Positions 1-64,000 of a stretch of 64,000 bases of DNA are shown piece by piece. The position numbers and the translations under genes were made by a program. A model generated the notes under the pieces. That model made no database searches. It was not told the DNA's origin and was given only the letters and a program-made list of their open reading frames with translations. Within the stretch, counting starts at the first letter, position 1, and every line of letters starts with the position of its first letter. This stretch comes from Nocardioides caldifontis (GTDB taxonomy: Bacteria; Actinomycetota; Actinomycetes; Propionibacteriales; Nocardioidaceae). The stretch covers positions 62,001 through 126,000 of the forward strand of contig NZ_ML701735.1 of assembly GCF_008087345.1 (NCBI RefSeq), read 5' to 3'.

Positions 1-187
1 CTCGCTGCTCTTCGTCATCGGCGCGGCGATCGACGAGCGGGAGCTGACCACGTTCTCCCGCGACGCGCTGACGCAGTACGCCAACTCCACACCGCTCATC
101 GTCGCCGCCGCGGCGTACCTGATCATCACGCTCCCGCTGACCCGGCTCGTCGCCCGGCTCGAGCGCCGGCAGCAGAAGGCGAGGTGA
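1..187 (+). CDS. Amino-acid ABC transporter permease, C-terminal end only
   Basis: This is the last 61 codons of a gene whose start lies before the window; the reading frame begins at base 2. The fragment carries a motif resembling [13 protein letters not shown] followed by one hydrophobic membrane segment and a short basic tail (LERRQQKAR), which is how HisM/GlnP-type permeases of polar amino-acid importers end. Its stop codon overlaps the start of the ATPase gene by 4 bases (GTGA), so the two are translationally coupled parts of one importer. Substrate cannot be told from this fragment. Confidence 0.75.
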
Positions 188-945
188 CTCGAGTGACGTC
201 CACGCTCCCCGCCGGGACGCGCGCCATCGAGGTGCGCGACCTGCACAAGTACTTCGGCGACAACGAGGTGCTCAAGGGCATCGACTTCCACGTCGACCAG
301 GGTCAGGTGGTCTGTGTCATCGGCCCGTCCGGCTCCGGGAAGTCGACGCTGCTGCGCTGCGTGAACCGGCTCGAGGAGCCGACCTCCGGGACGATCCTCG
401 TCGAGGGGGTCGACATCTGCGACCCGGAGGTCGACCTCGACGAGATCCGCTCCCGGATCGGGATGGTCTTCCAGTCGTTCAACCTCTTCCCGCACCTCAG
501 CGTGATGCGGAACCTCACGATCGCCCAGCAGCGGGTGCGCCGGCGCTCCAAGGACGAGGCCGTCGAGATCGCCCGCAACAACCTCGCGAAGGTCGGGCTC
601 GCCGGCAAGGAGGACGCCTACCCCGCGCACCTCTCCGGCGGCCAGCAGCAGCGCGTCGCGATCGCCCGGGCGCTCTCGATGGACCCCGACATGATGCTGT
701 TCGACGAGCCGACCAGCGCGCTCGACCCCGAGCTCGTCGGCGACGTGCTCGGCGTGATGCGTGACCTGGCCGCCGACGGGATGACGATGATGGTCGTCAC
801 CCACGAGATGGGGTTCGCCCGGGAGGTCGGTGACAAGCTGGTCTTCATGGACGGCGGCGTCATCGTCGAGGAGGGCGACCCGCGCGAGGTGCTGGCCAAC
901 CCGCAGCACTCCCGCACCCAGGGGTTCCTCTCGAAGGTCCTCTGA
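184..945 (+). CDS. Polar amino-acid ABC transporter ATP-binding protein (GlnQ type)
   Basis: A 253-residue cytoplasmic ATPase that powers import by the preceding permease. Visible motifs in order are Walker [10 protein letters not shown] (about residue 47), Q-loop FQSFNLFPH, signature LSGGQQQR, Walker [13 protein letters not shown] and the switch histidine in VVTHEM. The FNLFPH segment and the ~250-residue length fit the HisP/GlnQ family for polar amino acids. The GTG start overlaps the permease stop; a second in-frame GTG three codons later is an alternative. No substrate-binding protein gene follows, so it must lie upstream of the window. The gene ends facing the secreted-protein gene, with 30 bases between the two stops. 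Confidence 0.93.
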
Positions 946-975
946 CGCGCCCGGCCCCGGCCGGCGCCGACCCCG

Positions 976-3900
976 CTACTGCGAGGTCAGCACCGCCTCG
1001 AGGTCGAACGAGACGTTCGGCGTGTTCCGGTAGTTCAGGTGGGTCTCCACCGAGACGACGTTCTGCCCCGTCACCAGCAGGCTCGGCGGCACGTCGATCA
1101 CCACCGGGTTCGCCACCGCGGTCGCCGTGCTCCGGGCGGGCCCGGCGAAGGTGCCCACCGTGACCGTCCCGGCCGGCATGTTGCTCCGGCCCACCTCGAC
1201 CCCGTTGACGTAGACCACGATCCCGTCGTCGGCCCGCGTGGTCAGCCGCAGGTTCAGCGCCTGCGAGGCGTCCGCGACGGTGAACCTCTTGGTGAAGTAC
1301 GCCGCCAGCGGCCGGTTCGCCGTGTTGGTGGAGCAGCCGGCGCAGTCGATGTTCGTCGTCACGGGGTTCGCGGCGCCGGTGTTCCCGAAGCCGAACACGC
1401 CGTTGCCGACCGCCCACGCGGACGGGAAGGCGGCGAGCGTGTTCCACCCGGTGGGCGGCGCACCCGTGGCGTACCTCCAGCTCCACGCGGAGCCGCCCGC
1501 GACGACGGTCGAGTCCGTCGGGGTGCCGGTCGGCTCGCTGACCACCACGGTGCGGGTCTCGGTGTCGACCAGCCCGTCGGCGTCGGTCACGGTGAGCGTC
1601 ACGGTGTAGGTGCCGGCCGCGGCGTAGGTGTGGCTCGTCGTCGCGCCGGTGCCGGCGGGTGTCGAGTCGCCGAAGTCCCACGAGTAGGCGGCGGCCGGGA
1701 GCGGCTCGTCGTCGGTGGACGTCGAGGTGAAGGTCGCGGAGAGGCCGGTGGCCTGCGACGTGAACCCGGCGGTGGGCGGGGTGGGCTGCGGCCCGCTGCC
1801 GCCCAGTCCGGCGACCCCGGCCGCGAACAGGTCGGCGACCTCGGCGGCGGTGAGCGCCCGGGGGATCACCATCGGCTCGTCCACGCTGCCACTGAAGTAG
1901 TCGCTCAGCGGCCACTTGCGGGCATAGAAGTTGCGGCCGAAGACCAGCTGGGTGCTCGTCGTGTCGGCGTACCCGACCCGCAGGTAGCTCGGGCCCGGAG
2001 TGGCCGGCAGCCGTGTCATCGTCGCGCAGTCGGGCGAGGAGACGACGTTCGTGGTGCAGACCTGTCGCCAGCCGTCGACGTACAGGGTGCTGTTGCCGTT
2101 GCCGTCGTAGGTGGCGACGGCCTGGTGCCACCGGCCGTCGTTCCAGACCGGGCCCTGGTTGCGCACGCCGGTGCGGCCGAGCCCGAGGACCAGCGCGCCG
2201 TTGTTGTCCATGACGATGCTCCGGTCGGTGGTGCCGCCGGCGCCGGTCTGGTTGCTGGACAGGGCGAGCAGCACACCGCCCCGACGGGTGGTGGTCCGGA
2301 ACCACACGGCCTGCGTGAAGGCGGTCGAGGGCGTGATCGTGGTGTTCGACGTGACGTAGCCCGACGACCCGTTCAAGGTGATCGCGGTGTTGTCGGACGC
2401 GACTCCGGGGACCCCCGTCGTCACCCCGCCCTGAAGCTGGCCGGGCGTCCCGGCCGTGGTGCTGCTGTCCGCCACGCTGGTGCCGGACTCGCCGAGCCGC
2501 CACCAGACCGCCGGGTTCGTCGCGGAGTACGCCGAGGCGAACGGCGGCGGGGCCGAGGTGCGGACGGTTCCCGACACTGCGGTGGAGCGGGTGCTGGTGT
2601 GACCCGCGCCGTCGGTGGCGTCGACCCGGTAGGAGTGGGTCGAGCCGGGAGCGAGCCCGGTGTCGTCGAAGCGCAGCACGGGACGGGTCCAGTGCCAGGA
2701 CTCGACGGTCTGGGTCGCCGCGGCGATCGGCGTGTTGCTGCCGTCGCGGTAGAGACGGTAGGTGAGCGTCCCGGTGTCCGGGTCATGGGTGGCCGGCCAC
2801 TGGACGGTGAGGGTCCCGGCCGCGGTCGGCTGCACCGTCACGGGCATGCGCATGACGGTGTACGGCGTGACGTCGGGCCACGGGTCGCCGTTGAAGCTGC
2901 GCCCCACGACCTCCGGCGCGGCGGTGTCGCCGAGCGGCTCGAAGCGGGCGAGCCCCGCCTGGGTGGCGCCGTTGACCCGGGTGAAGTCGCCACCGACGAC
3001 GACCTGCCGGCCGTCCGAGGCCATCACCTGGGGACCGACGGAGGTGGTGCCGCCGGTCGCGGTGGCGTTGGTGTTCGGGCTCCAGTGCACGAAGCTGCCG
3101 TCGCGGACGTCCTGGCCGACGAGGTAGCGGTGGATGAACGCCTCGCGGGCCACGCCGCCGACGTAACCGCCGAAGGCACCGCCCTCCATGAAGGCGCAGT
3201 CGTGCTGGTGCGACCCCTTGTAGAGCACGCCGCCGGCCACCGCGAGTCCCTGGGACGCACCCAGGCAGGACGCGTTCCAAGCCATGGCGCCGTCGCTGAC
3301 GTTCGCCGCGTAGGTGCCCTCGTAGCACCCCGGCGGGTCGCCCTCGGCGGTCACATAGGCGGTGGTGCCGCTGACGACGATGTCCGTGGTGCGCCCGCCG
3401 CAGTTGGTGTTGATCGGCTGCTGGCCGAGGACGTTCGCGTTCCAGGTCTCGAGGGAGGCGTCCGTCGGGTCGAGGGAGACCATGCCGCCGGTGAGGACGC
3501 CGTTGACGGTCTGGAAGCTGCCGCCGGCCAGCACGCGGCTGCCGTCGGAGGCGAGGGCGAGCGCGTTCACCCGCGGCGACGGGGTCGTGTCGGGCGTCGG
3601 CGGCCCGGCGACCAAGGTCGGGTTGAAGGCCGCGTTGACCGCACCGGTGGCGGCCGTGACGGAGGCCAGGTTCGTGCGGGCCGCGCCGGCCGTGCCGCCG
3701 ACCCGGGTGAAGTCGCCGCCGATGTAGACGGTGGTGTTGGTCGGCGCGATCGCGTGCACCGCAGCGCTGGGGTTCGGGTTGAACGCGGTCACCAGCGCGC
3801 CGGTGGTCGGGTTGACCGCGGCGAGCCGGTTGCGCGTCGTGCCGTTGACCGTCGTGAAGTTGCCGCCGATGTAGAGCCGGGTGCCGTCCGGGGAGACCGC

Positions 3901-4278
3901 CAGCGCCGTGACGCGGGCCGCGGCGCCGGTCGAGGTGCGCAGGTTGACGTTGAAGGTGGTGATGAGGTTGCCGGTGCTTGCGTTGAACGCGGCGAGCCCG
4001 GTGCGGTTCGCCGCCGAGCCGGTGGTGCCCGCCGGCGGGAGCGCCTGGGTGAACTTGCCCCCGGCGTAGATCACGCCGTTGGCCACGGCGAGGGCGTCGA
4101 CCTCGCTGTTGGTCTGCCACATCCGCGACGCGGTGCCGCTGAGCACGTTGCCGCTGATCACGGCGGAAGCGGGTGTGCTGGTGACGGCGACCAGCGCCGC
4201 TGCGCCCAGCATCGACAGCAGGACGGACAGTGCGGCGGCGACAGACGTCGTCGACCGCGCACGACGGGCACGGGACAT
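976..4278 (-). CDS. Giant secreted beta-propeller/FN3/LamG/PKD protein, copy A
   Basis: A 1100-residue exported protein of unknown function. The start at 4278 is chosen because GGGGGGAA lies just upstream and an ordinary signal peptide follows (basic MSRARRAR, hydrophobic core, ASA cleavage site near residue 39). Residues ~50-450 contain repeated DG(S/T)R(L/V) and GGxFTxVNG units typical of bacterial beta-propellers. An FN3-like stretch (~490-580), a LamG/concanavalin-like domain (~610-800), a PKD domain (~810-905, SWDFGD) and a ~170-residue C-terminal module with YVNGVEVGRSNMP follow. A conserved Cys-containing segment ends in SHQHDC. A close paralog is encoded divergently at 4569-7751. There is no LPXTG or membrane anchor, so it is probably released or held by glycan binding. 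Confidence 0.88.
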   Translation of the reverse strand: MSRARRARSTTSVAAALSVLLSMLGAAALVAVTSTPASAVISGNVLSGTASRMWQTNSEVDALAVANGVIYAGGKFTQALPPAGTTGSAANRTGLAAFNASTGNLITTFNVNLRTSTGAAARVTALAVSPDGTRLYIGGNFTTVNGTTRNRLAAVNPTTGALVTAFNPNPSAAVHAIAPTNTTVYIGGDFTRVGGTAGAARTNLASVTAATGAVNAAFNPTLVAGPPTPDTTPSPRVNALALASDGSRVLAGGSFQTVNGVLTGGMVSLDPTDASLETWNANVLGQQPINTNCGGRTTDIVVSGTTAYVTAEGDPPGCYEGTYAANVSDGAMAWNASCLGASQGLAVAGGVLYKGSHQHDCAFMEGGAFGGYVGGVAREAFIHRYLVGQDVRDGSFVHWSPNTNATATGGTTSVGPQVMASDGRQVVVGGDFTRVNGATQAGLARFEPLGDTAAPEVVGRSFNGDPWPDVTPYTVMRMPVTVQPTAAGTLTVQWPATHDPDTGTLTYRLYRDGSNTPIAAATQTVESWHWTRPVLRFDDTGLAPGSTHSYRVDATDGAGHTSTRSTAVSGTVRTSAPPPFASAYSATNPAVWWRLGESGTSVADSSTTAGTPGQLQGGVTTGVPGVASDNTAITLNGSSGYVTSNTTITPSTAFTQAVWFRTTTRRGGVLLALSSNQTGAGGTTDRSIVMDNNGALVLGLGRTGVRNQGPVWNDGRWHQAVATYDGNGNSTLYVDGWRQVCTTNVVSSPDCATMTRLPATPGPSYLRVGYADTTSTQLVFGRNFYARKWPLSDYFSGSVDEPMVIPRALTAAEVADLFAAGVAGLGGSGPQPTPPTAGFTSQATGLSATFTSTSTDDEPLPAAAYSWDFGDSTPAGTGATTSHTYAAAGTYTVTLTVTDADGLVDTETRTVVVSEPTGTPTDSTVVAGGSAWSWRYATGAPPTGWNTLAAFPSAWAVGNGVFGFGNTGAANPVTTNIDCAGCSTNTANRPLAAYFTKRFTVADASQALNLRLTTRADDGIVVYVNGVEVGRSNMPAGTVTVGTFAGPARSTATAVANPVVIDVPPSLLVTGQNVVSVETHLNYRNTPNVSFDLEAVLTSQ

Positions 4279-4568
4279 GTGAGTTCCCCCCACGGAGAGA
4301 TGGTCGCTGAGCCCGCTGGCCCCCCAGCCTGGCTGTCGACGACGGTACGGCGGTCCGACCGGGCGTGACATGGACCATGTGCCCCACGTCCATGCCAATT
4401 GTCCGGGCTGGGTCCCGCGGGCTCGTGCTGAAGGCCCGCAACAACGGACATTCGTCCCTGTTCGGACGGTCCGGCTGCTCTTACCCTGAATCGATCAGTG
4501 GGGGGCCACTGGCCGCCGCGGTTCGCGGTGCAACTCGTGTGTTTCATCTTGTTGGGGGTTCTCGAACG

Positions 4569-7500
4569 ATGCTGTCGTCACGCATGCGCAGGCTGCTCGC
4601 CTGTGCCCTCGCCGGAGGGGTCGCCGCAGTGCCGGCGGTCGTCCTCGGGACCGGCCCCACCCCGGCCGCCGCCCAGGTCGGGGACAACCAGGTCAACGAG
4701 CCGGTGCTCAGCGGCGCCCCGAGCTCGATGTGGCAGACCAACAACAACGTCGAGGCGCTCGCCGTCAGCCGCGGCATCGTCTTCGCCGGTGGCACCTTCA
4801 CCCGGGTGCGCCCACCAGGCGCGGCCGCCGGGCAGAACGAGACGACGAGGACCTACCTCGCGGCGTTCAACGCCAACACCGGCGCGCTGCTGACCAACTT
4901 CAACCTGCAGCCCAACGCCCGGGTGCGCGACCTCTCGGTCTCCCCCGACGGCTCGCGGCTCTACGTGGTCGGCGCCTTCACGCGGATCAGCGGCACGGTG
5001 CGCAACCGGGTCGCGGCGATCACCATCCCGACGACCCCGACCGGCAGCTTCTCGCTGGTCTCCGGCTTCGCGCCCAACCTCTCCGGCGGCCAGGTCACCG
5101 CGGTCGACGCCACCGCCACCCGCGTCTACGCGTCGGGCAACTTCACCACGGTCAACGGCACCAGCAAGCCCTACATGGTCTCCCTGAACGCCACCAACGG
5201 CGCGATCGACACCGCCTTCAACACGACGCTCGCCGCGCCGCCGCCGTCCCTGTGGACCCCCGCCCCGAGCCCGGGAGCGCTGGCGGTCGAGGTGGCGCCG
5301 GACGGCAGCCGGGTCCTCATCGGCGGCGGCTTCCGGACCGTGAACGGCCAGGACATCGGCGGCATGGCCTCGCTGAACCCGGTGACGGGCGCGACCGAGC
5401 CGTGGCAGGCCAACACCGTGCAGCCGACCAACACCAACTGCTCGGGCCGGGTCACCGACATCATCGCCTCGGGCGACACCGCCTACGTGACCGGCGAGGG
5501 CGACCCGCCGGGGTGCTACGAGGGCACCTACGCCGCCCGGATCTCCGACGGTCAGATGCGGTGGAACAGCCCGTGCCTCGGCGCCTCGCTGGGCCTGGCG
5601 ATCATGGACGACGTCCTCTACAAGGCCTCGCACCAGCACGACTGCGCGTTCAGCCCCGGGGACGCCCGCGGCGGCTACGTCGGCGGCACCGACCGTGACA
5701 GCTTCATCTGGTACCGCCTGGTCGCCCAGAACATCGCGGACGGCAGCTTCGTGCACTGGGCGCCGAACACCAACGCGGTCACCGGCTCGAACCCCGTGGG
5801 CCCGCACGTGCTGGCCACCGACGGCACCCAGATGTTCGTCGGCGGTGACTTCACCCGGGTGAACAACACCAACCAGCAGGGCATCGCGAGGTTCGGTCGC
5901 ACGACGAACATCGCGCCGAACCGGCCGGCGGCGCCGTCGGCCATCTCGACCGGGGCCGGTGAGGTCACCGTCTCCTGGCCTGCGGTCTACGACCCCGACG
6001 ACGGCCACCTGACCTACAACCTCTACCGCGGCAACACGCTCCTCAGCTCGCAGCAGGTCGAGTCCTACCCGTGGAGCCGGCCCGTGATGAGGTTCGTGGA
6101 CCGGAACCGGCCGGTGGGCTCGACCCAGAGCTACTTCCTCCGGGTCACCGACGGCACCACCCAGGCGGCGGCCTCAGCGTCCACCTCCGTCGTCGTGCGA
6201 GGCGCCGACCCGCAGTCCTACGGCGACCTGGTCCGCAGCTACGGCGCCAGCCTCTACTGGGACATGGGCGGCAGCGGTTCGACGGTCGCGGACGGCTCGA
6301 CCGGTGGCGCGAACGCCGGCGAGCTCATCGGCAGCCCGACCCGCGGGACCGGCGTCACCTCGAGCAGCCAGGGGCTGCAGCTCAACGGCTCGAGCCAGTA
6401 CGTCACCTCGGCCTCGCAGCAGTCGCTCTCCGCGTCCTTCACCCAGTCGGTGTGGGTGCGGGGCACGACGATCGCCGGCGGCTCGCTGATGGCGGTCACC
6501 GACGTCAAGACCGGTGACGGCTCGATGTCCGACCGGGCGCTGACCATGGACAACAACGGCAACATCGTGTTCTCCGTGCACCGACCGCCACGGCCGGGCA
6601 GCCCGGACCCGCTCGGCCCCGGGTTGAACAACGTCCGGCTCCAGGGCCCGATCTACAACGACGGCGGCTGGCACCACGTGGTCGCGAGCTGGGACAACGC
6701 CACGGGCACCGCGTCGCTCTACATCGACGGCGTGCTCAACGGGACGTACGTCGGCACCGCCGGCGGGCTCACCTCGGGGTACTACCGGGTGGGCTACACC
6801 GACCTCGCCGAGGAGCAGGCCGTCTTCGGGCGCAACTTCTACAACCTGACGTGGCCCGGTTCGGAGTACTTCTCCGGCGGGGTCGACGAGGTGGCGGTCT
6901 TCCCGAGCGCCCTCTCCGCCACCCAGGTGCGGGAGCTGTTCTCGGCCGGCATGTCCGACGCCGCCGGCTCGACCAACGCGGCACCCACGGCGTCGTTCAC
7001 CGCCTCGGTGCAGGGCACCTCGGTCTCGTTCGACGCCTCGGCCTCCACTGACGACACCGGGATCGCCAGCTACGCCTGGAACTTCGGTGACGGCACGACC
7101 GGGACCGGCCGGACGACCAGCCACACCTACGCCCCGGGCAGCTACACCGCGACGCTCACCGTCACCGACGGTGGCGGGCTGACGAGCACCACCACGCGCT
7201 CGTTCACGGTGGCCGAGGAGCCGGGTGGCGAGACCGAGACGGTCGTGATCGAGAACGGGTCGGCGTGGCGCTGGCGCTACGCGGCGGGCGCCCCGCCCAC
7301 CGGGTGGACCGGCCGCACCTTCGTCGACACCACCTGGAGCAGCGGCAACGCGATCTTCGGTTGGGGCACGCCGGTGTCGACCAGCCTCGACATCTTCCCC
7401 GACACCGCCGACCGGCCCCGGGCGGCGTACTTCCGGCGCTCCTTCCAGGTCACCGACGCCTCCCGCGTGGTGCGGCTGCGGCTGACCTCGGTCGCCAACG

Positions 7501-7751
7501 ACGGCGTCGTGATCTACGTCAACGGCACCGAGGTGACCCGCAGCAACATGCCGACCGGCACGATCACCCAGAACTCCTACGCCTCCTCGGCGCGCAACGC
7601 GGCCACCGCCAACGCGTCCCCGGTGGTCGTGGACGTGCCGGTGAACCTGCTGGTCGACGGCACCAACGTGGTCACCGCCGAGACCCACGTGAACTACCGC
7701 AACACCCGCGACGTCGCGTTCGACCTCCGCGCGGTGCTCACCACCAACTAG
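4569..7751 (+). CDS. Giant secreted beta-propeller/FN3/LamG/PKD protein, copy B
   Basis: A 1060-residue paralog of the neighbouring divergent gene with the same domain order: signal peptide (MLSSRMRRLL, cleavage near AAA/Q), propeller repeats with GGxFTRV motifs, Cys-containing segment ending SHQHDC, FN3-like region, LamG-like domain, PKD domain (AWNFGDGTTG) and the C-terminal module with YVNGTEVTRSNMP. The ATG at 4569 has GGGGG about 12 bases upstream; the frame is open further 5' but that extension has no coding character. The two genes share a 290-base divergent intergenic region. The carbohydrate-binding-like LamG and C-terminal modules suggest surface adhesion or polysaccharide binding; no catalytic motif was recognised. 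Confidence 0.88.
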   Translation: MLSSRMRRLLACALAGGVAAVPAVVLGTGPTPAAAQVGDNQVNEPVLSGAPSSMWQTNNNVEALAVSRGIVFAGGTFTRVRPPGAAAGQNETTRTYLAAFNANTGALLTNFNLQPNARVRDLSVSPDGSRLYVVGAFTRISGTVRNRVAAITIPTTPTGSFSLVSGFAPNLSGGQVTAVDATATRVYASGNFTTVNGTSKPYMVSLNATNGAIDTAFNTTLAAPPPSLWTPAPSPGALAVEVAPDGSRVLIGGGFRTVNGQDIGGMASLNPVTGATEPWQANTVQPTNTNCSGRVTDIIASGDTAYVTGEGDPPGCYEGTYAARISDGQMRWNSPCLGASLGLAIMDDVLYKASHQHDCAFSPGDARGGYVGGTDRDSFIWYRLVAQNIADGSFVHWAPNTNAVTGSNPVGPHVLATDGTQMFVGGDFTRVNNTNQQGIARFGRTTNIAPNRPAAPSAISTGAGEVTVSWPAVYDPDDGHLTYNLYRGNTLLSSQQVESYPWSRPVMRFVDRNRPVGSTQSYFLRVTDGTTQAAASASTSVVVRGADPQSYGDLVRSYGASLYWDMGGSGSTVADGSTGGANAGELIGSPTRGTGVTSSSQGLQLNGSSQYVTSASQQSLSASFTQSVWVRGTTIAGGSLMAVTDVKTGDGSMSDRALTMDNNGNIVFSVHRPPRPGSPDPLGPGLNNVRLQGPIYNDGGWHHVVASWDNATGTASLYIDGVLNGTYVGTAGGLTSGYYRVGYTDLAEEQAVFGRNFYNLTWPGSEYFSGGVDEVAVFPSALSATQVRELFSAGMSDAAGSTNAAPTASFTASVQGTSVSFDASASTDDTGIASYAWNFGDGTTGTGRTTSHTYAPGSYTATLTVTDGGGLTSTTTRSFTVAEEPGGETETVVIENGSAWRWRYAAGAPPTGWTGRTFVDTTWSSGNAIFGWGTPVSTSLDIFPDTADRPRAAYFRRSFQVTDASRVVRLRLTSVANDGVVIYVNGTEVTRSNMPTGTITQNSYASSARNAATANASPVVVDVPVNLLVDGTNVVTAETHVNYRNTRDVAFDLRAVLTTN

Positions 7752-7762
7752 GGAACACCCAA

Positions 7763-7779
7763 GGCCGCCCGCGGCGGCC
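7763..7779. terminator. Possible bidirectional terminator hairpin
   Basis: A 6-bp perfect GC stem (GGCCGC/GCGGCC) with a 5-base loop lies in the 31-base gap between two convergent stop codons. There is no T-tract on either strand, so this is a structural guess based mainly on position. Confidence 0.35.
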
Positions 7780-7782
7780 GGC

Positions 7783-9588
7783 TCAGCCGGTCGCCCGGGT
7801 GGCCCAGGCGCGGATCATGTCGATCCGCGCCTGGAGCTGCTCCGCGGTCGCCACGGCGGCCGCGGGGCCGCCGCACTTCTGGCGCAGCGACGCGTGCGTC
7901 ACGCCGTGCGGCTGACCGGTGCGGTGGTTCCACGCCGCCACCAGCCCGTTGAGCTCGCGGCGCAGCAGCGCCAGCCGCTCATGGGTGGCCACCTCGGGCT
8001 CGGGCGCCGGCGCGGGTGCCGGCCCGTGCCCGTCCCCCTGCTTGCGGGCCCGCTCCGCCTGGCGGTGCCGGAGCAGGTCGCGGACCTGGTCGGGCTCGAG
8101 GAGCCCGGGGATCCCGAGGAAGTCCATCTCCTCCTCCGACCCGACGTGCACCTCGCCGGCGTGGCCGAACTCGCCGCCGTCGTACAGCACCCGGTCGAAG
8201 CGCGCCTCCGAGCCGAGCGCCTCGAAGGGGAGCAGCTGCTCCTCCGCGGACGCCGCCTCGGCGGCCTGCTCGCGGGCCAGCAGCTGCTCCTCGGCGGCGA
8301 AGATGTCGTCCTCGTCGGTCACCGGCCGGCCGAGCACGTGGTCGCGCTGGAGCTCCATCTCCGCGGCGAGGCCGAGCAGGTGGCCGGTCGACGGCAGGAA
8401 CACCGAGGCCGTCTCGCCGCGCTTGCGAGCCCGGACGAACCGACCCACCGCCTGGGCGAAGAAGAGCGGCGTCGTCGTGGTCGTGGCGTAGACGCCGACG
8501 GCGAGCCGCGGCACGTCGACCCCCTCGGAGACCATCCGGACCGCGACCATCCAGCGGTCGTCGCTCTCGGAGAACGCCGCGATCCGCTTCGAGGCCGCCT
8601 TCTCGTCGGAGAGCACCACGACCGGCTTGTGCCCGGTGAGCTCCTTCAGCGAGGCGGCGTACGCGCGGGCACTGTCCTGGTCGGAGGCGATCACCAGCCC
8701 ACCGGCGTCCGGGACGTGGCGGCGCACCTCGGTCAGCCGGGTGTCGGCCGCGGCGAGCACCGACGGGATCCAGGCGCCCTTGGGGTCGAGCGCTGTCCGC
8801 AGCGCCTGGGCGGTCATGTCCTTGGTGAGCGGCTCCCCCAGCCGGGCGGCGACCTCGTCGCCCGCGCGGGTGCGCCACTGCATCTGGCCGGAGTAGGCGA
8901 GGAAGAGCACCGGCCGCACGACGTGGTCGGCGAGGGCCTCGGCGTAGCCGTAGGTGTAGTCGGCGACGCTGCGCGGCACCCCGTCGGCACCGGGCGCGTA
9001 GGAGACGAACGGGATGGGGTTGACGTCGGAGCGGAACGGCGTGCCGGTCAGGGCGAGCCGGCGGTGGGCCGGGTCGAACGCCTCGCGGACCGCCTCGCCC
9101 CACGACATCGCGTCGCCGGCGTGGTGGATCTCGTCGAGGATCACCAGCGTCTTGAACCGCTCGGTGCGGATCCGCAGCGCGAGCGGGTTCACCGCGACGC
9201 CGGCGTAGGTGACCGCGATGCCGACGAAGTCCTTGCTCGTGCGCCCCTTGCCGCCGGAGTACGCCGGGTCGAGCGGGATGCCGGCCCGTGCGGCCGCCTC
9301 CGCCCACTGGGTCTTCAGGTGCTCGGTCGGCGCGACCACCGTGATCCGCTCGACCAGCCGCCGGGCCAGCAGCTCGGCGGCGATCGTCAGCGCGAACGTC
9401 GTCTTGCCCGCCCCGGGGGTCGCCACGGCCAGGAAGTCACGCGGCTGGGACGCGAAGTAGCGCTCGAAGGCCTCCGCCTGCCAGGCACGCAGGCTCGGCG
9501 CCGTGCCCCAGGCGGCGCGGTCGGGGTAGGCGGGCGGAAGTGCGGGTGAGGGGGTGGGCGCGGAGTCGGAGGAGAAGGGCAGGGTCAC
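7783..9588 (-). CDS. DEAD/DEAH-box superfamily II helicase
   Basis: A 601-residue ATP-dependent nucleic-acid helicase/translocase of the SSL2/XPB-like group. Motifs in order are Walker A ATPGAGKTTFAL (near residue 60), motif Ia VVAPTEHLKTQW, DEIHH box (LDEIHHAGDAM), motif III LTGTPFRS, motif V SEGVDVPRLAVGVYATT and motif VI QAVGRFVRARKRGE. A C-terminal acidic/basic extension ends with a Trp/Arg-containing tail. The GTG start has AGGACG a few bases upstream. Actinobacterial genomes commonly carry this helicase beside a DUF3039 gene, as here. Its substrate is unknown; a repair role is possible but not shown by the sequence. Confidence 0.88.
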   Translation of the reverse strand: MTLPFSSDSAPTPSPALPPAYPDRAAWGTAPSLRAWQAEAFERYFASQPRDFLAVATPGAGKTTFALTIAAELLARRLVERITVVAPTEHLKTQWAEAAARAGIPLDPAYSGGKGRTSKDFVGIAVTYAGVAVNPLALRIRTERFKTLVILDEIHHAGDAMSWGEAVREAFDPAHRRLALTGTPFRSDVNPIPFVSYAPGADGVPRSVADYTYGYAEALADHVVRPVLFLAYSGQMQWRTRAGDEVAARLGEPLTKDMTAQALRTALDPKGAWIPSVLAAADTRLTEVRRHVPDAGGLVIASDQDSARAYAASLKELTGHKPVVVLSDEKAASKRIAAFSESDDRWMVAVRMVSEGVDVPRLAVGVYATTTTTPLFFAQAVGRFVRARKRGETASVFLPSTGHLLGLAAEMELQRDHVLGRPVTDEDDIFAAEEQLLAREQAAEAASAEEQLLPFEALGSEARFDRVLYDGGEFGHAGEVHVGSEEEMDFLGIPGLLEPDQVRDLLRHRQAERARKQGDGHGPAPAPAPEPEVATHERLALLRRELNGLVAAWNHRTGQPHGVTHASLRQKCGGPAAAVATAEQLQARIDMIRAWATRATG

Positions 9589-9648
9589 GTCGTCCTGGGG
9601 TGCTCGGAGGGCGGGCGGGGCGGTGCGAGGAGAGCGCGGGACGCGGGG

Positions 9649-9900
9649 TCAGCCCTCCTGGTCGTCCTTCATGCTCTCCCAGACCTCCTTGCACTCCGGG
9701 CACACCGGGAACTTCTCGGGGGCCCGGCTGGGGACCCAGACCTTGCCGCAGAGCGCCACGACCGGGGTGCCCATGACCATCGCCTCGGTGAGCTTGTCCT
9801 TGTCCACGTAGTGCGAGAACCGCTCGTGGTCACCCTCGTCCGTCGGCTGGGTGCGACGGTCCTCGATGGTCTGGGCGCCGGGGCTGAATCCAGTGGTCAC
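9649..9900 (-). CDS. DUF3039 family protein
   Basis: An 83-residue protein that matches the actinobacterial DUF3039 family by its features: an acidic and polar N-terminus, SHYVDKDKLTEAMV, ALCGKVWVPSRAPEKFP, and a CPxC knuckle (VCPECKEVW) that with the earlier Cys could bind zinc. Translation starts at GTG. It precedes the helicase gene by 60 bases on the same strand, so the two are probably co-transcribed. The function of the family is not known. Confidence 0.85.
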   Translation of the reverse strand: MTTGFSPGAQTIEDRRTQPTDEGDHERFSHYVDKDKLTEAMVMGTPVVALCGKVWVPSRAPEKFPVCPECKEVWESMKDDQEG

Positions 9901-9970
9901 GGTGCGGGAGTCTACGCCGCGACCGGTGCCGCCCCGGGCAGCCGCCGCCGCTTCCGGAGCTCCTGTGGAG

Positions 9971-10594
9971 CTAGTTGAGGGTCGGGTCGACCGGTCTGGT
10001 GGAGACCCACGCGAGCTCGCCGGGCTGCCGGCGGAGCACGGCGCTCCAGAGCCGGGCCGGGTCGTGCCCGAACACGTCGTGGACGGCGGAGTCCACGACG
10101 TACCAGGACCCCTCGGCGATCTCGGCCTCGAGCTGCCCGCTCCCCCACCCGGCGTACCCGGCGAAGATCCGCAGCCTCGCGACCGCGGGCGCGAGGACCT
10201 CCGGCGGCGTGTCGAGGTCGATGATCCCGGTGGCGCCGAAGAGCCGGCGGAACCCGAGCGGCTCCGGGCCGTCGCCTGACGGGACCGCGGCGACCGCCAG
10301 CGCCGCGTCGGTGTTGACGGGGCCGCCCTCGAAGAGCACCTCAGGGGGCTCCACCGCCACCGCCCAGTCCGGCAGCACCGAGGCCACGGCGACCGACGTC
10401 GGTCGGTTCACCACGACACCGAGGGTGCCGTCGTCGTCGTGGTCGAGGAGGAGGACCACGGTGTGGGAGAAGTTGGGGTCGGCGAGCGCCGGGGTGGCGA
10501 CCAGGAGGCGGCCGGCCGCCGGCTCCTCCGGCGTGATGGTGAACCGCTCGACCGGCTCATCCACGGCCGGTCGTCCCGGTGCGGACGCGGGCAA
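9971..10594 (-). CDS. UPF0301 (YqgE/AlgH family) protein
   Basis: A 207-residue protein with the YqgE/AlgH fold signatures: GRLLVATPALADPNFSHTVVLLLDHDDDGTLGVVVNRP near the N-terminus (split here: ATPALADPNFSHTVVLLL then LGVVVNRP), a GGPV motif, and YAGWGSGQLEAEI in the second half. The biochemical role of this cytoplasmic family is unresolved. The start is uncertain: a TTG at 10594 has GGTGAGAG upstream, while an in-frame GTG at 10564 would give a 197-residue product closer to the usual length. It stands alone on its strand between DUF3039 and a small ORF. Confidence 0.85.
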   Translation of the reverse strand: MPASAPGRPAVDEPVERFTITPEEPAAGRLLVATPALADPNFSHTVVLLLDHDDDGTLGVVVNRPTSVAVASVLPDWAVAVEPPEVLFEGGPVNTDAALAVAAVPSGDGPEPLGFRRLFGATGIIDLDTPPEVLAPAVARLRIFAGYAGWGSGQLEAEIAEGSWYVVDSAVHDVFGHDPARLWSAVLRRQPGELAWVSTRPVDPTLN

Positions 10595-10619
10595 CGAACA
10601 CTCTCACCCGCGAATCGTG

Positions 10620-10790
10620 TCATGCCCTCCGGTCCGGGAGGGCCGCACGGAGCCGGGAGGCGAACCGGGCACCCGGGTCGGTGGCGCCTTCCGGCCGGGC
10701 CGCGCCGGCGTCGCGGGGGGTGGTGGAGCGACGCCCGTGCGGGAGCGCGGAGCGCAGCCGCTGGGCGAAGCGGGTGTGGTGCTGCCTCAT
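10620..10790 (-). CDS. Small basic protein with an internal repeat (hypothetical)
   Basis: A 56-residue ORF starting at ATG with GGAAG about 10 bases upstream. The product is highly basic and has two similar segments, RFAQRLRSALPHGRR and RFASRLRAALPDRR, at its two ends, each able to form an amphipathic helix. It is transcribed away from a TetR gene, and the intergenic region contains a 26-bp dyad that would cover its promoter, which is the main support for it being real. Family not recognised; it could be a DNA- or membrane-binding microprotein, or a spurious ORF. Confidence 0.4.
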   Translation of the reverse strand: MRQHHTRFAQRLRSALPHGRRSTTPRDAGAARPEGATDPGARFASRLRAALPDRRA

Positions 10791-10820
10791 GTCGTCTCGC
10801 TTCCGTCGTCGATCGAGCAC

Positions 10821-10846
10821 ATACCGTGAGTACGTACTCTCAGTAT
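10821..10846. promoter_or_regulatory. TetR-type operator dyad
   Basis: Two 13-base arms, ATACCGTGAGTAC and GTACTCTCAGTAT, abut each other and match at 11 of 13 positions as an inverted repeat. The dyad sits between the divergent small-ORF start (10790) and the TetR start (10918), where an autoregulatory TetR-family repressor would bind. Confidence 0.7.
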
Positions 10847-10917
10847 GGAGCAGCACCCTCGGTAGGAAACCGACCGACGGGGTGATCCGCACCACGACCG
10901 GCGCCTATGCTCCGGCC

Positions 10918-11610
10918 ATGACCGCGAAGGTGCCGTCCGCGCACGAGCTGCTGCGCAAGGCGACCAAGGCGACCAAGGCGACCAGGCGGCAGGAGTACTC
11001 CGCGACCACGAAGCGCGCGCTCGTGGAGGTGGCCCTCGACCGGTTCGCCGTGCAGGGGTACGCCGGCACCAGCCTGGACGAGATCGTGGCCGGCGCCCGG
11101 GTCACCAAGGGAGCGCTCTACCACCACTTCCGCGGCAAGCAGGAGCTGTTCGAGGCAGCCTTCGTCTCCGTGCAGGAGGCGGCCGCCGACCGGATCCGGC
11201 GGGCGATCCGGAGCATCGACGACCCGTGGGAGAAGGCCCTCACCGGGCTGCGGGAGTTCCTCGCGGTGACCCGCACGGATCCCTACCGCCGGATCGTGAT
11301 CCAGGAGGGTCCCGCGGTGCTCGGCTACGAGCGCTACCGGGAGCACGAGGAGCGCAGCACCTTCTCGCTGGTCCACGAGATCGTCGCCTCGCTCCTCGGC
11401 GGCTACAAGCTGCCGTCGACCACGCTCGAGGCGTTCACCCGGCTCTTCTTCGGCGCGATGTCGGCGACCGGAGCGGCCGTCTCGACCGCGGAGGACCCCG
11501 AGCAGGCCAGCGACGACGCCGAGGGCGCGATCGTCCTGGTGCTCGCCGGGATCCGTGCCCTCGTCGAGAGCGGCGAGGGGCCGACGCTGCCGGCTACTTC
11601 GTCCAGCTGA
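10918..11610 (+). CDS. TetR/AcrR family transcriptional regulator
   Basis: A 230-residue DNA-binding repressor. After a Lys-rich leader (KATKATKATRRQ), the helix-turn-helix is clear: LVEVALDRFAVQGYAGTSL, then DEIVAGARVTKGALYHHF and RGKQELFEAAF (residues ~35-80). The C-terminal half would form the ligand pocket and dimer interface. The ATG has no Shine-Dalgarno sequence, but TATGCT ends 6 bases before it, so translation is probably leaderless. The 26-bp dyad at 10821-10846 is the likely operator. It overlaps the convergent lipoprotein gene by 17 bases at its 3' end. Ligand and targets beyond the divergent small ORF are unknown. Confidence 0.88.
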   Translation: MTAKVPSAHELLRKATKATKATRRQEYSATTKRALVEVALDRFAVQGYAGTSLDEIVAGARVTKGALYHHFRGKQELFEAAFVSVQEAAADRIRRAIRSIDDPWEKALTGLREFLAVTRTDPYRRIVIQEGPAVLGYERYREHEERSTFSLVHEIVASLLGGYKLPSTTLEAFTRLFFGAMSATGAAVSTAEDPEQASDDAEGAIVLVLAGIRALVESGEGPTLPATSSS

Positions 11611-12586
11611 CGTCGCCGCCGTCCTTCGGCACCAGCTCGATCCAGACCTTGCCCGGCGGCAGGCTGATCTCCCCGCCGCCGACCTCGAGCTCGACCGGCG
11701 CGCCCAGCCCGCCCTTGATCCAGTCGCCCTGGACGACCTGGCCGCCGTGGAAGATGAACGCCTTGCCGCGGCCGGTGAACTTCGTCTCCGGCACCGGGTT
11801 GCCGGCGGGGTCGAGGTAACCGGCGTCGCCGACGGGCACCCTCAGCACCAGCACGGTGGCCGGGTCGAAGGTGTCGCCCTCGCCGGCGAAGGTGTCGGTG
11901 TTGACGTAGCCCCCGCCGCGCCGCTCGAAGGTGGTCGAGCTCCCACCCGAGAAGGTCGCGGTGAGCCCGCTCGCCGGCTTGCCCTTCGGCAGCTCGGCGC
12001 CCTCCTCGAACGGCAGGTAGGGCGTCGGCGTCTCGGTCGCCTTCACCTTCTTCGCGAGCTGGTCGAGCTTCATGAACAGGTTGTACGGCGCGGAGCGGCT
12101 GCTCTCGCGGTAGTACCCCGCCGCCCCCTCGGTGAAGGTCTTGATGTCGGCGTCCTTCACGCGCTCCCGGGTCTGCGGCGCTCCCCCGCTGGCCACCAGG
12201 GCGGCTCCCAGCGGGCTGACGATGCCGATGTCGGTGGCCCGCATCGAGCGGACCGGGCCGACGTCCTTGGGCACGTCGTTGTAGTAGAAGACCGCGAGCC
12301 GGGTCATCCCTCCCTCGACGAGCTCCTCGACGACCATCCCGGCGTCGCCGGCCCCGACCTGCGGGGCGCTGCTCGAGGAGTTGTCGATCTTCACCGCCAG
12401 CACGGGGTGGCGCGGCTCGCCCTTCACCGGAAGCCCGGTCAGCGGGGAGAGCGCCGGCGCCTCGACGGCCGGCTCGTCGCCGCCCTCGTCACCGCCACCC
12501 GCCTCGTCGTCGCCGCCGCAGCCGGCCAGCGCGGCGGAGAGGGTGAGTGCGAGGACGCCGAGGAGGGGGAAGCGGCGGTCAGTCAT
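11594..12586 (-). CDS. DUF3048 domain lipoprotein (YerB-like)
   Basis: A 330-residue secreted lipoprotein. The N-terminus has MTDRRF, a hydrophobic core and the lipobox LAGC, followed by an acidic Gly-rich linker. The mature part carries DUF3048 landmarks: PLTGLPV, RHPVLAVKIDNS, PQVGAGDAGMVVEELVEGG, TRLAVFYYNDVPKDVGPVRS and the C-terminal half with a G(K/R)AFIFHGG segment. The family is exported in Gram-positives and its role is not established. The ATG at 12586 is chosen; an ATG four codons upstream is also possible and neither has a strong ribosome site. It overlaps the TetR gene tail to tail. Confidence 0.85.
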   Translation of the reverse strand: MTDRRFPLLGVLALTLSAALAGCGGDDEAGGGDEGGDEPAVEAPALSPLTGLPVKGEPRHPVLAVKIDNSSSSAPQVGAGDAGMVVEELVEGGMTRLAVFYYNDVPKDVGPVRSMRATDIGIVSPLGAALVASGGAPQTRERVKDADIKTFTEGAAGYYRESSRSAPYNLFMKLDQLAKKVKATETPTPYLPFEEGAELPKGKPASGLTATFSGGSSTTFERRGGGYVNTDTFAGEGDTFDPATVLVLRVPVGDAGYLDPAGNPVPETKFTGRGKAFIFHGGQVVQGDWIKGGLGAPVELEVGGGEISLPPGKVWIELVPKDGGDVSWTK

Positions 12587-12694
12587 GGCGACCAGCATGA
12601 CAACGCGGCACCACCGGCCGGGGACAACGCGCCGACGTCGCGAACGTCACCCCGGCGGCGGGGACCCTGTGGTCAGCGCAAGATCAGCGCAGGG

Positions 12695-13300
12695 TCAGCG
12701 CAGGGTGCCGGCGTACCAGGAGCTGGTCCAGATCCGCGCGGTCGTCACCCGCTGCCCCGAGCCGGGCGCGTGGATGACGGTCATCCCGCCCTTGCTGCGG
12801 CCGTTGAAGACACCGACGTGGTAGACGCCCGAGCCGCCGGTGAAGAAGACGAAGTCGCCGGGGCGCATCGCCTTGCGCGGGATCCTCCGCATGAAGCGGC
12901 CCTGCTGCGACGAGGTGCGGGGCACGTTGCGGAAGCCGGCCTTGTGGGTGCTGAAGTAGACCAGCCCGGAGCAGTCGAACCGGTTCGGCCCGGCGGCGCC
13001 GTACTGGTAGGGGTCGCCCCGCTGCGCGCGGACGATCCGCAGCATCCTGTTGACCTTCTTCAACCGCGCCTGTCGCTTGGCCTTCTTGCGGGCCTTCTTC
13101 TTGTTCTTCTTGTTGTCCGCCTTCTCGTCGCCGGCGGCCTGGACGGCCACCTGTTGCACCGACTGGCCGGCGACCACGCCCGAGCCGGCGGGCTGCGGGG
13201 CGGCGTGGGCCGGAGCGGTGGCGAGCCCGACGAGGACGAGGGCGAGGAGGACGGTCCCGGCGGCAGAACGCGCGAGGACCCGGTGGAGCACGGCAGGCAT
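12695..13300 (-). CDS. NlpC/P60 family cell-wall hydrolase
   Basis: A 201-residue secreted peptidoglycan endopeptidase. A signal peptide (MPAVLHRVLARSAAG...AHA) is followed by a very Lys/Arg-rich linker and the NlpC/P60 domain. The catalytic Cys lies in RFDCSGLVYFS, the His in GVYHVGVF, and the third polar residue probably in the following VIHAPG segment. RGDPYQYGAAGP is the usual domain entry. The ATG at 13300 has GAAGGGA 8 bases upstream; the longer open frame is rejected because it runs into a riboswitch. Expression is likely controlled by the c-di-AMP riboswitch immediately upstream, as known for actinobacterial wall hydrolases such as RpfA. Confidence 0.9.
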   Translation of the reverse strand: MPAVLHRVLARSAAGTVLLALVLVGLATAPAHAAPQPAGSGVVAGQSVQQVAVQAAGDEKADNKKNKKKARKKAKRQARLKKVNRMLRIVRAQRGDPYQYGAAGPNRFDCSGLVYFSTHKAGFRNVPRTSSQQGRFMRRIPRKAMRPGDFVFFTGGSGVYHVGVFNGRSKGGMTVIHAPGSGQRVTTARIWTSSWYAGTLR

Positions 13301-13304
13301 GAGC

Positions 13305-13500
13305 TGTCCCTTCTCACGCCTGTGAGGTGAGCTGTCGGGTTGGAGCCAGAAGGTGCTCCGCCTCGCGGTCGCAGGTTCGCGGCCGGTCGGCTTCACCCCG
13401 AGCGCCCGTGCGGGCGCGGGAAACGTGGGTCCCCCACTCCTACCCCGGTGAGTTCGGTGGCGGCCGACGGGCGGGTAGGACTCGGCGGACCCGGCGACCG
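13305..13500 (-). promoter_or_regulatory. c-di-AMP riboswitch (ydaO-yuaA leader)
   Basis: The leader RNA of the NlpC/P60 gene contains, in order, the landmarks I remember from actinobacterial ydaO motifs: CGCCGAGTCC, a pairing TCCTACCC with GGGTAGGA, GGGGGACCC, GGGGTGAAGCC, and the conserved 3' block AACCCGACAGCTCACCTC followed by AGGCG. The order and spacing match, and the target gene class (cell-wall hydrolase) is the usual one. By analogy, c-di-AMP binding turns expression off. The exact 5' boundary is approximate. Confidence 0.85.
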
Positions 13501-13527
13501 TTGTGGAGTTGTACGAGCTGGTGGTGC

Positions 13528-13564
13528 GGTGTCGATCTTCGGTGTCGATCTTCGGTGTCGATCT
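13528..13564. repeat. 13-base tandem repeat
   Basis: The unit GGTGTCGATCTTC occurs twice exactly and a third time as an 11-base partial copy. It lies between the riboswitch and the SDR gene, outside any confident gene. Confidence 0.8.
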
Positions 13565-13574
13565 GGTGGTGCGA

Positions 13575-13604
13575 GCTCGGCGTCCGACGCTACCGAGGCC
13601 GAGC
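13575..13604 (-). terminator. Possible terminator hairpin after the SDR gene
   Basis: A 7-bp stem (GCTCGGC/GCCGAGC) with a 16-base loop begins 18 bases after the SDR stop codon on the transcribed strand. There is no T-tract. This is supported by position and symmetry only. Confidence 0.35.
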
Positions 13605-13622
13605 CGTCTTGTCAGCAGGAGC

Positions 13623-14378
13623 TCAGATCTTGGCCCCGCCGTCGACGTACAACGTCTGACCGGTGACGTAGGAGGCTTCGTCGCTGCAGAGGAACGCCGC
13701 GGCGGCCGCGATGTCCTCCGGGTGGCCCACGCGACGGACCGGGTTGGCGTCGGCGTTCATCTGGCGCAGCTGCTCCGGCTCGACCTTGAGCCGGCGGGCC
13801 GTCGCGTCGGTCATCTCGGTCACGATGAACCCGGGGGCGATCGCGTTGACGTTGATCCCCATCGGCCCGAGCTCGATGGCGAGGGTGCGGGTGAACCCCT
13901 GGATCCCCATCTTCGCGGCGGCGTAGTTCGCCTGGCCGCGGTTGCCGAGGGCGGAGACCGACGAGAGGTTGAGGATCTTGCCGTAGCGCGCCTGCACCAT
14001 GTGCTTCTGCACCTCACGGCTCATCAGGAAGGCGCCCTTGAGGTGCACCCCCATGACGAGGTCCCAGTCCTCCTCGGTCATCTTGAACAGCAGGTTGTCG
14101 CGGGTGATCCCGGCGTTGTTGACCAGCACGTCGACCTTGCCGAGCTCCTCGACCACGCGGGTCACCGCGCGCTCGACGGCGGCGGCGTCGGAGACGTCGC
14201 ACCCGAGGCCGATCGCCCGGCCGGCGCCGAGCCCGGTGGCGGTCTCGGTGGCGGCACCCTCGTCGAGGTCGAGCACGGCGACGTCGGCGCCCTCGGAGGC
14301 GAACCGCTTGGCGGTCGCGGCGCCGATCCCGCGCGCTGCTCCTGTGACGATCACGACTCGTCCGTCGTAGCGGCTCAT
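13623..14378 (-). CDS. Short-chain dehydrogenase, 3-oxoacyl-ACP reductase FabG-like
   Basis: A 251-residue NADP(H)-type oxidoreductase. The cofactor motif TGAARGIG is at residues ~12-19, the structural NNAG at ~88, and the catalytic Ser-Tyr-Lys set appears as LSSVSALGNRGQANYAAAK. The C-terminus YVTGQTLYVDGG is the standard FabG ending. Start at ATG 14378 is supported by GGAAGG 8 bases upstream. It is monocistronic as far as can be seen, so fatty-acid synthesis, polyhydroxyalkanoate metabolism or another ketoacyl reduction are all possible. Confidence 0.88.
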   Translation of the reverse strand: MSRYDGRVVIVTGAARGIGAATAKRFASEGADVAVLDLDEGAATETATGLGAGRAIGLGCDVSDAAAVERAVTRVVEELGKVDVLVNNAGITRDNLLFKMTEEDWDLVMGVHLKGAFLMSREVQKHMVQARYGKILNLSSVSALGNRGQANYAAAKMGIQGFTRTLAIELGPMGINVNAIAPGFIVTEMTDATARRLKVEPEQLRQMNADANPVRRVGHPEDIAAAAAFLCSDEASYVTGQTLYVDGGAKI

Positions 14379-14530
14379 CCAGCACCTTCCGTCTCTCGGC
14401 AGCTTTCGCGCCTTTGGTCCGTTTGGCCCCCGCAGCCGCGGAGCGGTAGGAGTCTGGCACGGCCTTTTGGCTCGCGGCACCCGGGTCTTCCGGACCGGAG
14501 TTCCGCCGGCGATCCGGCTAAAGTTGACGG

Positions 14531-15571
14531 GTGCACAGAAACGGATGGCGGCTCGCGGTGTGGCTCGCCGTCGCCATCGCCGTCACCACGTTCGTCATGG
14601 CGTGGGTCTACGACCTCCCGGTGCGCGACCCCGACAGCGCGGTCGGGCCGGCGTACATCTGGGTGCCGGTGGTGCTCGTCGCGGCGTTCCTCACCGACGT
14701 GGTGCCGCGCGCCCTGTGGCGCGCCCGCAACCCGTTGCGCGCGTTCGGCGCCGCCCGCGAGGTGGTGCGCGAGCGGTGGACGATCACCCACGTCAAGTTC
14801 GCCCTCATCGGGCTCGCGGCGTGGTACGTCATCTACGCCTCCTTCCGCAACCTGAAGTCGTTCGTCCCCTTCGTCAACCGTCACCTCTGGGACGGCGTGC
14901 TCGAGGACGTCGACCGGGTGATGTTCTTCGGCCACGACCCTGCGCCGCTGCTCCACGACTGGCTCGGCACCGGAGCGGCCGCGCACTTCCTCTCGTTCAT
15001 CTACATCGCCTGGATCGTGATGGTCCCGGCGTCCCTGGTCGTCGCGCTCGTCTGGTCGCGCGACGCCCGGGCGGGTTCCTGGTACGTCACCGCGATCGCC
15101 GTCGACTGGGTGCTCGGGGTCGCGACGTACTTCGCGGTGCCGAGCCTCGGCCCGATCTACTCCCGCCCCGAGTGGTTCGCCGACCTCGACCGCACGCCGG
15201 TCACGGTGCTCGCCGAGGGGATGATGGACGACCGCCACCAGGTCCTGGTCAACCCGTTCACGACCGACGCGGTGCAGACGATCGCCGCCTTCGCCTCCCT
15301 CCACGTCGGCATCAGCGTGACGATGTGCGTGATGGCCGAGCTGCTGCGGCTCCACCGCGGCGTGCGGGTCTTCCTCTGGGTCTTCCTCGCGCTCACCGTG
15401 GTCGCCACCGTCTACCTCGGGTGGCACTACGCGCTCGACGCCATCGGTGGCGTGGTCCTCGGGGTCGCGGGCGTCTGGATCGCGGCGAAGGGCACCGGAA
15501 ACCAGATGCGGCGCCGGCCGGTGGGGGCTCAGCCGTTGGCGATCAGCGAGGAGCCCAGCCGGGTCGCGTAG
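14531..15571 (+). CDS. PAP2-superfamily membrane protein
   Basis: A 346-residue multi-pass membrane protein with about six hydrophobic segments. The PAP2 phosphatase/transferase motifs are in the C-terminal third: FASLHVGISVTM (S-x-x-H) and YLGWHYALDAIGGVVLG (H-x-x-x-D). The length and the long N-terminal membrane part fit the PAP2_3 group related to inositol phosphorylceramide synthases, so it may act on a lipid phosphate or phospho-sugar in the membrane. The GTG start has no ribosome site; TAAAGT ends 6 bases before it, which suggests a leaderless transcript. Its 3' end overlaps the convergent HIT gene by 43 bases. Confidence 0.82.
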   Translation: MHRNGWRLAVWLAVAIAVTTFVMAWVYDLPVRDPDSAVGPAYIWVPVVLVAAFLTDVVPRALWRARNPLRAFGAAREVVRERWTITHVKFALIGLAAWYVIYASFRNLKSFVPFVNRHLWDGVLEDVDRVMFFGHDPAPLLHDWLGTGAAAHFLSFIYIAWIVMVPASLVVALVWSRDARAGSWYVTAIAVDWVLGVATYFAVPSLGPIYSRPEWFADLDRTPVTVLAEGMMDDRHQVLVNPFTTDAVQTIAAFASLHVGISVTMCVMAELLRLHRGVRVFLWVFLALTVVATVYLGWHYALDAIGGVVLGVAGVWIAAKGTGNQMRRRPVGAQPLAISEEPSRVA

Positions 15572-15960
15572 TCGGCCATCTCCTCGGCGTCGGCGTACTT
15601 CGTGCGCGGCCAGAAGAAGCCGCGCAGCCCGTCGCCCTTGGTGCGCGGCACGACGTGCAGGTGCAGGTGCGGGACGCTCTGGCTCACGGTGTTGTTCATC
15701 GCCACGAACGATCCCTGGGCCCCGAGGGCGTCCTTGACGGCACGGCTCAGCCGCTGGGCGGCCTCGAGGAAGGGGTCCCGGAGCGCGGCAGGGAGGTCGG
15801 CGAGGGTCTCGACGTGGAGCCGCGGGACCAGGAGCACGTGGCCCTTGAAGACCGGGCGGACGTCGAGGAACGCGACCAGGAGCTCCTCGTCGAGGACGGT
15901 GGCCGACGGCTGCTCGCCGGCGACGATGGCGCAGAAGAGGCAGGACGGGTCGCGGCTCAC
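15529..15960 (-). CDS. HIT-family nucleotide hydrolase/transferase
   Basis: A 143-residue cytoplasmic HIT protein. The defining triad is HLHLHVVPR near residue 97, and the N-terminus has the CxxC zinc-like knuckle CLFCAIVAGEQP typical of Hint-type proteins. Family members hydrolyse nucleoside phosphoramidates or dinucleotides. The GTG start overlaps the stop of the upstream DnaJ-domain gene by 4 bases (GTGA), so it is translationally coupled to it. Its end overlaps the PAP2 gene tail to tail. Confidence 0.9.
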   Translation of the reverse strand: MSRDPSCLFCAIVAGEQPSATVLDEELLVAFLDVRPVFKGHVLLVPRLHVETLADLPAALRDPFLEAAQRLSRAVKDALGAQGSFVAMNNTVSQSVPHLHLHVVPRTKGDGLRGFFWPRTKYADAEEMADYATRLGSSLIANG

Positions 15961-16628
15961 CGGCGCCAGGGTAGCGAGAGCCCCGCGGGGCGCGGCGCCC
16001 CCGCACGCGGCGGGAGCCGGTCGACGGCGGCGGCCGGCAGCTGCCGCTCGAGGGCGGCGTACGCCGACGGCAGCCGCTGCTCGAGCACCCGGAGCCGGCG
16101 GCTCGGGTTCAGGGTCAGCGTCAGGGTGAGCAGCAGGTGGGCGGTGGCCGCCGCCCGGTGGCGCTCCTGCGTGAGCCGGAGCCGGACGACGAGCTCACGG
16201 GCGCGGCCGAGGTGTCGGCGCGCGGCGGGCACGAGGGTGAGGGCCCAGACCTCGAGCTCTTCGGCGCTCCACTCCTCACGGCACTCGCGCGGGATGGTGA
16301 GCAGCAGCAGCATCGGGTCGCGCGGGACCGGCCGTGCGGGCGGTGCCTCGACCCGCTGCCGGGCCGGCGCAGGACGCGGCGGGACGGCCGCCCCCCGTTG
16401 CCTCGGGACGAGTCCGCCCGGCAACGCAGGGACGGCCGCCGCCGCGGCCAGGGCCGCGTGCAGCGCCTCGGTGAGCTCCAGCCAGGCCGCCTGGGCCTGC
16501 GCCGGGACGGTGCCGTCCGGCTCGCGGTGGAGGTCCGGGTGCAGCTCCCGTGCGCGAGCACGGTAGGCAGCCCGGATCTCCGCCCGCGACGCCGTCCGGG
16601 TCACCCCGAGGACGCTGTACGCGTTCAT
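15957..16628 (-). CDS. DnaJ-domain protein
   Basis: A 223-residue protein with an N-terminal J domain: NAYSVLGVTRTASRAEIRAAYR, then the HPD tripeptide in ARELHPDLHRE, which stimulates Hsp70 ATPase. It lacks the Gly/Phe and zinc-finger regions of DnaJ itself. The rest is Ala/Arg/Pro-rich with helices near the C-terminus. ATG 16628 is chosen because the J domain begins there and AGAGGGG precedes it; a longer frame adds only unlikely sequence. It is the first gene of a pair with the HIT gene. Confidence 0.82.
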   Translation of the reverse strand: MNAYSVLGVTRTASRAEIRAAYRARARELHPDLHREPDGTVPAQAQAAWLELTEALHAALAAAAAVPALPGGLVPRQRGAAVPPRPAPARQRVEAPPARPVPRDPMLLLLTIPRECREEWSAEELEVWALTLVPAARRHLGRARELVVRLRLTQERHRAAATAHLLLTLTLTLNPSRRLRVLEQRLPSAYAALERQLPAAAVDRLPPRAGAPRPAGLSLPWRR

Positions 16629-16794
16629 CCCCCACCCCTCTGGTTTCCCCGACCACGACCCCCCGTGGTCCCCCCGTGGTCTCGGCATCCCCCGATGTCG
16701 ATGGGTCGAGTCTAGGTCTGCACGACTTCCTCACGACATATACCGTTGGTCCCGTTCGTGCACAAGTGGCGTGACTTCCCGCCGAAGGTCCCGG

Positions 16795-19368
16795 TCAGGC
16801 CGTGCGACGGGTCAGCCTCAGCCGTGTGGGGGTCACCAACCAGCCGACGAGCGGGGCCGAGACGAGCACCGCGGCGACGGTGCCGGCCGAGGCGAGCCAC
16901 GGCACATCGATCCCCGGCACCCCGTCGAGCTGGCTGAAGGCAACCCCGGCCGGCAGCCCGACCACGACGCCGAGCGCCACCCCCACCCCACCGAGGAAGA
17001 GCCCGTGCACCGCCCCGAACCCGCGGCGGCGCCAAGGGCCGGCGCCGACGGCCGAGAGGGTCGCCACCTCGTCCCGGCTCTCCGCCGCGGCCAGCCCCAC
17101 CGCCACCCCGACGACCAGCAGGCAGAGCAGGGCGGCCACGCCCAACCCGGCGTACTGGAGCTGCGCGGCCTGCGCCCGTGCCGGGTCGTCGGACCAGGCC
17201 TCGATGCCGTGCACCGCCAACCGGTCGAGGTCGTCCTGGGTGACGGGCCGCTCCGTCCGGGCGACGGTCGTGACGTACCCGACCTTCGCCCCCAGCCCGG
17301 CGACCACCTCACCGGAGACGAAGACCCGACCGACGGCGTCGAGCAGCCCGCGCGCCTCCGGCGCGACCGGGCCGGTCTCCGACGGCAGCTCGACCCGCCG
17401 ACGCCCCTCGGGCGTCCGGACGACGAGCGTGGCCCGGGACTCGGCGCGGCCCCCGAACCGGACCACGGAACCGTCGCGGAAGGCCGCCACGAGCGCGTCC
17501 TCGTCGGCACCGCCACCGGCGAGGCTCCGGATCGTCGCCTCGTCGGCCGTGTGCACCCCCAGACCGGGTCCGGCGAGCCCGACCGACCGTCCGCGGTGGC
17601 CGACCAGCGCACGCGACGTGAGCACCTCCGCCGGCCCGACCACCTCGTGCACGGTGCGCTCGAGGCGTTCCGTGGGGTCGCCCATCCGCTCGGCGCCCCA
17701 GTCGAAGGCGAGCTCGAGCGCACGCGGCGGCAGGTAGCCGTCCGCCGACCGCGCCGTGGCGGCGAACGCGAAGCCCGCCAGGACCGCGCCGGCCACCGTG
17801 ACCGTCAGCGCCACCACCGCCGCCGCGGAGCGGAACCGGTGGCGGGCCGCGTCGCGGAAGGCGTAGCGCCCGCTCAGCGGCAGGGCACGGCCGAGCGCCG
17901 CGGCCCGGCGCACGAGGTACGGCGTCGCCCAGGCCGTGCCGGCGACGAGCAGCACCAGCCCCACCGCCGCCACGAACGGCGCCGCGCTGATCTCCCGCCC
18001 ACCGGGGCCGAAGGTGCGCGCGGTCGCCCAGCCGCCGACGGCAAGGGTGACCAGCCCGGCACCGGCGAGGGCGAACGCCCCGCGGTGCGCCCGGGCCTCG
18101 CCGGCCCGCACCGGGAACCGCCCGGACAGCGCGGCGACCGGCGTCAGCCGCGAGATGTTCAGCGCCGGCAGCAGGGCCGCGACCACCGACGTCAGCGACC
18201 CGAGGACCAGGATCACCGGGAGCGCCAGCCAGTCGATCTCGTGGCGCCACAGGGCCACGCCGAAGACCGGCTCCCACCAGGGGGCGAGCGCCCGGAACGC
18301 GGCCACGCCGCCGAGCACCCCGACCACCGACGAGCCGACGCCGAGCACGAGCCCCTGCGCCAGCAGCACCCGCCGTACGTCGGACGCGGCGCCTCCGTTC
18401 GCGGACAGCAACCCGAGGTCGCGCACCTGGCGACGGGCGGCGACGGCGAAGGCGGCACCGACCAGGAGGACCACCTCGAGGGTGCCGACGAGGACCACGA
18501 GCGCCCCGGTGACGAGCGGCTCGACGTCGACGTCCTGACCGGAGGACCACAGCCCCCACCGCTCCGGGTGGACGACGGCGTCGCGGGGACGGAGGGCGAT
18601 GCCGGCGGCCGCGGCGTCCCGCACCAGCTGCCGGAGCTCGGCACGGGTCACCTCCTCCGGCAGGTCGACCAGGTGGCTCACCGTCGGGGGGCCGCCCTCG
18701 AGCAGCACGCTCCCCTCGGCGACCACGAGCGTCGTCGCCTGGGCGGTGTAGCGCTCGCCGAGGTCGACCACGCCGACGACGGAGACGGTCGAGCCGTCGC
18801 CGAGCTCGAGCCGCGCGTCGTCGACCGGGCGTCCGTCGCGGACGAGCCCGAGCTCCTCACCCACCGGCCGGGTGACCGCAACCTCCTCCGGCTCGACGGG
18901 CAGCCGTCCGGCCTGCAGCTCGAGCTCTCCCTCCACCATCGGCGAGTCGGGGACCACCACCGCCTGGCCGGTGCCGCCGGTGGCGAGCGCGACCGGCCGC
19001 CACTCGGGCTGCGGGACCACGACGGACCCCACCGGCAGCACCGCACGGACGTCGACGTCGCGCACGTCGCGCCGCACCGGCACGCGCTCGCCGTCACGTT
19101 CCTCGTACGCCGCGGGGCGGATCCACTGGTCGACGGCGCCCTTGGGGCGGATGGCCGAAAAGGGGGTCACCTCGAGGGTGGCGTCGGCCAGCCCCATCTC
19201 CGAGCGGGCCTGCTGCTCGAGGTCCCACCGGGAGTTGTACGACGCGAGCGCGCTCACCGTCGCGACCAGCACGGGGAGCGCGACGAGGAGGCAGGTGAGC
19301 ACCGCACGCACCTTGTGGCGGCGCAGGTCGCGCCGCGCCATCCGGAGCGCCGGCAGCCAGCGGCTCAC
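16795..19368 (-). CDS. ABC transporter permease, FtsX/MacB-like
   Basis: An 857-residue membrane protein with about ten hydrophobic segments and two large extracytoplasmic regions, arranged as two FtsX-type permease halves in one chain. N-terminus WLPALRMARRDLRRHKVRAVLT is the usual cytoplasmic lead-in to the first membrane helix. Its start overlaps the ATPase stop by 4 bases, so the two form one transporter; MacB/Lol-type relatives extrude peptides, lipoproteins or antibiotics. Substrate is unknown. It is the last gene of the PadR-ATPase-permease operon. Confidence 0.88.
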   Translation of the reverse strand: MSRWLPALRMARRDLRRHKVRAVLTCLLVALPVLVATVSALASYNSRWDLEQQARSEMGLADATLEVTPFSAIRPKGAVDQWIRPAAYEERDGERVPVRRDVRDVDVRAVLPVGSVVVPQPEWRPVALATGGTGQAVVVPDSPMVEGELELQAGRLPVEPEEVAVTRPVGEELGLVRDGRPVDDARLELGDGSTVSVVGVVDLGERYTAQATTLVVAEGSVLLEGGPPTVSHLVDLPEEVTRAELRQLVRDAAAAGIALRPRDAVVHPERWGLWSSGQDVDVEPLVTGALVVLVGTLEVVLLVGAAFAVAARRQVRDLGLLSANGGAASDVRRVLLAQGLVLGVGSSVVGVLGGVAAFRALAPWWEPVFGVALWRHEIDWLALPVILVLGSLTSVVAALLPALNISRLTPVAALSGRFPVRAGEARAHRGAFALAGAGLVTLAVGGWATARTFGPGGREISAAPFVAAVGLVLLVAGTAWATPYLVRRAAALGRALPLSGRYAFRDAARHRFRSAAAVVALTVTVAGAVLAGFAFAATARSADGYLPPRALELAFDWGAERMGDPTERLERTVHEVVGPAEVLTSRALVGHRGRSVGLAGPGLGVHTADEATIRSLAGGGADEDALVAAFRDGSVVRFGGRAESRATLVVRTPEGRRRVELPSETGPVAPEARGLLDAVGRVFVSGEVVAGLGAKVGYVTTVARTERPVTQDDLDRLAVHGIEAWSDDPARAQAAQLQYAGLGVAALLCLLVVGVAVGLAAAESRDEVATLSAVGAGPWRRRGFGAVHGLFLGGVGVALGVVVGLPAGVAFSQLDGVPGIDVPWLASAGTVAAVLVSAPLVGWLVTPTRLRLTRRTA

Positions 19369-20096
19369 GGCCGGCCCGCCAGGAACGCGGCGGGGGTGAC
19401 GGCGGAGCCGGCCTCGTCGACCACGGCGCCGTCGCGGAGGAAGACGACCCGGTCGGCCCAGCCGGCGTGGCGCGCTTCATGGGTCACCAGCAGGGCCGAG
19501 GCCCCGAGGTCGCACCGGGCGCGCAGCAGCGCGAGCACCTGCTCGCCGGTCTGCGAGTCGAGGGCCCCGGTGGGCTCGTCGGCGAGGATCAGCCCCCGGT
19601 CCCCCACGACGGCACGGGCGATCGCGACGCGCTGCTGCTGCCCGCCGGAGAGATCGTCGGGGAACCGGTCGTCGAGCCCCTCGAGCCCGACCTCCGCCAG
19701 GGCTGCCCGTGCCTGGGCCAGCGCCTCACGGGTGCGCACCCGGTCGAGCTCCAAGGGCAGTGCGATGTTCTCGACCGCGGTGAGGCTGGGGATCAGGTTG
19801 TAGTCCTGGAAGACGTAGCCCACCTTGCGGCGCCGGAGCGCGGCGAGCGCCCCCTTGGACAGCGACCCGAGCTCCTCGCCGGCCACCCGCACCTTGCCTG
19901 CCGTGGCCTGGTCGAGCCCGCCGGCGAGGTTGAGCAGGGTCGACTTCCCCGAGCCGGAGGGGCCCATCACGGCCACGAGCTCGCCGGGCAGGACGGTGAG
20001 GTGGAGCCCGCGCAGGGCGTGCACCGCGGCGTCGCCGCGGCCGTGGATCCGGCTGACGTCGACCATCTCGAGGGCCGGGGTGGTCTCGGTGCTCAT
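19365..20096 (-). CDS. ABC transporter ATP-binding protein (MacB/LolD type)
   Basis: A 243-residue ATPase paired with the following permease. Walker [20 protein letters not shown] is near residue 46, Q-loop FQDYNLIPSLTAVENIALP, signature [14 protein letters not shown], Walker B LILADEPTGALDSQTG and switch His in LVTHEARH. The NIALPLEL and DEPTGALDSQTG segments are typical of the MacB/LolD/FtsE class. Start ATG 20096 has AGGAG upstream and overlaps the PadR stop by 4 bases; the open frame continues upstream through the PadR gene but that is a shadow. Confidence 0.93.
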   Translation of the reverse strand: MSTETTPALEMVDVSRIHGRGDAAVHALRGLHLTVLPGELVAVMGPSGSGKSTLLNLAGGLDQATAGKVRVAGEELGSLSKGALAALRRRKVGYVFQDYNLIPSLTAVENIALPLELDRVRTREALAQARAALAEVGLEGLDDRFPDDLSGGQQQRVAIARAVVGDRGLILADEPTGALDSQTGEQVLALLRARCDLGASALLVTHEARHAGWADRVVFLRDGAVVDEAGSAVTPAAFLAGRP

Positions 20097-20611
20097 CGGG
20101 GGGCTCCTGTTCGGGTGAGGACGGTCTCGCAGTGGTCGAGCCAGCGGAGCTCGGCCTCGAGCTGGAACCGCATCGCGTCGAGGACCAGCGACCAGGACAG
20201 CGACGGGTCGCCGCTCCGCTTGAGCCTGGTGAGGTCTTGCATCGAGGTCATCGTCGAGGCCCGCTGCCGCTGGACGACCGATGCGACGTCCACCCCCGGC
20301 ACCGTGACGGCCAGCGCGAGCTTGATCGCCAGCTCGTCGCGGGGCCGGTCGGTGGCCTCGACGGGCGTCCCGAACCACTCCCGCAGCTCGGCGCGGCCGG
20401 CGTCGGTGATCGCGTAGCGCACCTTGCCGTCGTCGTCCTGCTCGCCGGCGGCGACGAGGCCGTCGCGCTCCAACCGCGCGAGCGTCGTGTAGACCTGCCC
20501 GACGTTGAGGGGCCAGGTCGAGCCGGTGGCGGTGTCGAACTCGGTGCGCAGCTGGTAGCCGTACATCGGCTCGCGCTCGAGGAGGGCGAGGAGCCCGTGG
20601 CGGATGGACAT
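20093..20611 (-). CDS. PadR family transcriptional regulator
   Basis: A 172-residue winged-helix repressor that probably controls its own ABC transporter operon. The N-terminus MSIRHGLLALLEREPMYGYQL and VYTTLARLERDGLV are the PadR hallmarks; the C-terminal half (MTSMQDLTRLKRSGDPSL and following) would be the helical dimerisation part. ATG 20611 is chosen over an ATG five codons upstream because TTGGTA-N17-CATACT ends 6 bases before it, giving a leaderless promoter. Two short dyads overlap that promoter. It overlaps the ATPase gene by 4 bases. Confidence 0.9.
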   Translation of the reverse strand: MSIRHGLLALLEREPMYGYQLRTEFDTATGSTWPLNVGQVYTTLARLERDGLVAAGEQDDDGKVRYAITDAGRAELREWFGTPVEATDRPRDELAIKLALAVTVPGVDVASVVQRQRASTMTSMQDLTRLKRSGDPSLSWSLVLDAMRFQLEAELRWLDHCETVLTRTGAPR

Positions 20612-20618
20612 GTACTGA

Positions 20619-20652
20619 GTATGCATACGGAGTAGCTACATACCAAGTATGT
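20619..20652 (-). promoter_or_regulatory. PadR operon promoter with two dyads
   Basis: On the minus strand TTGGTA and CATACT are 17 bases apart, with the PadR ATG 6 bases after the second. A 15-base dyad ACATAC-TTG-GTATGT (20638-20652) covers the -35 box and a perfect 10-base palindrome GTATGCATAC (20619-20628) covers the -10 box. This is what an autoregulated PadR promoter would look like. The divergent PhoX gene starts 58 bases further on and could share the control. Confidence 0.6.
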
Positions 20653-20709
20653 GGCGCACGGCGCGCCGACGTCTTACCTTCGAGGTCCCCGATGCACCAG
20701 GAGGACGCC

Positions 20710-22176
20710 GTGAGGCTCGACCGACGCACGATGCTCAGGACCAGCGGGGCCGGCGCTCTTGTCGGAGGCCCGTTCGCCGGGTTCGCCGCGATGCCGGCCG
20801 CCGCCGCCCGACCCGGAGGGACCTGGGCGCCCGAGCTCGTGCCGACCCGGGACCGGCGCGACGGCAAGGTGCGGCTCCACCTGCCGCCGGGGTTCTCCTA
20901 CCGGTCCTTCCACGACACCGAGGAGCCGGTCGTCCTCGACGACGGCACCGTGCTCCCCGGTCGCCACGACGGCATGGGGGCGTTCCCCGGCCGCAAGGGC
21001 ACCACGGTGCTCGTCCGCAACCACGAGATCCCCGTGGCGGACGCGACGGAGCCGTTCGGCCCGGCGCGTTCGTACGACGAGGGGACCGCGGGCGGCGGGA
21101 CGACCACGGTCCGGGTGACCGGCGACGGCCGCGTGCTCTCCTCGTTCACCAGTCTCAGCGGCACGATCATGAACTGCTCCGGCGGGATCATGCCGTGGGG
21201 CAGCTGGGTCACCTGCGAGGAGACCGTCAACGGCCCCGACGTGGGGCCGGACTTCACCGGCACCCCGAACACCGGGCTGCAGAAGCCGCACGGTTACGTC
21301 TTCGAGGTGCCCGCCGGCGGCCGGTCGAAGGCACGCCCGGTCCGTGGCGCCGGCCGGTTCGCCCACGAGGCGGTGTCCTTCGACCCGAAGCGCGGCTCGC
21401 TCTACCTCACCGAGGACAACTTCGGCTTCGCTTCCGGGTTCTACCGCTACACCCCGAGGCGCAACCCGATGAAGTGCGGCTACCTCGACGACGAGGGCGT
21501 GCTCGAGATGCTCGCGGTCAAGGGCCGCCCGAACCTCCACCTCGAGGGCCACCAGCGGCGCGGGGCGACGTACGACGTGCGGTGGGTGCGCATCGACGAG
21601 CCCGACTTCCTCTTCGACCACGTCCCCGGTCAGCCGGCACCCACCACCAACGACGAGGCGCTCGTCTTCGTGGGCGACCAGGGGCGGGCCAAGGGGGCGG
21701 CGTCGTTCTCCCGGCTCGAGGGGCAGGTCTACGACCGCGGCGTCGTCTACTTCACCTCCACCGAGGGCGGCGGCGCGCCGGAGCCCGGGACCGCGAACCC
21801 GGAGGGGTACGGCAACGGCTTCGGCCAGGTGTGGGGCTACGACACCCGGCGGCAGACGCTCACCTGCGTCTTCCAGTCCCCCGACCAGAGCGTGCTGGAC
21901 TTCCCCGACAACGTGACCACCTCGCGGCGGGGGACGCTGGTGGTCTGCGAGGACAGCAGCGGCGACAACTACCTCAGGGGACTGTCCCCCAAGGGGCGCC
22001 TCTGGGACATCGCGCTCAACCGGTTGACGAGCGGCACCACCGACGAGGACCGCTTCGCCGACGAGTTCGCGGGCTCGACGTTCAGCACCGACGGCCGGAC
22101 GCTGTTCGTCAACATCCAGGCCGCTGCCGGGATGACCTTCGCCATCTGGGGCCCCTGGGGGCGGATCGGCGTCTGA
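20710..22176 (+). CDS. PhoX-like (DUF839) secreted phosphatase
   Basis: A 488-residue protein exported by the Tat system, judging by LDRRTMLRTSGAGALVGG at the N-terminus. The mature part has DUF839/PhoX features: FSYRSFHDTEEPV, TTVLVRNHEIP, GGIMPWGSWVTCEETVNGP, a FAHEAVSFDP segment and TEDN, and a late CEDSSGDNY. Known PhoX enzymes are Ca2+/Fe3+-dependent alkaline phosphatases, and the conserved Glu/Asp/Cys set is visible. GTG 20710 is chosen because AGGAGGA lies 5 bases upstream; an ATG six codons earlier lacks this. It is transcribed away from the PadR operon. Confidence 0.85.
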   Translation: MRLDRRTMLRTSGAGALVGGPFAGFAAMPAAAARPGGTWAPELVPTRDRRDGKVRLHLPPGFSYRSFHDTEEPVVLDDGTVLPGRHDGMGAFPGRKGTTVLVRNHEIPVADATEPFGPARSYDEGTAGGGTTTVRVTGDGRVLSSFTSLSGTIMNCSGGIMPWGSWVTCEETVNGPDVGPDFTGTPNTGLQKPHGYVFEVPAGGRSKARPVRGAGRFAHEAVSFDPKRGSLYLTEDNFGFASGFYRYTPRRNPMKCGYLDDEGVLEMLAVKGRPNLHLEGHQRRGATYDVRWVRIDEPDFLFDHVPGQPAPTTNDEALVFVGDQGRAKGAASFSRLEGQVYDRGVVYFTSTEGGGAPEPGTANPEGYGNGFGQVWGYDTRRQTLTCVFQSPDQSVLDFPDNVTTSRRGTLVVCEDSSGDNYLRGLSPKGRLWDIALNRLTSGTTDEDRFADEFAGSTFSTDGRTLFVNIQAAAGMTFAIWGPWGRIGV

Positions 22177-22189
22177 CCGGCGTCATGAT

Positions 22190-22801
22190 GTGCGGATGCC
22201 GAGGACACTCGACGACGTCGCCTGGCCGCTCCGCACCGAGCGGCTGGCGATCAGGAGAGGCACCAAGGAGGACCTCGAGCCCACGTGGCGGTTCCGACGG
22301 CTCGAAGAGGTCGGCCACTGGGTGACCGGCTTCCCGCGGACGTTGGGCGAGTACCGGTCCCGGTTCGAGGAGCCGGCACGGCTCGACTCCCTGCTCGTCG
22401 TCGAGCACGGGGGCGAGGTCGTCGGCGACCTCATGGTCCGCATCGAGGACGCGTGGTCGCAGTCGGAGGTCACCGACCTGGCGCGGGGCGTGCAGGCAGA
22501 GCTGGGCTGGACCCTGGACCCCGCCCACGGCGGCAAGGGCTTCGCCACCGAGGCGGTACGCGCGGCGATCGGGCTCTGTTTCGAGGAGCTCGGACTTCGC
22601 CGGGTCGTGGCGATCTGCTTCGCCGACAACACCGCGTCGTGGCGGCTGATGGAGCGGGTCGGGATGCGTCGCGAGGGCTACACCGTCAAGGACGCGCTGC
22701 ACCGGGACGGCCGATGGCTCGACGGGCTCAACTACGCGATGCTCCGCGAGGAGTGGCCGGCCGCCCGGGACAGGGGTGTGGCCTCCGGGCTCGGCGGGTA
22801 G
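22190..22801 (+). CDS. GNAT family N-acetyltransferase (RimJ/RimL type)
   Basis: A protein of about 203 residues. The acetyl-CoA site is in the segment LGWTLDPAHGGKGFATEAVRA, where the usual R/Q-G-x-G/A appears as GGKGFA. FADNTASWRLMERVGMRREG and YAMLREEW complete the RimJ/RimL pattern. Such enzymes acetylate N-terminal amines of proteins, antibiotics or small molecules; the substrate here is unknown. GTG 22190 and ATG 22196 are both possible starts and neither has a clear ribosome site. The MFS gene follows 6 bases after its stop. Confidence 0.85.
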   Translation: MRMPRTLDDVAWPLRTERLAIRRGTKEDLEPTWRFRRLEEVGHWVTGFPRTLGEYRSRFEEPARLDSLLVVEHGGEVVGDLMVRIEDAWSQSEVTDLARGVQAELGWTLDPAHGGKGFATEAVRAAIGLCFEELGLRRVVAICFADNTASWRLMERVGMRREGYTVKDALHRDGRWLDGLNYAMLREEWPAARDRGVASGLGG

Positions 22802-22807
22802 ACCGGC

Positions 22808-24280
22808 GTGGTGGTCGACACCGCCCCCGCCTCCTCCTCCCCTGCCGTCGAGCACCCGTGGCGGGCGCTGACCGTCACCCTCCTGGTCGGCTTCATGAGC
22901 CTGCTCGACGTCACGATCGTCAACGTCGCGGTGCCGTCGATCGAGAAGGGGCTGGGCGCGTCCCCGGAGACGGTGCAGTGGGTGGTCTCGGGCTACGCGC
23001 TGACCTTCGGGCTCACTCTGGTCGCGGGCGGCAGGCTCGGGGACGTCGTCGGACGCCGTCGGATGTTCCTCATCGGGCTGGCCGGCTTCACCCTCACCAG
23101 TGCGCTGGCCGGCGCGGCCTGGGACGGTCCGTCGATCGTGGTCGCCCGGCTGCTGCAGGGCGCCTGCGCCGGGCTGCTGACCCCGCAGAACACCGGGCTG
23201 ATCCAGCAGCTCTTCACCGGGGCGGACCGCGGTCGCGCCTTCGGCTACTTCGGTACGACGGTCGGCGTCTCGGCCGCGTCCGGCCCCCTGATCGGCGGGC
23301 TGCTGATCGAGGCGTTCGGCCCCGACGACGGGTGGCGCTGGGTGTTCCTCGTCAACGTGCCGATCGGGGTGGTGGGCATGGTGATGGCGACCCGGCTGCT
23401 CCCTCGACAGCGGCCGACGGGGGCGCGCAACGTCGCCCGCCAGGTCGACGTGCCCGGCGCCCTCCTGCTGGGAGCCGTGACCCTCTCGCTGCTCCTCCCC
23501 GTCGTCGAGACGCAGGCCTCCCCCGACCCGCGCTGGTGGCTGCTGCTGCTCCTGACCCCGGTCGCCACCTGGCTCTTCCTCCGGCGCGAGCGCCGGCTGC
23601 TGGCCCAGGACGGCGCGCCGCTGCTCGACGTCCGGCTCTTCACCGAGGTGCCCGGCTTCGCGAGCGGCATCGCCCTCGGCTCGGTCTACTTCTGCGGCTT
23701 CGCCGGCATCTGGCTGGTGCTGGCGCTCTTCTTCCAGGGCGAGCTCGGCTACTCCGCGCTCCAGTCAGGGCTCTCGGTGATGCCGTTCGCCATCGGGTCG
23801 GCCGCCACGTCGGTGGTCGCCGGGCGGCTCGTGGCGCGGCACGGCCGGCGGGTGACCGTGACCGGCCTGAGCCTCGTGGTCGTCGGGTTCGTCTCGCTCG
23901 CGGTGGTCCTGCCGCTCGTCTCGCCCGACCGGGTGGCGCTCTGGGCCGCCCTGCCGCTGCTGGTCGCCGGCATCGGGAGCGGCGCCACGATCTCGCCCAA
24001 CTTCACGTTGACCCTCGCCGAGGTGCCTCCGCGCATGGGCGGGGCGGCCGGCGGCGCGGTGCAGACCGGGCAGCGGATCGGCACCGCGGTCGGGGCGGCG
24101 CTCCTCGCTGCCGCCTACCGGGTCACGCTCGAGCGGTCCGGGGCCGAGACCGCCACCGCGGTCACCTTCACGACCTCGGCGGTCTTCGCCGTCGTGGCCC
24201 TGGTGATCGCGGTCCGGGAGCTGCGGCTGCACCCCTTCGGGAGCGAGTCGCTCGACCGGTCCCCAGCCGCGTCGGGCTGA
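22808..24280 (+). CDS. DHA2-family MFS drug/proton antiporter (EmrB/QacA type)
   Basis: A 490-residue inner-membrane exporter with about 14 predicted helices, the DHA2 number. Family signatures are LLDVTIVNVAVPSIEKGLG in helix 1, WVVSGYALTFG in helix 2, the motif A loop GGRLGDVVGRRRMF, and RLLQGACAGLLTPQN. It probably extrudes a drug or metabolite by proton exchange. It sits 6 bases behind the GNAT gene, so an acetylate-and-export pair is conceivable, but that is speculation. Start is GTG. Confidence 0.9.
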   Translation: MVVDTAPASSSPAVEHPWRALTVTLLVGFMSLLDVTIVNVAVPSIEKGLGASPETVQWVVSGYALTFGLTLVAGGRLGDVVGRRRMFLIGLAGFTLTSALAGAAWDGPSIVVARLLQGACAGLLTPQNTGLIQQLFTGADRGRAFGYFGTTVGVSAASGPLIGGLLIEAFGPDDGWRWVFLVNVPIGVVGMVMATRLLPRQRPTGARNVARQVDVPGALLLGAVTLSLLLPVVETQASPDPRWWLLLLLTPVATWLFLRRERRLLAQDGAPLLDVRLFTEVPGFASGIALGSVYFCGFAGIWLVLALFFQGELGYSALQSGLSVMPFAIGSAATSVVAGRLVARHGRRVTVTGLSLVVVGFVSLAVVLPLVSPDRVALWAALPLLVAGIGSGATISPNFTLTLAEVPPRMGGAAGGAVQTGQRIGTAVGAALLAAAYRVTLERSGAETATAVTFTTSAVFAVVALVIAVRELRLHPFGSESLDRSPAASG

Positions 24281-24286
24281 CCCCGG

Positions 24287-24480
24287 TCAGCGCCGTCCGG
24301 CGCGGAGCCGCTCCCGGTAGGCGCGCGTCTTCGCCTTGTTGCCGCAGCCGAGCTCGCACCAGTTTCTCGAACGGTTCCTCGAACGGTTCCGGGAGTGGTC
24401 GTAGTAGGCCCACGCGCAGTCGTCGGCCGCGCAGATCTTGAGCCGCTCCCCGTCCGGGGACGAGGACCGGCCCGTGTCGC
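24287..24480 (-). pseudogene. CGNR zinc-finger protein, C-terminal remnant
   Basis: On the minus strand the frame ending at the TGA at 24287 encodes LKICAADDCAWAYYDHSRN, then WCELGCGNKAKTRAYRER. This is the C-terminal CGNR zinc finger (CxxxxC...C...C) of a family of actinobacterial putative regulators. The normal N-terminal domain of about 130 residues is absent and I see no start codon in frame for at least 60 codons, so this is a decayed fragment. The SRNR segment is repeated because of an exact 12-base duplication at 24366-24389. Confidence 0.65.
24366..24389. repeat. 12-base tandem duplication in the CGNR remnant
   Basis: CTCGAACGGTTC occurs twice in direct succession. In the remnant's frame it adds an extra Arg-Ser-Arg-Asn block before the second Cys pair, where intact CGNR proteins have only one. 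Confidence 0.85.
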
Positions 24481-24654
24481 GCTGCGGCGGGCACCGGGAA
24501 GGACCCCCACGTGAGCTCCCTACCGCTCGCCATCGCCGTCGAACAGCTCTCCCGCACCCCCGAGGAGGTGCGTCGCCGTCACCGGCGCGGCAGGCGGACA
24601 GCCTCCGGCCGGCAGACCCGTTCCGTGCGACGTAGCACCTCGTAGCCTGGCCCG

Positions 24655-25020
24655 GTGGAGGTCCTGGTCGTCGACGCGGCGAACGTCGTGGGGAGCCGTC
24701 CCGACGGCTGGTGGCGCGACCGGGCGGGCGCCGCGTCCCGGCTGCACGCCCGGCTGGTCGCGGCAGCGCTCGACGCCGACGTCGTGCTCGTCGTCGAGGG
24801 CGCGGCGCGCCGCGGCCCCGGCGAGGGCAGCGAAGGACGGGTGACCACGGTCCACGCCGCCGGCTCGGGCGACGACGCCATCGTCGACGTCGTGCGGACC
24901 CTGTCCGCCGAAGGCGACCGGCCCGTCGTCGTCACCGCCGACCGGGGGCTGCGCGAGCGCGTGGCCGCGAGCGGCGCGGGCGTCCAGGGGCCGTCGTGGC
25001 TCCTGGACCGGCTGCCCTGA
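24655..25020 (+). CDS. NYN/PIN-like RNase-fold protein
   Basis: A 121-residue protein with the NYN (YacP-like PIN) fold. Acidic metal-binding candidates appear at the expected places: VVDAANVVGSRPDGWWRDR near the N-terminus, VVLVVEG, SGDDAIVD and VVVTADRGLRERV. NYN domains are single-strand-specific ribonucleases, often involved in RNA processing; the substrate here is unknown. The GTG start has no ribosome site but TAGCCT ends 6 bases before it, and TTCCGT lies 16 bases further upstream, suggesting a leaderless promoter. Confidence 0.8.
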   Translation: MEVLVVDAANVVGSRPDGWWRDRAGAASRLHARLVAAALDADVVLVVEGAARRGPGEGSEGRVTTVHAAGSGDDAIVDVVRTLSAEGDRPVVVTADRGLRERVAASGAGVQGPSWLLDRLP

Positions 25021-25047
25021 CGCGCCGGCCGACGAGCCGAGCAGCGC

Positions 25048-25695
25048 TCAGCCGCGCCCCTGCCAGGTGCACAGGCACATCCGGTTGCCGTCCGGATCGG
25101 CGAGCACCCAGAAGTCCGGGGCGAACTCGTCGGTGACCAGCGTGCCGCCGGCGGCGAGCGCGGCGTCGATCCGCGGCTGCACCTGGGCCGGGTCCACCCA
25201 GACGTCGGGGTGCCACCGCTGTCGCGGCTCCTCGCTCCCCGAGCCCTGGAACCAGACGGCGGGGAGCACGTCGAAGGGGTCGGTGACCTCGTCGCCGGCC
25301 GACTCCTTGAAGGCCAGGACGGCCTTCCAGAACGGCAGCACCGCGGTGTGGTCTGGGGTGTCCAGCGCGAGCTCGAGCCGGGAGACCGTGGCGCACTCCA
25401 GCTCGACCCCCGCGTCACCGGCGATGCCGGTGACCGCACGGGCGAGCCGGATGTCCCGCGCGGTGACGCCGCCGACGTCGTGGCTGGTCATGCGCACGTC
25501 GAGGTGGGTGTAGCGGAGGTCGAGGTCGGGATGGTGGTCGAGCTCCTCGGCGATCGCGCCGATCGCGCTGGCGACCGCCAGCCCGGTGGCGAAGCTGCCG
25601 GTGTGGAGCCGGGTCTGGAGCCCGCCGAGCAGGAACGCCCACCCGGCCGGCGCCTCCTCGGCGATCTGCGCCCCTGTCAGCTTCTCGTCGCTCAT
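25048..25695 (-). CDS. Pterin-4a-carbinolamine dehydratase fused to a VOC domain
   Basis: A 215-residue two-domain protein. Residues ~1-100 are a pterin dehydratase (PCD/PhhB) domain with the active-site ELDHHPDLDLRY, followed by VRMTSHDVGGVTARDIRLA. Residues ~105-215 are a glyoxalase/VOC-like domain ending DEFAPDFWVLADPDGNRMCLCTW. PCD recycles tetrahydrobiopterin after aromatic amino-acid hydroxylation, but fused forms may have another role. No aromatic hydroxylase gene is nearby. Start ATG 25695 is chosen because the PCD domain begins MSDEKLTGAQI there; the frame is open 11 codons further. Confidence 0.85.
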   Translation of the reverse strand: MSDEKLTGAQIAEEAPAGWAFLLGGLQTRLHTGSFATGLAVASAIGAIAEELDHHPDLDLRYTHLDVRMTSHDVGGVTARDIRLARAVTGIAGDAGVELECATVSRLELALDTPDHTAVLPFWKAVLAFKESAGDEVTDPFDVLPAVWFQGSGSEEPRQRWHPDVWVDPAQVQPRIDAALAAGGTLVTDEFAPDFWVLADPDGNRMCLCTWQGRG

Positions 25696-25744
25696 CGCCC
25701 CATCGTCCACCGCCACCGGCCGGTCCACCAGCCCCGGCGGGCGG

Positions 25745-26125
25745 TCAGCGGGCGGCGACGCCCTCGATCTCGACGCGGAGCTCGGGGCTCGCGAGCTGGT
25801 GGACCAGGAGCAGCGTGGTGGCGGGCGGCGGGCTGGGCAGCGTCCCGCCGGTGGCGGCCATGAAGGGCCCGACGTCGGCCGGGTCGGTGAGGTAGATCGT
25901 GACCTTCACGAGGTCCTCGACCCCCATGCCAGCCTCAGCGAGGACCGCCCCGAGGTTCGCCACGGCCTGCCGGGATTGCTCCTCGACCCCCTCCTTGACC
26001 GCCCCCTCGGCGTCGACCCCGACCTGGCCGGAGACGAACAGCATCCGCTCGGCGCCGCGGACCTCCGTCCCCTGGCTGTAGAACGGCGACGCGGGCACGG
26101 TGCTGGGGTTCACCGCCTGGATCAT
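25745..26125 (-). CDS. RidA/YjgF/UK114 family protein
   Basis: A 126-residue protein of the RidA family, whose best-known activity is hydrolysis of reactive enamine/imine intermediates from PLP enzymes. Visible landmarks are PASPFYSQG, MLFVSGQVGVDAEG, EQSRQAVANLGAVLAEAG, VKVTIYLTDPADVGPF and the C-terminal VHQLASPELRVEIEGVAAR. The Arg that stabilises the carboxylate in RidA (usually in the ...P.R.T/S... segment) is not evident (PPPATTLLLV), so the substrate may differ. ATG 26125 has a perfect AAGGAG 8 bases upstream and overlaps the TetR stop by 4 bases. Confidence 0.85.
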   Translation of the reverse strand: MIQAVNPSTVPASPFYSQGTEVRGAERMLFVSGQVGVDAEGAVKEGVEEQSRQAVANLGAVLAEAGMGVEDLVKVTIYLTDPADVGPFMAATGGTLPSPPPATTLLLVHQLASPELRVEIEGVAAR

Positions 26126-26739
26126 CGTGGGCTCCTTCGGTTCTCGTCCTCCACGGTGGAGGGACGGTTCGGGGACCGGCGCTCGCGCAGCTCGACGAAC
26201 TCGGCACGGATCGCGGCGACGTGGCCGTCGTCGAGGAGCCCGGCGCGGCCCAGCACCAGGAACCCCTGGTAGAGCAGGACCAGCCGGGCGGCCGCCGTCG
26301 GCGCGGCCGACGGGCCGAGCTCGCGGGCCAGGACCTCCTCGGCGTGCCGGCGCAATGCGGTCACGCCGGCGCGCACGCCGTCGGTGGCGATCGAGGGCGC
26401 GCTGCCGAACTCCGCGGCAGAGTTGGTCACCAGGCACCCTTGGCCGTCGTCGTACGGCGGGACGAGCAGGGTGAGGAACAGCCCCTCGAGGTCCTCCAGC
26501 GTCGACTCCGGGCCGGCGTGCACCTTGAGCCGCGGGCCGACGAACGAGGCCAGGTAGTGGTCGAGGGCCCGGCGGAACAGGCCGGCCTTGTCGCCGTACG
26601 CGTTGTAGAGGCTGCTCGCGCGGAGCCCCGTCGCCTCCTCGAGCACGCTCACCGACGCCCGGGCATACCCGTGGGTGCGGAAGGCGTGCATCGCGGCGGT
26701 GAGGACGATCTCCTCGTCGAACGCGCGGGGTCGGGCCAT
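26122..26739 (-). CDS. TetR/AcrR family transcriptional regulator
   Basis: A 205-residue regulator of the RidA gene, which it overlaps by 4 bases. The helix-turn-helix is in residues ~10-50 (VLTAAMHAFRTHGYARASV, then EATGLRASSLYNAYGDKAGLF), with the AFDEE N-terminus and C-terminal GQGCLVTNSAAEF typical of the TetR_C subgroup related to ComR/AcrR-type oxidant or aldehyde sensors. A 24-bp dyad with matching arms lies 5 bases before the start codon, suggesting autoregulation. The single Cys in GQGCLVTN is a candidate redox sensor in relatives. Confidence 0.88.
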   Translation of the reverse strand: MARPRAFDEEIVLTAAMHAFRTHGYARASVSVLEEATGLRASSLYNAYGDKAGLFRRALDHYLASFVGPRLKVHAGPESTLEDLEGLFLTLLVPPYDDGQGCLVTNSAAEFGSAPSIATDGVRAGVTALRRHAEEVLARELGPSAAPTAAARLVLLYQGFLVLGRAGLLDDGHVAAIRAEFVELRERRSPNRPSTVEDENRRSPR

Positions 26740-26744
26740 GGCTC

Positions 26745-26768
26745 ATTCTGGAACGCTCTTTCCAAAAT
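26745..26768. promoter_or_regulatory. TetR-type operator dyad before the TetR-RidA operon
   Basis: Arms ATTCTGGAA and TTCCAAAAT match at 8 of 9 positions as an inverted repeat around a 6-base centre (CGCTCT). The dyad lies directly upstream of the TetR start codon at 26739, the usual place for an autoregulatory operator. Confidence 0.65.
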
Positions 26769-26818
26769 GTCGAGAGGCCAGGGGCATCCGGTCGAGACCA
26801 GCGCGTCCGGGCACGCAA

Positions 26819-26856
26819 ACGGCCGCCGGACGGGGGCTTACCCCGCCGGCGGCCGT
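26819..26856. terminator. Strong GC hairpin in a divergent intergenic region
   Basis: A stem of 16 base pairs interrupted by one bulged A (arms ACGGCCGCCGG+CGGGG and CCCCG+CCGGCGGCCGT) encloses a GCTTA loop with a spare G. On the minus strand it is followed by TTTGCG. It lies in the 332-base gap between two genes transcribed away from each other (26739 and 27072), where no known transcript ends. It may end an unannotated small RNA; the remainder of the gap to 27071 shows nothing else I can name. Confidence 0.45.
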
Positions 26857-27071
26857 GCGCTCCTGCTCACCGGCCCGTCAGCCGCCTCTCGGCGAGTGGC
26901 CGCTCGTAGCGGCAGATGGTGAGGCCCGGGGGCATGATTCGGACCGGCTGATGGTCACAACGGTAGGGCTCCGGTGGCTATTCCGCCCGGAGGTTGGCGA
27001 TTTCGCCTACGAACGAAACGGACAGACCAGACACTGAGAGGGTCCCCGCCCCTTGCCCAGGACCGTCCCGC

Positions 27072-28196
27072 ATGCACCGCTCCCCCGCGCGCCGCGCCCC
27101 CCTGCTCGTCGCCCTGCTCGTCACCCTCGTGCTCGCCGTGCTGGCCGCGGTGGTCGAGGTCCCCGCCGGCACCGGCCGGGCGGCGGCCGCTGCGCTCGTC
27201 GGCCGCGCGGTCGAGACGCCGGCGAACCCGCTCGCCGCGCGCCCCTGGGGCGTCTACACCGGCGGCGCCGACGGCGTCTACCCGGCGTGGCAGCGGGCGA
27301 AGGGCGCCCGGAAGCAGCTGCTGGCCAAGGCGGCGCTGCGGCCGCGGGTGCGCTGGTTCGGGTCGTGGATCCCGGCCACCCAGGTCCGGGCGAAGATCAA
27401 GGACTACGTCACCACCACGCAGGCCGAGGCTGGCACGCCGGACGTGCTGGTCCAGCTCGCGGTGTTCCGGTTGTGGCCGCAGGGGGAGGGCGCGAAGGAC
27501 GAGCCGCTGACCGCCGCCGACCAGGCCGCCTACCGGCGCTGGGTCGACCAGGCGGCCGCCGGCATCGGCACGGCGCGGGTCGCGATGGTGCTCGAGCCCG
27601 ACCTCGGCGTCGCCCTCCAGGGGTGGCGGCCTTCGGTGCGGATGAAGCTGACGGCGTACGCCGCGAAGAAGTTCGGCTCGCTCCCGAACACCCACGTCTA
27701 CCTCGACGCGAGCTCGGCGGACTGGCTCACCGTCCCGGTCGCCCGCGACCTGCTGCTCGAGTCCGGGATCCTGCACGTCCGCGGCTTCGCGCTCGGCGCC
27801 ACCCACTACTCCTCCCTCGGCTCCGAGCTGCTGTACGGGCGGCAGCTGGTGGCCGCCCTCGCCGCGGCCGGCGTCCCGGGACGCCGGTTCGTCGTCGACA
27901 CCGCCGACAACGGCCGACCGTTCACCTGGCTGGAGTACTGGTCGAAGCACCCGCGCGGCGACTTCGACAACGCCGAGCCCTGCCGGGCCAAGGCGGAGCG
28001 GAAGTGCAACACCCTCGGCGTCCCACCCACGGCCCGGGTGGCCGCCAAGCGCTGGGGGCTCGCCCCCGCGCAGCGCACCGCAGCCCGCCGTCACGCCGAC
28101 GCCTACCTGTGGTTCGGCCGGCCGTGGCTCTACCGCCAGGCGTCGCCGTTCCAGCTGGAGCGGACCCTGCAGGTCGCCCGCACGACGCCCTGGTGA
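27072..28196 (+). CDS. Secreted glycoside hydrolase family 6 protein
   Basis: A 374-residue exported protein with a signal peptide (MHRSPARRAPLLVALLVTLVLAVLAAV). The mature part has GH6 (cellulase/cellobiohydrolase) features: PWGVYTGGADGVYPAWQRA, a VLEPDLG motif whose Asp is the expected general acid, HVYLDASSADWL and the late segment RFVVDTADNGRPF, where GH6 enzymes have a conserved Asp and substrate-binding residues. It lacks a cellulose-binding module. It may hydrolyse beta-1,4-glucan. ATG 27072 is chosen for the signal peptide; no strong ribosome site is seen. Confidence 0.78.
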   Translation: MHRSPARRAPLLVALLVTLVLAVLAAVVEVPAGTGRAAAAALVGRAVETPANPLAARPWGVYTGGADGVYPAWQRAKGARKQLLAKAALRPRVRWFGSWIPATQVRAKIKDYVTTTQAEAGTPDVLVQLAVFRLWPQGEGAKDEPLTAADQAAYRRWVDQAAAGIGTARVAMVLEPDLGVALQGWRPSVRMKLTAYAAKKFGSLPNTHVYLDASSADWLTVPVARDLLLESGILHVRGFALGATHYSSLGSELLYGRQLVAALAAAGVPGRRFVVDTADNGRPFTWLEYWSKHPRGDFDNAEPCRAKAERKCNTLGVPPTARVAAKRWGLAPAQRTAARRHADAYLWFGRPWLYRQASPFQLERTLQVARTTPW

Positions 28197-28201
28197 CGAC
28201 C

Positions 28202-28240
28202 GTCGAGCAGCCGGGTCGAGCAGCCCGGTTGAGCAGCCGG
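28202..28240. repeat. Three 13-base tandem repeats
   Basis: Three consecutive 13-base units, GTCGAGCAGCCGG, GTCGAGCAGCCCG and GTTGAGCAGCCGG, fill most of the gap before the next gene. They could be a slippage product; no regulatory role can be assigned. Confidence 0.8.
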
Positions 28241-28260
28241 GCGGCGGGCACGTTGCGACC

Positions 28261-28878
28261 GTGCAGACGTTCCTGCCCTACGCCGACTTCGAACGGTCCG
28301 CCCGGGTGCTCGACGCCAAGCGGCTCGGCAAGCAGCGGGTGGAGACGATCCAGGTGGTGCGGGCGCTGACCGTGCCTGGCTACGGGTGGGCCAACCACCC
28401 CGCCGTACTGATGTGGAAGGGGTTCGAGGAGGCGCTCGGGCGCTACGGCTTCACCTGCTGCGAGGTGTGGACCGAGCTGGGGTTCGGCGACACCTGCGCC
28501 GCGACCATCGGGGCGGACCTCCGCACCGCCGGGATCCTCACGGTCCGCAGCCAGGAGGAGCTCGCCGAGGCCCGCGCGCTGCCGCCGTGGCTCGGTGACG
28601 AGACGGTCCACCTGAGCCACCGGTCGGCGCTGGTGCGCAAGGACCCGGAGCGCTACCGCCCGCTGTTCCCGGACGTGCCCGACGACCTGCCCTACGTGTG
28701 GCCGGTGCGCTCGCAGGCGGTCGTCGACGCGGAGCGGCGGCGTGCGGAGAACGCCGCGCGCCGCCAGGAGCGGGCGCTGGAGAAGCTGCGGCTCGAGGCG
28801 GAGCGGGCCCGCCGCCGGCGGAGCCGCGCGGCGAAGAAGGCCTGGCAGACCCGGCGACGGAACGCGCTCGAGGGGTGA
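28261..28878 (+). CDS. MSMEG_6728-family protein
   Basis: A 205-residue cytoplasmic protein. The N-terminus QTFLPYADFERSARVLDAKRLGKQRVE is the pattern of the MSMEG_6728 family, which resembles pyrimidine-dimer DNA glycosylases of the endonuclease V type; HPAVLMWKGFEEALGRYG and LSHRSALVRKDPERYRPLFP are also family-like. The last 60 residues are a strongly charged Arg/Ala/Glu helix likely to form a coiled coil or bind nucleic acid. Activity is unproven. Start is GTG, with no clear ribosome site. Confidence 0.78.
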   Translation: MQTFLPYADFERSARVLDAKRLGKQRVETIQVVRALTVPGYGWANHPAVLMWKGFEEALGRYGFTCCEVWTELGFGDTCAATIGADLRTAGILTVRSQEELAEARALPPWLGDETVHLSHRSALVRKDPERYRPLFPDVPDDLPYVWPVRSQAVVDAERRRAENAARRQERALEKLRLEAERARRRRSRAAKKAWQTRRRNALEG

Positions 28879-28898
28879 CGGCCTGATCGGACCGACCC

Positions 28899-28930
28899 GT
28901 GACACGTTACACTGACTGACTGTACAGTTA
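28899..28930 (+). promoter_or_regulatory. Promoter and TetR operator of the Rieske oxygenase gene
   Basis: GTGACA (28899-28904) and TACAGT (28923-28928) are 18 bases apart, and the oxygenase ATG follows 6 bases after the second, giving a leaderless promoter. The sequence TGACTG-TA-CAGTTA (28917-28930) overlaps the -10 box. It is nearly identical over 20 bases (18 matches) to the operator-like site at 32128-32147 before the TetR gene, so the same repressor probably binds both. Confidence 0.7.
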
Positions 28931-28934
28931 GCGA

Positions 28935-30035
28935 ATGCCCGAGATCCGGAAGACGCTCCCCGGGGCGGCCTACCACTCCGACGAGACCTACGAGGTGGAC
29001 AAGGAGCGGGTCTTCTACCGCAGCTGGGTCTACGCCGCCCGGGCGGAGCGGGTCGCCGAGCCCGGGGCGTGGCTCCGGGTCGAGATCGCCGACGAGAGCA
29101 TCCTGCTCGTGCGCGGAAAGGACGGCGCGCTCCGCGGCTTCTACAACGTCTGCCGGCACCGCGGCTCCCGGCTCTGCGACGACGAGCAGGGCAAGGTCCG
29201 CTCGCACCTGCGCTGCCCCTACCACGCCTGGGGCTACGCCCTCGACGGGACGCTGGTGACCACCCCGTTGATCGAGAAGGACGAGATCGACCGTCCGTCG
29301 ACGTCGCTGTGGCCGGTCCACGTCGACGTGTGGGAGGGGTTCGTCTTCGTCAACCTCTCCCGTGAGGAGCCGCAGCCGCTGCTCGAGTCGCTGGCCGAGC
29401 AGCAGGACGACCCGCTGTCGCTGGCACGGGTCGGCCTGTCCCAGCTGCGGATCGCCGCCGTCACCGTCAACGAGGTGGCGGCGAACTGGAAGATCGTCCT
29501 CGAGAACTACAACGAGTGCCTGCACTGTCCGACGGTGCACCCCGAGCTGGTGTCGGTGATCCCCGCCTACCGCAAGGGCAACGTGTTCGAGGACGGCCGG
29601 CAGGACGGCGGCGTCACGCTCGCCGACGGGCGCACCAGCATCGTGCTGGACCCCCGCCTCCGGCTGCCGCTGCTCCCTGGCCTCAAGGGGCACACCGGCC
29701 CGGTGTCGTACTACGGCGCGGCGATCTACCCCACGATGTTCCTCGACGTCGACGGCTCCTCCGCGATCGCGACCGCGGTCTTCCCGACCGGCCCGCGCAG
29801 CTGCCGGCTGGTGACGGAGTACCTCTTCAGCCCCGAGGCGTTCGACGACCCCGCGTTCGACCCGCAGCCGGTGATCGACTTCAACGAGCTGGTGACCCGG
29901 CAGGACAACGAGGCGTGCGAGCGGGTGCAGCGCGGCATCCGGTCGCGGGCGTTCGACCACGGCGTCTTCCCGGCCAAGGACGGGTGGGTCCACACGTTCG
30001 ACCAGCGTTACCTGCGCGACGTCGAGGGCGTCTGA
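28935..30035 (+). CDS. Rieske non-heme iron oxygenase, GbcA/CntA-like
   Basis: A 366-residue oxygenase alpha subunit, probably acting on a quaternary ammonium compound such as glycine betaine. The [2Fe-2S] ligands are Cys73/His75 and Cys94/His97 (CRH...CPYH, 18 residues apart). The mononuclear iron site has His197 and His202 in ENYNECLHCPTVH, with the Asp in VTRQDNEACERVQ as likely third ligand. Position 194, which bridges the two centres, is Glu rather than the usual Asp, as in the carnitine oxygenase CntA. No reductase gene adjoins it. The carnitine-type cluster further on and the shared TetR operator support glycine betaine demethylation to dimethylglycine and formaldehyde. Confidence 0.82.
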   Translation: MPEIRKTLPGAAYHSDETYEVDKERVFYRSWVYAARAERVAEPGAWLRVEIADESILLVRGKDGALRGFYNVCRHRGSRLCDDEQGKVRSHLRCPYHAWGYALDGTLVTTPLIEKDEIDRPSTSLWPVHVDVWEGFVFVNLSREEPQPLLESLAEQQDDPLSLARVGLSQLRIAAVTVNEVAANWKIVLENYNECLHCPTVHPELVSVIPAYRKGNVFEDGRQDGGVTLADGRTSIVLDPRLRLPLLPGLKGHTGPVSYYGAAIYPTMFLDVDGSSAIATAVFPTGPRSCRLVTEYLFSPEAFDDPAFDPQPVIDFNELVTRQDNEACERVQRGIRSRAFDHGVFPAKDGWVHTFDQRYLRDVEGV

Positions 30036-30042
30036 CCCGCCG

Positions 30043-32109
30043 TCACCCCAGCACGATCCGCGCGTCGAGCGCGACGGCCCCCGACGGGCCGGCGAGCACC
30101 GGGTTCAGCTCCAGCTCCGCGAGCTCCGGGTGCTCGGCCGCCAGCCGGGAGACCCGGGCCACGACGCCCGCCACCGCGTCGAGGTCGACCGGTGGCCGGC
30201 CCCGCACGCCGAGGAGCACCGGCGCGCCCCGCAGCGAGAGCAGCAGCCGCCGGGCGGCAGCCGGCGAGACCGGGCCGACCGCGCACGCGGTGTCCCCGAG
30301 CACCTCGGTCAGGACACCGCCGAGCCCCACCATCACGACCGGTCCGAACTTCGGGTCGCGCACCGCCCCGACGACGAGCTCCACGCCGTCGGCGGTGTCC
30401 GCCATCGCCTCGAGGGACACCGCGGGCGGCGCGAGCCGGCCCACCAGGTCCTCGTACGCCGTCCGCACCGCCGCCCGCTCCGCGAGGCCGAGGACGACCC
30501 CGCCGCCCTCGGACTTGTGGAGCCGGCCGGTCGCCTTGAGGACGAGCGGGAACCCGAGCCCCGCGCTGTCCAGCGCCTCCTCGAGCCCGGCCGTCCCGGT
30601 CACCTTCACGGCGCGCGGGAAGGCGATGCCGGCGCCAGCGAACAGCTCACGCGCCGCCTCGTACGACGTGTCGGTGACCGGCGCCGCGGGGGCGGGGAGC
30701 ACCTCCGCCAGCCCCTCGGTGACCGGCTCGACGAGCCCCGCCAGCACCGCACAGGCGCGGTCGACGTCACGATGCACCGGGACGCCGCCGGCCCGCAGCA
30801 CCTGACCCGCGGGGCCGTCCGGGTAGATCGTCTGCACCACCACCGGTTTGCCCTGCGACGACACGGCGTCGACGATCCGCTGCGCGGTGGCGAGCTCGGC
30901 CCCGTGGAGCCCCTCGACCTCGGTCGCGTAGCCGCCGAAGAACCCCGTCATCAGCACCGCGTCGACCTGGTCGGAGCCGAGCAGCGCCTCGACACCGCGC
31001 GCGTAGGCCGCCACGTCCTGCTCCCCCGCACCCGCGAGGTCGACCGGATTGGTGACCGTCGCCTGGCGCCACAGCGCCGCCTCGAGCTGCTCGGTGACGG
31101 GCCCGGCGAGCGCCGGGGTGCTGAGCCCCGCCTGCGCGAGCGCGTCGGCAGCCACCGCGCCGTGGCCACCGCCGTCGGTGAGCACCGCGACCCGCGGGCC
31201 CGCGCACCGGCGGGGCTCCCGCAGGGCGACCAGCAGGTCGGCGAGCGCGGTGGGGTGGTCCACCCGGCGGGCCCCTACCGCAGCGCAGGCCGCGTCGACC
31301 ACCGCGGACGCGCTGGTCAGCGAGCCGGTGTGCGAGGCCGCGCTGCGCACCGCCGCCTCGCTGCGGCCGGGAGCGAGCAGCAGCAGGGGCTTGCCCGCCG
31401 CCCGCAGCTCCCGGGCGGCGTCGAGGAAGCCGCGGCCGTCGACGACGTCCTCGGTGTAGACGGCGACGGCTCTCGTCCCGTCGTGCGCGACGCACGCGTG
31501 CAGCAGGTCGACGACGTCGAGGTCCGCCTGGTTGCCCAACGAGACGAACCGGGAGACCCCGAGCCCACGGTCCGCCATCAGCGTGGCGAGGTCGAGGACG
31601 AGGTTGCCGCTCTGGCTGAGGACCGCGACGTCCCCGGGCGGCAGCACGGCGTGGGCCAGCTGGAGCCCGGTGGTGGTGTCGACCACCCCCAGGCAGTTCG
31701 GTCCGACGAGCACGCCACCGGCACCGCGGACGACCGCCAGCGCCTCGCCCTCGAGCCGCGCCCCGTCGGCGCCGGCCTCGGACAGCCCCGCGGTGATCCC
31801 CACGACCGCCCGGGCGCCGGCTACGACCGCGTCGGTCACCGCCGCCACGAAGCCGTCGGCCGGCACGCAGACCACGGCCAGGTCGACCGGCGCGCCGGTC
31901 GCGGTCGCAGCCTCGGTCGCGGTCCGGTGCGCGCGGCGACCGAGGACCTCGCCGCCGCGACGGTTGACGAGCAGCACGGCGCGGCCGTCGGGCGTGGAGA
32001 GGGCGCGCCGGGCGAGGATGTGGCCCCACTTCGTGGGGTCGTCGCTGGCGCCGACGATCGCGACGGTCCGGGGCGAGAACAGGGCCTCGAGCGAGCCTTG
32101 ACGCCTCAC
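30043..32109 (-). CDS. ADP-forming acyl-CoA ligase (Acd/PaaK-unrelated, acetyl-CoA synthetase type)
   Basis: A 688-residue single-chain ligase that joins CoA to a carboxylate with ATP to ADP cleavage. The CoA-binding Rossmann domain is at the N-terminus (FSPRTVAIVGASDDPTKWGH), the succinyl-CoA-ligase-like domains follow with a phospho-His candidate in LTDGGGHGAVAADA, and the ATP-grasp domain is at the C-terminus (FPLVLKATGRLHKSEGGGVVLGL, VMVGLGGVLTEVLGD; two separate segments). The GTG at 32109 is chosen because TAGGAT ends 7 bases before it. It is divergent from the TetR gene with the shared operator in between, so in this locus it may activate gamma-butyrobetaine or carnitine to its CoA ester; that is inference. 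Confidence 0.85.
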   Translation of the reverse strand: MRRQGSLEALFSPRTVAIVGASDDPTKWGHILARRALSTPDGRAVLLVNRRGGEVLGRRAHRTATEAATATGAPVDLAVVCVPADGFVAAVTDAVVAGARAVVGITAGLSEAGADGARLEGEALAVVRGAGGVLVGPNCLGVVDTTTGLQLAHAVLPPGDVAVLSQSGNLVLDLATLMADRGLGVSRFVSLGNQADLDVVDLLHACVAHDGTRAVAVYTEDVVDGRGFLDAARELRAAGKPLLLLAPGRSEAAVRSAASHTGSLTSASAVVDAACAAVGARRVDHPTALADLLVALREPRRCAGPRVAVLTDGGGHGAVAADALAQAGLSTPALAGPVTEQLEAALWRQATVTNPVDLAGAGEQDVAAYARGVEALLGSDQVDAVLMTGFFGGYATEVEGLHGAELATAQRIVDAVSSQGKPVVVQTIYPDGPAGQVLRAGGVPVHRDVDRACAVLAGLVEPVTEGLAEVLPAPAAPVTDTSYEAARELFAGAGIAFPRAVKVTGTAGLEEALDSAGLGFPLVLKATGRLHKSEGGGVVLGLAERAAVRTAYEDLVGRLAPPAVSLEAMADTADGVELVVGAVRDPKFGPVVMVGLGGVLTEVLGDTACAVGPVSPAAARRLLLSLRGAPVLLGVRGRPPVDLDAVAGVVARVSRLAAEHPELAELELNPVLAGPSGAVALDARIVLG

Positions 32110-32116
32110 CCCGGGA

Positions 32117-32148
32117 ATCCTAGCATCACTGACTGACTGAACAGTCAA
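32117..32148. promoter_or_regulatory. Divergent promoter region with second TetR operator
   Basis: On the minus strand TAGGAT (32117-32122) lies 7 bases before the ligase GTG, with TTGACT (32143-32148) 20 bases upstream. The perfect dyad TGACTG-AA-CAGTCA (32134-32147) sits in this spacer and overlaps the -35 box. It is 10 bases before the TetR start on the other strand, so it can control both genes. The site resembles 28917-28930. Confidence 0.75.
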
Positions 32149-32157
32149 ATCATCACG

Positions 32158-32859
32158 GTGGAGGCCATGGCTGCCCCAGGATCACGCGCCTCGACCGGGG
32201 CGGCAAGGCCCAACCAGCGCGAGCAGGCGGCCGCCGAGGCCCGGACGCGGATCCTTGCCGCGGCGGCCGACCGCATCGTCCACGACGGGCTGGCACAGGT
32301 CCGGATGGCGTCCATCGCCCGCACCGCCGGCGTCTCCGCCGGTCTGCTCCACTACCACTTCGACACCAAGGAGCTCCTCTTCGGCGAGGTGCTCAAGTAC
32401 TCCCACGAGCTCTCCGCCCAGCTGAACGAGCGCGCCCTGGCGAGCGCCGGCGACGGCCCACCTGAACGGCTCTCCTCGTTCCTCGACCGGTGCCTTCCCA
32501 GCGACCAGCAGCGCGCCGACGAGTGGCTGCTCTGGCAGGAGCTCACGCTCCTCTGCGTGCGCGACCCGCGGCTCGCCAAGGTGGGCGCCGACCTCTACGA
32601 GGACCTTTACGCCACCGTCGCCGACATCGTCGCCGAGGGGATCGCGAGAGGGGTCTTCGCCACTGCCCTCGACCCGCGGTTCGTCGCGGAGACCGCGGTG
32701 TCCCTCACCGACGGGCTCGGCGGCCGGGTCCTGGCCGGCGACCCCAACTTCGGCATCGAGGAGGCGCGCACCGCGATGGTCACCGCGGTCGGCATCCTGG
32801 TCGGCCACAACGGCCCCCTGCCTCCACCGACCCAGCTCGACGGCGGCGACGCCGCATGA
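32158..32859 (+). CDS. TetR/AcrR family regulator of the carnitine-type locus
   Basis: A 233-residue DNA-binding protein. The N-terminal helix-turn-helix reads ILAAAADRIVHDGLAQVRM, then SIARTAGVSAGLLHYHFDTKELLFGEVL (in two segments), the BetI-like form of the TetR fold with LLHYHF. The C-terminal part ends GILVGHNGPLPPPTQLDGGDAA. It lies at the head of the ABC-importer operon, whose first gene it overlaps by 4 bases (ATGA). Related BetI-type regulators respond to choline or betaine, which fits. Start could be GTG 32158 or ATG 32167; the ATG has GGAGG but only 2 bases from it. Confidence 0.85.
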   Translation: MEAMAAPGSRASTGAARPNQREQAAAEARTRILAAAADRIVHDGLAQVRMASIARTAGVSAGLLHYHFDTKELLFGEVLKYSHELSAQLNERALASAGDGPPERLSSFLDRCLPSDQQRADEWLLWQELTLLCVRDPRLAKVGADLYEDLYATVADIVAEGIARGVFATALDPRFVAETAVSLTDGLGGRVLAGDPNFGIEEARTAMVTAVGILVGHNGPLPPPTQLDGGDAA

Positions 32860-33998
32860 CCCCGGCCCCCGGTCATGACCACCCTCGCTGCACGAGGCGA
32901 GGGCTCCTGACCGGTGGCCTGGCCGTGGGAGCCTCCCTGTCCCTGCCCGGGTGCGCCTACATCCGCGACGACGCCCCGACCGACACTCCCCCGCCGCCCT
33001 CGGCGAAGGCCGAGATCGACGGCGACCTCGTCTACTTCAACTGGGCCGACTACCTCGCGCCGAGCGTGCTCAAGGGGTTCCAGAAGGAGTACGGCGTGCG
33101 GGTGATCGAGTCCAACTACGACTCGATGGAGGGGATGTACGCGAAGCTCGCCGCGGGGAACCGCTACGACATCGTCTTCCCGATCGCCAAGTGGGTGCAG
33201 CGGCTCCGCAAGGAGGGCAAGCTGCGCGCGATCGAACCCGACGAGCTCCAGAACGCCGACCAGGTCTTCTACTCCGGCTCCTACTTCAACGACCCCTGGT
33301 ACGACGAGGGTTCGCAGGTGTCGGTCCCGTTCACGGTCTACAAGACCGGCATCGGGTGGCGCACCGACAAGGTCTCCTCGATGACCGGGAGCTGGGAGGA
33401 CCTCTGGAACGAGGAGGCCCGGGGCCGGGTCTTCACCCTCGACGACCAGGACGAGGCGCTGGCGATGGCGGCGCTCCTCCTCGGCTACGACGTCAACACC
33501 TCCAAGCCGTCGGAGCTCGAGGAGATCAAGAAGCTGCTGATCAGCCAGAAGCAGTACCTCCGCGCGTACTCCTCCGACGACATCAACAACATGGTCGCCG
33601 GCGACGCATGGGTGCACCACATGTGGAGCGGCGACTTCCTCTACCTCCGGCAGGGGCTCGCCGAGGACCCGGACGCCTTCGACTTCGAGGCTCCCCGCGA
33701 GGGCGTCCCGATCAACTCCGACGCCTACGCGATCCCGACGGACGCCGAGCACCCTGGCACCGCCATGGTCTTCATCGACTACCTGCTGCGCCCCGAGAAC
33801 GCCATCAAGAACATGAACTACCTCTACTACCCGTTCCCGGTCCGGGACGCGCTGCCCGCCTTCGCCGAGCTCGCTGACGCCGTGCCCGCGTGCAACGTCG
33901 AGGTCTCCGACCTCGAGAACGAGAACGTCTTCCGGCTCCTCGGGTCCGACGAGGTCCAGCGCCGCGCGGCGGTGTGGACCGAGGTCAAGGCAAGCTGA
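32856..33998 (+). CDS. PotD-like extracytoplasmic substrate-binding lipoprotein
   Basis: A 380-residue binding protein of the spermidine/putrescine (PotD/F) class. A Tat-like RRGLLTGG segment and the lipobox LPGC near residue 31 make it a membrane-anchored lipoprotein. Then come LVYFNWADYLAPSVLKGFQKEY, KLAAGNRYDIVFPIAKW, TVYKTGIGWRTDKV and DAYAIPTDAEHPGTAMVFIDYLL, all characteristic of the family. The aromatic and acidic residues lining the cleft suit a cationic amine, and here the ligand may be carnitine or a betaine rather than a polyamine. ATG overlaps the TetR stop by 4 bases. Confidence 0.85.
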   Translation: MTPAPGHDHPRCTRRGLLTGGLAVGASLSLPGCAYIRDDAPTDTPPPPSAKAEIDGDLVYFNWADYLAPSVLKGFQKEYGVRVIESNYDSMEGMYAKLAAGNRYDIVFPIAKWVQRLRKEGKLRAIEPDELQNADQVFYSGSYFNDPWYDEGSQVSVPFTVYKTGIGWRTDKVSSMTGSWEDLWNEEARGRVFTLDDQDEALAMAALLLGYDVNTSKPSELEEIKKLLISQKQYLRAYSSDDINNMVAGDAWVHHMWSGDFLYLRQGLAEDPDAFDFEAPREGVPINSDAYAIPTDAEHPGTAMVFIDYLLRPENAIKNMNYLYYPFPVRDALPAFAELADAVPACNVEVSDLENENVFRLLGSDEVQRRAAVWTEVKAS

Positions 33999-34879
33999 TG
34001 GTCGCGCTCGGGCCGGCCCCGGCCCCGCGCCGGTCCGCGCAGCGGACCTGGCTGTGGGGCGCGCTGCTGGCGGTGCCGACCGCCTGGATGGTGGCGTTCT
34101 TCGTCATCAGCATGGTGATCGTCGTGCTGCTCCCGTTCGGCCGCACCACCAACGACGGCTTCCCGGTGTTCTCGACCAGCCTCGACAACTACCGGGCGCT
34201 CTGGAACGACGTCTACCTCGAGCTGTTCGTGCGCTCGGTGCTCTACGCGCTGGCCACCGTCGTCCTCTCGGCGCTGATCGCCTACCCGACCGCCTACGCC
34301 ATCGCCCTGCACGGCGGCCGGTACAAGAACGCGCTCATCGCGGCGGTCGTCGTGCCGTTCTTCGCCAGCTACCTGATCCGGATGTACGCCTGGAAGGCGC
34401 TGCTCTCCGACGACGGGCTCGTCAACAGCGGGCTGCGGGGCTCCGGGCTCGGCGACGGGATCGCGTTCCTCAACACGCCGTGGGCGGTGATCGGCGGGCT
34501 CGTCTACGGCTTCGTGGTCTTCATGATCCTGCCGATCTACGCCTCCCTCGAGCGGCTCGACGTGTCGCTGGTCGAGGCCGGCAAGGATCTCTACCACGGG
34601 CCGGTCCGCACCTTCTTCAGCGTGACGCTCCCCGCCACCCGCTACGGGCTGTACGGCGGCGCGCTGCTGGTCTTCCTCCCCGCGCTCGGCGACTTCGTGA
34701 GCGCGCAGCTGCTCGGCGGCGCCGGCACCTACATGATGGGCAACCTTGTCCAGCAGCAGTTCAACGAGGGGCAGAACTGGCCGCTGGGCTCCGCGATGAC
34801 CGTCGGGATGATGGCCGCCCTCACAGCGCTCATGGTCGCCTACCTCCGGGCCACCTCGACCCAGGCACGGGAGACCTGA
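33998..34879 (+). CDS. PotB-like ABC transporter permease
   Basis: A 293-residue inner-membrane permease with about six helices. The cytoplasmic EAA loop is ASLERLDVSLVEAGKDLYHGP, the contact point with the ATPase. It begins MVALGPAPAPRRSAQRTWLWGAL and matches the PotB type in length and topology. Its ATG overlaps the preceding stop by one base (TGATG), so all four importer genes are translated as a unit. Substrate follows from the binding protein and remains unproven. Confidence 0.9.
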   Translation: MVALGPAPAPRRSAQRTWLWGALLAVPTAWMVAFFVISMVIVVLLPFGRTTNDGFPVFSTSLDNYRALWNDVYLELFVRSVLYALATVVLSALIAYPTAYAIALHGGRYKNALIAAVVVPFFASYLIRMYAWKALLSDDGLVNSGLRGSGLGDGIAFLNTPWAVIGGLVYGFVVFMILPIYASLERLDVSLVEAGKDLYHGPVRTFFSVTLPATRYGLYGGALLVFLPALGDFVSAQLLGGAGTYMMGNLVQQQFNEGQNWPLGSAMTVGMMAALTALMVAYLRATSTQARET

Positions 34880-35712
34880 TGCCACGCCGGAGCCTGGAGC
34901 GGAGGCCGCGGACCGCCGTGGCCGTCACGGTGCTGCTGTTCGCCTGGCTCTACCTGCCGATCCTCGCCGTCACTCTTTTCAGCTTCAACGACAAGAAGTC
35001 GCTGTCGGCGTTCTCCGGCTTCAGCCTCCGCTGGTACCACGACCTCGCGCACGACCAGGCGCTGCTCGAGTCCCTGGTGGCCAGCCTCCAGATCGCCACC
35101 CTCGCCACCCTCGGTTCCCTGGTGCTCGGCACGATGCTCGCCCTGGGGCTGGAACGGGTGCGCTCCCGCCGAGGCCGGGTGATCGGGGCGGTGACGCTGC
35201 TGCCGCTGGTCACCCCGGAGATCGTGACCGGCGTGGCGGCGCTGCTGCTCTTCACCGGCATCGGGCTCAAGCTGTCGCTGACCACGGTGGTGCTTGCGGA
35301 GATCACGTTCTCCATCGCCTACGTCACCGTCATCGTCCGGGGCCGCCTGGCCGGGCTCTCGACCGAGGTCGAGGAGGCGGCGCGCGACCTCGGCTGCACG
35401 CCGTGGCAGGCCCTCCGGCTGGTCACGCTGCCCGCGCTCGTGCCCGCCCTGCTCGGCGCCGGGCTGCTGGTGTTCGCCCTGGTCTTCGACGACTTCGTGC
35501 TCGCCTTCTTCACCACGGGCGTGGACCCGCAACCGCTCCCGGTGCGCGTCTACTCCTCGATCCGCTTCGGGGTCTCGCCCGCGATCAACGCGATCGGCAC
35601 GCTGATGCTCCTCGTCTCGGCGCTGCTGATCGTGGCCGCCCTGGTGCTCCTCCGCCTCTTCGGGAGGGGCACGTCCAGCCTGGAGCTGATCACCGGAGGT
35701 GAGCGGCGATGA
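34879..35712 (+). CDS. PotC-like ABC transporter permease
   Basis: A 277-residue inner-membrane permease and partner of the PotB-like gene. It has about six helices and the EAA loop STEVEEAARDLGCTPWQA, with FNDKKSLSAFSGFSLRWY after the first helix and FDDFVLAFFTTG, the usual PotC signature, near the fifth helix. Its start overlaps the previous stop by one base; its own stop overlaps the ATPase start by 4 bases. Confidence 0.9.
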   Translation: MPRRSLERRPRTAVAVTVLLFAWLYLPILAVTLFSFNDKKSLSAFSGFSLRWYHDLAHDQALLESLVASLQIATLATLGSLVLGTMLALGLERVRSRRGRVIGAVTLLPLVTPEIVTGVAALLLFTGIGLKLSLTTVVLAEITFSIAYVTVIVRGRLAGLSTEVEEAARDLGCTPWQALRLVTLPALVPALLGAGLLVFALVFDDFVLAFFTTGVDPQPLPVRVYSSIRFGVSPAINAIGTLMLLVSALLIVAALVLLRLFGRGTSSLELITGGERR

Positions 35713-36815
35713 CCGCGACCACGACCGCCAGCAAGCCCCTCAGCAGAGCCGGGACGCCGTCGGTCTCGCTGCGCGGGCTGACGAAGGTCTTCGGCGGCAC
35801 GACCGTCGTCGACCACCTCGACCTCGACGTCGCGGGCGGGGAGTTCTTCTCGCTGCTCGGTCCGTCGGGGTGCGGCAAGACCACGACGCTGCGGATGATC
35901 GCCGGCTTCAGCGACCCGACCGACGGCTCGGTCCTCGTCGGCGGCGAGGACGTCACCAGCACGCCTCCGCACAAGCGCGACGTCAACACGGTCTTCCAGA
36001 GCTACGCGCTGTTCGAGCACCTCGACGTCCGCGGCAACGTCGGCTTCGGGCTGCGCCGCAAGGGGCTCGACCGGCGGACGCTCGACCGCCGGGTCTCGGA
36101 GATGCTCGAGCTGGTCGAGCTCGCCGACAAGGGCCGGGAGAAGCCGAGCCGGCTGTCCGGCGGGCAGCGGCAGCGCGTCGCGCTGGCCCGCGCGCTGATC
36201 AACGAGCCGAAGGTGCTGCTGCTCGACGAGCCGCTGGCCGCGCTCGACCTCCAGCTGCGCCACGCGATGCAGGCCGAGCTCAAGGCGCTCCAGCGGGAGG
36301 TCGGCATCACCTTCCTGTTCGTCACCCACGACCAGGACGAGGCGCTGAGCATGAGCGACCGCGTCGCGATCATGAACAACGGCGTGCTCGAGCAGTGCGG
36401 CACCCCGGAGGACGTCTACGAGCGGCCCACGTCGGTCTTCGCGGCCGGCTTCATCGGCACCAGCAACCTCATGAGCGGCGTCTGGTCCCACGGCAGCGTC
36501 GTCGTCGCACCCTCGGTCGCCATCCCGGCGCCGGCGCACCACGGGTCGGCGGAGGGGGACACGGTTAGCGTCGCCGTACGCCCGGAGAAGATCTGGCTCG
36601 GCGACCACACGGACGAGATGTTCCGGCTGCCCGGCACCATCGAGGCGACGACCTACCACGGCGCCACCACTCGCTACAGGGTCGCGATCGCCCCCGGCCT
36701 GGCGCTCACCGTGCTGGAGCAGAACCTGCCCCGGATGCGCGCCGAGGACCGGTGGGACCCCGGCGACCGGGTCGAGGTCGGCTGGCTCCCCGAGCACACG
36801 GTCGTCCTGACGTGA
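35709..36815 (+). CDS. PotA-like ABC transporter ATP-binding protein
   Basis: A 368-residue ATPase of the PotA/CUT class. Walker A GPSGCGKTTTLRMIAGF is near residue 51, Q-loop FQSYALFEHLDV, signature LSGGQRQRVALARA, Walker B LLLDEPLAALD and switch His LFVTHDQDEAL. After residue ~250 there is a TOBE regulatory domain ending EVGWLPEHTVVLT. It energises the PotBC-like permease. ATG 35709 overlaps the permease stop; its stop overlaps the amine-oxidase start by 4 bases. Confidence 0.92.
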   Translation: MTATTTASKPLSRAGTPSVSLRGLTKVFGGTTVVDHLDLDVAGGEFFSLLGPSGCGKTTTLRMIAGFSDPTDGSVLVGGEDVTSTPPHKRDVNTVFQSYALFEHLDVRGNVGFGLRRKGLDRRTLDRRVSEMLELVELADKGREKPSRLSGGQRQRVALARALINEPKVLLLDEPLAALDLQLRHAMQAELKALQREVGITFLFVTHDQDEALSMSDRVAIMNNGVLEQCGTPEDVYERPTSVFAAGFIGTSNLMSGVWSHGSVVVAPSVAIPAPAHHGSAEGDTVSVAVRPEKIWLGDHTDEMFRLPGTIEATTYHGATTRYRVAIAPGLALTVLEQNLPRMRAEDRWDPGDRVEVGWLPEHTVVLT

Positions 36816-38125
36816 GCCGCCCGGACGTGGTCGTCGTCGGCGCCGGGCTGGCCGGGCTCGCCGCCGCCCGCGACCTCGAGGCCGGCGGCGCCACGGTCAC
36901 CGTCCTCGAGGCCCGCCCCCGGGTAGGCGGCCGCGTCGAGCAGGTGGAGATCGACGACGGCCGCCGGGTGCAGCTCGGCGGCGAGGTGGTCGGCGACGCG
37001 CACACCAGCTACCTCGGGCTCGTCGAGGAGCTCGGGCTGACGCTGGTCCCGTCCTACGTCGCCGAGCCCGGCGAGATCACCCGCCAGGTCCCCGGGGCGG
37101 TGGACGTCGGCGACTGGCCGTCCTGGTTCACCCCCGCCGACCGAGCCTCGTACGACGAGGTGGAGGCCGCCCTCGGCAAGGTGCTCGCCTCGATCGACCC
37201 CGCCGACCCGTGGTCCTCCCCCGACCTCGAGCAGCTCGACCGGCTCAGCGTCGGCGACTGGCTTCGCGAGGCGGGCGCGACACCCGCCGTGCTCCGGCTC
37301 AAGGAGCTCGCCCACCTCAGCCTCGCCGACGGCTCGATCGAACGGACCAGCCTGTTCGCCTACGCCCGCAAGATCGCGGCCGGCGGCACGACCGGCAGCT
37401 ACGACGTCGCGCGGTGGGAGAACCTCCGGGTCGCCGAGGGCTCCGCGACCGTCGCCCTGACGGTGGCGGCCGGCCTGCGCGACGTCCGGCTGTCCTCACC
37501 GGTCCGCGGCGTCACCGTCCGGCGCCACGGCTGCGTGGTCACCACACACGACGGCGAGGAGGTGCGGGGCGGCGCGGTCGTGCTCGCGGTACCGGCGGGG
37601 CCCGCGCGGGACCTCGAGGTCGACGGCGTCAGCGACGAGCGGCTCGCCTCTCTGCGCCGGCAGCGGCACGCGTGGGCGGCGAAGTTCGTGGCCGCCTACG
37701 ACGAGCCGTTCTGGCGGGCACGTGGTCAGAACGGGCTGTCCGAGTGCGAGGGGGTGCTGGGCTCCACGTGGCCGCAGCAGCACGGCGTGCTGTCCGCGCT
37801 CGTGCCGCCGGAGCGCTACGCGGCCTTCGCGGCGACCGACCCGCGCACCCGGACCCGCGAGGCGCTCGCCCAGGTGGCGGCGCTCTACGGACCGCAGGGC
37901 GAGGCGCCGCTGCAGACCTGGACCCGGCTGTGGGGCACCGACCCGTGGACCCAGGGCTACGTCACCGGGTGGCAGCCGGGCGACGTGGTCGCCGTCGGCC
38001 CGCTCCACGGCACCCACGAACCGCCCTTCTACGTCTGCGGCTCCGACCAGTGGGTCGCCGGCTACATGGAGGGCGCCGTCCGCACCGGCCGCGCGGCCGC
38101 CGCGGCGGCGCTGGCGCACGGCTGA
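36812..38125 (+). CDS. FAD-dependent amine oxidase (monoamine-oxidase family)
   Basis: A 437-residue flavoprotein. The FAD dinucleotide motif is at the very N-terminus (VVVVGAGLAGLAAARDLEAGG), then VTVLEARPRVGGRVE, and the C-terminal FAD/substrate motif CGSDQWVAGYMEGAVRTGRAAA, all characteristic of MAO/putrescine oxidase relatives. It would deaminate an amine with O2 to give aldehyde, H2O2 and ammonium or a methylamine. The GTG start overlaps the PotA-like stop by 4 bases. The substrate is presumably what the neighbouring importer brings in or a breakdown product of it. Confidence 0.85.
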   Translation: MSRPDVVVVGAGLAGLAAARDLEAGGATVTVLEARPRVGGRVEQVEIDDGRRVQLGGEVVGDAHTSYLGLVEELGLTLVPSYVAEPGEITRQVPGAVDVGDWPSWFTPADRASYDEVEAALGKVLASIDPADPWSSPDLEQLDRLSVGDWLREAGATPAVLRLKELAHLSLADGSIERTSLFAYARKIAAGGTTGSYDVARWENLRVAEGSATVALTVAAGLRDVRLSSPVRGVTVRRHGCVVTTHDGEEVRGGAVVLAVPAGPARDLEVDGVSDERLASLRRQRHAWAAKFVAAYDEPFWRARGQNGLSECEGVLGSTWPQQHGVLSALVPPERYAAFAATDPRTRTREALAQVAALYGPQGEAPLQTWTRLWGTDPWTQGYVTGWQPGDVVAVGPLHGTHEPPFYVCGSDQWVAGYMEGAVRTGRAAAAAALAHG

Positions 38126-38154
38126 GCACGCGACCCAACGGCAGAGAGGAACCC

Positions 38155-39309
38155 ATGGACTTCGGCCTGACCGACGAGCAGCGCAGCATCGTCGAGGTGA
38201 CGCGGGCGTTCGTCGAGCGCGAGCTGTACCCCCACGAGGAGGAGGTCGAGCGCACCGGGGTGGTGCGTCCCGAGCTCGTCGAGGAGATCCGCGCGAAGGC
38301 GCTGGCGGCTGGGCTGTACGCCGCGAACATGCCCGAGGAGGTCGGGGGCGCCGGCCTCGACACGGTGACGTGGGTGCTCTACGAGAAGGAGCTCGGGAAG
38401 GCGAGCTACGCCCTGCACTACACCGCGGTCGCCCGGCCCTCGAACATCCTGCTCGCCTGCACCGAGGCGCAGCGGGAGCGGTACCTCTACCCGTGCGTGC
38501 GTGGCGAGAAGGTCGACTGCCTCGCGATGACCGAACCCGGCGCGGGGTCCGACATGCGCGGCATGCGGACCCGGGCCGCCCGTGACGGCGACGGCTGGCG
38601 GATCAACGGCACCAAGCACTTCATCAGCCACGCGGCCGAGGCCGACTTCGTGATCCTCGTGGCGGTGACCGGCACCGACGGTGCCGGGCGGCCAGCGATG
38701 TCGACGTTCCTGGTCGACCTCGACACCCCCGGGCTGACCGTGCAGGAGGGGTACCGCAACGTCTCGCACCGCGGCTACACCAACTCGATCCTCCACTTCG
38801 ACGACGTGCGCGTCGGCGACGAGGCGCTGCTGGGCGAGGTGGACGAGGGGTTCGCGCTGGCCGGCACCTGGCTCGGGTCGACGCGGCTCCAGGTCGCCGC
38901 CTCGTGCCTCGGCCGGGCCGAGCGGGCGCTCGACCTGTCGGTGCGCCACGCCGCGACCCGTGAGCAGTTCGGCCGGCCGATCGGCAAGTTCCAGGGCGTC
39001 GGGTTCAAGCTGGCCGACATGGCGAGCGAGCTCCGGGCCGCCGAGCTGGTGACGCTGCACGCCGCCTGGAAGCACGACCAGGGCACCGCCACCGACGCCG
39101 ACTTCGCGATGGCGAAGCTGCGGGCGAGCGAGATGCTCGCGATGGTCGCCGACGAGGCGATCCAGGTCCACGGAGGGATGGGACTCATGGACGAGCTGCC
39201 GCTCGAACGGATCTGGCGGGACGCCCGGATCGAGCGGATCTGGGACGGGACCTCCGAGATCCAGCGCCACATCATCAGCCGCTCGCTGCTGCGGCCCCTG
39301 GGAGGCTGA
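38155..39309 (+). CDS. Acyl-CoA dehydrogenase, CaiA-like candidate
   Basis: A 384-residue flavoenzyme. Family signatures are CLAMTEPGAGSDMRGMRTRA (FAD/substrate loop), INGTKHFISHAAEADF, REQFGRPIGKFQGVGFKLADM and AIQVHGGMGLMDELPLERIWRDARI. In MCAD the catalytic base is Glu in a YEGTSQIQ context; here the equivalent reads IWDGTSEIQRHI, with Asp in that place. It has a good AGAGAGGA ribosome site. Placed next to a CaiD homolog, it most likely interconverts gamma-butyrobetainyl-CoA and crotonobetainyl-CoA; short-chain or isobutyryl-CoA oxidation is an alternative. Confidence 0.85.
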   Translation: MDFGLTDEQRSIVEVTRAFVERELYPHEEEVERTGVVRPELVEEIRAKALAAGLYAANMPEEVGGAGLDTVTWVLYEKELGKASYALHYTAVARPSNILLACTEAQRERYLYPCVRGEKVDCLAMTEPGAGSDMRGMRTRAARDGDGWRINGTKHFISHAAEADFVILVAVTGTDGAGRPAMSTFLVDLDTPGLTVQEGYRNVSHRGYTNSILHFDDVRVGDEALLGEVDEGFALAGTWLGSTRLQVAASCLGRAERALDLSVRHAATREQFGRPIGKFQGVGFKLADMASELRAAELVTLHAAWKHDQGTATDADFAMAKLRASEMLAMVADEAIQVHGGMGLMDELPLERIWRDARIERIWDGTSEIQRHIISRSLLRPLGG

Positions 39310-39313
39310 GCGG

Positions 39314-40099
39314 ATGAGCGACGTGCTGCACACCCGCGTCGAGGACCGCGTCCTCGAGGTGACCCTCGACCGTCCCAAGGCCAACGCCATCGACCTCGCC
39401 ACCAGCCGGGAGATGGGCGAGGTGTTCGCCGGCTTCCGCGACGACCCCGAGCTCCGGGTCGCGATCCTCCGCACCGCCGGGGACAAGTTCTTCAGCGCCG
39501 GCTGGGACCTCAAGGCCGCGGCGGCCGGGGACGACGTGACCGGCGACTACGGCGTCGGCGGGTTCGGCGGGCTCCAGGAGCTGCCCGACCTGAACAAGCC
39601 GGTCATCGCCGCCGTCCACGGCCTCGCGATGGGCGGCGGCTTCGAGCTCGCGCTCGCGTGCGACCTGATCTACGCCTCGGAGTCGACCCAGTTCGGGTTG
39701 CCGGAGATCAACGCGGGCACCCTTGCCGACGCCGCCACGATCAAGCTGCCGAAGCGGATGCCGTACCACGTCGCGATGGAGCTGCTGCTGACCGGACGGT
39801 GGATGGCCGCCGAGGAGGCCGCACGCTGGGGGGTGGTCAACGCCGTGCTCCCCGACGACGAGGCGGTCCGCGCCCGGGCCTGGGAGACCGCCCGGCTCCT
39901 CGCCTCCGGGCCGCCGCTGGTCTTCGCGGCGATCAAGGAGACCGCAAGGGTGGCGGAGTCGCTGCGGTTCCAGGAGGCTATGGACCTCGTCACCTCCAGC
40001 TCGCTCCCGACGGTCGAGAAGCTCTACACCTCCGAGGACGGCCTGGAGGGGTTCAAGGCCTTCGCCGAGAAGAGGAAGCCGGTGTGGAAGGGGCGATGA
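39314..40099 (+). CDS. caiD: Carnitinyl-CoA dehydratase CaiD-like enoyl-CoA hydratase
   Basis: A 261-residue crotonase-fold protein resembling CaiD along its length. Shared landmarks are LDRPKANAIDLATSREMGEVF, FRDDPELRVAI, KFFSAGWDLKAAA, a GGFELALACD catalytic/oxyanion loop, GRWMAAEEAARWGVVN and the ending FAEKRKPVWKGR. CaiD interconverts crotonobetainyl-CoA and L-carnitinyl-CoA. The start follows the dehydrogenase stop by 4 bases, so it is in the same operon. The exact substrate is inferred from this resemblance and from the BKACE and carnitine-dehydrogenase genes that follow. Confidence 0.85.
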   Translation: MSDVLHTRVEDRVLEVTLDRPKANAIDLATSREMGEVFAGFRDDPELRVAILRTAGDKFFSAGWDLKAAAAGDDVTGDYGVGGFGGLQELPDLNKPVIAAVHGLAMGGGFELALACDLIYASESTQFGLPEINAGTLADAATIKLPKRMPYHVAMELLLTGRWMAAEEAARWGVVNAVLPDDEAVRARAWETARLLASGPPLVFAAIKETARVAESLRFQEAMDLVTSSSLPTVEKLYTSEDGLEGFKAFAEKRKPVWKGR

Positions 40100-40171
40100 G
40101 CACGAGCACGGGACGGTGGACGAATTGGGGGACGGCATGAGGGACCACACGACCAACGAGGAGGACGCCCA

Positions 40172-41056
40172 GTGAACCGCAACGTCATGATCACCTGCGC
40201 GCTGACCGGTGCCGGCGACACCGTGGGGCGCTCGGAGCACGTCCCGGTGACGCCGGAGCAGATCGCCGAGTCCGGCATCGCGGCGGCGCGAGCCGGCGCC
40301 ACCATCGTCCACATCCACGTGCGCGATCCCGAGACGGGCAAGGGCTCCCGTGACGTCGCGCTCTACCGCGAGGTGGTCGAGCGGATCCGCGCCTCGGACG
40401 TCGACGTCATCATCAACACGACCGCCGGCATGGGCGGCGACCTGATGCTCGATCCGCACGACCCCACGACGTTCGTGGAGGGCACCGACCTGGTCAGCGG
40501 CGTCGACCGGCTCCCGCACGTCGAGGAGCTCCTTCCGGACATCTGCACGCTCGACTGCGGGAGCCTCAACTTCGGGGAGGGCAGCCTGGTCTACGTGAGC
40601 ACCCCGGACATGCTCCGCGAGGGCGCGAAGAAGATCCAGGAGCTCGGCGTACGGGTGGAGATGGAGATCTTCGACACCGGCCACCTGTGGTTCGCCAACA
40701 AGCTGGTCGAGGAGGGGCTGATCGACCAGCCCGCTATGTTCCAGCTCTGCATGGGGATCCCGTACGGCGCCCCGGCGGACCCGCTGACGCTGCACTCGAT
40801 GGTGGCCCAGCTGCCCACGGACGCCGTCTGGGCGTCGTTCGCGCTCGGCCCGATGCAGATGCCCTGGGTGGCGCAGTCCGTGCTCCTCGGTGGCCACGTC
40901 CGGGTCGGGCTGGAGGACAACCTCTACCTGAGCCGCGGGGTCAAGGCGACCAACGCGCAGCTCGTCGAGCGGGCGAGGACGATCGTGGAGAGCATGGGCG
41001 CCAAGGTCGCCACCCCCGACGAGGGCCGCGAGATCCTCGCGCTGAAGCCGCGTTGA
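40172..41056 (+). CDS. BKACE (DUF849) beta-keto acid cleavage enzyme, CdhC-like
   Basis: A 294-residue Zn-dependent TIM-barrel enzyme. The metal-site histidines are His47 and His49 in [16 protein letters not shown], followed by the acid at the end of the barrel. BKACE enzymes split a beta-keto acid with acetyl-CoA; the carnitine-specific member turns 3-dehydrocarnitine plus acetyl-CoA into betainyl-CoA plus acetoacetate. Its neighbours, a carnitine-dehydrogenase-like enzyme and a thioesterase, are exactly those known for that pathway in Pseudomonas and Sinorhizobium. GTG start with GGAGGA upstream. Two tiny ORFs fill the preceding 72-base gap. Confidence 0.88.
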
Positions 41057-42051
41057 GCCCGGTGGACGCCGTGGACGCCGTGGACGCCGTGGACGCCGTG
41101 GACGGGGCCGGGGGCCGGCCGGCGCCGCAGGATGTCCGGACCATCACCTGCGTGGGCGCCGGCGTCATCGGCGGCGGCTGGGTGGCGTACTTCCTGGCGC
41201 GCGGCTACCGGGTGGTGGCGTGGGACCCGGCCGACACGGCCGAGGCCCGGCTCCGCCACCTCGTCGACAGGGCCTGGCCGGCGCTGACCGAGCTGGGGCT
41301 CTCCGATGGCGCCAGCGCCGACAACCTGACGGTGGAGCGCGACCTCGCGACCGCCTGCGCGGACACGCACTTCGTGCAGGAGAGCGCCCCGGAGGACCTC
41401 GAGCTGAAGCGGACGCTGCTCGCCGACATCGACGCGGTGACCCCGGTCGACGTGGTCATCTCGTCGTCGACCTCCGGCTACGGGATGAGCGAGATGCAGA
41501 CCAAGTGCGCGCACCCCGAGCGCACGGTCGTCGGACACCCGTTCAACCCGCCGTACCTCATCCCGCTGGTCGAGGTGGTCGGCGGGACCGCGACGTCGGC
41601 GGAGACCGTGGCGTGGACGTCCGAGTTCTTCCGGCACGCGGGGAAGTCCGTGATCACCATGGAGCGCGAGGTGCCCGGGTTCATCGCGAACCGGCTCCAG
41701 GAGGCGCTGTGGCGCGAGGCGCTGCACATGGTCGCCGCCGGCGAGGCGACCGTCGAGCAGATCGACCTCTCGATCACGGACGGTCCGGGGCTGCGGTGGC
41801 CGATCCACGGGCCGATGATGACCTTCCACCTCGCCGGCGGGCAGGGCGGGATGGCGCACATGCTCGACCACTTCGGGCCCTCGCTGCTGTCGCCGTGGAC
41901 CCGGCTGGTCGCGGCGGAGCTCACCCCGGAGCTGCGCGACGCGGTCGTCGAGGGCTGCGAGCGCGAGGCGGACGGCCGGAGCATCGACGACCTGGTCGCC
42001 GAGCGCGACCGCGGCGTGATCGCGGTCCTGCGGGCGTTGGGGCGCGCGTGA
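41053..42051 (+). CDS. Carnitine 3-dehydrogenase-like (3-hydroxyacyl-CoA dehydrogenase fold)
   Basis: A protein of about 320-332 residues. The NAD-binding motif is [19 protein letters not shown], followed by [45 protein letters not shown] and [20 protein letters not shown]. These are the landmarks of L-carnitine dehydrogenase, which oxidises carnitine to 3-dehydrocarnitine with NAD+. The start is ambiguous: a TTG at 41053 overlaps the BKACE stop by 4 bases, but the next 45 bases are four GTG-GAC-GCC units plus GTG-GAC-GGG, any GTG of which could initiate. Product feeds the BKACE enzyme. Confidence 0.87.
41062..41106 (+). repeat. Tandem 9-base GTGGACGCC repeats at the dehydrogenase start
   Basis: Four exact copies of GTGGACGCC are followed by GTGGACGGG, all in frame with the dehydrogenase. 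Each unit supplies a GTG start and adds Val-Asp-Ala. Confidence 0.9.
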
Positions 42052-42500
42052 CTGCGGCACCGGTCCTCTGGCGGGAGCCCGTCCAGCACGCGTGGATCGA
42101 CTACAACGGCCACCTCTCCGAGCCCTACTACGTGCTGGTGTTCGGCCACGCCACCGACGCGGTGATGGAGGCCGTCGGGCTCGGGCCCGACTACCGGGCG
42201 GCGCACGACGCGTCGCTCTACACGGTCGAGGCGCACGTGCGGTACCTCGCCGAGGTGTCCGCGGGCAGCGAGCTCGAGGTGCGCTCCTCGGTCATCGGGG
42301 CGACCGGCAAGCTGCTGTGGATCTGGCACGAGATGTGGGTCGACGGGCGGCTGCGCGCGACCGAGGAGGTCCTCGGGGTGCACGTGGTCGGCAGCCGGGC
42401 GGCGCCGTTCCCCGACGACGTCGCCGCCCGGGCACGCGCCGCGTGCGTGGAGCCGCCCGAGGAGGCGAGCGGACGGATCAGGCCGTTGCCCAGCGCCTGA
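42048..42500 (+). CDS. Hot-dog-fold thioesterase, betainyl-CoA thioesterase candidate
   Basis: A 150-residue hot-dog-fold protein. The catalytic Asp candidate lies in HAWIDYNGHLSEPYYVLVFG, the FadM/4-HBT-type motif (D-x-N-G-H), and VEAHVRYLAEVSAGSELEV follows. Known CdhB-type enzymes release glycine betaine and CoA from betainyl-CoA. The GTG start overlaps the dehydrogenase stop by 4 bases, making it the last gene of the operon. Substrate assignment depends on context. Confidence 0.82.
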   Translation: MTAAPVLWREPVQHAWIDYNGHLSEPYYVLVFGHATDAVMEAVGLGPDYRAAHDASLYTVEAHVRYLAEVSAGSELEVRSSVIGATGKLLWIWHEMWVDGRLRATEEVLGVHVVGSRAAPFPDDVAARARAACVEPPEEASGRIRPLPSA

Positions 42501-42654
42501 GCTCGCCGGCGAGCACCGGGTCGACGTCGCCGATCGACCAGGTGGAGCCGGGCACCGGGGCTCGCGGAACGTCCCGTCGGTCATGGGACCAGGTCGATCT
42601 CACCGATGCGCACCACCCGGTCGTCCTGCTCCCGCGCCGCGGGACGTCAGGGGG

Positions 42655-42792
42655 TCAGCGGTGCAGCGCGGGCTTCTGCTGCCGGAGCAGCCAGGCGGTG
42701 TAGGCGTCGACGGGCCCGTTGGCGCGCACCGGGTTGCGGTAGGCGTGGATGCCGAGGGCGACAGCGGCGGCGGCGAGGATCACGAGTTCCAT
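42655..42792 (-). CDS. Small single-pass membrane protein (hypothetical)
   Basis: A 45-residue ORF: a short hydrophobic helix (LVILAAAAVALGIHAYRNPV) followed by a basic tail ending LLRQQKPALHR. The ATG has GGAG about 9 bases upstream. It resembles the small single-pass proteins often found unannotated in actinobacteria, but I do not recognise a family. A short TetR-like dyad lies 32 bases upstream. Confidence 0.45.
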   Translation of the reverse strand: MELVILAAAAVALGIHAYRNPVRANGPVDAYTAWLLRQQKPALHR

Positions 42793-42824
42793 GGCGACGG
42801 CTCCGTTCAGTTGGCTCACCTGTC

Positions 42825-42838
42825 TGAACACTCGTTCA
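42825..42838. promoter_or_regulatory. Short dyad upstream of the small membrane ORF
   Basis: TGAAC and GTTCA flank a 4-base centre (ACTC). This is the right size for a TetR- or MerR-type operator half-site pair, but there is no further support. Confidence 0.3.
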
Positions 42839-42984
42839 CCTGGCTCCCTTCCGCCGACGGCGCCGTCGGCGGTGTGAGTTGCGCTACGTCCTGACCCGCG
42901 ATCGGACGTGTCCGCCCGACCCGGCACGGGCACGGTGCACGGGCGAGCTCCCAGCACAGCACCGCGACCACACCGGCAACCGAG

Positions 42985-44094
42985 GTGCCGGAGGACACCG
43001 GGTTCTTCGGCCAACCTCGGGTCCTCGCGAACCTCTTCGGCGTCGAGCTGTGGGAGCGGTTCAGCTTCTACGGCATGCAGGGGATCCTGCTGATCTACCT
43101 GTACTACAGAGCGCACCCTGTTCTACTCCGCCGCGCTGGTGATGGCCGGGCACGTCGCCCTCGCGGTCGTGCCCGAGCTGGTCGGCGTGGGGATCGGCCT
43201 GGTGCTCGTGGCCCTCGGCAGCGGCGGCGTGAAGGCCAATGCGACCGCGCTGGTCGGCGCGCTGTACGCGGCGGGCGACGAGCGGCGCGACGCCGGGTTC
43301 TCGCTCTTCTACATGGGCATCAACATCGGCGCCCTCGTCGGGCCGCTGCTGACCGGGGTGCTCCAGGAGGAGTGGGGGTTCCACTTCGGCTTCGGCCTCG
43401 CAGCGATCGGCATGGCGGCAGGGCTCGTCCAGTACACGCTGGGGCGGGGCCGGCTGCCTGCGAGCACGGGTGAGGTCGCGAACCCGCTTCCCCAGCGGCT
43501 GCGGAGCCGCTACGCGATGGCGGGCGCCGGGGCCTTGGCGGCCGTCGTGCTCCTGTGCGTCGTCGGGGTCGTCACCACGGACCGGTTGTCCACGATCGTC
43601 GCGTGGTGCAGCGGGCTCGCGGCCGCGGCGTACTTCCTGTCTTCATCATCACCCTCGCCGGCGCCTTCGCGGCCCTGTGGACCCGTCTGGGTCCCCGGCA
43701 GCCGTCGACCCCGGTGAAGTTCGGGCTCGGGACGCTGCTGATGGGGACGGCCTTCCTGCTGTTCCTGCTCATGCCGGAGGGACGCAGCTCGGTCCCGGTC
43801 GCCGGGTTGGCGGGCATCCTCCTGGTCTTCACCGTCGCCGAGCTGCTGCTGTCGCCGGTGGGGCTGTCGCTGTCGACGAAGCTCGCGCCCGCGAAGTACC
43901 GGACCCAGATGGTGGCGCTCTTCTTCCTCTCCGTGGCGCTGGGCACCGCGATGTCCGGGACGCTGGCGTCGTACTACGACCCCGACGCCGAGACCGGGTT
44001 CTTCCTCGTCGTCGGGCTGGTGGCGGTCGCGGTCGGCGGCCTGGTGCTCGCGCTGTCCCGGCCGATCAGGTCCTTGATGAGCGGGGTGCACTGA
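42985..44094 (+). pseudogene. POT-family peptide transporter, degraded
   Basis: Three reading frames together give a POT/PTR transporter with pieces missing. The first (GTG 42985) has [27 protein letters not shown], the hallmark helix 1. About base 43110 it switches to [14 protein letters not shown] and continues [17 protein letters not shown] and [13 protein letters not shown]. Near 43645 it changes frame again to FIITLAGAFAALWTRLGPRQ and continues to SRPIRSLMSGVH. Relative to intact family members, about 50 residues after YLYY and a larger section before FIITL are lost, so it cannot be functional. Its end overlaps the glycosyltransferase gene by 29 bases. Confidence 0.8.
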
Positions 44095-45316
44095 GCGACT
44101 CGACGGCGCCGACGATGCGCCGGTCGTCGACCTCCGCGCGGATCCGCCGACCGAGCTCGGCGGCGGACGTCGCGAAGCTGCGGTCCTCCAGCAGCCGGGT
44201 CAGCGCGGCGGCGATCCTGTCGGGCTCCGCCGAGCTGCGGAGCGACAGCCCTGCGTGGTGGCGGACCACCCGGGCGGCGTTGTCCGGCTGGTCGCGCCCC
44301 AGGGGCATGACGAGGCACGGCCGACCGGCGGCGAGCGCCTTGACGACCGTGCCGTGGCCGCCGTGGGTGACGACGACGTCGGCGTGCGGGAGGAGCTGTG
44401 CGTGCGGCGCCGCCGGCACGACGTGGATGCCGGGGCGGGGCGCGGGGACGGGTTCGACCGCCGGCCCGGTGGTGACCACGGCCCGCACGGGCAGTCCGGC
44501 CAGCGCCTCGACCACGTTGCGCACCAAACGGTCGGAGCCGCGGGTGCGGCCGGTGGAGGTCGCGACGAGCACGAGGGGCTCCTCGCCCTCCGGCGGCTCG
44601 ACGGCACCGGCCCACTCGGGGTCGTCGAGCACCGGCCCCACGTAGGCGACGTTGTCGGGCCGGCGGGCGGGCGGGAAGTCGAAGGCCTCGGCGGTGAGGA
44701 CGAGCACCCGCTCGGCGCGGTCGAGCTGGTCCCAGACGTGGACCAGCGGTGGCAGCCCGAGGTCGCGCCTCGTCGCGTTGAGCTGCTTGCGGCCGAGGTC
44801 CCAGGCCCGGTGCATGACGCGGGGCAGGAGCTGGTCGCGGAGCCGCGTCAGCGGCCCGGTCCCGGGAACCAGGCCGAGGCCGAACGGCGGCTCCCCCGGC
44901 GTGGGGCGCACGTAGACGTTGGGCATCGTGGCGGCGGTCGGGATCCGGAGGCTCTCGGTGGCTGCGAGGGCGCCCATGAGGACGAAGTCGACGACCGCGG
45001 CGTCGAAGCTCTCCCCGGCCGCGACCGCGCGCACGTCTGCGGCGTAGCGGGCCGACGGCCCCGTGACGAGCCGGCCGAGCAGCCGGCCGAAGAGGCTCAC
45101 CGGCGTCCGGCACTCCCAGTCCGCGATCTCCGCCTGGGCGAACTGCGGCGCGGTGCGCCACGGCTCGAACCGGGCCCCGGCCGCCGTTACCCCCGCCTCG
45201 ATGCTCGGCTCTGCGAGCGCTGTGACCCGGTGGCCGGCTTCGACCAGCCGCCGCCCGATGCCGAGCTCCACCGGCACGGTCCCGCCGCCGTCCCACAACG
45301 CCATCAGCACGTGCAT
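44066..45316 (-). CDS. Family 1 (UGT/GT-B) glycosyltransferase
   Basis: A 416-residue NDP-sugar-dependent glycosyltransferase. The C-terminal nucleotide-sugar motif is HAQLLPHADVVVTHGGHGTV, then GRPCLVMPLGRDQPDNAARV, as in macrolide, calicheamicin-type and MGT-family enzymes. The N-terminus MHVLMALWDGGGTVPVELGIGRRL is the acceptor-domain entry. Typical roles are inactivation or maturation of small molecules. ATG 45316 has GGAGGG and starts one base after the TetR stop, so the two form an operon. Confidence 0.87.
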   Translation of the reverse strand: MHVLMALWDGGGTVPVELGIGRRLVEAGHRVTALAEPSIEAGVTAAGARFEPWRTAPQFAQAEIADWECRTPVSLFGRLLGRLVTGPSARYAADVRAVAAGESFDAAVVDFVLMGALAATESLRIPTAATMPNVYVRPTPGEPPFGLGLVPGTGPLTRLRDQLLPRVMHRAWDLGRKQLNATRRDLGLPPLVHVWDQLDRAERVLVLTAEAFDFPPARRPDNVAYVGPVLDDPEWAGAVEPPEGEEPLVLVATSTGRTRGSDRLVRNVVEALAGLPVRAVVTTGPAVEPVPAPRPGIHVVPAAPHAQLLPHADVVVTHGGHGTVVKALAAGRPCLVMPLGRDQPDNAARVVRHHAGLSLRSSAEPDRIAAALTRLLEDRSFATSAAELGRRIRAEVDDRRIVGAVESLSAPRSSRT

Positions 45317-45317
45317 G

Positions 45318-45932
45318 TCACCCTCCTGCGTGGTCGAGCACCCCGCGGACCAGCGACTCCATGGCGGTCCGCGTGCGCGCCTTGGACAGCGCGAGGTCGC
45401 GGCGGAGCAGCTTCCAGGTGCCGACGTCGGTGGCGGCGTAGAGCCCGTCGACGACCCGGCGTCGGTCACGCGCGTCGTCGGGCAGCCACGGCCCGAACCG
45501 CTCCTCCAACCAGCGCCGGTGGCCGGCGCGTCCGACCCGCAGAGCGGCGGCCACGGCGTCGCTCTCCGGCTCGAGCACCAGCATCGACCAGTTGACGTCG
45601 CCGTACCGCTCGTACTCCTCGACGAGGGCGCGCACCACGGCGGGGACGTCGCTCACCGCCGCGCGCCGCCGCGCCTCGAGGATCTCGCCGCCGAGCTCCT
45701 CGACCGCGGCCATGAACAGCCGCTCCTTCGACTCGAAGTGCTGGTGCACCGTCTGGGACGAGACGCCGGCGGCGGCCGCGACGTCGGCGACACGGATCGA
45801 GGTGTACGCGGTCGTCGCCACCGCCTCCTTCATCGCCGCGACGATGCGCCGCCGCGTCTGCTCGCGCTTCTCGGCGCGGGCGACCATCCGGTACGGACGT
45901 CGGGCCGGCGCCGTCGCAGGGCCTGGGATCAC
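45318..45932 (-). CDS. TetR/AcrR family regulator of the glycosyltransferase
   Basis: A protein of up to 204 residues. The helix-turn-helix is EAVATTAYTSIRVADVAAAAGVSSQTVHQHFESKERLF (in two parts: TSIRVADVAAAAG and VSSQTVHQHFESKERLF). The start may be GTG 45932 or ATG 45887. Its likely operator is the dyad at 45948-45974. The glycosyltransferase follows after one base. It may sense the small molecule glycosylated by its partner. Confidence 0.87.
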   Translation of the reverse strand: MIPGPATAPARRPYRMVARAEKREQTRRRIVAAMKEAVATTAYTSIRVADVAAAAGVSSQTVHQHFESKERLFMAAVEELGGEILEARRRAAVSDVPAVVRALVEEYERYGDVNWSMLVLEPESDAVAAALRVGRAGHRRWLEERFGPWLPDDARDRRRVVDGLYAATDVGTWKLLRRDLALSKARTRTAMESLVRGVLDHAGG

Positions 45933-46628
45933 TCACCCCAGAGTCATATTGGCTTGATGCCGTGTCAAGGCAATGTGCCAGCCGGCCGAGACCACCACGA
46001 GGGCGCCGAGCCCCGCACCGGCTGCGAGCTCGGGGTCCTGGGAGACGACGCCCACGAGCAGCGCGACTGCGAGGACGGCACCGAGCCACACCCCGGGCCT
46101 CCGCACGACCGCGGGGCGCGGCAGGACCGGCTGCCGCCTCGACCGCACGATGCAGTACACCGCCACGACGGCGCCGCCGACGACCGTCGAGGTGTGCTGG
46201 AGCCACCGGTGGAGCGGGAGCGGCCCGTAGTCGTCCCGCAGGAACGCGTGCTGCTCGACGAGGAACCCCCAGTCGTGGGTGGCGGAGTCCCAGAGCACGT
46301 GGGTCGCGGCGCCGAGCGCCACCGCGAGCGGCGCGAGGAGCCAGCCGCGCAGGCGGAGCCGGCCGTGGGCGGGCGCCCGGTCGCGGACGAACGGGACCAG
46401 GTCGACGACGGCGTCGCGGAGCAGGGCGAACCAGAGCCCCAGCAGGACCAGCCCGATGACCGTGTCCACGAGCAGCCCCGCACCGCTGTGGGTCGTCGCG
46501 TAGCCGACCCCGACGGGCAGGTACACCGGCGTGTCCGGCGCGACCGCTCCGGCCACGAGGGCGCTCAGCGGCAGGCCGAGCCGCTGGACCGGCAGGACGA
46601 CCGCCGGGTGCGCGGGCGTGAGAGGCAC
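45933..46628 (-). CDS. DUF4184 family membrane protein
   Basis: A 231-residue membrane protein with about six helices. The N-terminal MPLTPAHPAVVLPVQRLGLPLSALVAGAVAPDTP is the DUF4184 signature, where TPAHPA, LPLSALV and PD are conserved; H-x-x-W-D-S-x-x-H-D-W is also present (HVLWDSATHDWGF). Family function is unknown. Its GTG start lies inside the EamA gene (64-base overlap), and the TetR promoter dyad lies in its last codons. Confidence 0.82.
   Translation of the reverse strand: MPLTPAHPAVVLPVQRLGLPLSALVAGAVAPDTPVYLPVGVGYATTHSGAGLLVDTVIGLVLLGLWFALLRDAVVDLVPFVRDRAPAHGRLRLRGWLLAPLAVALGAATHVLWDSATHDWGFLVEQHAFLRDDYGPLPLHRWLQHTSTVVGGAVVAVYCIVRSRRQPVLPRPAVVRRPGVWLGAVLAVALLVGVVSQDPELAAGAGLGALVVVSAGWHIALTRHQANMTLG
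45948..45974. promoter_or_regulatory. TetR operator dyad inside the DUF4184 3' end
   Basis: Arms ATTGGCTTGA and TCAAGGCAAT match at 9 of 10 positions as an inverted repeat around a 7-base centre. TTGACA of the probable minus-strand -35 box is part of it. It is 15 bases before the TetR start, in the right place for autoregulation although it lies within the coding sequence of the preceding gene. Confidence 0.65.
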
Positions 46629-47602
46629 ACTGCGAGCCTAGGGCGATCAGCCCTCCGGCACCGCCTCTCGTGGCGTTGGCTCAGCGCCAGCACGGCGGTA
46701 GCGACGACGATCACGGCCGCTCCGAGCCACTGGCGCGGCTCGAGCCTCTCTCCGACGAGGTAGCCCGCACTCAGCCCAGCGACCGGGATCAGCGGAAGGA
46801 ACGCCCCGGCGTACGAAGCCGGGACGTGACGTAGTCCGGTGACGAAGAGCCAGAAGGCGAGCCCGTAGTAGAGAACACCGGAGGCGGCGGCGGCCAGCCA
46901 GGCGGCGGCGTCCATCCCCGCGAAGCTCCAGCCGGTGCCGCCGGCCGCCCCGACGACCGTCGCGATGACGACGGCGAACGCGAGCGCGGTCGCCTGCTGC
47001 GCGAGGACGATCATCAGCGAGGAGTCGTCGAGCACCAGCTTGCGGGTGATCACGGTGTACAGCGCGCAGCAGGCGACGGCGACCAGTGTGAGGACGATGC
47101 CCACCGGGGCTCCGGCGGCGCCGGGCTGGTACACCACCAGCAGCACCCCGACCATCGCGACCGCGACCGAGGCACCGAGCCTGGCGGAGACGTGTTCGCG
47201 AAGAAGCAGTGCGGCGAGCAGGAGGATGAGGACCGGTTCCAAGGCCCACAGCAGCACGGACATGCTCGCGGTGATGGTCGTCAGGCCGATGAGACCGAGC
47301 GCGTAGGCGGCGCCGGGGTTCAGCAGCCCCAGCGCCGCCAGCCGACGCATCGGCGGGTCCCAGGCCGGGCGCTCACGGCGCACACCGGCAGCGGCGACGA
47401 GGAAGACACAGCTGGCGGCCAGCTGCAGCGGCAACAGGGTGAGCGGTGCGACGGCATCGACGACCTGCTTGGTGACGACGGTACCGACGCCCCAGCAGGC
47501 GGCCGCGGCCGTCAGCGCAATGACTGAGACCCGTCGGATTCTGCTGCGGTCGGCGAGCCCTTGCTGGGGAACGGACTCGCGGTTCGGGATCGGTTGGGGC
47601 AT
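46565..47602 (-). CDS. EamA-family (DMT) metabolite exporter
   Basis: A 345-residue membrane protein with ten predicted helices, two EamA repeats: IALTAAAACWGVGTVVTKQVV starts the first (helix 1 with the GTVVTKQ segment), and CCALYTVITRKLVL the second. It probably exports amino acids or another small metabolite. The last ~35 residues after LALSQRHER are Arg/Ser/Cys-rich and unlike the family. In the next frame the end would read EAVPEG and stop at 46647, so a one-base change near 46665 may have extended the frame. ATG has GGAG upstream. Confidence 0.83.
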   Translation of the reverse strand: MPQPIPNRESVPQQGLADRSRIRRVSVIALTAAAACWGVGTVVTKQVVDAVAPLTLLPLQLAASCVFLVAAAGVRRERPAWDPPMRRLAALGLLNPGAAYALGLIGLTTITASMSVLLWALEPVLILLLAALLLREHVSARLGASVAVAMVGVLLVVYQPGAAGAPVGIVLTLVAVACCALYTVITRKLVLDDSSLMIVLAQQATALAFAVVIATVVGAAGGTGWSFAGMDAAAWLAAAASGVLYYGLAFWLFVTGLRHVPASYAGAFLPLIPVAGLSAGYLVGERLEPRQWLGAAVIVVATAVLALSQRHERRCRRADRPRLAVCLSRPRTRRSSCRSSGSACR

Positions 47603-47674
47603 GGCAAGGCTCCGTTGGAGGACGCGATGGGCAGGACTGAGCGCGGGCGCCGCACGGTGGCGGCGCCGGCGGCG

Positions 47675-47764
47675 TCAGTTCGCCGGGTCCTCTGCGTCGC
47701 AGCAGTCGTAGGCCGGCACCCGACACGGCTTCGTCGGGGCTCCGGAGCAGACCTGCCCTGCCAT
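47675..47764 (-). CDS. Cysteine-rich 29-residue microORF
   Basis: A short ORF encoding MAGQVCSGAPTKPCRVP followed by AYDCCDAEDPAN, with four cysteines in 29 residues. It lies between the ArsR-acetyltransferase gene and the EamA gene on the same strand, 60 bases after the former. Thiol-rich spacing CxxxxxxxC...CC would suit As(III) or another soft metal. Ribosome-site support is weak: GGGGAG is 13-14 bases upstream. I do not recognise a family. Confidence 0.5.
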   Translation of the reverse strand: MAGQVCSGAPTKPCRVPAYDCCDAEDPAN

Positions 47765-47824
47765 GCGTGTCACGGTACTCCCCGACTCAGCCGGTGACCC
47801 GGACGACGACGGTGAGTGCGCGGT

Positions 47825-48673
47825 TCAGTTGACTTCGCTGCGGCGCTCGAGCAGGACGGTGTCGCGCCAGACACCGTCGAGCTGGGCGATGCGGGTCCGC
47901 ACGGCGAGGGTGCGGTAACCGGCAGAGTGGTGCAGCGCGAGGCTGGCGCGGTTCTCGGGGAAGATCGAGGTCTGCAGGGTCCACATCCCGGCCTTGTCGG
48001 CCTCGGTGACCTGGGTGAACAGCAGGGCCTTGCCGACTCCACGGCCGCGAGCGGGCTCGGTGACGTAGACCGAGGTCTCGCCGACCCCGGCGTAGCACTG
48101 GCGGCCCGAGACCGGCATCACCGCGGTCCAGCCGACCACCTCGCCGTCGAGCTCGGCGACCCACGCCATCCCCGGCAACCACCTGGCCCGCAGCTGCTTG
48201 GCGGTCGGCACCTTGGTCTCGAAGGTGGCGTTGCGGGTCGCCAGGCCTTCGGCGTAGATCGACAGCGCGGTCGGCATGTCGTCCTCGGTGACCGGTCGGG
48301 TGGTGACGTCGGCGGGGAGGTCTTCGGGGCAGCACGGCGGTGCGGACAAGGTGCCCATCACGACGTCGGCGGCGTGCGGCAGGCCGGTGCAGCAGGCGGC
48401 GTTCACCGAGACCATGCTCGAGGTGCCGACCTTGTCGACCACGACGAAGCCGACCTTGCGCAGCAGCTCGACGTGGTGGCTGCAGGTGGACTGGCTGATC
48501 CTGAGCGCTTCCGACAGGTCGCGCACGCGCATCGCGCCCGTCGGTGAGGTGGAGAGGGCGTGCAGCAGCCGGACCCGGGTCGGGTCGGCGAGCACCGCGA
48601 ACCACTCTGCGTAGCTGGCCGCATCAGCATTGCTCAGGGTCGGGGCGGGCGCGCTGACGGGTGTCGTCGTCAT
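47825..48673 (-). CDS. ArsR regulator fused to a GNAT acetyltransferase (ArsR-ArsN)
   Basis: A 282-residue fusion. Residues ~1-115 are an ArsR/SmtB winged helix: WFAVLADPTRVRLLHALS, RISQSTCSHHVELLRKVGFV, with Cys pairs in NAACCTG and APPCCPED that could hold As(III). Residues ~120-282 are an ArsN-type N-acetyltransferase related to phosphinothricin acetyltransferase: SIYAEGLATRNATFETKVP, VYVTEPARGRGVGKALL, the acetyl-CoA site, and HHSAGYRTLAVRTRIAQLDG. It would couple sensing to acetylation of an organoarsenical such as arsinothricin or a related compound. The divergent promoter with two dyads is its probable operator. Confidence 0.87.
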   Translation of the reverse strand: MTTTPVSAPAPTLSNADAASYAEWFAVLADPTRVRLLHALSTSPTGAMRVRDLSEALRISQSTCSHHVELLRKVGFVVVDKVGTSSMVSVNAACCTGLPHAADVVMGTLSAPPCCPEDLPADVTTRPVTEDDMPTALSIYAEGLATRNATFETKVPTAKQLRARWLPGMAWVAELDGEVVGWTAVMPVSGRQCYAGVGETSVYVTEPARGRGVGKALLFTQVTEADKAGMWTLQTSIFPENRASLALHHSAGYRTLAVRTRIAQLDGVWRDTVLLERRSEVN

Positions 48674-48688
48674 GGGGCGAACAGTACC

Positions 48689-48740
48689 TTGCTTTCATCG
48701 ATCGCGATCGATAGAGTCCGATCCATCGACGAGCGTCGAT
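48689..48740 (+). promoter_or_regulatory. Divergent ars promoter with two ArsR-type dyads
   Basis: TTGCTT (48689-48694) and TAGAGT (48712-48717) are 17 bases apart and face the FAD oxidoreductase gene. The perfect 16-base palindrome ATCGATCGCGATCGAT (48697-48712) fills the spacer. A second dyad, ATCGACG-AG-CGTCGAT (48725-48740), follows. Both are likely binding sites of the ArsR-acetyltransferase fusion, whose start is 16 bases upstream of the -35 box on the other strand. Confidence 0.75.
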
Positions 48741-48761
48741 GAAGTCGGCTCCAAGGCGGAC

Positions 48762-50156
48762 ATGATGCAGCACCCCGTGGCGATCATCGGCGCCGGCCCC
48801 ACCGGCTGGCCGCCGCCGCGCACGTGCAGAGCCGGCGGCCTGGACGCTGTCGTCCTCGAGCGGGGCGGCGCCGCCGGGGCGGCAGTCTCGGAGTGGGGGC
48901 ACGTACGGCTGTTCTCCCCCTGGGCCGAGCTGGTCGACCCGGTGGCCGAGAAGCTGCTCACGGAAGCTGGCTGGGTCGGGCCGGACCCGACGTCGTACCC
49001 GACCGGCGCCGACTGGGTGGCCCAGTACCTGCAGCCGCTCGCGGCAGCACTCGCCGCATCGACCGAGGTCGAGGTTCGCTACGGCGCCGAGGTCGTCGGG
49101 GTCGCGAAGGCAGGTCGGGACGTCATGGTCGACGCCGGCCGCGACGAGGAGCCGTTCGTCGTCCACGTCGCCGGACCTCAGGGGCACCAGCGGCTGCTTG
49201 CCTCAGCGGTCATCGACGCCTCCGGCACCTGGGGCACCCCCAACCCGCTCGGCACCGACGGCTACCCCGCCGTAGGTGAGGCCGAGCACGCCGACCGCAT
49301 CGCCTACGCGATCCCCGACTTCACCGACCCGGCCACCGCGCAGCGGTACGCCGGCAAGCACGTAGCGGTCGCCGGCACTGGTGCCTCCGCGCAGAACACG
49401 TTGGTCGGGCTGGCCCGCCTGTCCGTCGAGGACCCCTCGACGAGGGTGTCCTGGCTGGTGCGCCGCCCGGCGGTGGGTGAGGCGTTCGGCGGTGGCGACG
49501 ACGACCAGCTCGCTGCCCGTGGTGCGTTGGGCAAGCACGCCCGGCGGGTGGCCGAGTCCGGTTTCGTGACCACCCGGACCGGGTTCCGCACGGTGGCCGT
49601 GGCCGCCGACGAAGGCGGCCGGCTGCGCCTGGAGTCGGCCGACGGGCAGGTCGTGGAGGCGGCGGACGAGGTCGTCGTCGTCACCGGCTTCCGCCCCGAC
49701 CTCAGCTTCCTGAGCGAGGTGCGGCTCGACCTCGACCCGGTGCTGTCCGCGCCGCGGCAGCTCGCCCCGCTGATCGACCCCAACGTGCACTCCTGCGGCA
49801 CCGTCTACCCGCACGGCGCCGCAGAGCTCGAGCAGCCCGAGGCCCGGTTCTTCGTCGCCGGGATGAAGTCCTACGGCCGCGCACCGTCGTTCCTCACCCT
49901 GACCGGGTTCGAGCAGACCCGCAGCATCGTCGCTGCGATCGCCGGCGACCACGAGGCCGCCGGCAGGGTCGAGCTGGTGCTGCCCGAGACCGGTGTGTGC
50001 GGTGGCTCCGGCGGGTTCGACGACGCCGAGTCGTGCCAGGTCGCGTCTGCGGAGGCTGAGGTCGCCGCCGCGCTCGGCAGCTCGGGCGGAGGCTGCTGCG
50101 GAACGGCCGCTGCAGCCGCGCCGCAGCTGGTGGAGCTCGGCCGGTCGCGCAGCTGA
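48762..50156 (+). CDS. FAD-dependent oxidoreductase of the arsenic island, with a garbled FAD motif
   Basis: A 464-residue flavin-monooxygenase-like protein. The dinucleotide motif starts correctly (VAIIGAGPTG) but the next residues, WPPPRTCRAG, are unlike the family. Inserting one base after 48806 and removing one near 48836 restores GLAAAAHVQSRGLD, so two compensating single-base changes have scrambled about ten codons. A second motif, VAGTGASAQNTLVGLARL, and VVVVTGFRPDL are normal. The C-terminus has PETGVCGGSGG and GGCCG, Cys clusters common in ars-linked homologs. Start is ATG 48762 or 48765. The role is probably redox chemistry on arsenicals or associated thiols. Confidence 0.72.
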   Translation: MMQHPVAIIGAGPTGWPPPRTCRAGGLDAVVLERGGAAGAAVSEWGHVRLFSPWAELVDPVAEKLLTEAGWVGPDPTSYPTGADWVAQYLQPLAAALAASTEVEVRYGAEVVGVAKAGRDVMVDAGRDEEPFVVHVAGPQGHQRLLASAVIDASGTWGTPNPLGTDGYPAVGEAEHADRIAYAIPDFTDPATAQRYAGKHVAVAGTGASAQNTLVGLARLSVEDPSTRVSWLVRRPAVGEAFGGGDDDQLAARGALGKHARRVAESGFVTTRTGFRTVAVAADEGGRLRLESADGQVVEAADEVVVVTGFRPDLSFLSEVRLDLDPVLSAPRQLAPLIDPNVHSCGTVYPHGAAELEQPEARFFVAGMKSYGRAPSFLTLTGFEQTRSIVAAIAGDHEAAGRVELVLPETGVCGGSGGFDDAESCQVASAEAEVAAALGSSGGGCCGTAAAAAPQLVELGRSRS

Positions 50157-50203
50157 ACCGGAGAGCAGGTGGCCGGGGCGCGCGGCACGGTGGACGAGGT
50201 GCA

Positions 50204-50678
50204 GTGACGCACTGGGGAGGCGAGCGCCGGGTCCGCGCGCTGACCACGCTGACCCTCGTCGCAGGGCTGGCCAGCGCCGTGTTCGCGCCGCTGGCCGCTG
50301 CGCTGGACGGTTGGGTGGGCTGGCGCCTCGCCTACGTGGTCCTGCTGGCCGGGCTGGTGGTCATCACTATCCCGTTGCGCTTGTGGGGGCTCAACCACCC
50401 GTGGCTGAAGGTGCCGCGAACCGCGCATCCGGCGGTCGGTCGGCTCGGGTACGCGCGGTTCGCCGGCGCCACCTCGGTGACCTCTCGCGGCGTACGGGAC
50501 CTTGAACGGCATCCTCACCGCCCCGGCCCTGGTGGCCTCCGCCGTCGCGCCGTTCGCCGGCGGGGCACTTGCCCACCTGCTCGGCTCCTACACCGACGCG
50601 TTCCTCGTGCTCGCCGGCTTGGCCGCGGTCGCGGCCGCGTTGATGGCGGGTGCTACTCCGCCGGCGGCTCGTCGATGA
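50204..50678 (+). pseudogene. MFS transporter, N-terminal and central deletion
   Basis: Two fragments of an MFS exporter in different frames. From 50204: HWGGERRVRALTTLTLVAG, ASAVFAPLAAALDGWVGWRLAYVVLL and PLRLWGLNHPW, a helix 4-6 region. From about 50485: YGTLNGILTAPALVASAVAPF, GGALAHLLGSYTDAFLVLAG and GATPPAARR, a helix 10-12 region. The first three helices and the middle are missing. It lies just behind the FAD oxidoreductase, and its end overlaps ArsC. Intact relatives are often found in actinobacterial ars clusters as candidate organoarsenical exporters. Confidence 0.75.
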
Positions 50679-51111
50679 CCGACGGAGGCAGCTCGAGACC
50701 GGGGACGAGCTCCGTCAACAGGGATCGCACGCGACGGTCGAGGTCGGCGACGATCTCCCGCACCGTCGCCTCGTCCTGGCCACCTGGGTCGGCGACGGGC
50801 CAGTCGACGTACCTCACGCCCGGGACGTAGGGGCACTCCTCGCCGCAGCCCAACGTGATCGCCATCGTGCTGGCCGCGATCGCCTCACGCGTGAGCAGCT
50901 TGGGGTGCTCCCGGGAGGTGTCGAGGCCGAGCTTCTCCAGGACAGCGCCGACCTCGGGATGGATCTGCTCACCAGGTTGAGTGCCCGCCGAGAGCGCGAC
51001 GACGCGCCCGCCGGCGTAGTGCTCGGTGAGGACGCGGCTGATCACCGACCGGCCGCCGTTGCGGACACACGCGAACACCACCTGGGGGGTGTCTTGGTCT
51101 GCGGTGGTCAT
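50653..51111 (-). CDS. arsC: Arsenate reductase ArsC (LMW-PTP fold)
   Basis: A 152-residue reductase converting arsenate to arsenite for export. The P-loop VFACVRNGGRSVIS (C-x5-R, with the usual NxGRS) is at the N-terminus, GVRYVDWPVADPGGQ carries the acid, and ITLGCGEECPYVPG has two more Cys. In actinobacteria such proteins are recycled by thioredoxin or mycothiol. ATG 51111 overlaps the Acr3 stop by 4 bases, so it is co-translated with it. Confidence 0.9.
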   Translation of the reverse strand: MTTADQDTPQVVFACVRNGGRSVISRVLTEHYAGGRVVALSAGTQPGEQIHPEVGAVLEKLGLDTSREHPKLLTREAIAASTMAITLGCGEECPYVPGVRYVDWPVADPGGQDEATVREIVADLDRRVRSLLTELVPGLELPPSVIDEPPAE

Positions 51112-52226
51112 AGCGCGCCTCCCGCTGAGGTGGTCGGGGTTGGTCGGTCGCGGTAGTACTTGCGGGCCCAGAGGCTGACGTAGACCAGCGCCACCAGCGC
51201 AGGGACCTCGATCAGCGGACCGACGACGCCAGCGAGCGCCTGACCCGAGGTCACCCCGAACACAGCGATGGCCACCGCGATCGCAAGCTCGAAGTTGTTG
51301 CCGGCGGCGGTGAAGGAGACCGCGGTCGCGCGCTGGTAGTCGAACCCGAGCGCCTTGGTGAGCAGCATCGAGCCGCCCCACATCAGCATGAAGTACGCCA
51401 GCAGGGGCACCGCGATCCGGGCGACGTCAAGGGGCTGGTTGATGATGGTGTCCCCCTGGAGAGCGAACAGGATGACGATCGTGAACAGAAGGCCGTAGAG
51501 GGCGGTGGGACCGATCTTCGGCAGGAACCGCGCCTCGTACCAGGCCCGCCCCCTGGCGCGCTCGACCAGAGTGCGGGTCAGGAACCCGGCGAGCAGCGGG
51601 ATGCCGAGGAACACCAGCACCGAGGTCGCGATCTCCCACATCGACACCTCGAGCGCGGCCTGCTCCAGCCCCAGCCAGCCGGGGAGCACCTGGAGGTAGA
51701 AGTAGCCGAGGGCGGCGAAGGCGAGGATCTGGAACACCGCGTTGACCGCGACCAGGATGGCGGCGGCCTCCGGGTCGCCGCAGGCGAGGTCGTTCCAGAT
51801 CAGCACCATCGCGATGCAGCGGGCCAGGCCGACGATGATCAGCCCGGTGCGGTACTCCGGCAGGTCCGGCAGCATCAGCCAGGCCAGGGCGAACATCAAC
51901 GCTGGGCCGAGGACCCAGTTCAAGACAACGGAGGCGCCGAGCAAGCGCGTGTCACTCGTGACGTGTCCGAGCTCGTCGTAGCGGACCTTCGCCAGCACCG
52001 GGTACATCATCACCAGCAGCCCGACCGCGATCGGCAGCGACACTGAACCGAGCTCGACCGCCGCCAGAGCGTCGTCCAGTCCTGGAACGAGCCGACCCAG
52101 CAGGAGTCCGGCGACCATGGCCACGCCGATCCACACTGGCAAGAACCGGTCCAGGGTGGAGAGCCGGTGGAGGACATCCCCTTGCTGCGCGTGCGGAGCG
52201 TGGTTCGTGCTCACCATGTCGCTCAT
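51108..52226 (-). CDS. acr3: Arsenite efflux transporter Acr3
   Basis: A 372-residue inner-membrane protein with about ten helices of the BART superfamily. The conserved helix-4 segment is GLARCIAMVLIWNDLACGD, with the essential Cys. SFTAAGNNFELAIAVAIAVFG in helix 9 and MYPVLAKVRYDEL near the first loop are also typical of Acr3. It exports As(OH)3 or antimonite using the proton gradient. Start overlaps the ArsR stop by 4 bases; ArsC follows. Confidence 0.93.
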   Translation of the reverse strand: MSDMVSTNHAPHAQQGDVLHRLSTLDRFLPVWIGVAMVAGLLLGRLVPGLDDALAAVELGSVSLPIAVGLLVMMYPVLAKVRYDELGHVTSDTRLLGASVVLNWVLGPALMFALAWLMLPDLPEYRTGLIIVGLARCIAMVLIWNDLACGDPEAAAILVAVNAVFQILAFAALGYFYLQVLPGWLGLEQAALEVSMWEIATSVLVFLGIPLLAGFLTRTLVERARGRAWYEARFLPKIGPTALYGLLFTIVILFALQGDTIINQPLDVARIAVPLLAYFMLMWGGSMLLTKALGFDYQRATAVSFTAAGNNFELAIAVAIAVFGVTSGQALAGVVGPLIEVPALVALVYVSLWARKYYRDRPTPTTSAGGAL

Positions 52227-52627
52227 GCGGGAAGCTCGGGCGAGGCGAACAAGCTCGCCAACGCGGCCACCGCGGCCGCGCGCGCCTTGTAGAACACCCA
52301 GGTGCCGCGCTTCTCCCGGTCCACCAGCCCGGCTTCGTGCAGCACCTTGAGGTGGTGGCTGATCGTCGGCTGGGAGAGGTCGAAGTGGGGCAGCAGGTCA
52401 CAGACACATGCCTCAGCACCCTCATGGGACAGCACCAACGAGAGCAACCTCAGCCGAGTCGGGTCAGCGAGCGCCTTCAGCATCGGCGCGGTCCGGGCAG
52501 CCGCCGCAGGGGACATCGGCTCCTGCGCCAACGGCGTGCAGCGGATCAGGCCGTCTCCGTTGGCGAGACTTCCTCGATCCGGTTCGGACCGCCGCACGGA
52601 AGGAGCTGCTCGCAGAGAGTTCGACAC
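52223..52627 (-). CDS. arsR: ArsR-family arsenic-responsive repressor
   Basis: A 134-residue winged-helix repressor. MLKALADPTRLRLLSLVLS and LSQPTISHHLKVLHEAGLV form the DNA-binding domain, and EACVCDLLPHF carries the vicinal CVC As(III) site. A further Cys is in IRCTPLAQEP. GTG 52627 retains this Cys; ATG 52516 has AGGAG but would drop it. It is the first gene of the ArsR-Acr3-ArsC operon. A dyad spanning its start codon is the likely operator. Confidence 0.9.
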   Translation of the reverse strand: MSNSLRAAPSVRRSEPDRGSLANGDGLIRCTPLAQEPMSPAAAARTAPMLKALADPTRLRLLSLVLSHEGAEACVCDLLPHFDLSQPTISHHLKVLHEAGLVDREKRGTWVFYKARAAAVAALASLFASPELPA

Positions 52628-52650
52628 CCCTCTATATTGACATGTGTCGA
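52621..52650. promoter_or_regulatory. ArsR operator dyad at the arsR start
   Basis: Arms TCGACAC and GTGTCGA are 16 bases apart, enclosing CAATATAG on the minus strand, a probable -10 region. The dyad covers the GTG start codon of arsR, as expected for an autoregulated ars operon. Confidence 0.6.
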
Positions 52651-52771
52651 TGCTCGGTGGAAGCCCAGCGTCGACAGCTCACGTGCGTCCCGAAGCGCGC
52701 CCAAACCAGCCGCGCATGAACAAGCGCCCGTTTGAGCGTTGCTCAAACGGGCGCCGATCCTGTCAAGTCAG

Positions 52772-53137
52772 TGGAGCTGGCGGGAATCGAACCCGCGTCC
52801 TTCGGCGTAGTTCCAGGTCTTCTCCGGGTGCAGTCCGTAAGACGTTTTCTCAGCCCCGACGCTCGTACGGACACGTCGTCGACAGGCTCAGCCGGATGAA
52901 AGTCCCGTGCCACCCCTCCGGCGAGGGTGACACAGCAAGCCTCCTAGCTGAGGCCAGAATCTGAGTCGGAGGCGTCCTCAGTCTGACCCGTCACGCTCGC
53001 TGTCAGGCAGCGAGGGTGAACGAACTGCGCTTAGCGTCGGCAGTTATTGGTTCCCAGGCGTCGTTAACGAGATAAGCCTGGATCCTCGACCCGCTTCCCC
53101 TGGAACAAGACGTCCCAAGTCGAAACCGATCAGCCCC
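52772..53137 (-). ncRNA. ssrA: Transfer-messenger RNA (tmRNA)
   Basis: The minus strand begins GGGGCTGATCGGTTTCGAC, the conserved tmRNA 5' end. It ends GCGGGTTCGATTCCCGC (T-arm) then CAGCTCCA, which pairs with the 5' end over seven base pairs including one G-U. The tag-reading frame at 53041-53003 reads ADAKRSSFTLAA followed by UGA, resuming at GCC after AATAACT. The genome continues CTG after the discriminator A, so the 3' CCA does not seem to be encoded. It rescues stalled ribosomes with SmpB, whose gene is at 58449-58925. Confidence 0.95.
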
Positions 53138-53244
53138 TCTTGAGTTGTCAAACGCTGCTCGACGGTCGCCCGCGGGCAGCGTCGCCAGTCTACAGACCTC
53201 AACGGCAGCGACCAGCGACTTTGTTCCCGTGACCCACGGCGCGC

Positions 53245-54906
53245 TCAGCCGACGAGGCTGGGCGGGATCACCGCGATCCCCAGCCGGAGGTCCATGACGG
53301 GGTCGCGGCCGTGCTGGTGCGTCCCGCTGTCGTCGACCCGGATCCAGTGGCCGTGAGGAAGCCGCCACCAGTAGACCCCGGGCTCGGGGTGGTGCAGCCG
53401 CCACCCGCCATGCGTCTTGAGGCGGTGGTGCTTGCGGCTCAGGGGCCCGAGGTTCTCCATCGACGTCTGGCCCGGCGGCGGTCGACCGTCGCGCGGCCCG
53501 CGGTCGTACGGCTGCGGGTGGTCCTTGTCGCAGCGTCGCGAGGGCAGCGTGCCGTAGGGGAAGACCTCGAACGGGTCGCGGACCTCGACGAGCTCCCGCA
53601 TCGGCCGCGGGATCTCGTAGCGGTCGACCGGCACCACGGTGACGTGGTCGAGCACCGGCTTCACGACGATCCGGTGGGCAGTGGCGTCGCCCAGCCAGCG
53701 GCGCAACGACTCCAGCACCACCGGGCCGATCTCCTCGACGCGGGCGATGCGCGGACCCGCGTCGGTGAGCCCCGCCGCCCGGTGCAGCGCCGCCTCGGAG
53801 AGGTGGACGTGGAGGGTGAGCACCGGGTCGAAGCGGGAAGCGTCGGACGATCCCAGCGCGTCGAGGACCGAGCGGAGCAACGCCCGGTCCTCCTCGGAGA
53901 GACCGCCAGGCCGGCCGGCGTCCGCCGCCGCGTCACCGCCCACGGCACCGGCGGTCAGCTCGCGCAGCTGCCCACCGAGCTCCTCGTCCAGCCCGTCGAT
54001 CGCCTCGTCCAGCGGCTGCTCGGTGAGGTCGTCCACCCGCAGCCGGTAGTCCCAGGGACGCCGCCCCTCGACGTCGTGCACCCCGGCGAGGTCGTCCGGC
54101 TGCGGCTCCGGCTCGTCGTCCGCGTGCTCCAACGAGGCGCCGAGCAGCAGGGCAAGGGCCCGCTCGGGGTTCGCGAGGATCCGCAACCCCTTCGCCCGTC
54201 GTACGTCGACGGGGTCGGTGTCCCCCTGCTCGGCCAGGACGACGGCGATCCGGTCGATCACCGCGACGACGTACATCACCTCACCCGCGTCCGCCCGCGC
54301 GACCAGCGTGCGCATCCCGTGCTCGTCGGTCACCCCGCTCTGGACGAACGTCTTGAGCCGCTCGGCCTCGGCTCGGGCAGCGGCGGCCTCGGGGTCGGCC
54401 TCGGCGATCTTCGCGTTGACGAGCTTGAGGAAGCGGTTGACCGGCAGCGTGGGGAGGTACTGCGTGGTCTGGGTGTCGACCCAGCGGGCCTGCTCGAGCG
54501 TCAGCCCGACGGCGGCGCAGCGCCGGGCCACCTTGGCGGCGAGCCAGACCGGGACGCGGCCGCACCTGATGTCGGCCCACAGCTGCGGGTGCCGGTGGCG
54601 GAGGTTGACCGCGTCGGCGAGGAGCTGCTCGCCCGACTGCGTGGTGCGCCCCAGCAGCGCGGCGAGCTCCGCCCCGGCGAACTCGTCGATCTGCGGGCAC
54701 CCGTCGGCGCCGGACGGCACCACCCGCTCCTCCCCCGGGAGCGTCGCGAGGCACTCGTCGACGAACTCGGGCGCCCGCAGGTCGGCCCATTGGGCAGCCA
54801 GGAGGAGCTGCTCGGCCTGCGCTTCGAGGACCCTGACCCGGGACCGCGCGAGCGCGTCCGCCGTCGCATCGGCGTCGAGCTCGTCGATCCCGGTCCAGTC
54901 GAACAT
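53245..54906 (-). CDS. DUF222/HNH endonuclease-like protein (13E12 family)
   Basis: A 553-residue protein of the actinobacterial 13E12 repeat family. The DUF222 domain spans ~15-330 (LARSRVRVLEAQAEQLLLAAQWADL, TTQYLPTLPVNRFLKLVNAKIAEADPEA in parts, ARADAGEVMYVVAVIDRIA). The HNH part is near residue 480: RRCDKDHPQPYD, then ENLGPLSRKHHRLKTHGGW, with Ser where many relatives have Cys before the HH. ATG 54906 is chosen because TATCAT ends 7 bases before it (leaderless) and an SOS box overlies the start. Nuclease function is presumed, not shown. Confidence 0.87.
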   Translation of the reverse strand: MFDWTGIDELDADATADALARSRVRVLEAQAEQLLLAAQWADLRAPEFVDECLATLPGEERVVPSGADGCPQIDEFAGAELAALLGRTTQSGEQLLADAVNLRHRHPQLWADIRCGRVPVWLAAKVARRCAAVGLTLEQARWVDTQTTQYLPTLPVNRFLKLVNAKIAEADPEAAAARAEAERLKTFVQSGVTDEHGMRTLVARADAGEVMYVVAVIDRIAVVLAEQGDTDPVDVRRAKGLRILANPERALALLLGASLEHADDEPEPQPDDLAGVHDVEGRRPWDYRLRVDDLTEQPLDEAIDGLDEELGGQLRELTAGAVGGDAAADAGRPGGLSEEDRALLRSVLDALGSSDASRFDPVLTLHVHLSEAALHRAAGLTDAGPRIARVEEIGPVVLESLRRWLGDATAHRIVVKPVLDHVTVVPVDRYEIPRPMRELVEVRDPFEVFPYGTLPSRRCDKDHPQPYDRGPRDGRPPPGQTSMENLGPLSRKHHRLKTHGGWRLHHPEPGVYWWRLPHGHWIRVDDSGTHQHGRDPVMDLRLGIAVIPPSLVG

Positions 54907-54919
54907 GTGTTCGATGATA
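54899..54919 (-). promoter_or_regulatory. LexA SOS box and -10 element over the HNH gene start
   Basis: TCGAACATGTGTTCGA (54899-54914) is a perfect palindrome of the actinobacterial SOS form TCGAAC-N4-GTTCGA. On the minus strand TATCAT (54914-54919) ends 7 bases before the ATG at 54906. LexA binding here would cover the transcription start and start codon. Homologous 13E12 genes of mycobacteria are known to include LexA-controlled members. Confidence 0.85.
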
Positions 54920-54962
54920 TCGGAGGGCTCCGACAGAACCCGGTACCCACGGCGCCGGGGGG

Positions 54963-57500
54963 TCACGGCAGTCTGAGCGCCACCACGTCCTCCCCCAGCT
55001 CGGCGACGTCCTGGGCAACCGTCACGGCCCACGGGTGGTCGTCGGCGGTCATCCCGCGGAGGTCGACCCGGAACCCGACGCTCCTCCGCCCGTCGCGGAC
55101 GACGTCCACGTCGGCGTCGTGCTCGGCCAGCAGCGCCCGCACCTCGTCGGCCGCCTCCGGGCGCACCGTGAGGACCATCCGGTCGTCGGCCTGCTGGACG
55201 GCCTCGCTGCGCTCCGCGAGCCGCTCGGCACGGCGCTGCGCGACCACGGCCGTCGAGGACGGCTCCGGTCCGAGCAGCGCGTTCTCGAGGATCGCGGCGG
55301 TGCCGTCGGTGAACGCACGGAAGTTCGGGTCGGAGCCGAAGAGCACCACGCGCCCGTCGCCGTACTGCTGGTCCACGACGGCCGCGGTGCCGTGCAGCTC
55401 CTCCTCGCCCTGGGCGAAGCCGGAGACGAACCAGTCCGGATCGCCGGCCATCGGGTAGCGGACCGGCACCGCGTCGGCGGGCGCGTTCCAGACCAGGTCG
55501 TACTCGTACATCGCGTACGCCGTGCGGCCGACCCCGCGGCTCAATGGGCTGCGGGCGTCGAGCTCCACCCGGATGAGCGAGCCGGGGACGTCCGACGTCG
55601 GCTCGGCGGCGGTCGCCGTCGTGAGCCCGAGCCGGCTCGCGAGCAGCGACGCCCCGCGCAGCGTCACGAGCGTCCCCCCGGCGTCGACCCAGTCGGTCAA
55701 CGCCTGCCGGCCGGCGTCGCCGAGCGCCTCGTAGGCCTCCTCGGCATCGCCGTTCGGCACCACCAGGACGTCGAGTCCGTCCAGTGCCCCGGAACCGATG
55801 TCGGCGGCGGTGAGGTCGCTGTAGAGCAGCTGCTGGCGGCGGTCGAGCCACCAGCGCAGCCAGCCGGCCGACTCGATCGCGCTGGTGTCCTCCTCGGACA
55901 CCTGCCACACCCCGAGCCGCGGCGCCGCCGCACGCCGCTGCTGCTGCCGGTCGACCGGCGGCTGCGAGCGCACCAGGCGGGCGCGTGGCTCCAGCGTGGC
56001 GCCGGTGTAGCCGCCCGGCACGTTGTTCAGCAGCGGGCCGCTGAACGCGGTCACGTCGTAGAAGTACGGGAACGGGACGTAGGTGTCCTCGTTCAGCATC
56101 GCCTGCACCCAGTGCTTCTGGCCCTGCGCCATCGGGATCCAGTAGGTGCCCTTCGGCAGCGTCTGCGTGCGCGCGGCGCGTCCGTACGGCCGGTAGCCGG
56201 GCACCCGGAGCGGCTTGGCGAGCCGGTAGACGTCGACGTCCATCGATCGCAGCCGCTCCACGAGCCGCGCCTGCTCGTCCTGCTTGCCCGCACCGGGCGG
56301 GGTCAGGAAGTAGTGCCGGACCTTGCGGCGCGGCACCGGGTTGTCGATGTCCTCGCCCTCCCAGTAGAGCTGGTTGGGCTCGAGCTGGCCGCGCCGACCC
56401 TGCTGAGCAGCCTTGACGTGCTCGGCTCGCCACTCCCGGAGCATCGAGTGCCGTTCCCCGGCGGCCATCAGCGTCGTCCAGATCGCGGTGTACTGCTCCT
56501 GCACGCGCCGCTCGGCCGGGTCGCCGTTCGCCTTCTCGTAGGTCATCCCGGCGGCGTTGAAGCCGGTGGCGGGCACGGTGTCGCCGTACCCCATGTAGAA
56601 GAGGTCGTAGACGTCGCCGTTGAAGTACGGGATCGAGAACCGGTCGAAGACGTCCTGCATCGCGGGGCCGTAGACCTCGTAGATCCAGTGCAGCGGGGTC
56701 TCGCCGATGTCGTGGTAGACGGGGTCGGCGTTCGGCGGGAAGAAGTAGGTCTCGCGGCCCATCTCGTGGGAGTCGATGAAGAGCTGCGGCGGCAGCTCGC
56801 GCAGCTTCTCGACCTTGCTGTCGGTCTCACGCTGGGTGCGCGCGAACCAGTCCCGGTTGAGGTCGAAGCCGTAGGCGTTGCGGCGGGTGTCGGCCTCGCG
56901 GCCGTCCGGGTTCTGCGTCGGGAGGACGACGACGATGGCGCGGTCGAGGACCGTCCTCGTCGTGCAGTCGCGCCGCGCGGCCAGCTCGTAGAGGACCCGC
57001 AGCGTCGCGTCGGTGCCGCTCTCCTCGCCGCCGTGCACGTTGCCGGCGACCCAGAGGACGGCCGGTGTCCGCTTCACGATGCGCCGGGCCGCCGCCGGCG
57101 AGGTGTCGGCGTCGCGGAGCTTGTTGAGGTCGCGACCGATCGTACGGAGCGCCGAGGGACGCACCCACTTCGCCTTGCCCACCACTGCGTAGCGGAGCGG
57201 GCGCCCTTCCCAGGAACGGCCGAGGACCCCGTCGACGACGCGCGGGCTCGCGTCCGCCACGGCGCGCAGGTAGGTGTCGGACTCCCGCGTGGTCACGTCG
57301 CGGTCGCCGAGCTCGAGTCCGATGACCTCCTGGGAGGTGGGCACGTCGGGGTCGATGATCGGCGACCGGAACGGGTCGCACGGGGCGCGCTCGGCCCGGC
57401 TGGGCGGAGCGGCTGCCCCCGGCGCCAGCGGTGCCGCGAGGGCCACCGCGGTGGCGAGGGAGGTGAGGAGTGCTGCCGTGCAGGAGGTGCGACGTGCCAT
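54963..57500 (-). CDS. Secreted M14-family zinc carboxypeptidase
   Basis: An 845-residue exported metallopeptidase. A signal peptide (MARRTSCTAALLTSLATAVALAAP) precedes a peptidase M14 domain: zinc ligands in NVHGGEESG (His156, Glu159) and DSHEMG, substrate-binding residues in AYGFDLNRDWF. Residues ~480-845 are an extra region with a glutamine-amidotransferase-like ThuA-type core (LDVLVVPNGDAEEAYEALG) and a C-terminal end with DHPWAVTVAQDVAELGEDVV. Such large M14 proteins are common in actinobacteria and may degrade peptides or wall material. The HNH gene follows 56 bases behind on the same strand. Confidence 0.87.
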   Translation of the reverse strand: MARRTSCTAALLTSLATAVALAAPLAPGAAAPPSRAERAPCDPFRSPIIDPDVPTSQEVIGLELGDRDVTTRESDTYLRAVADASPRVVDGVLGRSWEGRPLRYAVVGKAKWVRPSALRTIGRDLNKLRDADTSPAAARRIVKRTPAVLWVAGNVHGGEESGTDATLRVLYELAARRDCTTRTVLDRAIVVVLPTQNPDGREADTRRNAYGFDLNRDWFARTQRETDSKVEKLRELPPQLFIDSHEMGRETYFFPPNADPVYHDIGETPLHWIYEVYGPAMQDVFDRFSIPYFNGDVYDLFYMGYGDTVPATGFNAAGMTYEKANGDPAERRVQEQYTAIWTTLMAAGERHSMLREWRAEHVKAAQQGRRGQLEPNQLYWEGEDIDNPVPRRKVRHYFLTPPGAGKQDEQARLVERLRSMDVDVYRLAKPLRVPGYRPYGRAARTQTLPKGTYWIPMAQGQKHWVQAMLNEDTYVPFPYFYDVTAFSGPLLNNVPGGYTGATLEPRARLVRSQPPVDRQQQRRAAAPRLGVWQVSEEDTSAIESAGWLRWWLDRRQQLLYSDLTAADIGSGALDGLDVLVVPNGDAEEAYEALGDAGRQALTDWVDAGGTLVTLRGASLLASRLGLTTATAAEPTSDVPGSLIRVELDARSPLSRGVGRTAYAMYEYDLVWNAPADAVPVRYPMAGDPDWFVSGFAQGEEELHGTAAVVDQQYGDGRVVLFGSDPNFRAFTDGTAAILENALLGPEPSSTAVVAQRRAERLAERSEAVQQADDRMVLTVRPEAADEVRALLAEHDADVDVVRDGRRSVGFRVDLRGMTADDHPWAVTVAQDVAELGEDVVALRLP

Positions 57501-57585
57501 GGCCGTTGTCCGTTCCCGAGTCGGTGCGTCCGCCGCCCAGCAGTCTGTGCCTGTTCCCGCGGTCTGGACAAGACCCGGCGCGGAA

Positions 57586-58452
57586 TCAACCGAACAGCCG
57601 CGCGCCGCTCTCCCAGCACACCGCGCGCAGCCAGTCGTCCCCGAGGTCGAGTCCGGCGAGCCCCTCGAGCTGGTGCGCGTAGGCGTAGGGGATGTTCGGG
57701 AAGTCGCTGCCCAGCAGCACCCGCTCCCCCAGGTCGCGCAGCCGCGGCAGCAGCTCGCGCGGGTACGGCGCCTCGGCCTCGAAGAACGAGGTGAACGCCA
57801 TCGTGGTGTCGAGGTGCACCCGCGGGAACTCCTCGGCGAGCGCGAGGAACTCGGCGTACTCCGGCGCCCCCATGTGCGCGACGACGGCGGTCAGCGACGG
57901 GTGGCGCTCGAGCACCGCACGCATCGGCGCGGGACCGGTGTGCTCGGTCGGCACCGGCCCCGACCCGGCGTGCACCACGACCGGCGTGCCCGCCTCGGCG
58001 AGCAGTCCCCACACCGGGTCGAGCTCAGCGGCCCGCAGGTCGAACCCGCCGACCTGGACGTGCACCTTGAACACCTCGACCCCGGACGAGATCCGGCGCT
58101 CGACGTACTCCTCGACGCCGGGCTCGGGGAAGAACGTCGCCGACCGGAGGCACTCCGGCACCCGGTCGGCGAACTCCGCAGCCCAGTCGTTGAGCGGCTC
58201 CGCCATCCCGGGGATGTGCGCGTAGGACAGCGCGGAGAAGCGGCGTACGCCGAGGGAGCGCAGGTGCTCGAGCCGCTGCTCCTCGGGCCACTTGTAGAGG
58301 ATCGGCCACTCCCGCCCGATCAGCGGTCCGGCGTTGTCGAACTGCGCCCAGACCTTCCGCTCCATCCGCGGCGGCAGGAAGTGGACGTGGACGTCGAACA
58401 GCCCGGGGGTCCCCAGCTCCTGCCAGAACGCAGGAACGTCGGCGTCCCTCAC
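57586..58452 (-). CDS. Amidohydrolase-2 family metal-dependent hydrolase
   Basis: A 288-residue TIM-barrel hydrolase. The metal site begins with [12 protein letters not shown] (H-x-H), then [44 protein letters not shown] and the last acid in [16 protein letters not shown], the order expected of amidohydrolase_2 enzymes (ACMSD/2-pyrone-dicarboxylate lactonase type). Substrate unknown. GTG 58452 overlaps the smpB stop by 4 bases, so it is co-translated with smpB. Confidence 0.85.
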
Positions 58453-58925
58453 CCCATGCCCTTGGCGCGCCGCCCGACCGCCACCTCGGCCTCGCGACGG
58501 GCCGTGCGCTCGGCGATCGCCTGCCGCTTGTCGTAGAACTTCTTGCCTCGAGCGACGCCGATCTCGACCTTCGCCCGACCGTCCTTGAAGTAGAGCGCGA
58601 GCGGGATCAGCGTGAACCCCTTCTCACGCACCTTGCTCTCGATCTTGTCGATCTCGCGGCGGTTCAGCAGGAGCTTGCGGCGGCGGCGAGGCTCGTGGTT
58701 GGTCCACGTCCCCTGGGTGTACGTCGGGATGTGCACCGCGTGGAGGAAGACCTCACCGTTCTCCACCTCGGCGAAGCCGTCGACCAGCGAGGCGCGACCG
58801 GCGCGCAGCGACTTCACCTCGGTGCCCTGCAGGACGATGCCCGCCTCGTAGGTGTCGTCGATGTGGTAGTCGTGACGGGCCTTCTTGTTCTGCGCGACCA
58901 CCTTGCGCCCGGTCTCCTTGGCCAT
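58449..58925 (-). CDS. smpB: SsrA-binding protein SmpB
   Basis: A 158-residue tmRNA partner. The usual landmarks are [33 protein letters not shown] (in parts: [25 protein letters not shown]), [37 protein letters not shown], and the basic C-terminal tail [20 protein letters not shown] that enters the ribosomal decoding centre. It delivers tmRNA to stalled ribosomes. It follows the M23 gene by 21 bases and is 5 kb from ssrA. Confidence 0.97.
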
Positions 58926-58946
58926 GCGCCGATTGTGTCAGGCCGG

Positions 58947-60203
58947 TCAGAGCCAGTTCATCGGGTCGACCGGGGTGCCGTTCTGGTTGACGGTCCAGTG
59001 CAGGTGGCAGCCGGTCGACCAGCCGGTGGTGCCGACGTAGCCGATGACGTCGCCGCGGTCGACGCGGTCGCCGACGCCGACGGCGTAGGAGCTGAGGTGG
59101 TTGGAGATCGTGGAGAGCCCGACGCCGTGCTTCACGCCGTGGTCGATGATGATCCGGTTGCCCCAGGCGGACTGGTAGTACCGCGAGATCACCTTGCCGG
59201 GCGCGGCAGCGCGGATCGGGGTGCCGCAGGCGGCGCCGAAGTCGATGCCGTCGTGGAGCGAGCGGTAGCCCCAGATCGGGTGGGTGCGGTAGCCGTACGG
59301 CGAGGTGATCGACCCGTCGACCGGCATGCTGAGGTAGCCGTTGCCGTCGACGTAGCCGGTGAACGAGGTCTTCGACGCCTTCTCCGCGATCAGCCGCTCG
59401 ATGCGGTCGCGCTCGGCCTCGAGCTTGGCGAGCTCGGCGAGGTCGGCGTTCTTCGCCTCGACGGCGTTGCGGCGGGCCTGCTGGCGCAGCGACACGAGCT
59501 CCGCGACGGCCGTCTCGGCCTCCTCGGCCTGCGCCTCGAGCGCCTTCTTCTTCTCGAGGTTCTCGGCCGCCTGCTGCCGCTTCTCCGCGACCTCCTGCTT
59601 GGCGTCCTCGGTCTCGTCCTCCTTGACCGCGAGCAGCACCTTCGCCGCCTCGAGCTGGTCGAGGAGCGCGGCCTCCATGTTCACCACGTCGGTGTTGGAG
59701 TTGAGCTGGCCGGCGAGCTGGGTCGGGTCCTGGGTGTTGAAGACCATCGAGAGCCCCATGAGGGCAGGGTCGCCGGACTCGTAGGTGGAGACCACCATCG
59801 CCCGGATCCGGTCCTCCTGCGCGCCCACGTCACGCTGGCCGGCGGCGAGCTCCTTGCGGGCGATGCGCAGCCGCTCCACGGCCGCGTCGAGCCGCGCCTG
59901 CATCTGCTTGTCGAGGGCCACCGCGGCGGCGAGCTCGCCGCGGGTCTTGGCCAGGTGGTCGCGGGCGGCGAACAGGTCCTGCTGGGCGGCGAGCAGCTTC
60001 TGCGTCGTCTCCTCGACCGCCTTGCTCGACTCGTGGACGTGCTGGTCGGCCTCGTCGATCTTCTTCTCGACCTTGTCCTTCTTGTCCTCGAGGTCGTCCG
60101 CGGCGGCCGGCAGGACGCCGAGCAGCAGCCCACCGGCGGCCGCGGCGACGAGCGCGCGCCGGAGGAGGGCGCGCCGAGGCGCGCGGGGGGAAGGACGATC
60201 CAC
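58947..60203 (-). CDS. M23 (LytM) peptidase with coiled coil, FtsX partner candidate
   Basis: A 418-residue exported protein. A signal peptide (RRALLRRALVAAAAGGLLLGVLPAAA) is followed by ~250 residues of coiled coil (Lys/Glu/Ala/Gln rich), then a LytM domain with zinc ligands in HDGIDFGAACG and GCHLHWTVNQNG. This architecture is like EnvC and mycobacterial RipC, which are activated by FtsEX to cut peptidoglycan at division. Position immediately after ftsX, 69 bases, supports that role. GTG start. Confidence 0.9.
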   Translation of the reverse strand: MDRPSPRAPRRALLRRALVAAAAGGLLLGVLPAAADDLEDKKDKVEKKIDEADQHVHESSKAVEETTQKLLAAQQDLFAARDHLAKTRGELAAAVALDKQMQARLDAAVERLRIARKELAAGQRDVGAQEDRIRAMVVSTYESGDPALMGLSMVFNTQDPTQLAGQLNSNTDVVNMEAALLDQLEAAKVLLAVKEDETEDAKQEVAEKRQQAAENLEKKKALEAQAEEAETAVAELVSLRQQARRNAVEAKNADLAELAKLEAERDRIERLIAEKASKTSFTGYVDGNGYLSMPVDGSITSPYGYRTHPIWGYRSLHDGIDFGAACGTPIRAAAPGKVISRYYQSAWGNRIIIDHGVKHGVGLSTISNHLSSYAVGVGDRVDRGDVIGYVGTTGWSTGCHLHWTVNQNGTPVDPMNWL

Positions 60204-60271
60204 GGGGAAGAAACCTTCGAGCTAGTCGAGGGGACAGATCGGACGAGCCCTTCGACGGTAACCGAGAGGAG

Positions 60272-61192
60272 TCATACCTTGAGGTATTTCCGGGTAAGTA
60301 GGAGGGTCGGGATCAACGTCAGCGCCAGCCCGACCACCGCGACGATCCCCATCGCCCAGGCTCCGTCGGTCCAGTCGACCCAGGCCACGAGGTTCGAGTT
60401 CGGTCTCAGCAGCCGGTAGACGACGACGTACAGGAAGACGCCGATCGCACCCGCGGCGAGCAGCACGCCGAGCAGCGCAGCGAAGAGCGCCTCGAGCAGG
60501 AACGGCAGCTGGATGTAGAGGCTGGAGGCGCCGACCAGCCGCATGATCCCGATCTCCTTGCGGCGGGCGAAGGCGGCGAGCCGGATCGTGTTGCCGACCT
60601 GGAGGATGGCGGCGAAGAGCAGGAAGCCGGCGATCACGATCGCGCCCCACTTGAAGGCGTTGATCCAGAAGTAGATCGGCTCCAGCACCTGGCGGAGGTC
60701 ACGCACCGAGCCGACGCCGGGCAGCTCGCCGACCGCCCCCTTGACCCCCTGGAACTCGCGCGGGTCCTTCAGCGTGATCCAGTACGACTCGGCGAGGTCG
60801 CTGGGCTTGATCGCCTCGACCACCTGCTGCTGGCTCTCGTCGTCGGCGGAGTAGACCTCGCGCCACTTGTCGTAGGCCTCCTGGCTGGTCTCGAAGTGGA
60901 ACTTCTCGACCTCCGGGTGCTCGGAGAGCACCTTCTCGACCTGCTGCTTCTGCGCGTCGGTCGCCTGCCCGTCGATGCAGCCGGCTCCCGGGGAGTTGTC
61001 GGTGCACATGAAGACGGTGATCTGGAGCCGGTCGCCCCAGAACTCCTCGGCCTTGTCGGCCTGCGCGTTGAGCAGGATCCCGAGCCCGACGAGGGTCAGG
61101 GAGACGAACATCGTGACGACGACCGCGACCGTCATCGAGAGGTTGCGCCGGAGCCCGGTGGTGAGCTCGGAGACGACGTAGGTCAGCTGCAT
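60272..61192 (-). CDS. ftsX: Cell-division ABC transporter permease FtsX
   Basis: A 306-residue inner-membrane protein with four helices and one large extracytoplasmic domain between the first two. MQLTYVVSELTTGLRRNLSM leads into helix 1; the loop contains FMCTDNSPGAGCIDGQ with two Cys that could be bridged; the second half has the FtsX motif FARRKEIGIMRLVGASSLYIQLPFLLEALF (in parts: RRKEIGIMRLVGA). It couples FtsE ATP use to peptidoglycan hydrolase activation. It follows ftsE by 58 bases. Confidence 0.95.
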   Translation of the reverse strand: MQLTYVVSELTTGLRRNLSMTVAVVVTMFVSLTLVGLGILLNAQADKAEEFWGDRLQITVFMCTDNSPGAGCIDGQATDAQKQQVEKVLSEHPEVEKFHFETSQEAYDKWREVYSADDESQQQVVEAIKPSDLAESYWITLKDPREFQGVKGAVGELPGVGSVRDLRQVLEPIYFWINAFKWGAIVIAGFLLFAAILQVGNTIRLAAFARRKEIGIMRLVGASSLYIQLPFLLEALFAALLGVLLAAGAIGVFLYVVVYRLLRPNSNLVAWVDWTDGAWAMGIVAVVGLALTLIPTLLLTRKYLKV

Positions 61193-61250
61193 GGGTGGTG
61201 GAGGTCCTCGCTGCTGGGGGGTGGGCAGGCCGGTGAGGGGGCGCCCCGGG

Positions 61251-61940
61251 TCAGTGCTGGTATCCGTAGACGCCGCGCGCCTGGTCCCGGACGACGCGGC
61301 CCCCGGACAGCTCGATGACGCGCTTGCGCATCTGGTCGACGATGCTCGAGTCGTGGGTGGCCATCACGACGGTGGTCCCGGTCCGGTTGATCCGGTCGAG
61401 CAGCTTCATGATGCCGACGGACGTGGTGGGGTCGAGGTTGCCGGTCGGCTCGTCGGCGATGAGCAGCGTCGGCTGGTTGACGAACGCGCGGGCCATCGCG
61501 ACCCGCTGCTGCTCGCCGCCGGACAGCTCGTCGGGCATCCGGTCGCCCTTGCCCTCGAGCCCGACGAGCTCGAGCACCTCGGGGACCCGCTCCTTGACGT
61601 GGCTGCGCGGCTTGCCGATGACCTGCAGCGCGAACGCGACGTTCTCGGAGACGGTCTTGTTCGGCAGCAGGCGGAAGTCCTGGAAGACGGTGCCGATTTG
61701 GCGGCGCAGCTGCGGCACCTGCCAGCCGTGCATCTTGCCGAGGTCCTTGCCGGCGACCTGCACGGTGCCGGAGGTGGCCCGCGCCTCCCGGAGCACGAGC
61801 TTGAGGAAGGTCGACTTGCCGGAGCCGGAGGCGCCGACGAGGAAGACGAACTCGCCGTCCTCGACGTCCACGGTGACGTCGTCGAGGGCGGCGCGCTGCT
61901 GACCCGGGTAGGTCATCGACACGTTCTTGAAGGTGATCAC
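61251..61940 (-). CDS. ftsE: Cell-division ABC transporter ATPase FtsE
   Basis: A 229-residue ATPase partner of FtsX. Walker [16 protein letters not shown] (near residue 36), Q-loop [20 protein letters not shown], signature [15 protein letters not shown], Walker [13 protein letters not shown] and switch His [11 protein letters not shown] are present. [13 protein letters not shown] is the standard start. It is upstream of ftsX in the usual actinobacterial order. Confidence 0.96.
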
Positions 61941-62052
61941 AGGCTGTCCAGGCCGGGATCGGGTTCAGGGGGTGACGTACGTCGAGCGCCGGCCAACGGC
62001 CGAGTCTAGGTGACGGTCCTGTCAGCCCCAGGGTCCGCGAGGGGGACGCCGG

Positions 62053-63399
62053 TCACACGCCGTTGCGGATCAGCACCGTCGCGCCGGTCGAGTCCTGCGA
62101 GAGCACCTGGACCGTCACCCGGCCGGAGGCGGAGGTGAAGGTGCGGCCGGGGAGCAGGGCCCGCTCGAGGTCGTAGCGGCCGCTCGGCGTCGCGTCGAGG
62201 AAGAGGCTGCCGGTGGAGCGGTAGCTCGTCGGGTCCTCGCGGTGCAGCTCCACCCCGAGGCGGTACGGCGCCTTGCGGGCGTCGATGCCGCGGGACGCGC
62301 GGTACTGCACGAAGTAGGCGACGCCGGACGGCTCGACCACCTTGGCGACCCGCAGGGACCGGGCCGCGCCGGAGAGCGGGGCGAGCCGGAGCTTCACCGT
62401 GGTCCCGGCCGGCACGGTCCGGATGGCGCTCGGGAGCAGCCCCATGTCCTCGACGTGAGGGCCGTTGAGCGCCCCGGTTCCCCGGGTGCCGCCGCTGGAG
62501 CTCATCACCTCGAGGTAGTCGTCGTAGTCGTAGACCCGGCAGCCGCTGTTGCCGAGCGACCCGCCCGCCGACACCGTGGTGTCCTGGCGCGAGCCGCAGA
62601 GCAGGCTGTTGGCGTGGCCCAGCCCCATGTTGTGGCCGAGCTCGTGGGCGTAGATGGCCGAGGAGTGCAGCGCGACGTACGAGACGCCGCCGGCGCTCAC
62701 CGAGGAGCCGACCGAACCCATGCCGACGGCGCAACCCCGCCGCTCGGCGGTCCGCGGGACGACGACGAGCACGTGCTTGTTGGCCCCGGTGGCCGCGCCC
62801 CTGAACTTGCGGGCGGCTTCCTCCCAGAGCGCCCAGGCGTTGCCGCAGCGGTACTTCGAGGCGTACCGCTTCGTGGTCGCGGCGACCCGGAAGGTGATCC
62901 GGCCGCCGGTCTGGGACGACCAGTAGCTGCTCACCTTGCCGTTGACCATCGTGGTGACCGCCTTGGCGGACGGCATCGAGTCGCGGACGGAGGTGCCGAC
63001 CGGGGCGGCGAAGGCGACGTACACCTTGTGGCGCACGGTCGAGGCGCGGGCGGTGCGGGAGCCGGAGGCGGCGCGCCGGACGTCGAGCACCTCGACCACG
63101 CGGTGGGCCCGGCCGGGGACGTCGGCGACCCGCACGGTCACCCGGGTGCCGGGCTCGAGCCCGCCGCCCTTGACCGGCACGACGGCGTCACCGTCGACGA
63201 GCGCGGTGCGGACGCCCGCGCGCCCCTCGGTCACGAAGCTGGTGACGACGCCGGAGAGGACGCTGGTGGCCGGCCCGGCGGCCGGCGTGCGCGGGCCCGG
63301 GTCGGCGGTGGCGGAGACGGTGGCCACGGCAGGGGCCAGCAGGGTGGGCAGCACTGCCGCCAGGGTGAGCAACCGCCGCACGACCAAGCTCCTCGACAA
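62053..63399 (-). CDS. Secreted metzincin-type zinc metalloprotease
   Basis: A 448-residue exported protease. After a signal peptide (VVRRLLTLAAVLPTLLAPAVA) and a ~120-residue N-terminal region, a metzincin domain has the zinc motif HELGHNMGLGH (near residue 255) and a probable Met-turn in YLEVMSSSGG. The ~150-residue C-terminal domain is beta-rich and may bind substrate. It resembles gametolysin/M11 or reprolysin-like enzymes, but the exact family is uncertain. It sits between prfB and ftsE, where most related genomes have no such gene. Confidence 0.85.
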   Translation of the reverse strand: MSRSLVVRRLLTLAAVLPTLLAPAVATVSATADPGPRTPAAGPATSVLSGVVTSFVTEGRAGVRTALVDGDAVVPVKGGGLEPGTRVTVRVADVPGRAHRVVEVLDVRRAASGSRTARASTVRHKVYVAFAAPVGTSVRDSMPSAKAVTTMVNGKVSSYWSSQTGGRITFRVAATTKRYASKYRCGNAWALWEEAARKFRGAATGANKHVLVVVPRTAERRGCAVGMGSVGSSVSAGGVSYVALHSSAIYAHELGHNMGLGHANSLLCGSRQDTTVSAGGSLGNSGCRVYDYDDYLEVMSSSGGTRGTGALNGPHVEDMGLLPSAIRTVPAGTTVKLRLAPLSGAARSLRVAKVVEPSGVAYFVQYRASRGIDARKAPYRLGVELHREDPTSYRSTGSLFLDATPSGRYDLERALLPGRTFTSASGRVTVQVLSQDSTGATVLIRNGV

Positions 63400-63485
63400 C
63401 CGGGAGACCCCGGTTCCCCCCAGGGTCGTTCTCGCCCAGGTTACGCGCGGATCGTGCCAATTTGTCGGTTTTGGCCGAGGTCGTG

Positions 63486-64000
63486 TCAGTTCTGGTCGGC
63501 CTTGTCGGCGCCCCGCCGCCAGCGGATCCCGGCCTCGATGAAGTCGTCGATCTCGCCGTCGAGCACCGCCTGCGGGTTGCCGGACTCGTAGTTGGTCCGC
63601 AGGTCCTTGACCATCTGGTAGGGGTTCAGCACGTAGGAACGCATCTGGTCGCCCCAGCTCGCGGCGACGTCGCCCTTGAGCTCCTTGAGGTGCGCGGCCT
63701 CCTCGGCCTTCTTCAGCGCCAGCAGCTTGGCCTTGAGGATCACCATCGCCGAGGCCTTGTTCTGCAGCTGGGACTTCTCGTTCTGGCAGGAGACCACCAG
63801 GCCGGTCGGGAGGTGGGTCAGCCGGACCGCCGAGTCGGTGGTGTTGACCGACTGGCCGCCGGGGCCGCTGGAGCGGTAGACGTCGACCCGGACCTCCTCC
63901 TCCGGCACGTCGATCTCGTCGGTCTGCTCGAGCACCGGGACGACCTCGACCGCGGCGAACGAGGTCTGCCGACGGCCCTGGTTGTCGAAGGGGCTGATCC
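63486..64000 (-). CDS. prfB: Peptide chain release factor 2, C-terminal part
   Basis: The frame is open to the right edge and encodes the C-terminal 171 residues. The peptidyl-tRNA hydrolysis motif GGQ is in [39 protein letters not shown] precedes it, and [13 protein letters not shown] follows, all RF2-like. It recognises UAA and UGA codons. It is upstream of the ftsEX genes in the same direction, the normal actinobacterial order. The N-terminal part and any frameshift site are outside the window. Confidence 0.93.

Follow-up and report, generated by a model that had tools for sequence, protein, structure and literature searches.

A putative butyrobetaine-to-glycine betaine regulon with a Pot-type transporter and a flavin amine oxidase in Nocardioides caldifontis

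Described carnitine systems and the locus compared with them

The cai operon of Escherichia coli carries out the acyl-CoA dehydrogenase and crotonobetainyl-CoA hydratase steps on CoA esters, and steps of the same type are predicted for the locus described here, where they would, however, run oxidatively toward carnitine, with an ADP-forming ligase replacing CaiB/CaiC and neither CaiT nor fix genes seen in the locus. The caiX-cdhCAB-hocS operon of Pseudomonas aeruginosa leads from carnitine to glycine betaine (PMC5806209). It is controlled by the AraC-family CdhR and served by CaiX/CbcWV, whereas the present locus has a TetR regulator and Pot-type uptake, adds genes for butyrobetaine activation, a MAO-family amine oxidase (MAO) and a Rieske oxygenase, and is without a hocS-like gene. 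The two systems share BKACE, carnitine dehydrogenase (CDH) and thioesterase in identical order, cdhCAB being assigned to these enzymes. Aerobic conversion of butyrobetaine into L-carnitine, resembling fatty acid degradation, is reported for the Lonza strain HK4/HK1349 (PMC2131755); the likeness concerns the described route, not genes, and that strain is Rhizobium/Agrobacterium-like, unlike the present host.

Two further systems are close in gene content. The alphaproteobacterial plasmid pSR3 of Aminobacter sp. SR38 carries CaiD, CDH, BKACE, a Pot-type transporter, an acyl-CoA dehydrogenase (ACAD; 52%) and an acetate--CoA ligase family protein, but its ligase belongs to the ACS2 clade, its regulator is of the GlxA type, an acetoacetate-CoA ligase is added, and no MAO or Rieske gene occurs among the 23 annotated features. 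The Streptomyces-type module has a 59–66% identical MAO, Pot proteins, an ACS1-clade ligase and a similar palindrome before the Rieske gene; it differs in a Rieske protein of another clade, lacking the Cys pair, in an additional NuoF-like gene and, in most loci, in having no ACAD/CaiD nearby.

The window, i.e. the whole analysed stretch of 64,000 nucleotides from contig NZ_ML701735.1, contains every gene that an earlier note had named, each found again by open frames and family scans, as well as the flavin amine oxidase, which that note had overlooked and whose frame overlaps potA by 4 bp (Table 1). On the open-frame map, eleven co-directional genes extend from TetR to the thioesterase, nine of the ten junctions overlapping or measuring at most 29 bp and the widest (72 bp) separating CaiD from BKACE. 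With the ligase gene on the opposite strand and a separate Rieske gene upstream, three transcription units with two copies of one operator are probably present rather than a single operon. The layout goes beyond chance, because the identical gene order recurs in relatives. In the following, module A denotes Rieske, ACS1, TetR, PotDBCA, MAO, ACAD and CaiD, and module B denotes BKACE, CDH and thioesterase.

Table 1. Features of the locus, with positions in the window
Feature	Position	Strand	Basis or remark
Operator 1, TGACTGACTGTACAGTTA	28913..28930	+	Exact site, directly 5' of the Rieske start codon
Rieske oxygenase alpha subunit, 366 aa	28935..30035	+	Open frame and family scan
ADP-forming (NDP-forming) acyl-CoA synthetase, ACS1 clade	30043..32109 (or 32148)	-	Frame and family scan
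Operator 2, TGACTGACTGAACAGTCA	32130..32147	+	Exact site, between ACS and TetR
TetR regulator, BetI-type C-terminal domain	32158..32859	+	Frame and family scan
PotD-type binding protein	32856..33998	+	Acidic ligand positions retained; other residues in place of Trp255 and Tyr85
PotB-type permease (BPD_transp_1)	33998..34879	+	Frame and family scan
PotC-type permease (BPD_transp_1)	34879..35712	+	Frame and family scan
PotA-type ATPase, TOBE domain	35709..36815	+	Frame and family scan
MAO-family flavin amine oxidase, 437 aa	36812..38125	+	Closest solved structures are putrescine oxidases
Acyl-CoA dehydrogenase (ACAD), IWDGTSE clade	38155..39309	+	Putative butyrobetainyl-CoA dehydrogenase
CaiD-like enoyl-CoA hydratase	39314..40099	+	Putative crotonobetainyl-CoA hydratase
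BKACE	40172..41056	+	Putative 3-dehydrocarnitine:acetyl-CoA cleavage
Carnitine 3-dehydrogenase (CDH), CdhA-like	41053..42051	+	Frame and family scan
4HBT-type thioesterase, CdhB-like	42048..42500	+	Putative betainyl-CoA thioesterase

The carnitine trio and the enzymes that would feed it

It appears rather probable that the locus is a TetR-controlled catabolic regulon composed of two modules, A feeding B, which converts butyrobetaine via carnitine into glycine betaine. Module B consists of BKACE (331 bits versus a cut-off of 24.8), CDH and thioesterase, adjacent in the CdhCAB order, the latter two matching positions 4–307 and 349–471 of the 495-position carnitine dehydrogenase model PRK07531. 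The L-carnitine dehydrogenase models (NF005471, NF005716) are the best ones despite scores under their cut-offs, namely 333.4 against 414 and, with the split half, 277.7 against 592, and the models listed in the family scan include none for dehydrocarnitine cleavage specifically. Judged by its sequences, the trio is the known carnitine-to-glycine betaine set, with predicted activity on L-carnitine and 3-dehydrocarnitine; adjacency, order and family matches bear out its earlier designation as CdhA/C/B.

Concerning the upstream enzymes, the hydratase scores best with the CaiD model (298.9 bits, 83 ahead of the next at 215.4), the score lying below the curated cut-off of 500 (NF002936), as does that of ACAD for CaiA (182.8 against 540; NF002885); in fact, CaiD, CDH, ACAD, BKACE, ACS, TetR, Rieske and PotD all remain under NCBIfam equivalog cut-offs. 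The ligase combines CoA-binding, Succ_CoA_lig and ATP-grasp domains with an SHTG motif, which we take to be that of ADP-forming acyl-CoA synthetases, and is classified among these. ACAD, CaiD and a ligase also adjoin the trio, without this MAO, in five genomes of the family (L007, L015, L022, L023 and L024, the BKACE of the last two being only 31–32% identical), an arrangement that, together with Aminobacter, upholds the previously proposed succession of butyrobetaine, carnitine and betaine; the three enzymes probably feed the trio.

In the proposed route, ACS1 would activate butyrobetaine, ACAD would desaturate the CoA ester, and hydration by CaiD would yield carnitinyl-CoA. Once released, free carnitine would be oxidised by CDH, BKACE would cleave 3-dehydrocarnitine with acetyl-CoA into betainyl-CoA and acetoacetate, and the thioesterase would hydrolyse betainyl-CoA to glycine betaine. 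The earlier note rightly remarked that the step from carnitinyl-CoA to free carnitine is not obviously encoded. In six sister loci, a second thioesterase clade adjoins ACAD (tree support 99/99) and probably performs this step; the window locus is without it and has a ligase of a different clade (ACS1), and no orthologue occurs elsewhere in the genome, the best match being the window thioesterase itself (39%), followed by one of 26%. Here, carnitine would most likely be released by ACS1, an ADP-forming and reversible enzyme, working backwards—which, together with the activation step, would be ATP-neutral—or by a broad-range thioesterase. The sister-locus thioesterase and the different ligase clade of the window offer a concrete answer for the missing step.

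Operator and distribution in relatives

A TetR-type palindrome occurs 5' of the Rieske gene and again in the gap that separates the ligase gene from TetR, these being the only two exact sites in a scan of the whole 4.8-Mb genome, both within the module A locus. It is present at both promoters in all 10 distinct module-A genomes, the window's included, with the pre-Rieske copy counted at up to 3 mismatches. For the ACS gene, the start GTG 32109 is favoured, since TTG 32148 abuts operator 2. TetR would be the binder of the palindrome, and module A and the trio look like one regulon; the operator common to both promoters agrees with the previous description as one regulated unit. In G028, whose module B is sited elsewhere, a 1-mismatch palindrome lies 40 bp before BKACE; at up to 4 mismatches, such an operator is absent from six of the seven module-A genomes having a separate trio and from all nine without module A, only 5-mismatch words preceding BKACE in one locus of each group. 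The palindrome of similar kind precedes the Rieske gene in 41 of 47 Streptomyces-type loci, a count that is partly circular, the pattern having been drafted after viewing some of those loci; this applies less to the finding that the rest of these 943,276 bases lacks it.

Compared across the family, the MAO of module A occurs in 8 of 197 genomes, all eight having BKACE, CDH and thioesterase together and all belonging to the 18 with a CDH at least 80% identical (hypergeometric 9e-10, overstated as the genomes are kin). The module order is preserved in six of seven relatives, the seventh being interrupted by a contig end; the MAO of L041 was placed by a separate MAO search. The same fused order is seen in Nocardioides sp. 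Root1257 and N. halotolerans DSM 19273, and related one-locus layouts exist elsewhere, so that the earlier claim of an undescribed actinobacterial arrangement holds in a narrower sense only. The locus points to a carnitine-producing and -consuming route of soil actinobacteria, probably under one operator, that can be tested in type strains.

In the genome scan, 80 of 93 relatives were kept, with loci counted by tblastn. A Rieske–Pot–amine oxidase module is conserved in 54 of the 80 loci, defining it for dozens of Actinomycetota genomes; 16 loci, some on short contigs, have the MAO without any partner genes and were not counted. No description of this module was found in the literature searched, which leaves most subscription journals outside. 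In two streptomycetes (L095, L076), the MAO adjoins a cassette with ACAD, CaiD and a ligase, and their CDH is 70–72% identical; among three MAO genomes without a cassette, two have no CDH at 1e-40 and one has a 41% match; in plasmids, the MAO has no match at 1e-30. Since most Streptomyces-type loci have the Pot-MAO-Rieske-ACS1 module without ACAD/CaiD, and MAO and CDH matches coincide, within the phylum sample, in the window genome only, the module can have a function outside carnitine metabolism.

Rieske oxygenase, transporter and amine oxidase under alternative readings

The Rieske protein has CysXXCys beside the iron site (motif ENYNECLHC) and carries an aromatic residue where CntA has Tyr203, the features given for CntA group Va (PMC7948474, PMC10952381); the residue at 203 is not a strict criterion, because the Rieske protein from Priestia, in a betaine-type context, is also aromatic there. 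Membership in GbcA, to which the enzyme had been likened, fails (NF058607; 193.8 bits versus 670, residues 7–211, N-terminal half only), and the best PDB match was not accepted as making the enzyme a CntA, as the tree groups YeaW with a different Rieske of the same genome (95/90). The window protein groups with that of Priestia (92/85; a row of deviant composition) and with two other Rieskes of its own genome (84/88, 80/85), under the strict threshold. A dedicated GbcB-like reductase was not found in the genome, whose three FAD_binding_6 proteins each adjoin an apparent desaturase gene, as judged by eye. Most likely, the Rieske enzyme would demethylate a betaine of the route.

PotD scores 147.8 against a cut-off of 582 (NF007048). 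It keeps E36 (as Asp), D168, E171, D257, W34, Y37 and W229, all four spermidine-contacting acidic positions of E. coli PotD thus being acidic, and replaces W255 by Asn and Y85, presumably a ligand residue, by Lys. The PotABCD-type genes named earlier are present; import of butyrobetaine by them is nevertheless doubtful because of those four positions, and the pocket suggests that an amine with two positive charges (dicationic), after oxidation to butyrobetaine, is an extra entry. Pot and MAO would most likely import and deaminate a cationic C4 amine, and a general aminobutyraldehyde dehydrogenase would oxidise the resulting aldehyde to butyrobetaine; the window locus has no aldehyde dehydrogenase, the best genome homologue (57%) lying on another contig. 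In the MAO, E311 and E313 are invariant in all 10 aligned MAOs, and Glu324 of putrescine oxidase, which we assume to be the acidic residue binding the second amine, aligns next to E313.

Several other readings have to be weighed against the proposed route. Butyrobetaine could be the sole intended substrate, with Rieske and MAO forming a parallel oxidative branch beside the CoA branch, the former yielding 4-dimethylaminobutyrate and the latter succinic semialdehyde and dimethylamine; nicotine degraders perform an analogous cleavage with their methylamine-forming 4-methylaminobutanoate oxidase. The presence of a Rieske gene in 57 of 80 MAO loci, the grouping with the Priestia Rieske—neighboured by genes for an N-methyltryptophan-oxidase-type protein, an FAD-dependent oxidoreductase and a BCCT transporter—and the appearance of an oxidase of this methylamine-forming type among the PDB matches of the MAO favour such a branch. 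We consider it rather doubtful, however, since this match is weak (53 bits versus 141 for putrescine oxidase), the acidic PotD positions are unfavourable for a carboxylate, and the enzyme following the MAO in L061, of the Streptomyces group, is of the aminobutyraldehyde type (645.7 bits, cut-off 615), scoring 323 for the succinic semialdehyde type. It is very unlikely that the substrates of ACAD and CaiD are unrelated short acyl-CoAs and that the two enzymes adjoin the trio by accident: although ACAD has acryloyl-CoA reductase as its best model (293.5, well above CaiA) and general short-chain ACADs among its closest solved structures, the same clade (62–89% to the window) recurs with CaiD beside the trio in several differing layouts, and at 52% in Aminobacter.

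An unlikely possibility is that module A mainly serves polyamine (putrescine-type) catabolism, the carnitine-type enzymes being later additions for another substrate class. It would agree with the Pot-type uptake, the putrescine oxidases nearest to the MAO, the aminobutyraldehyde dehydrogenase that usually follows the MAO in Streptomyces-type loci, and S. coelicolor SCO5666-5671, of similar make-up by gene content only, which two sources describe as transporter, PuuB-type oxidoreductase and aminobutyraldehyde dehydrogenase and assign to polyamine use (PMC5403932, PMC9397018). Against it, Asn takes the place of the PotD Trp255 on which spermidine binding critically depends, both in the window protein and, as read by motif, in 54 of 59 orthologue rows, and the carnitine trio accompanies the MAO in all eight family genomes. 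Moreover, neither Rieske oxygenases nor CoA ligases are known to take part in putrescine oxidation.

The butyrobetaine route may be extended, tentatively, to the import of a dicationic quaternary diamine by the modified PotD, its conversion by MAO and an aminobutyraldehyde dehydrogenase into butyrobetaine, and activation of butyrobetaine as well as release of carnitine by one reversible ADP-forming ligase at no net ATP cost. An example of such a substrate would be (4-aminobutyl)trimethylammonium, with 4-trimethylaminobutyraldehyde as the MAO product. Carnitine metabolism would then have a catabolic entry not described so far, and the Pot-MAO-Rieske-ACS1 core would represent the module in its general form among actinobacteria.

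Gene organization and the predicted operator

The locus is a variant form of a known pathway type, with a widely conserved amine-oxidase module in front of it. The region contains thirteen genes, the families of all of them being borne out by Pfam. The gene list in the earlier note omitted one product, a flavin amine oxidase of 437 amino acids (MAO). The genes fall into module A—Rieske oxygenase, ADP-forming acyl-CoA synthetase (ACS1), TetR, PotDBCA, MAO, acyl-CoA dehydrogenase (ACAD) and CaiD—and the trio of BKACE, carnitine 3-dehydrogenase (CDH) and thioesterase. Within the co-directional run, nine of the ten junctions overlap or have a gap of at most 29 bp, the largest gap (72 bp) being that between caiD and the BKACE gene.

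Features of the locus and their positions in the window
Feature	Position	Strand	Arrangement
Palindromic site TGACTGACTGTACAGTTA	28913-28930		
Rieske oxygenase	28935-30035	+	upstream, apart from the rest
Fused ADP-forming acyl-CoA synthetase (ACS1)		-	convergent with the Rieske gene
Palindromic site TGACTGACTGAACAGTCA	32130-32147		
TetR, potD, potB, potC, potA, MAO, ACAD, caiD, BKACE, CDH, thioesterase			co-directional, divergent from the acyl-CoA synthetase
Four copies of the 9-bp unit GTGGACGCC and a partial fifth	41062-41104		BKACE/CDH junction
POT-family peptide transporter, broken	42985-44094	+	after the operon

The repeated unit gives rise to the VDA-repeat N-terminus of CDH, and the CDH matches in close relatives mostly start at residues 16-24. 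The transporter gene contains internal stops, its homology alternating between two frames with PTR2 matches for two pieces, which reflects either decay or a sequence error.

The two sites conform to one palindrome, TGACTGACTGNNCAGTYA, for which three matches were found in the window at up to three mismatches, 0.38 being expected; these are the two exact sites and one on the other strand overlapping the first. Exactly two perfect matches exist in the 4.8-Mb genome, both at this locus, and the four extra sites with two mismatches are likely due to chance, since the reversed control yielded seven. Sites with at most three mismatches occur at both promoters in 10 of 10 distinct genomes, the window included (thirteen loci scanned, three pairs being identical in sequence; G062 was omitted, its contig ending short of the promoters). 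In the relative G028, with the trio located elsewhere, a site with one mismatch starts 40 bp upstream of BKACE; none with up to four mismatches was found within 260 bp upstream of BKACE in six other genomes with module A and nine without it. Loci of the Streptomyces type, some of them from other genera, have a related palindrome, the pattern of which was written after some of those loci had been seen: it lies at most 700 bp before the Rieske match in 41 of 47, with no more than one mismatch, and nowhere else in 943,276 bases. From the position and symmetry of the sites, we infer that the operon's TetR would bind the palindromes. At another locus of the window genome, L056, an operator-like word with two mismatches, possibly a chance one, ends ~25 bp upstream of the first Rieske gene.

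The two modules and their catalytic ends

Among 197 genomes of the family, CDH has a match at 1e-40 in 31, with at least 80% identity in 18 of those, and MAO orthologues (1e-60) are present in eight, all within the 18 (hypergeometric 9e-10, a value overstated by the kinship of the genomes). The order Rieske-ACS-TetR-PotDBCA-MAO-ACAD-CaiD is found in six of seven relatives—the MAO of L041, absent from the gene-finder output, having been located in the gap by homology search—and the contig of the seventh, ending early, retains MAO-ACAD-CaiD. The trio lies ~10 kb downstream in one of the seven (G104); four others have it at least 258 kb away on the same contig, and the remaining two on a different one. 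The modules are joined in the window, Nocardioides sp. Root1257 and N. halotolerans DSM 19273.

The best-matching models of CDH are those of carnitine dehydrogenase (333.4 and 277.7 bits, under the cut-offs of 414 and 592). In one such model of 495 positions CDH spans 4-307 and the thioesterase 349-471, each of the two thus matching one half of a longer known protein. The available text of PMC12482172 presents the same chemistry as that of the trio, citing a Sinorhizobium study, and the carnitine operon of P. aeruginosa appears as caiX-cdhCAB-hocS in that of PMC5806209. In several of the loci inspected (L004, L006, L010, L011, L016 and L020; Pfam for one), BKACE-CDH-thioesterase is preceded by an ABC transporter of the dipeptide type together with a serine hydrolase resembling beta-lactamases. 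The hydrolase, seen with the trio and its transporter in L004, L010, L016, L058 and other relatives, is possibly an acylcarnitine hydrolase with a role comparable to that of hocS. The trio is also accompanied by a sulfatase gene, in many cases together with one for a sulfatase-modifying factor, in L004, L006, L010, L011, L016, L020 and L022 (Pfam for the L004 pair, the others by eye). A further BKACE/3-hydroxyacyl-CoA dehydrogenase pair, with a Rieske gene, is located at L035 of the window genome itself (C1, ~665 kb), that BKACE exceeding the 3,5-dioxohexanoate:acetyl-CoA transferase cut-off (489.7 vs 430).

As for the butyrobetaine end, the top model of the hydratase is CaiD (298.9 bits, the next model reaching 215.4), below the CaiD cut-off of 500. 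By model score, ACAD could not be accepted as CaiA (182.8 vs 540). The argument for assigning this end is carried by genomic context. ACAD, CaiD and a CoA ligase adjoin the trio in five other genomes of the family—L007 (same genus), L015, L022, L023 and L024—none with a window-type MAO at 1e-60; the BKACEs of L023 and L024 are only 31-32% identical, so that theirs is not a fully orthologous trio. On Aminobacter pSR3, CaiD-CDH and BKACE are likewise grouped with ACAD, a transporter of the Pot type and a protein of the acetate--CoA ligase family (identity to the window: ACAD 52%, CaiD 50%, CDH 52%, BKACE 57%), its binding protein showing no match to PotD at 1e-5. All cassette ACADs read, including that of Aminobacter, have IWDGTSE, and the ACADs (38-43%) beside other MAO loci have IWEGTSE, the variable residue occupying the site of the catalytic Glu in short-chain ACADs.

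The release of carnitine from its CoA ester was the step for which the earlier note saw no obvious gene. A second thioesterase precedes ACAD in L015, L022, L023, L024, L095 and L076, the six forming one clade (99/99) separate from the betainyl-CoA type. The ligases adjoining five of them, together with the Aminobacter ligase, form the clade ACS2, separate (100/100) from ACS1 of the window, L007, Streptomyces and Mycobacterium; the tree did not include the L024 ligase, and both clades are represented in L095, by one ligase each. In Actinomycetota, the ACS2 cassettes are thus accompanied by a second thioesterase. The ACS1 layouts with ACAD and CaiD but without ACS2 (the window type and L007) have none in the locus, no orthologue was found in the window genome, and the Aminobacter stretch has no annotated thioesterase. 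ADP-forming acyl-CoA ligases are reversible; carnitine may, therefore, be released by ACS1 acting in reverse, the alternative being that the lone thioesterase would accept both esters.

The Rieske oxygenase and the ligand of Pot and MAO

The window Rieske motif ENYNECLHC contains both the pair of Cys residues and the aromatic one which, in the available text of PMC7948474 and PMC10952381, define group Va. In the tree, the enzyme is positioned near a Priestia Rieske from a betaine-type cluster (92/85; the Priestia row being of deviant composition) and two others of its own genome (84/88, 80/85), YeaW being placed elsewhere. The GbcA membership implied by the label GbcA-like in the earlier note fails, and the best guess would be a betaine N-demethylase. 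A genome search found no reductase for it. Other Rieske enzymes of the genome are that of L035, grouping with YeaW, and two at L056 (C7, 136000-152456), the latter clustered with a gene of the N-methyltryptophan/sarcosine-oxidase type and a peptide-type transporter. Between ACS1 and Rieske, Streptomyces loci such as L061, L100 and L119 encode a NuoF-like protein of ~420 residues—with Complex1_51K and 4Fe-4S domains in L100—which is a candidate electron donor to the Rieske enzyme.

E. coli PotD binds spermidine by four acidic residues, W255 being critical (PMC11414716, available text). The alignment of the window PotD retains the four acids (E36 as Asp), with W255 replaced by Asn and Y85, an aromatic residue of the ligand site, by Lys. 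Of 59 orthologue rows, some from one genome, all show the acidic DDxDE motif, 54 the motif with Asn for Trp and its Asp, and 49 that with Lys; in the remaining rows the search expressions may have missed it. The closest solved relatives of MAO are putrescine oxidases, and all 10 of the MAOs aligned share its E311 and E313. The PotD acids and MAO both suggest a ligand positively charged at its two ends rather than butyrobetaine, whereas the loss of W255 argues against a plain polyamine. The middle and the end of the route proposed earlier are probably right; its input, Rieske label and completeness are not.

The amine-oxidase module beyond the family

In a phylum sample of 396 genomes, MAO was found in four (1e-60) and CDH in six (1e-90), only the window genome being common to both, which argues against the link being obligate outside the family. 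When 84,980 species genomes were scanned with a pattern, 93 relatives emerged and 80 loci were kept. By tblastn, MAO is surrounded by Pot, Rieske, ACS1 and aminobutyraldehyde dehydrogenase, without ACAD/CaiD, in 38 of these 80; in 54 it is accompanied by Rieske and three or more Pot genes, and 16 have none of the partners. The dehydrogenase following the L061 MAO clears the aminobutyraldehyde dehydrogenase cut-off (645.7 vs 615). This class fits a butyrobetaine-forming step, since ALDH9A1, first characterised as such a dehydrogenase, prefers 4-trimethylaminobutyraldehyde (PMC6487263, available text).

In Streptomyces qinglanensis and S. pathocidini, MAO adjoins a thioesterase-ACAD-ligase-CaiD cassette, a CDH of 70-72% being also present; among three other MAO genomes—S. 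cyaneochromogenes, Mycobacterium triplex and Streptomyces sp. cf386—CDH has no more than a 41% match in one and none at 1e-40 in the other two. Two MAG contigs titled Bifidobacterium breve (L139, L141), probably mislabelled bins, encode a 54-55% MAO relative. A tandem pair of MAO genes is located beside Pot, Rieske and ACAD in L063 and L147 (Gaiellaceae) and L146, with an OYE-type oxidoreductase in addition in L063/L147.
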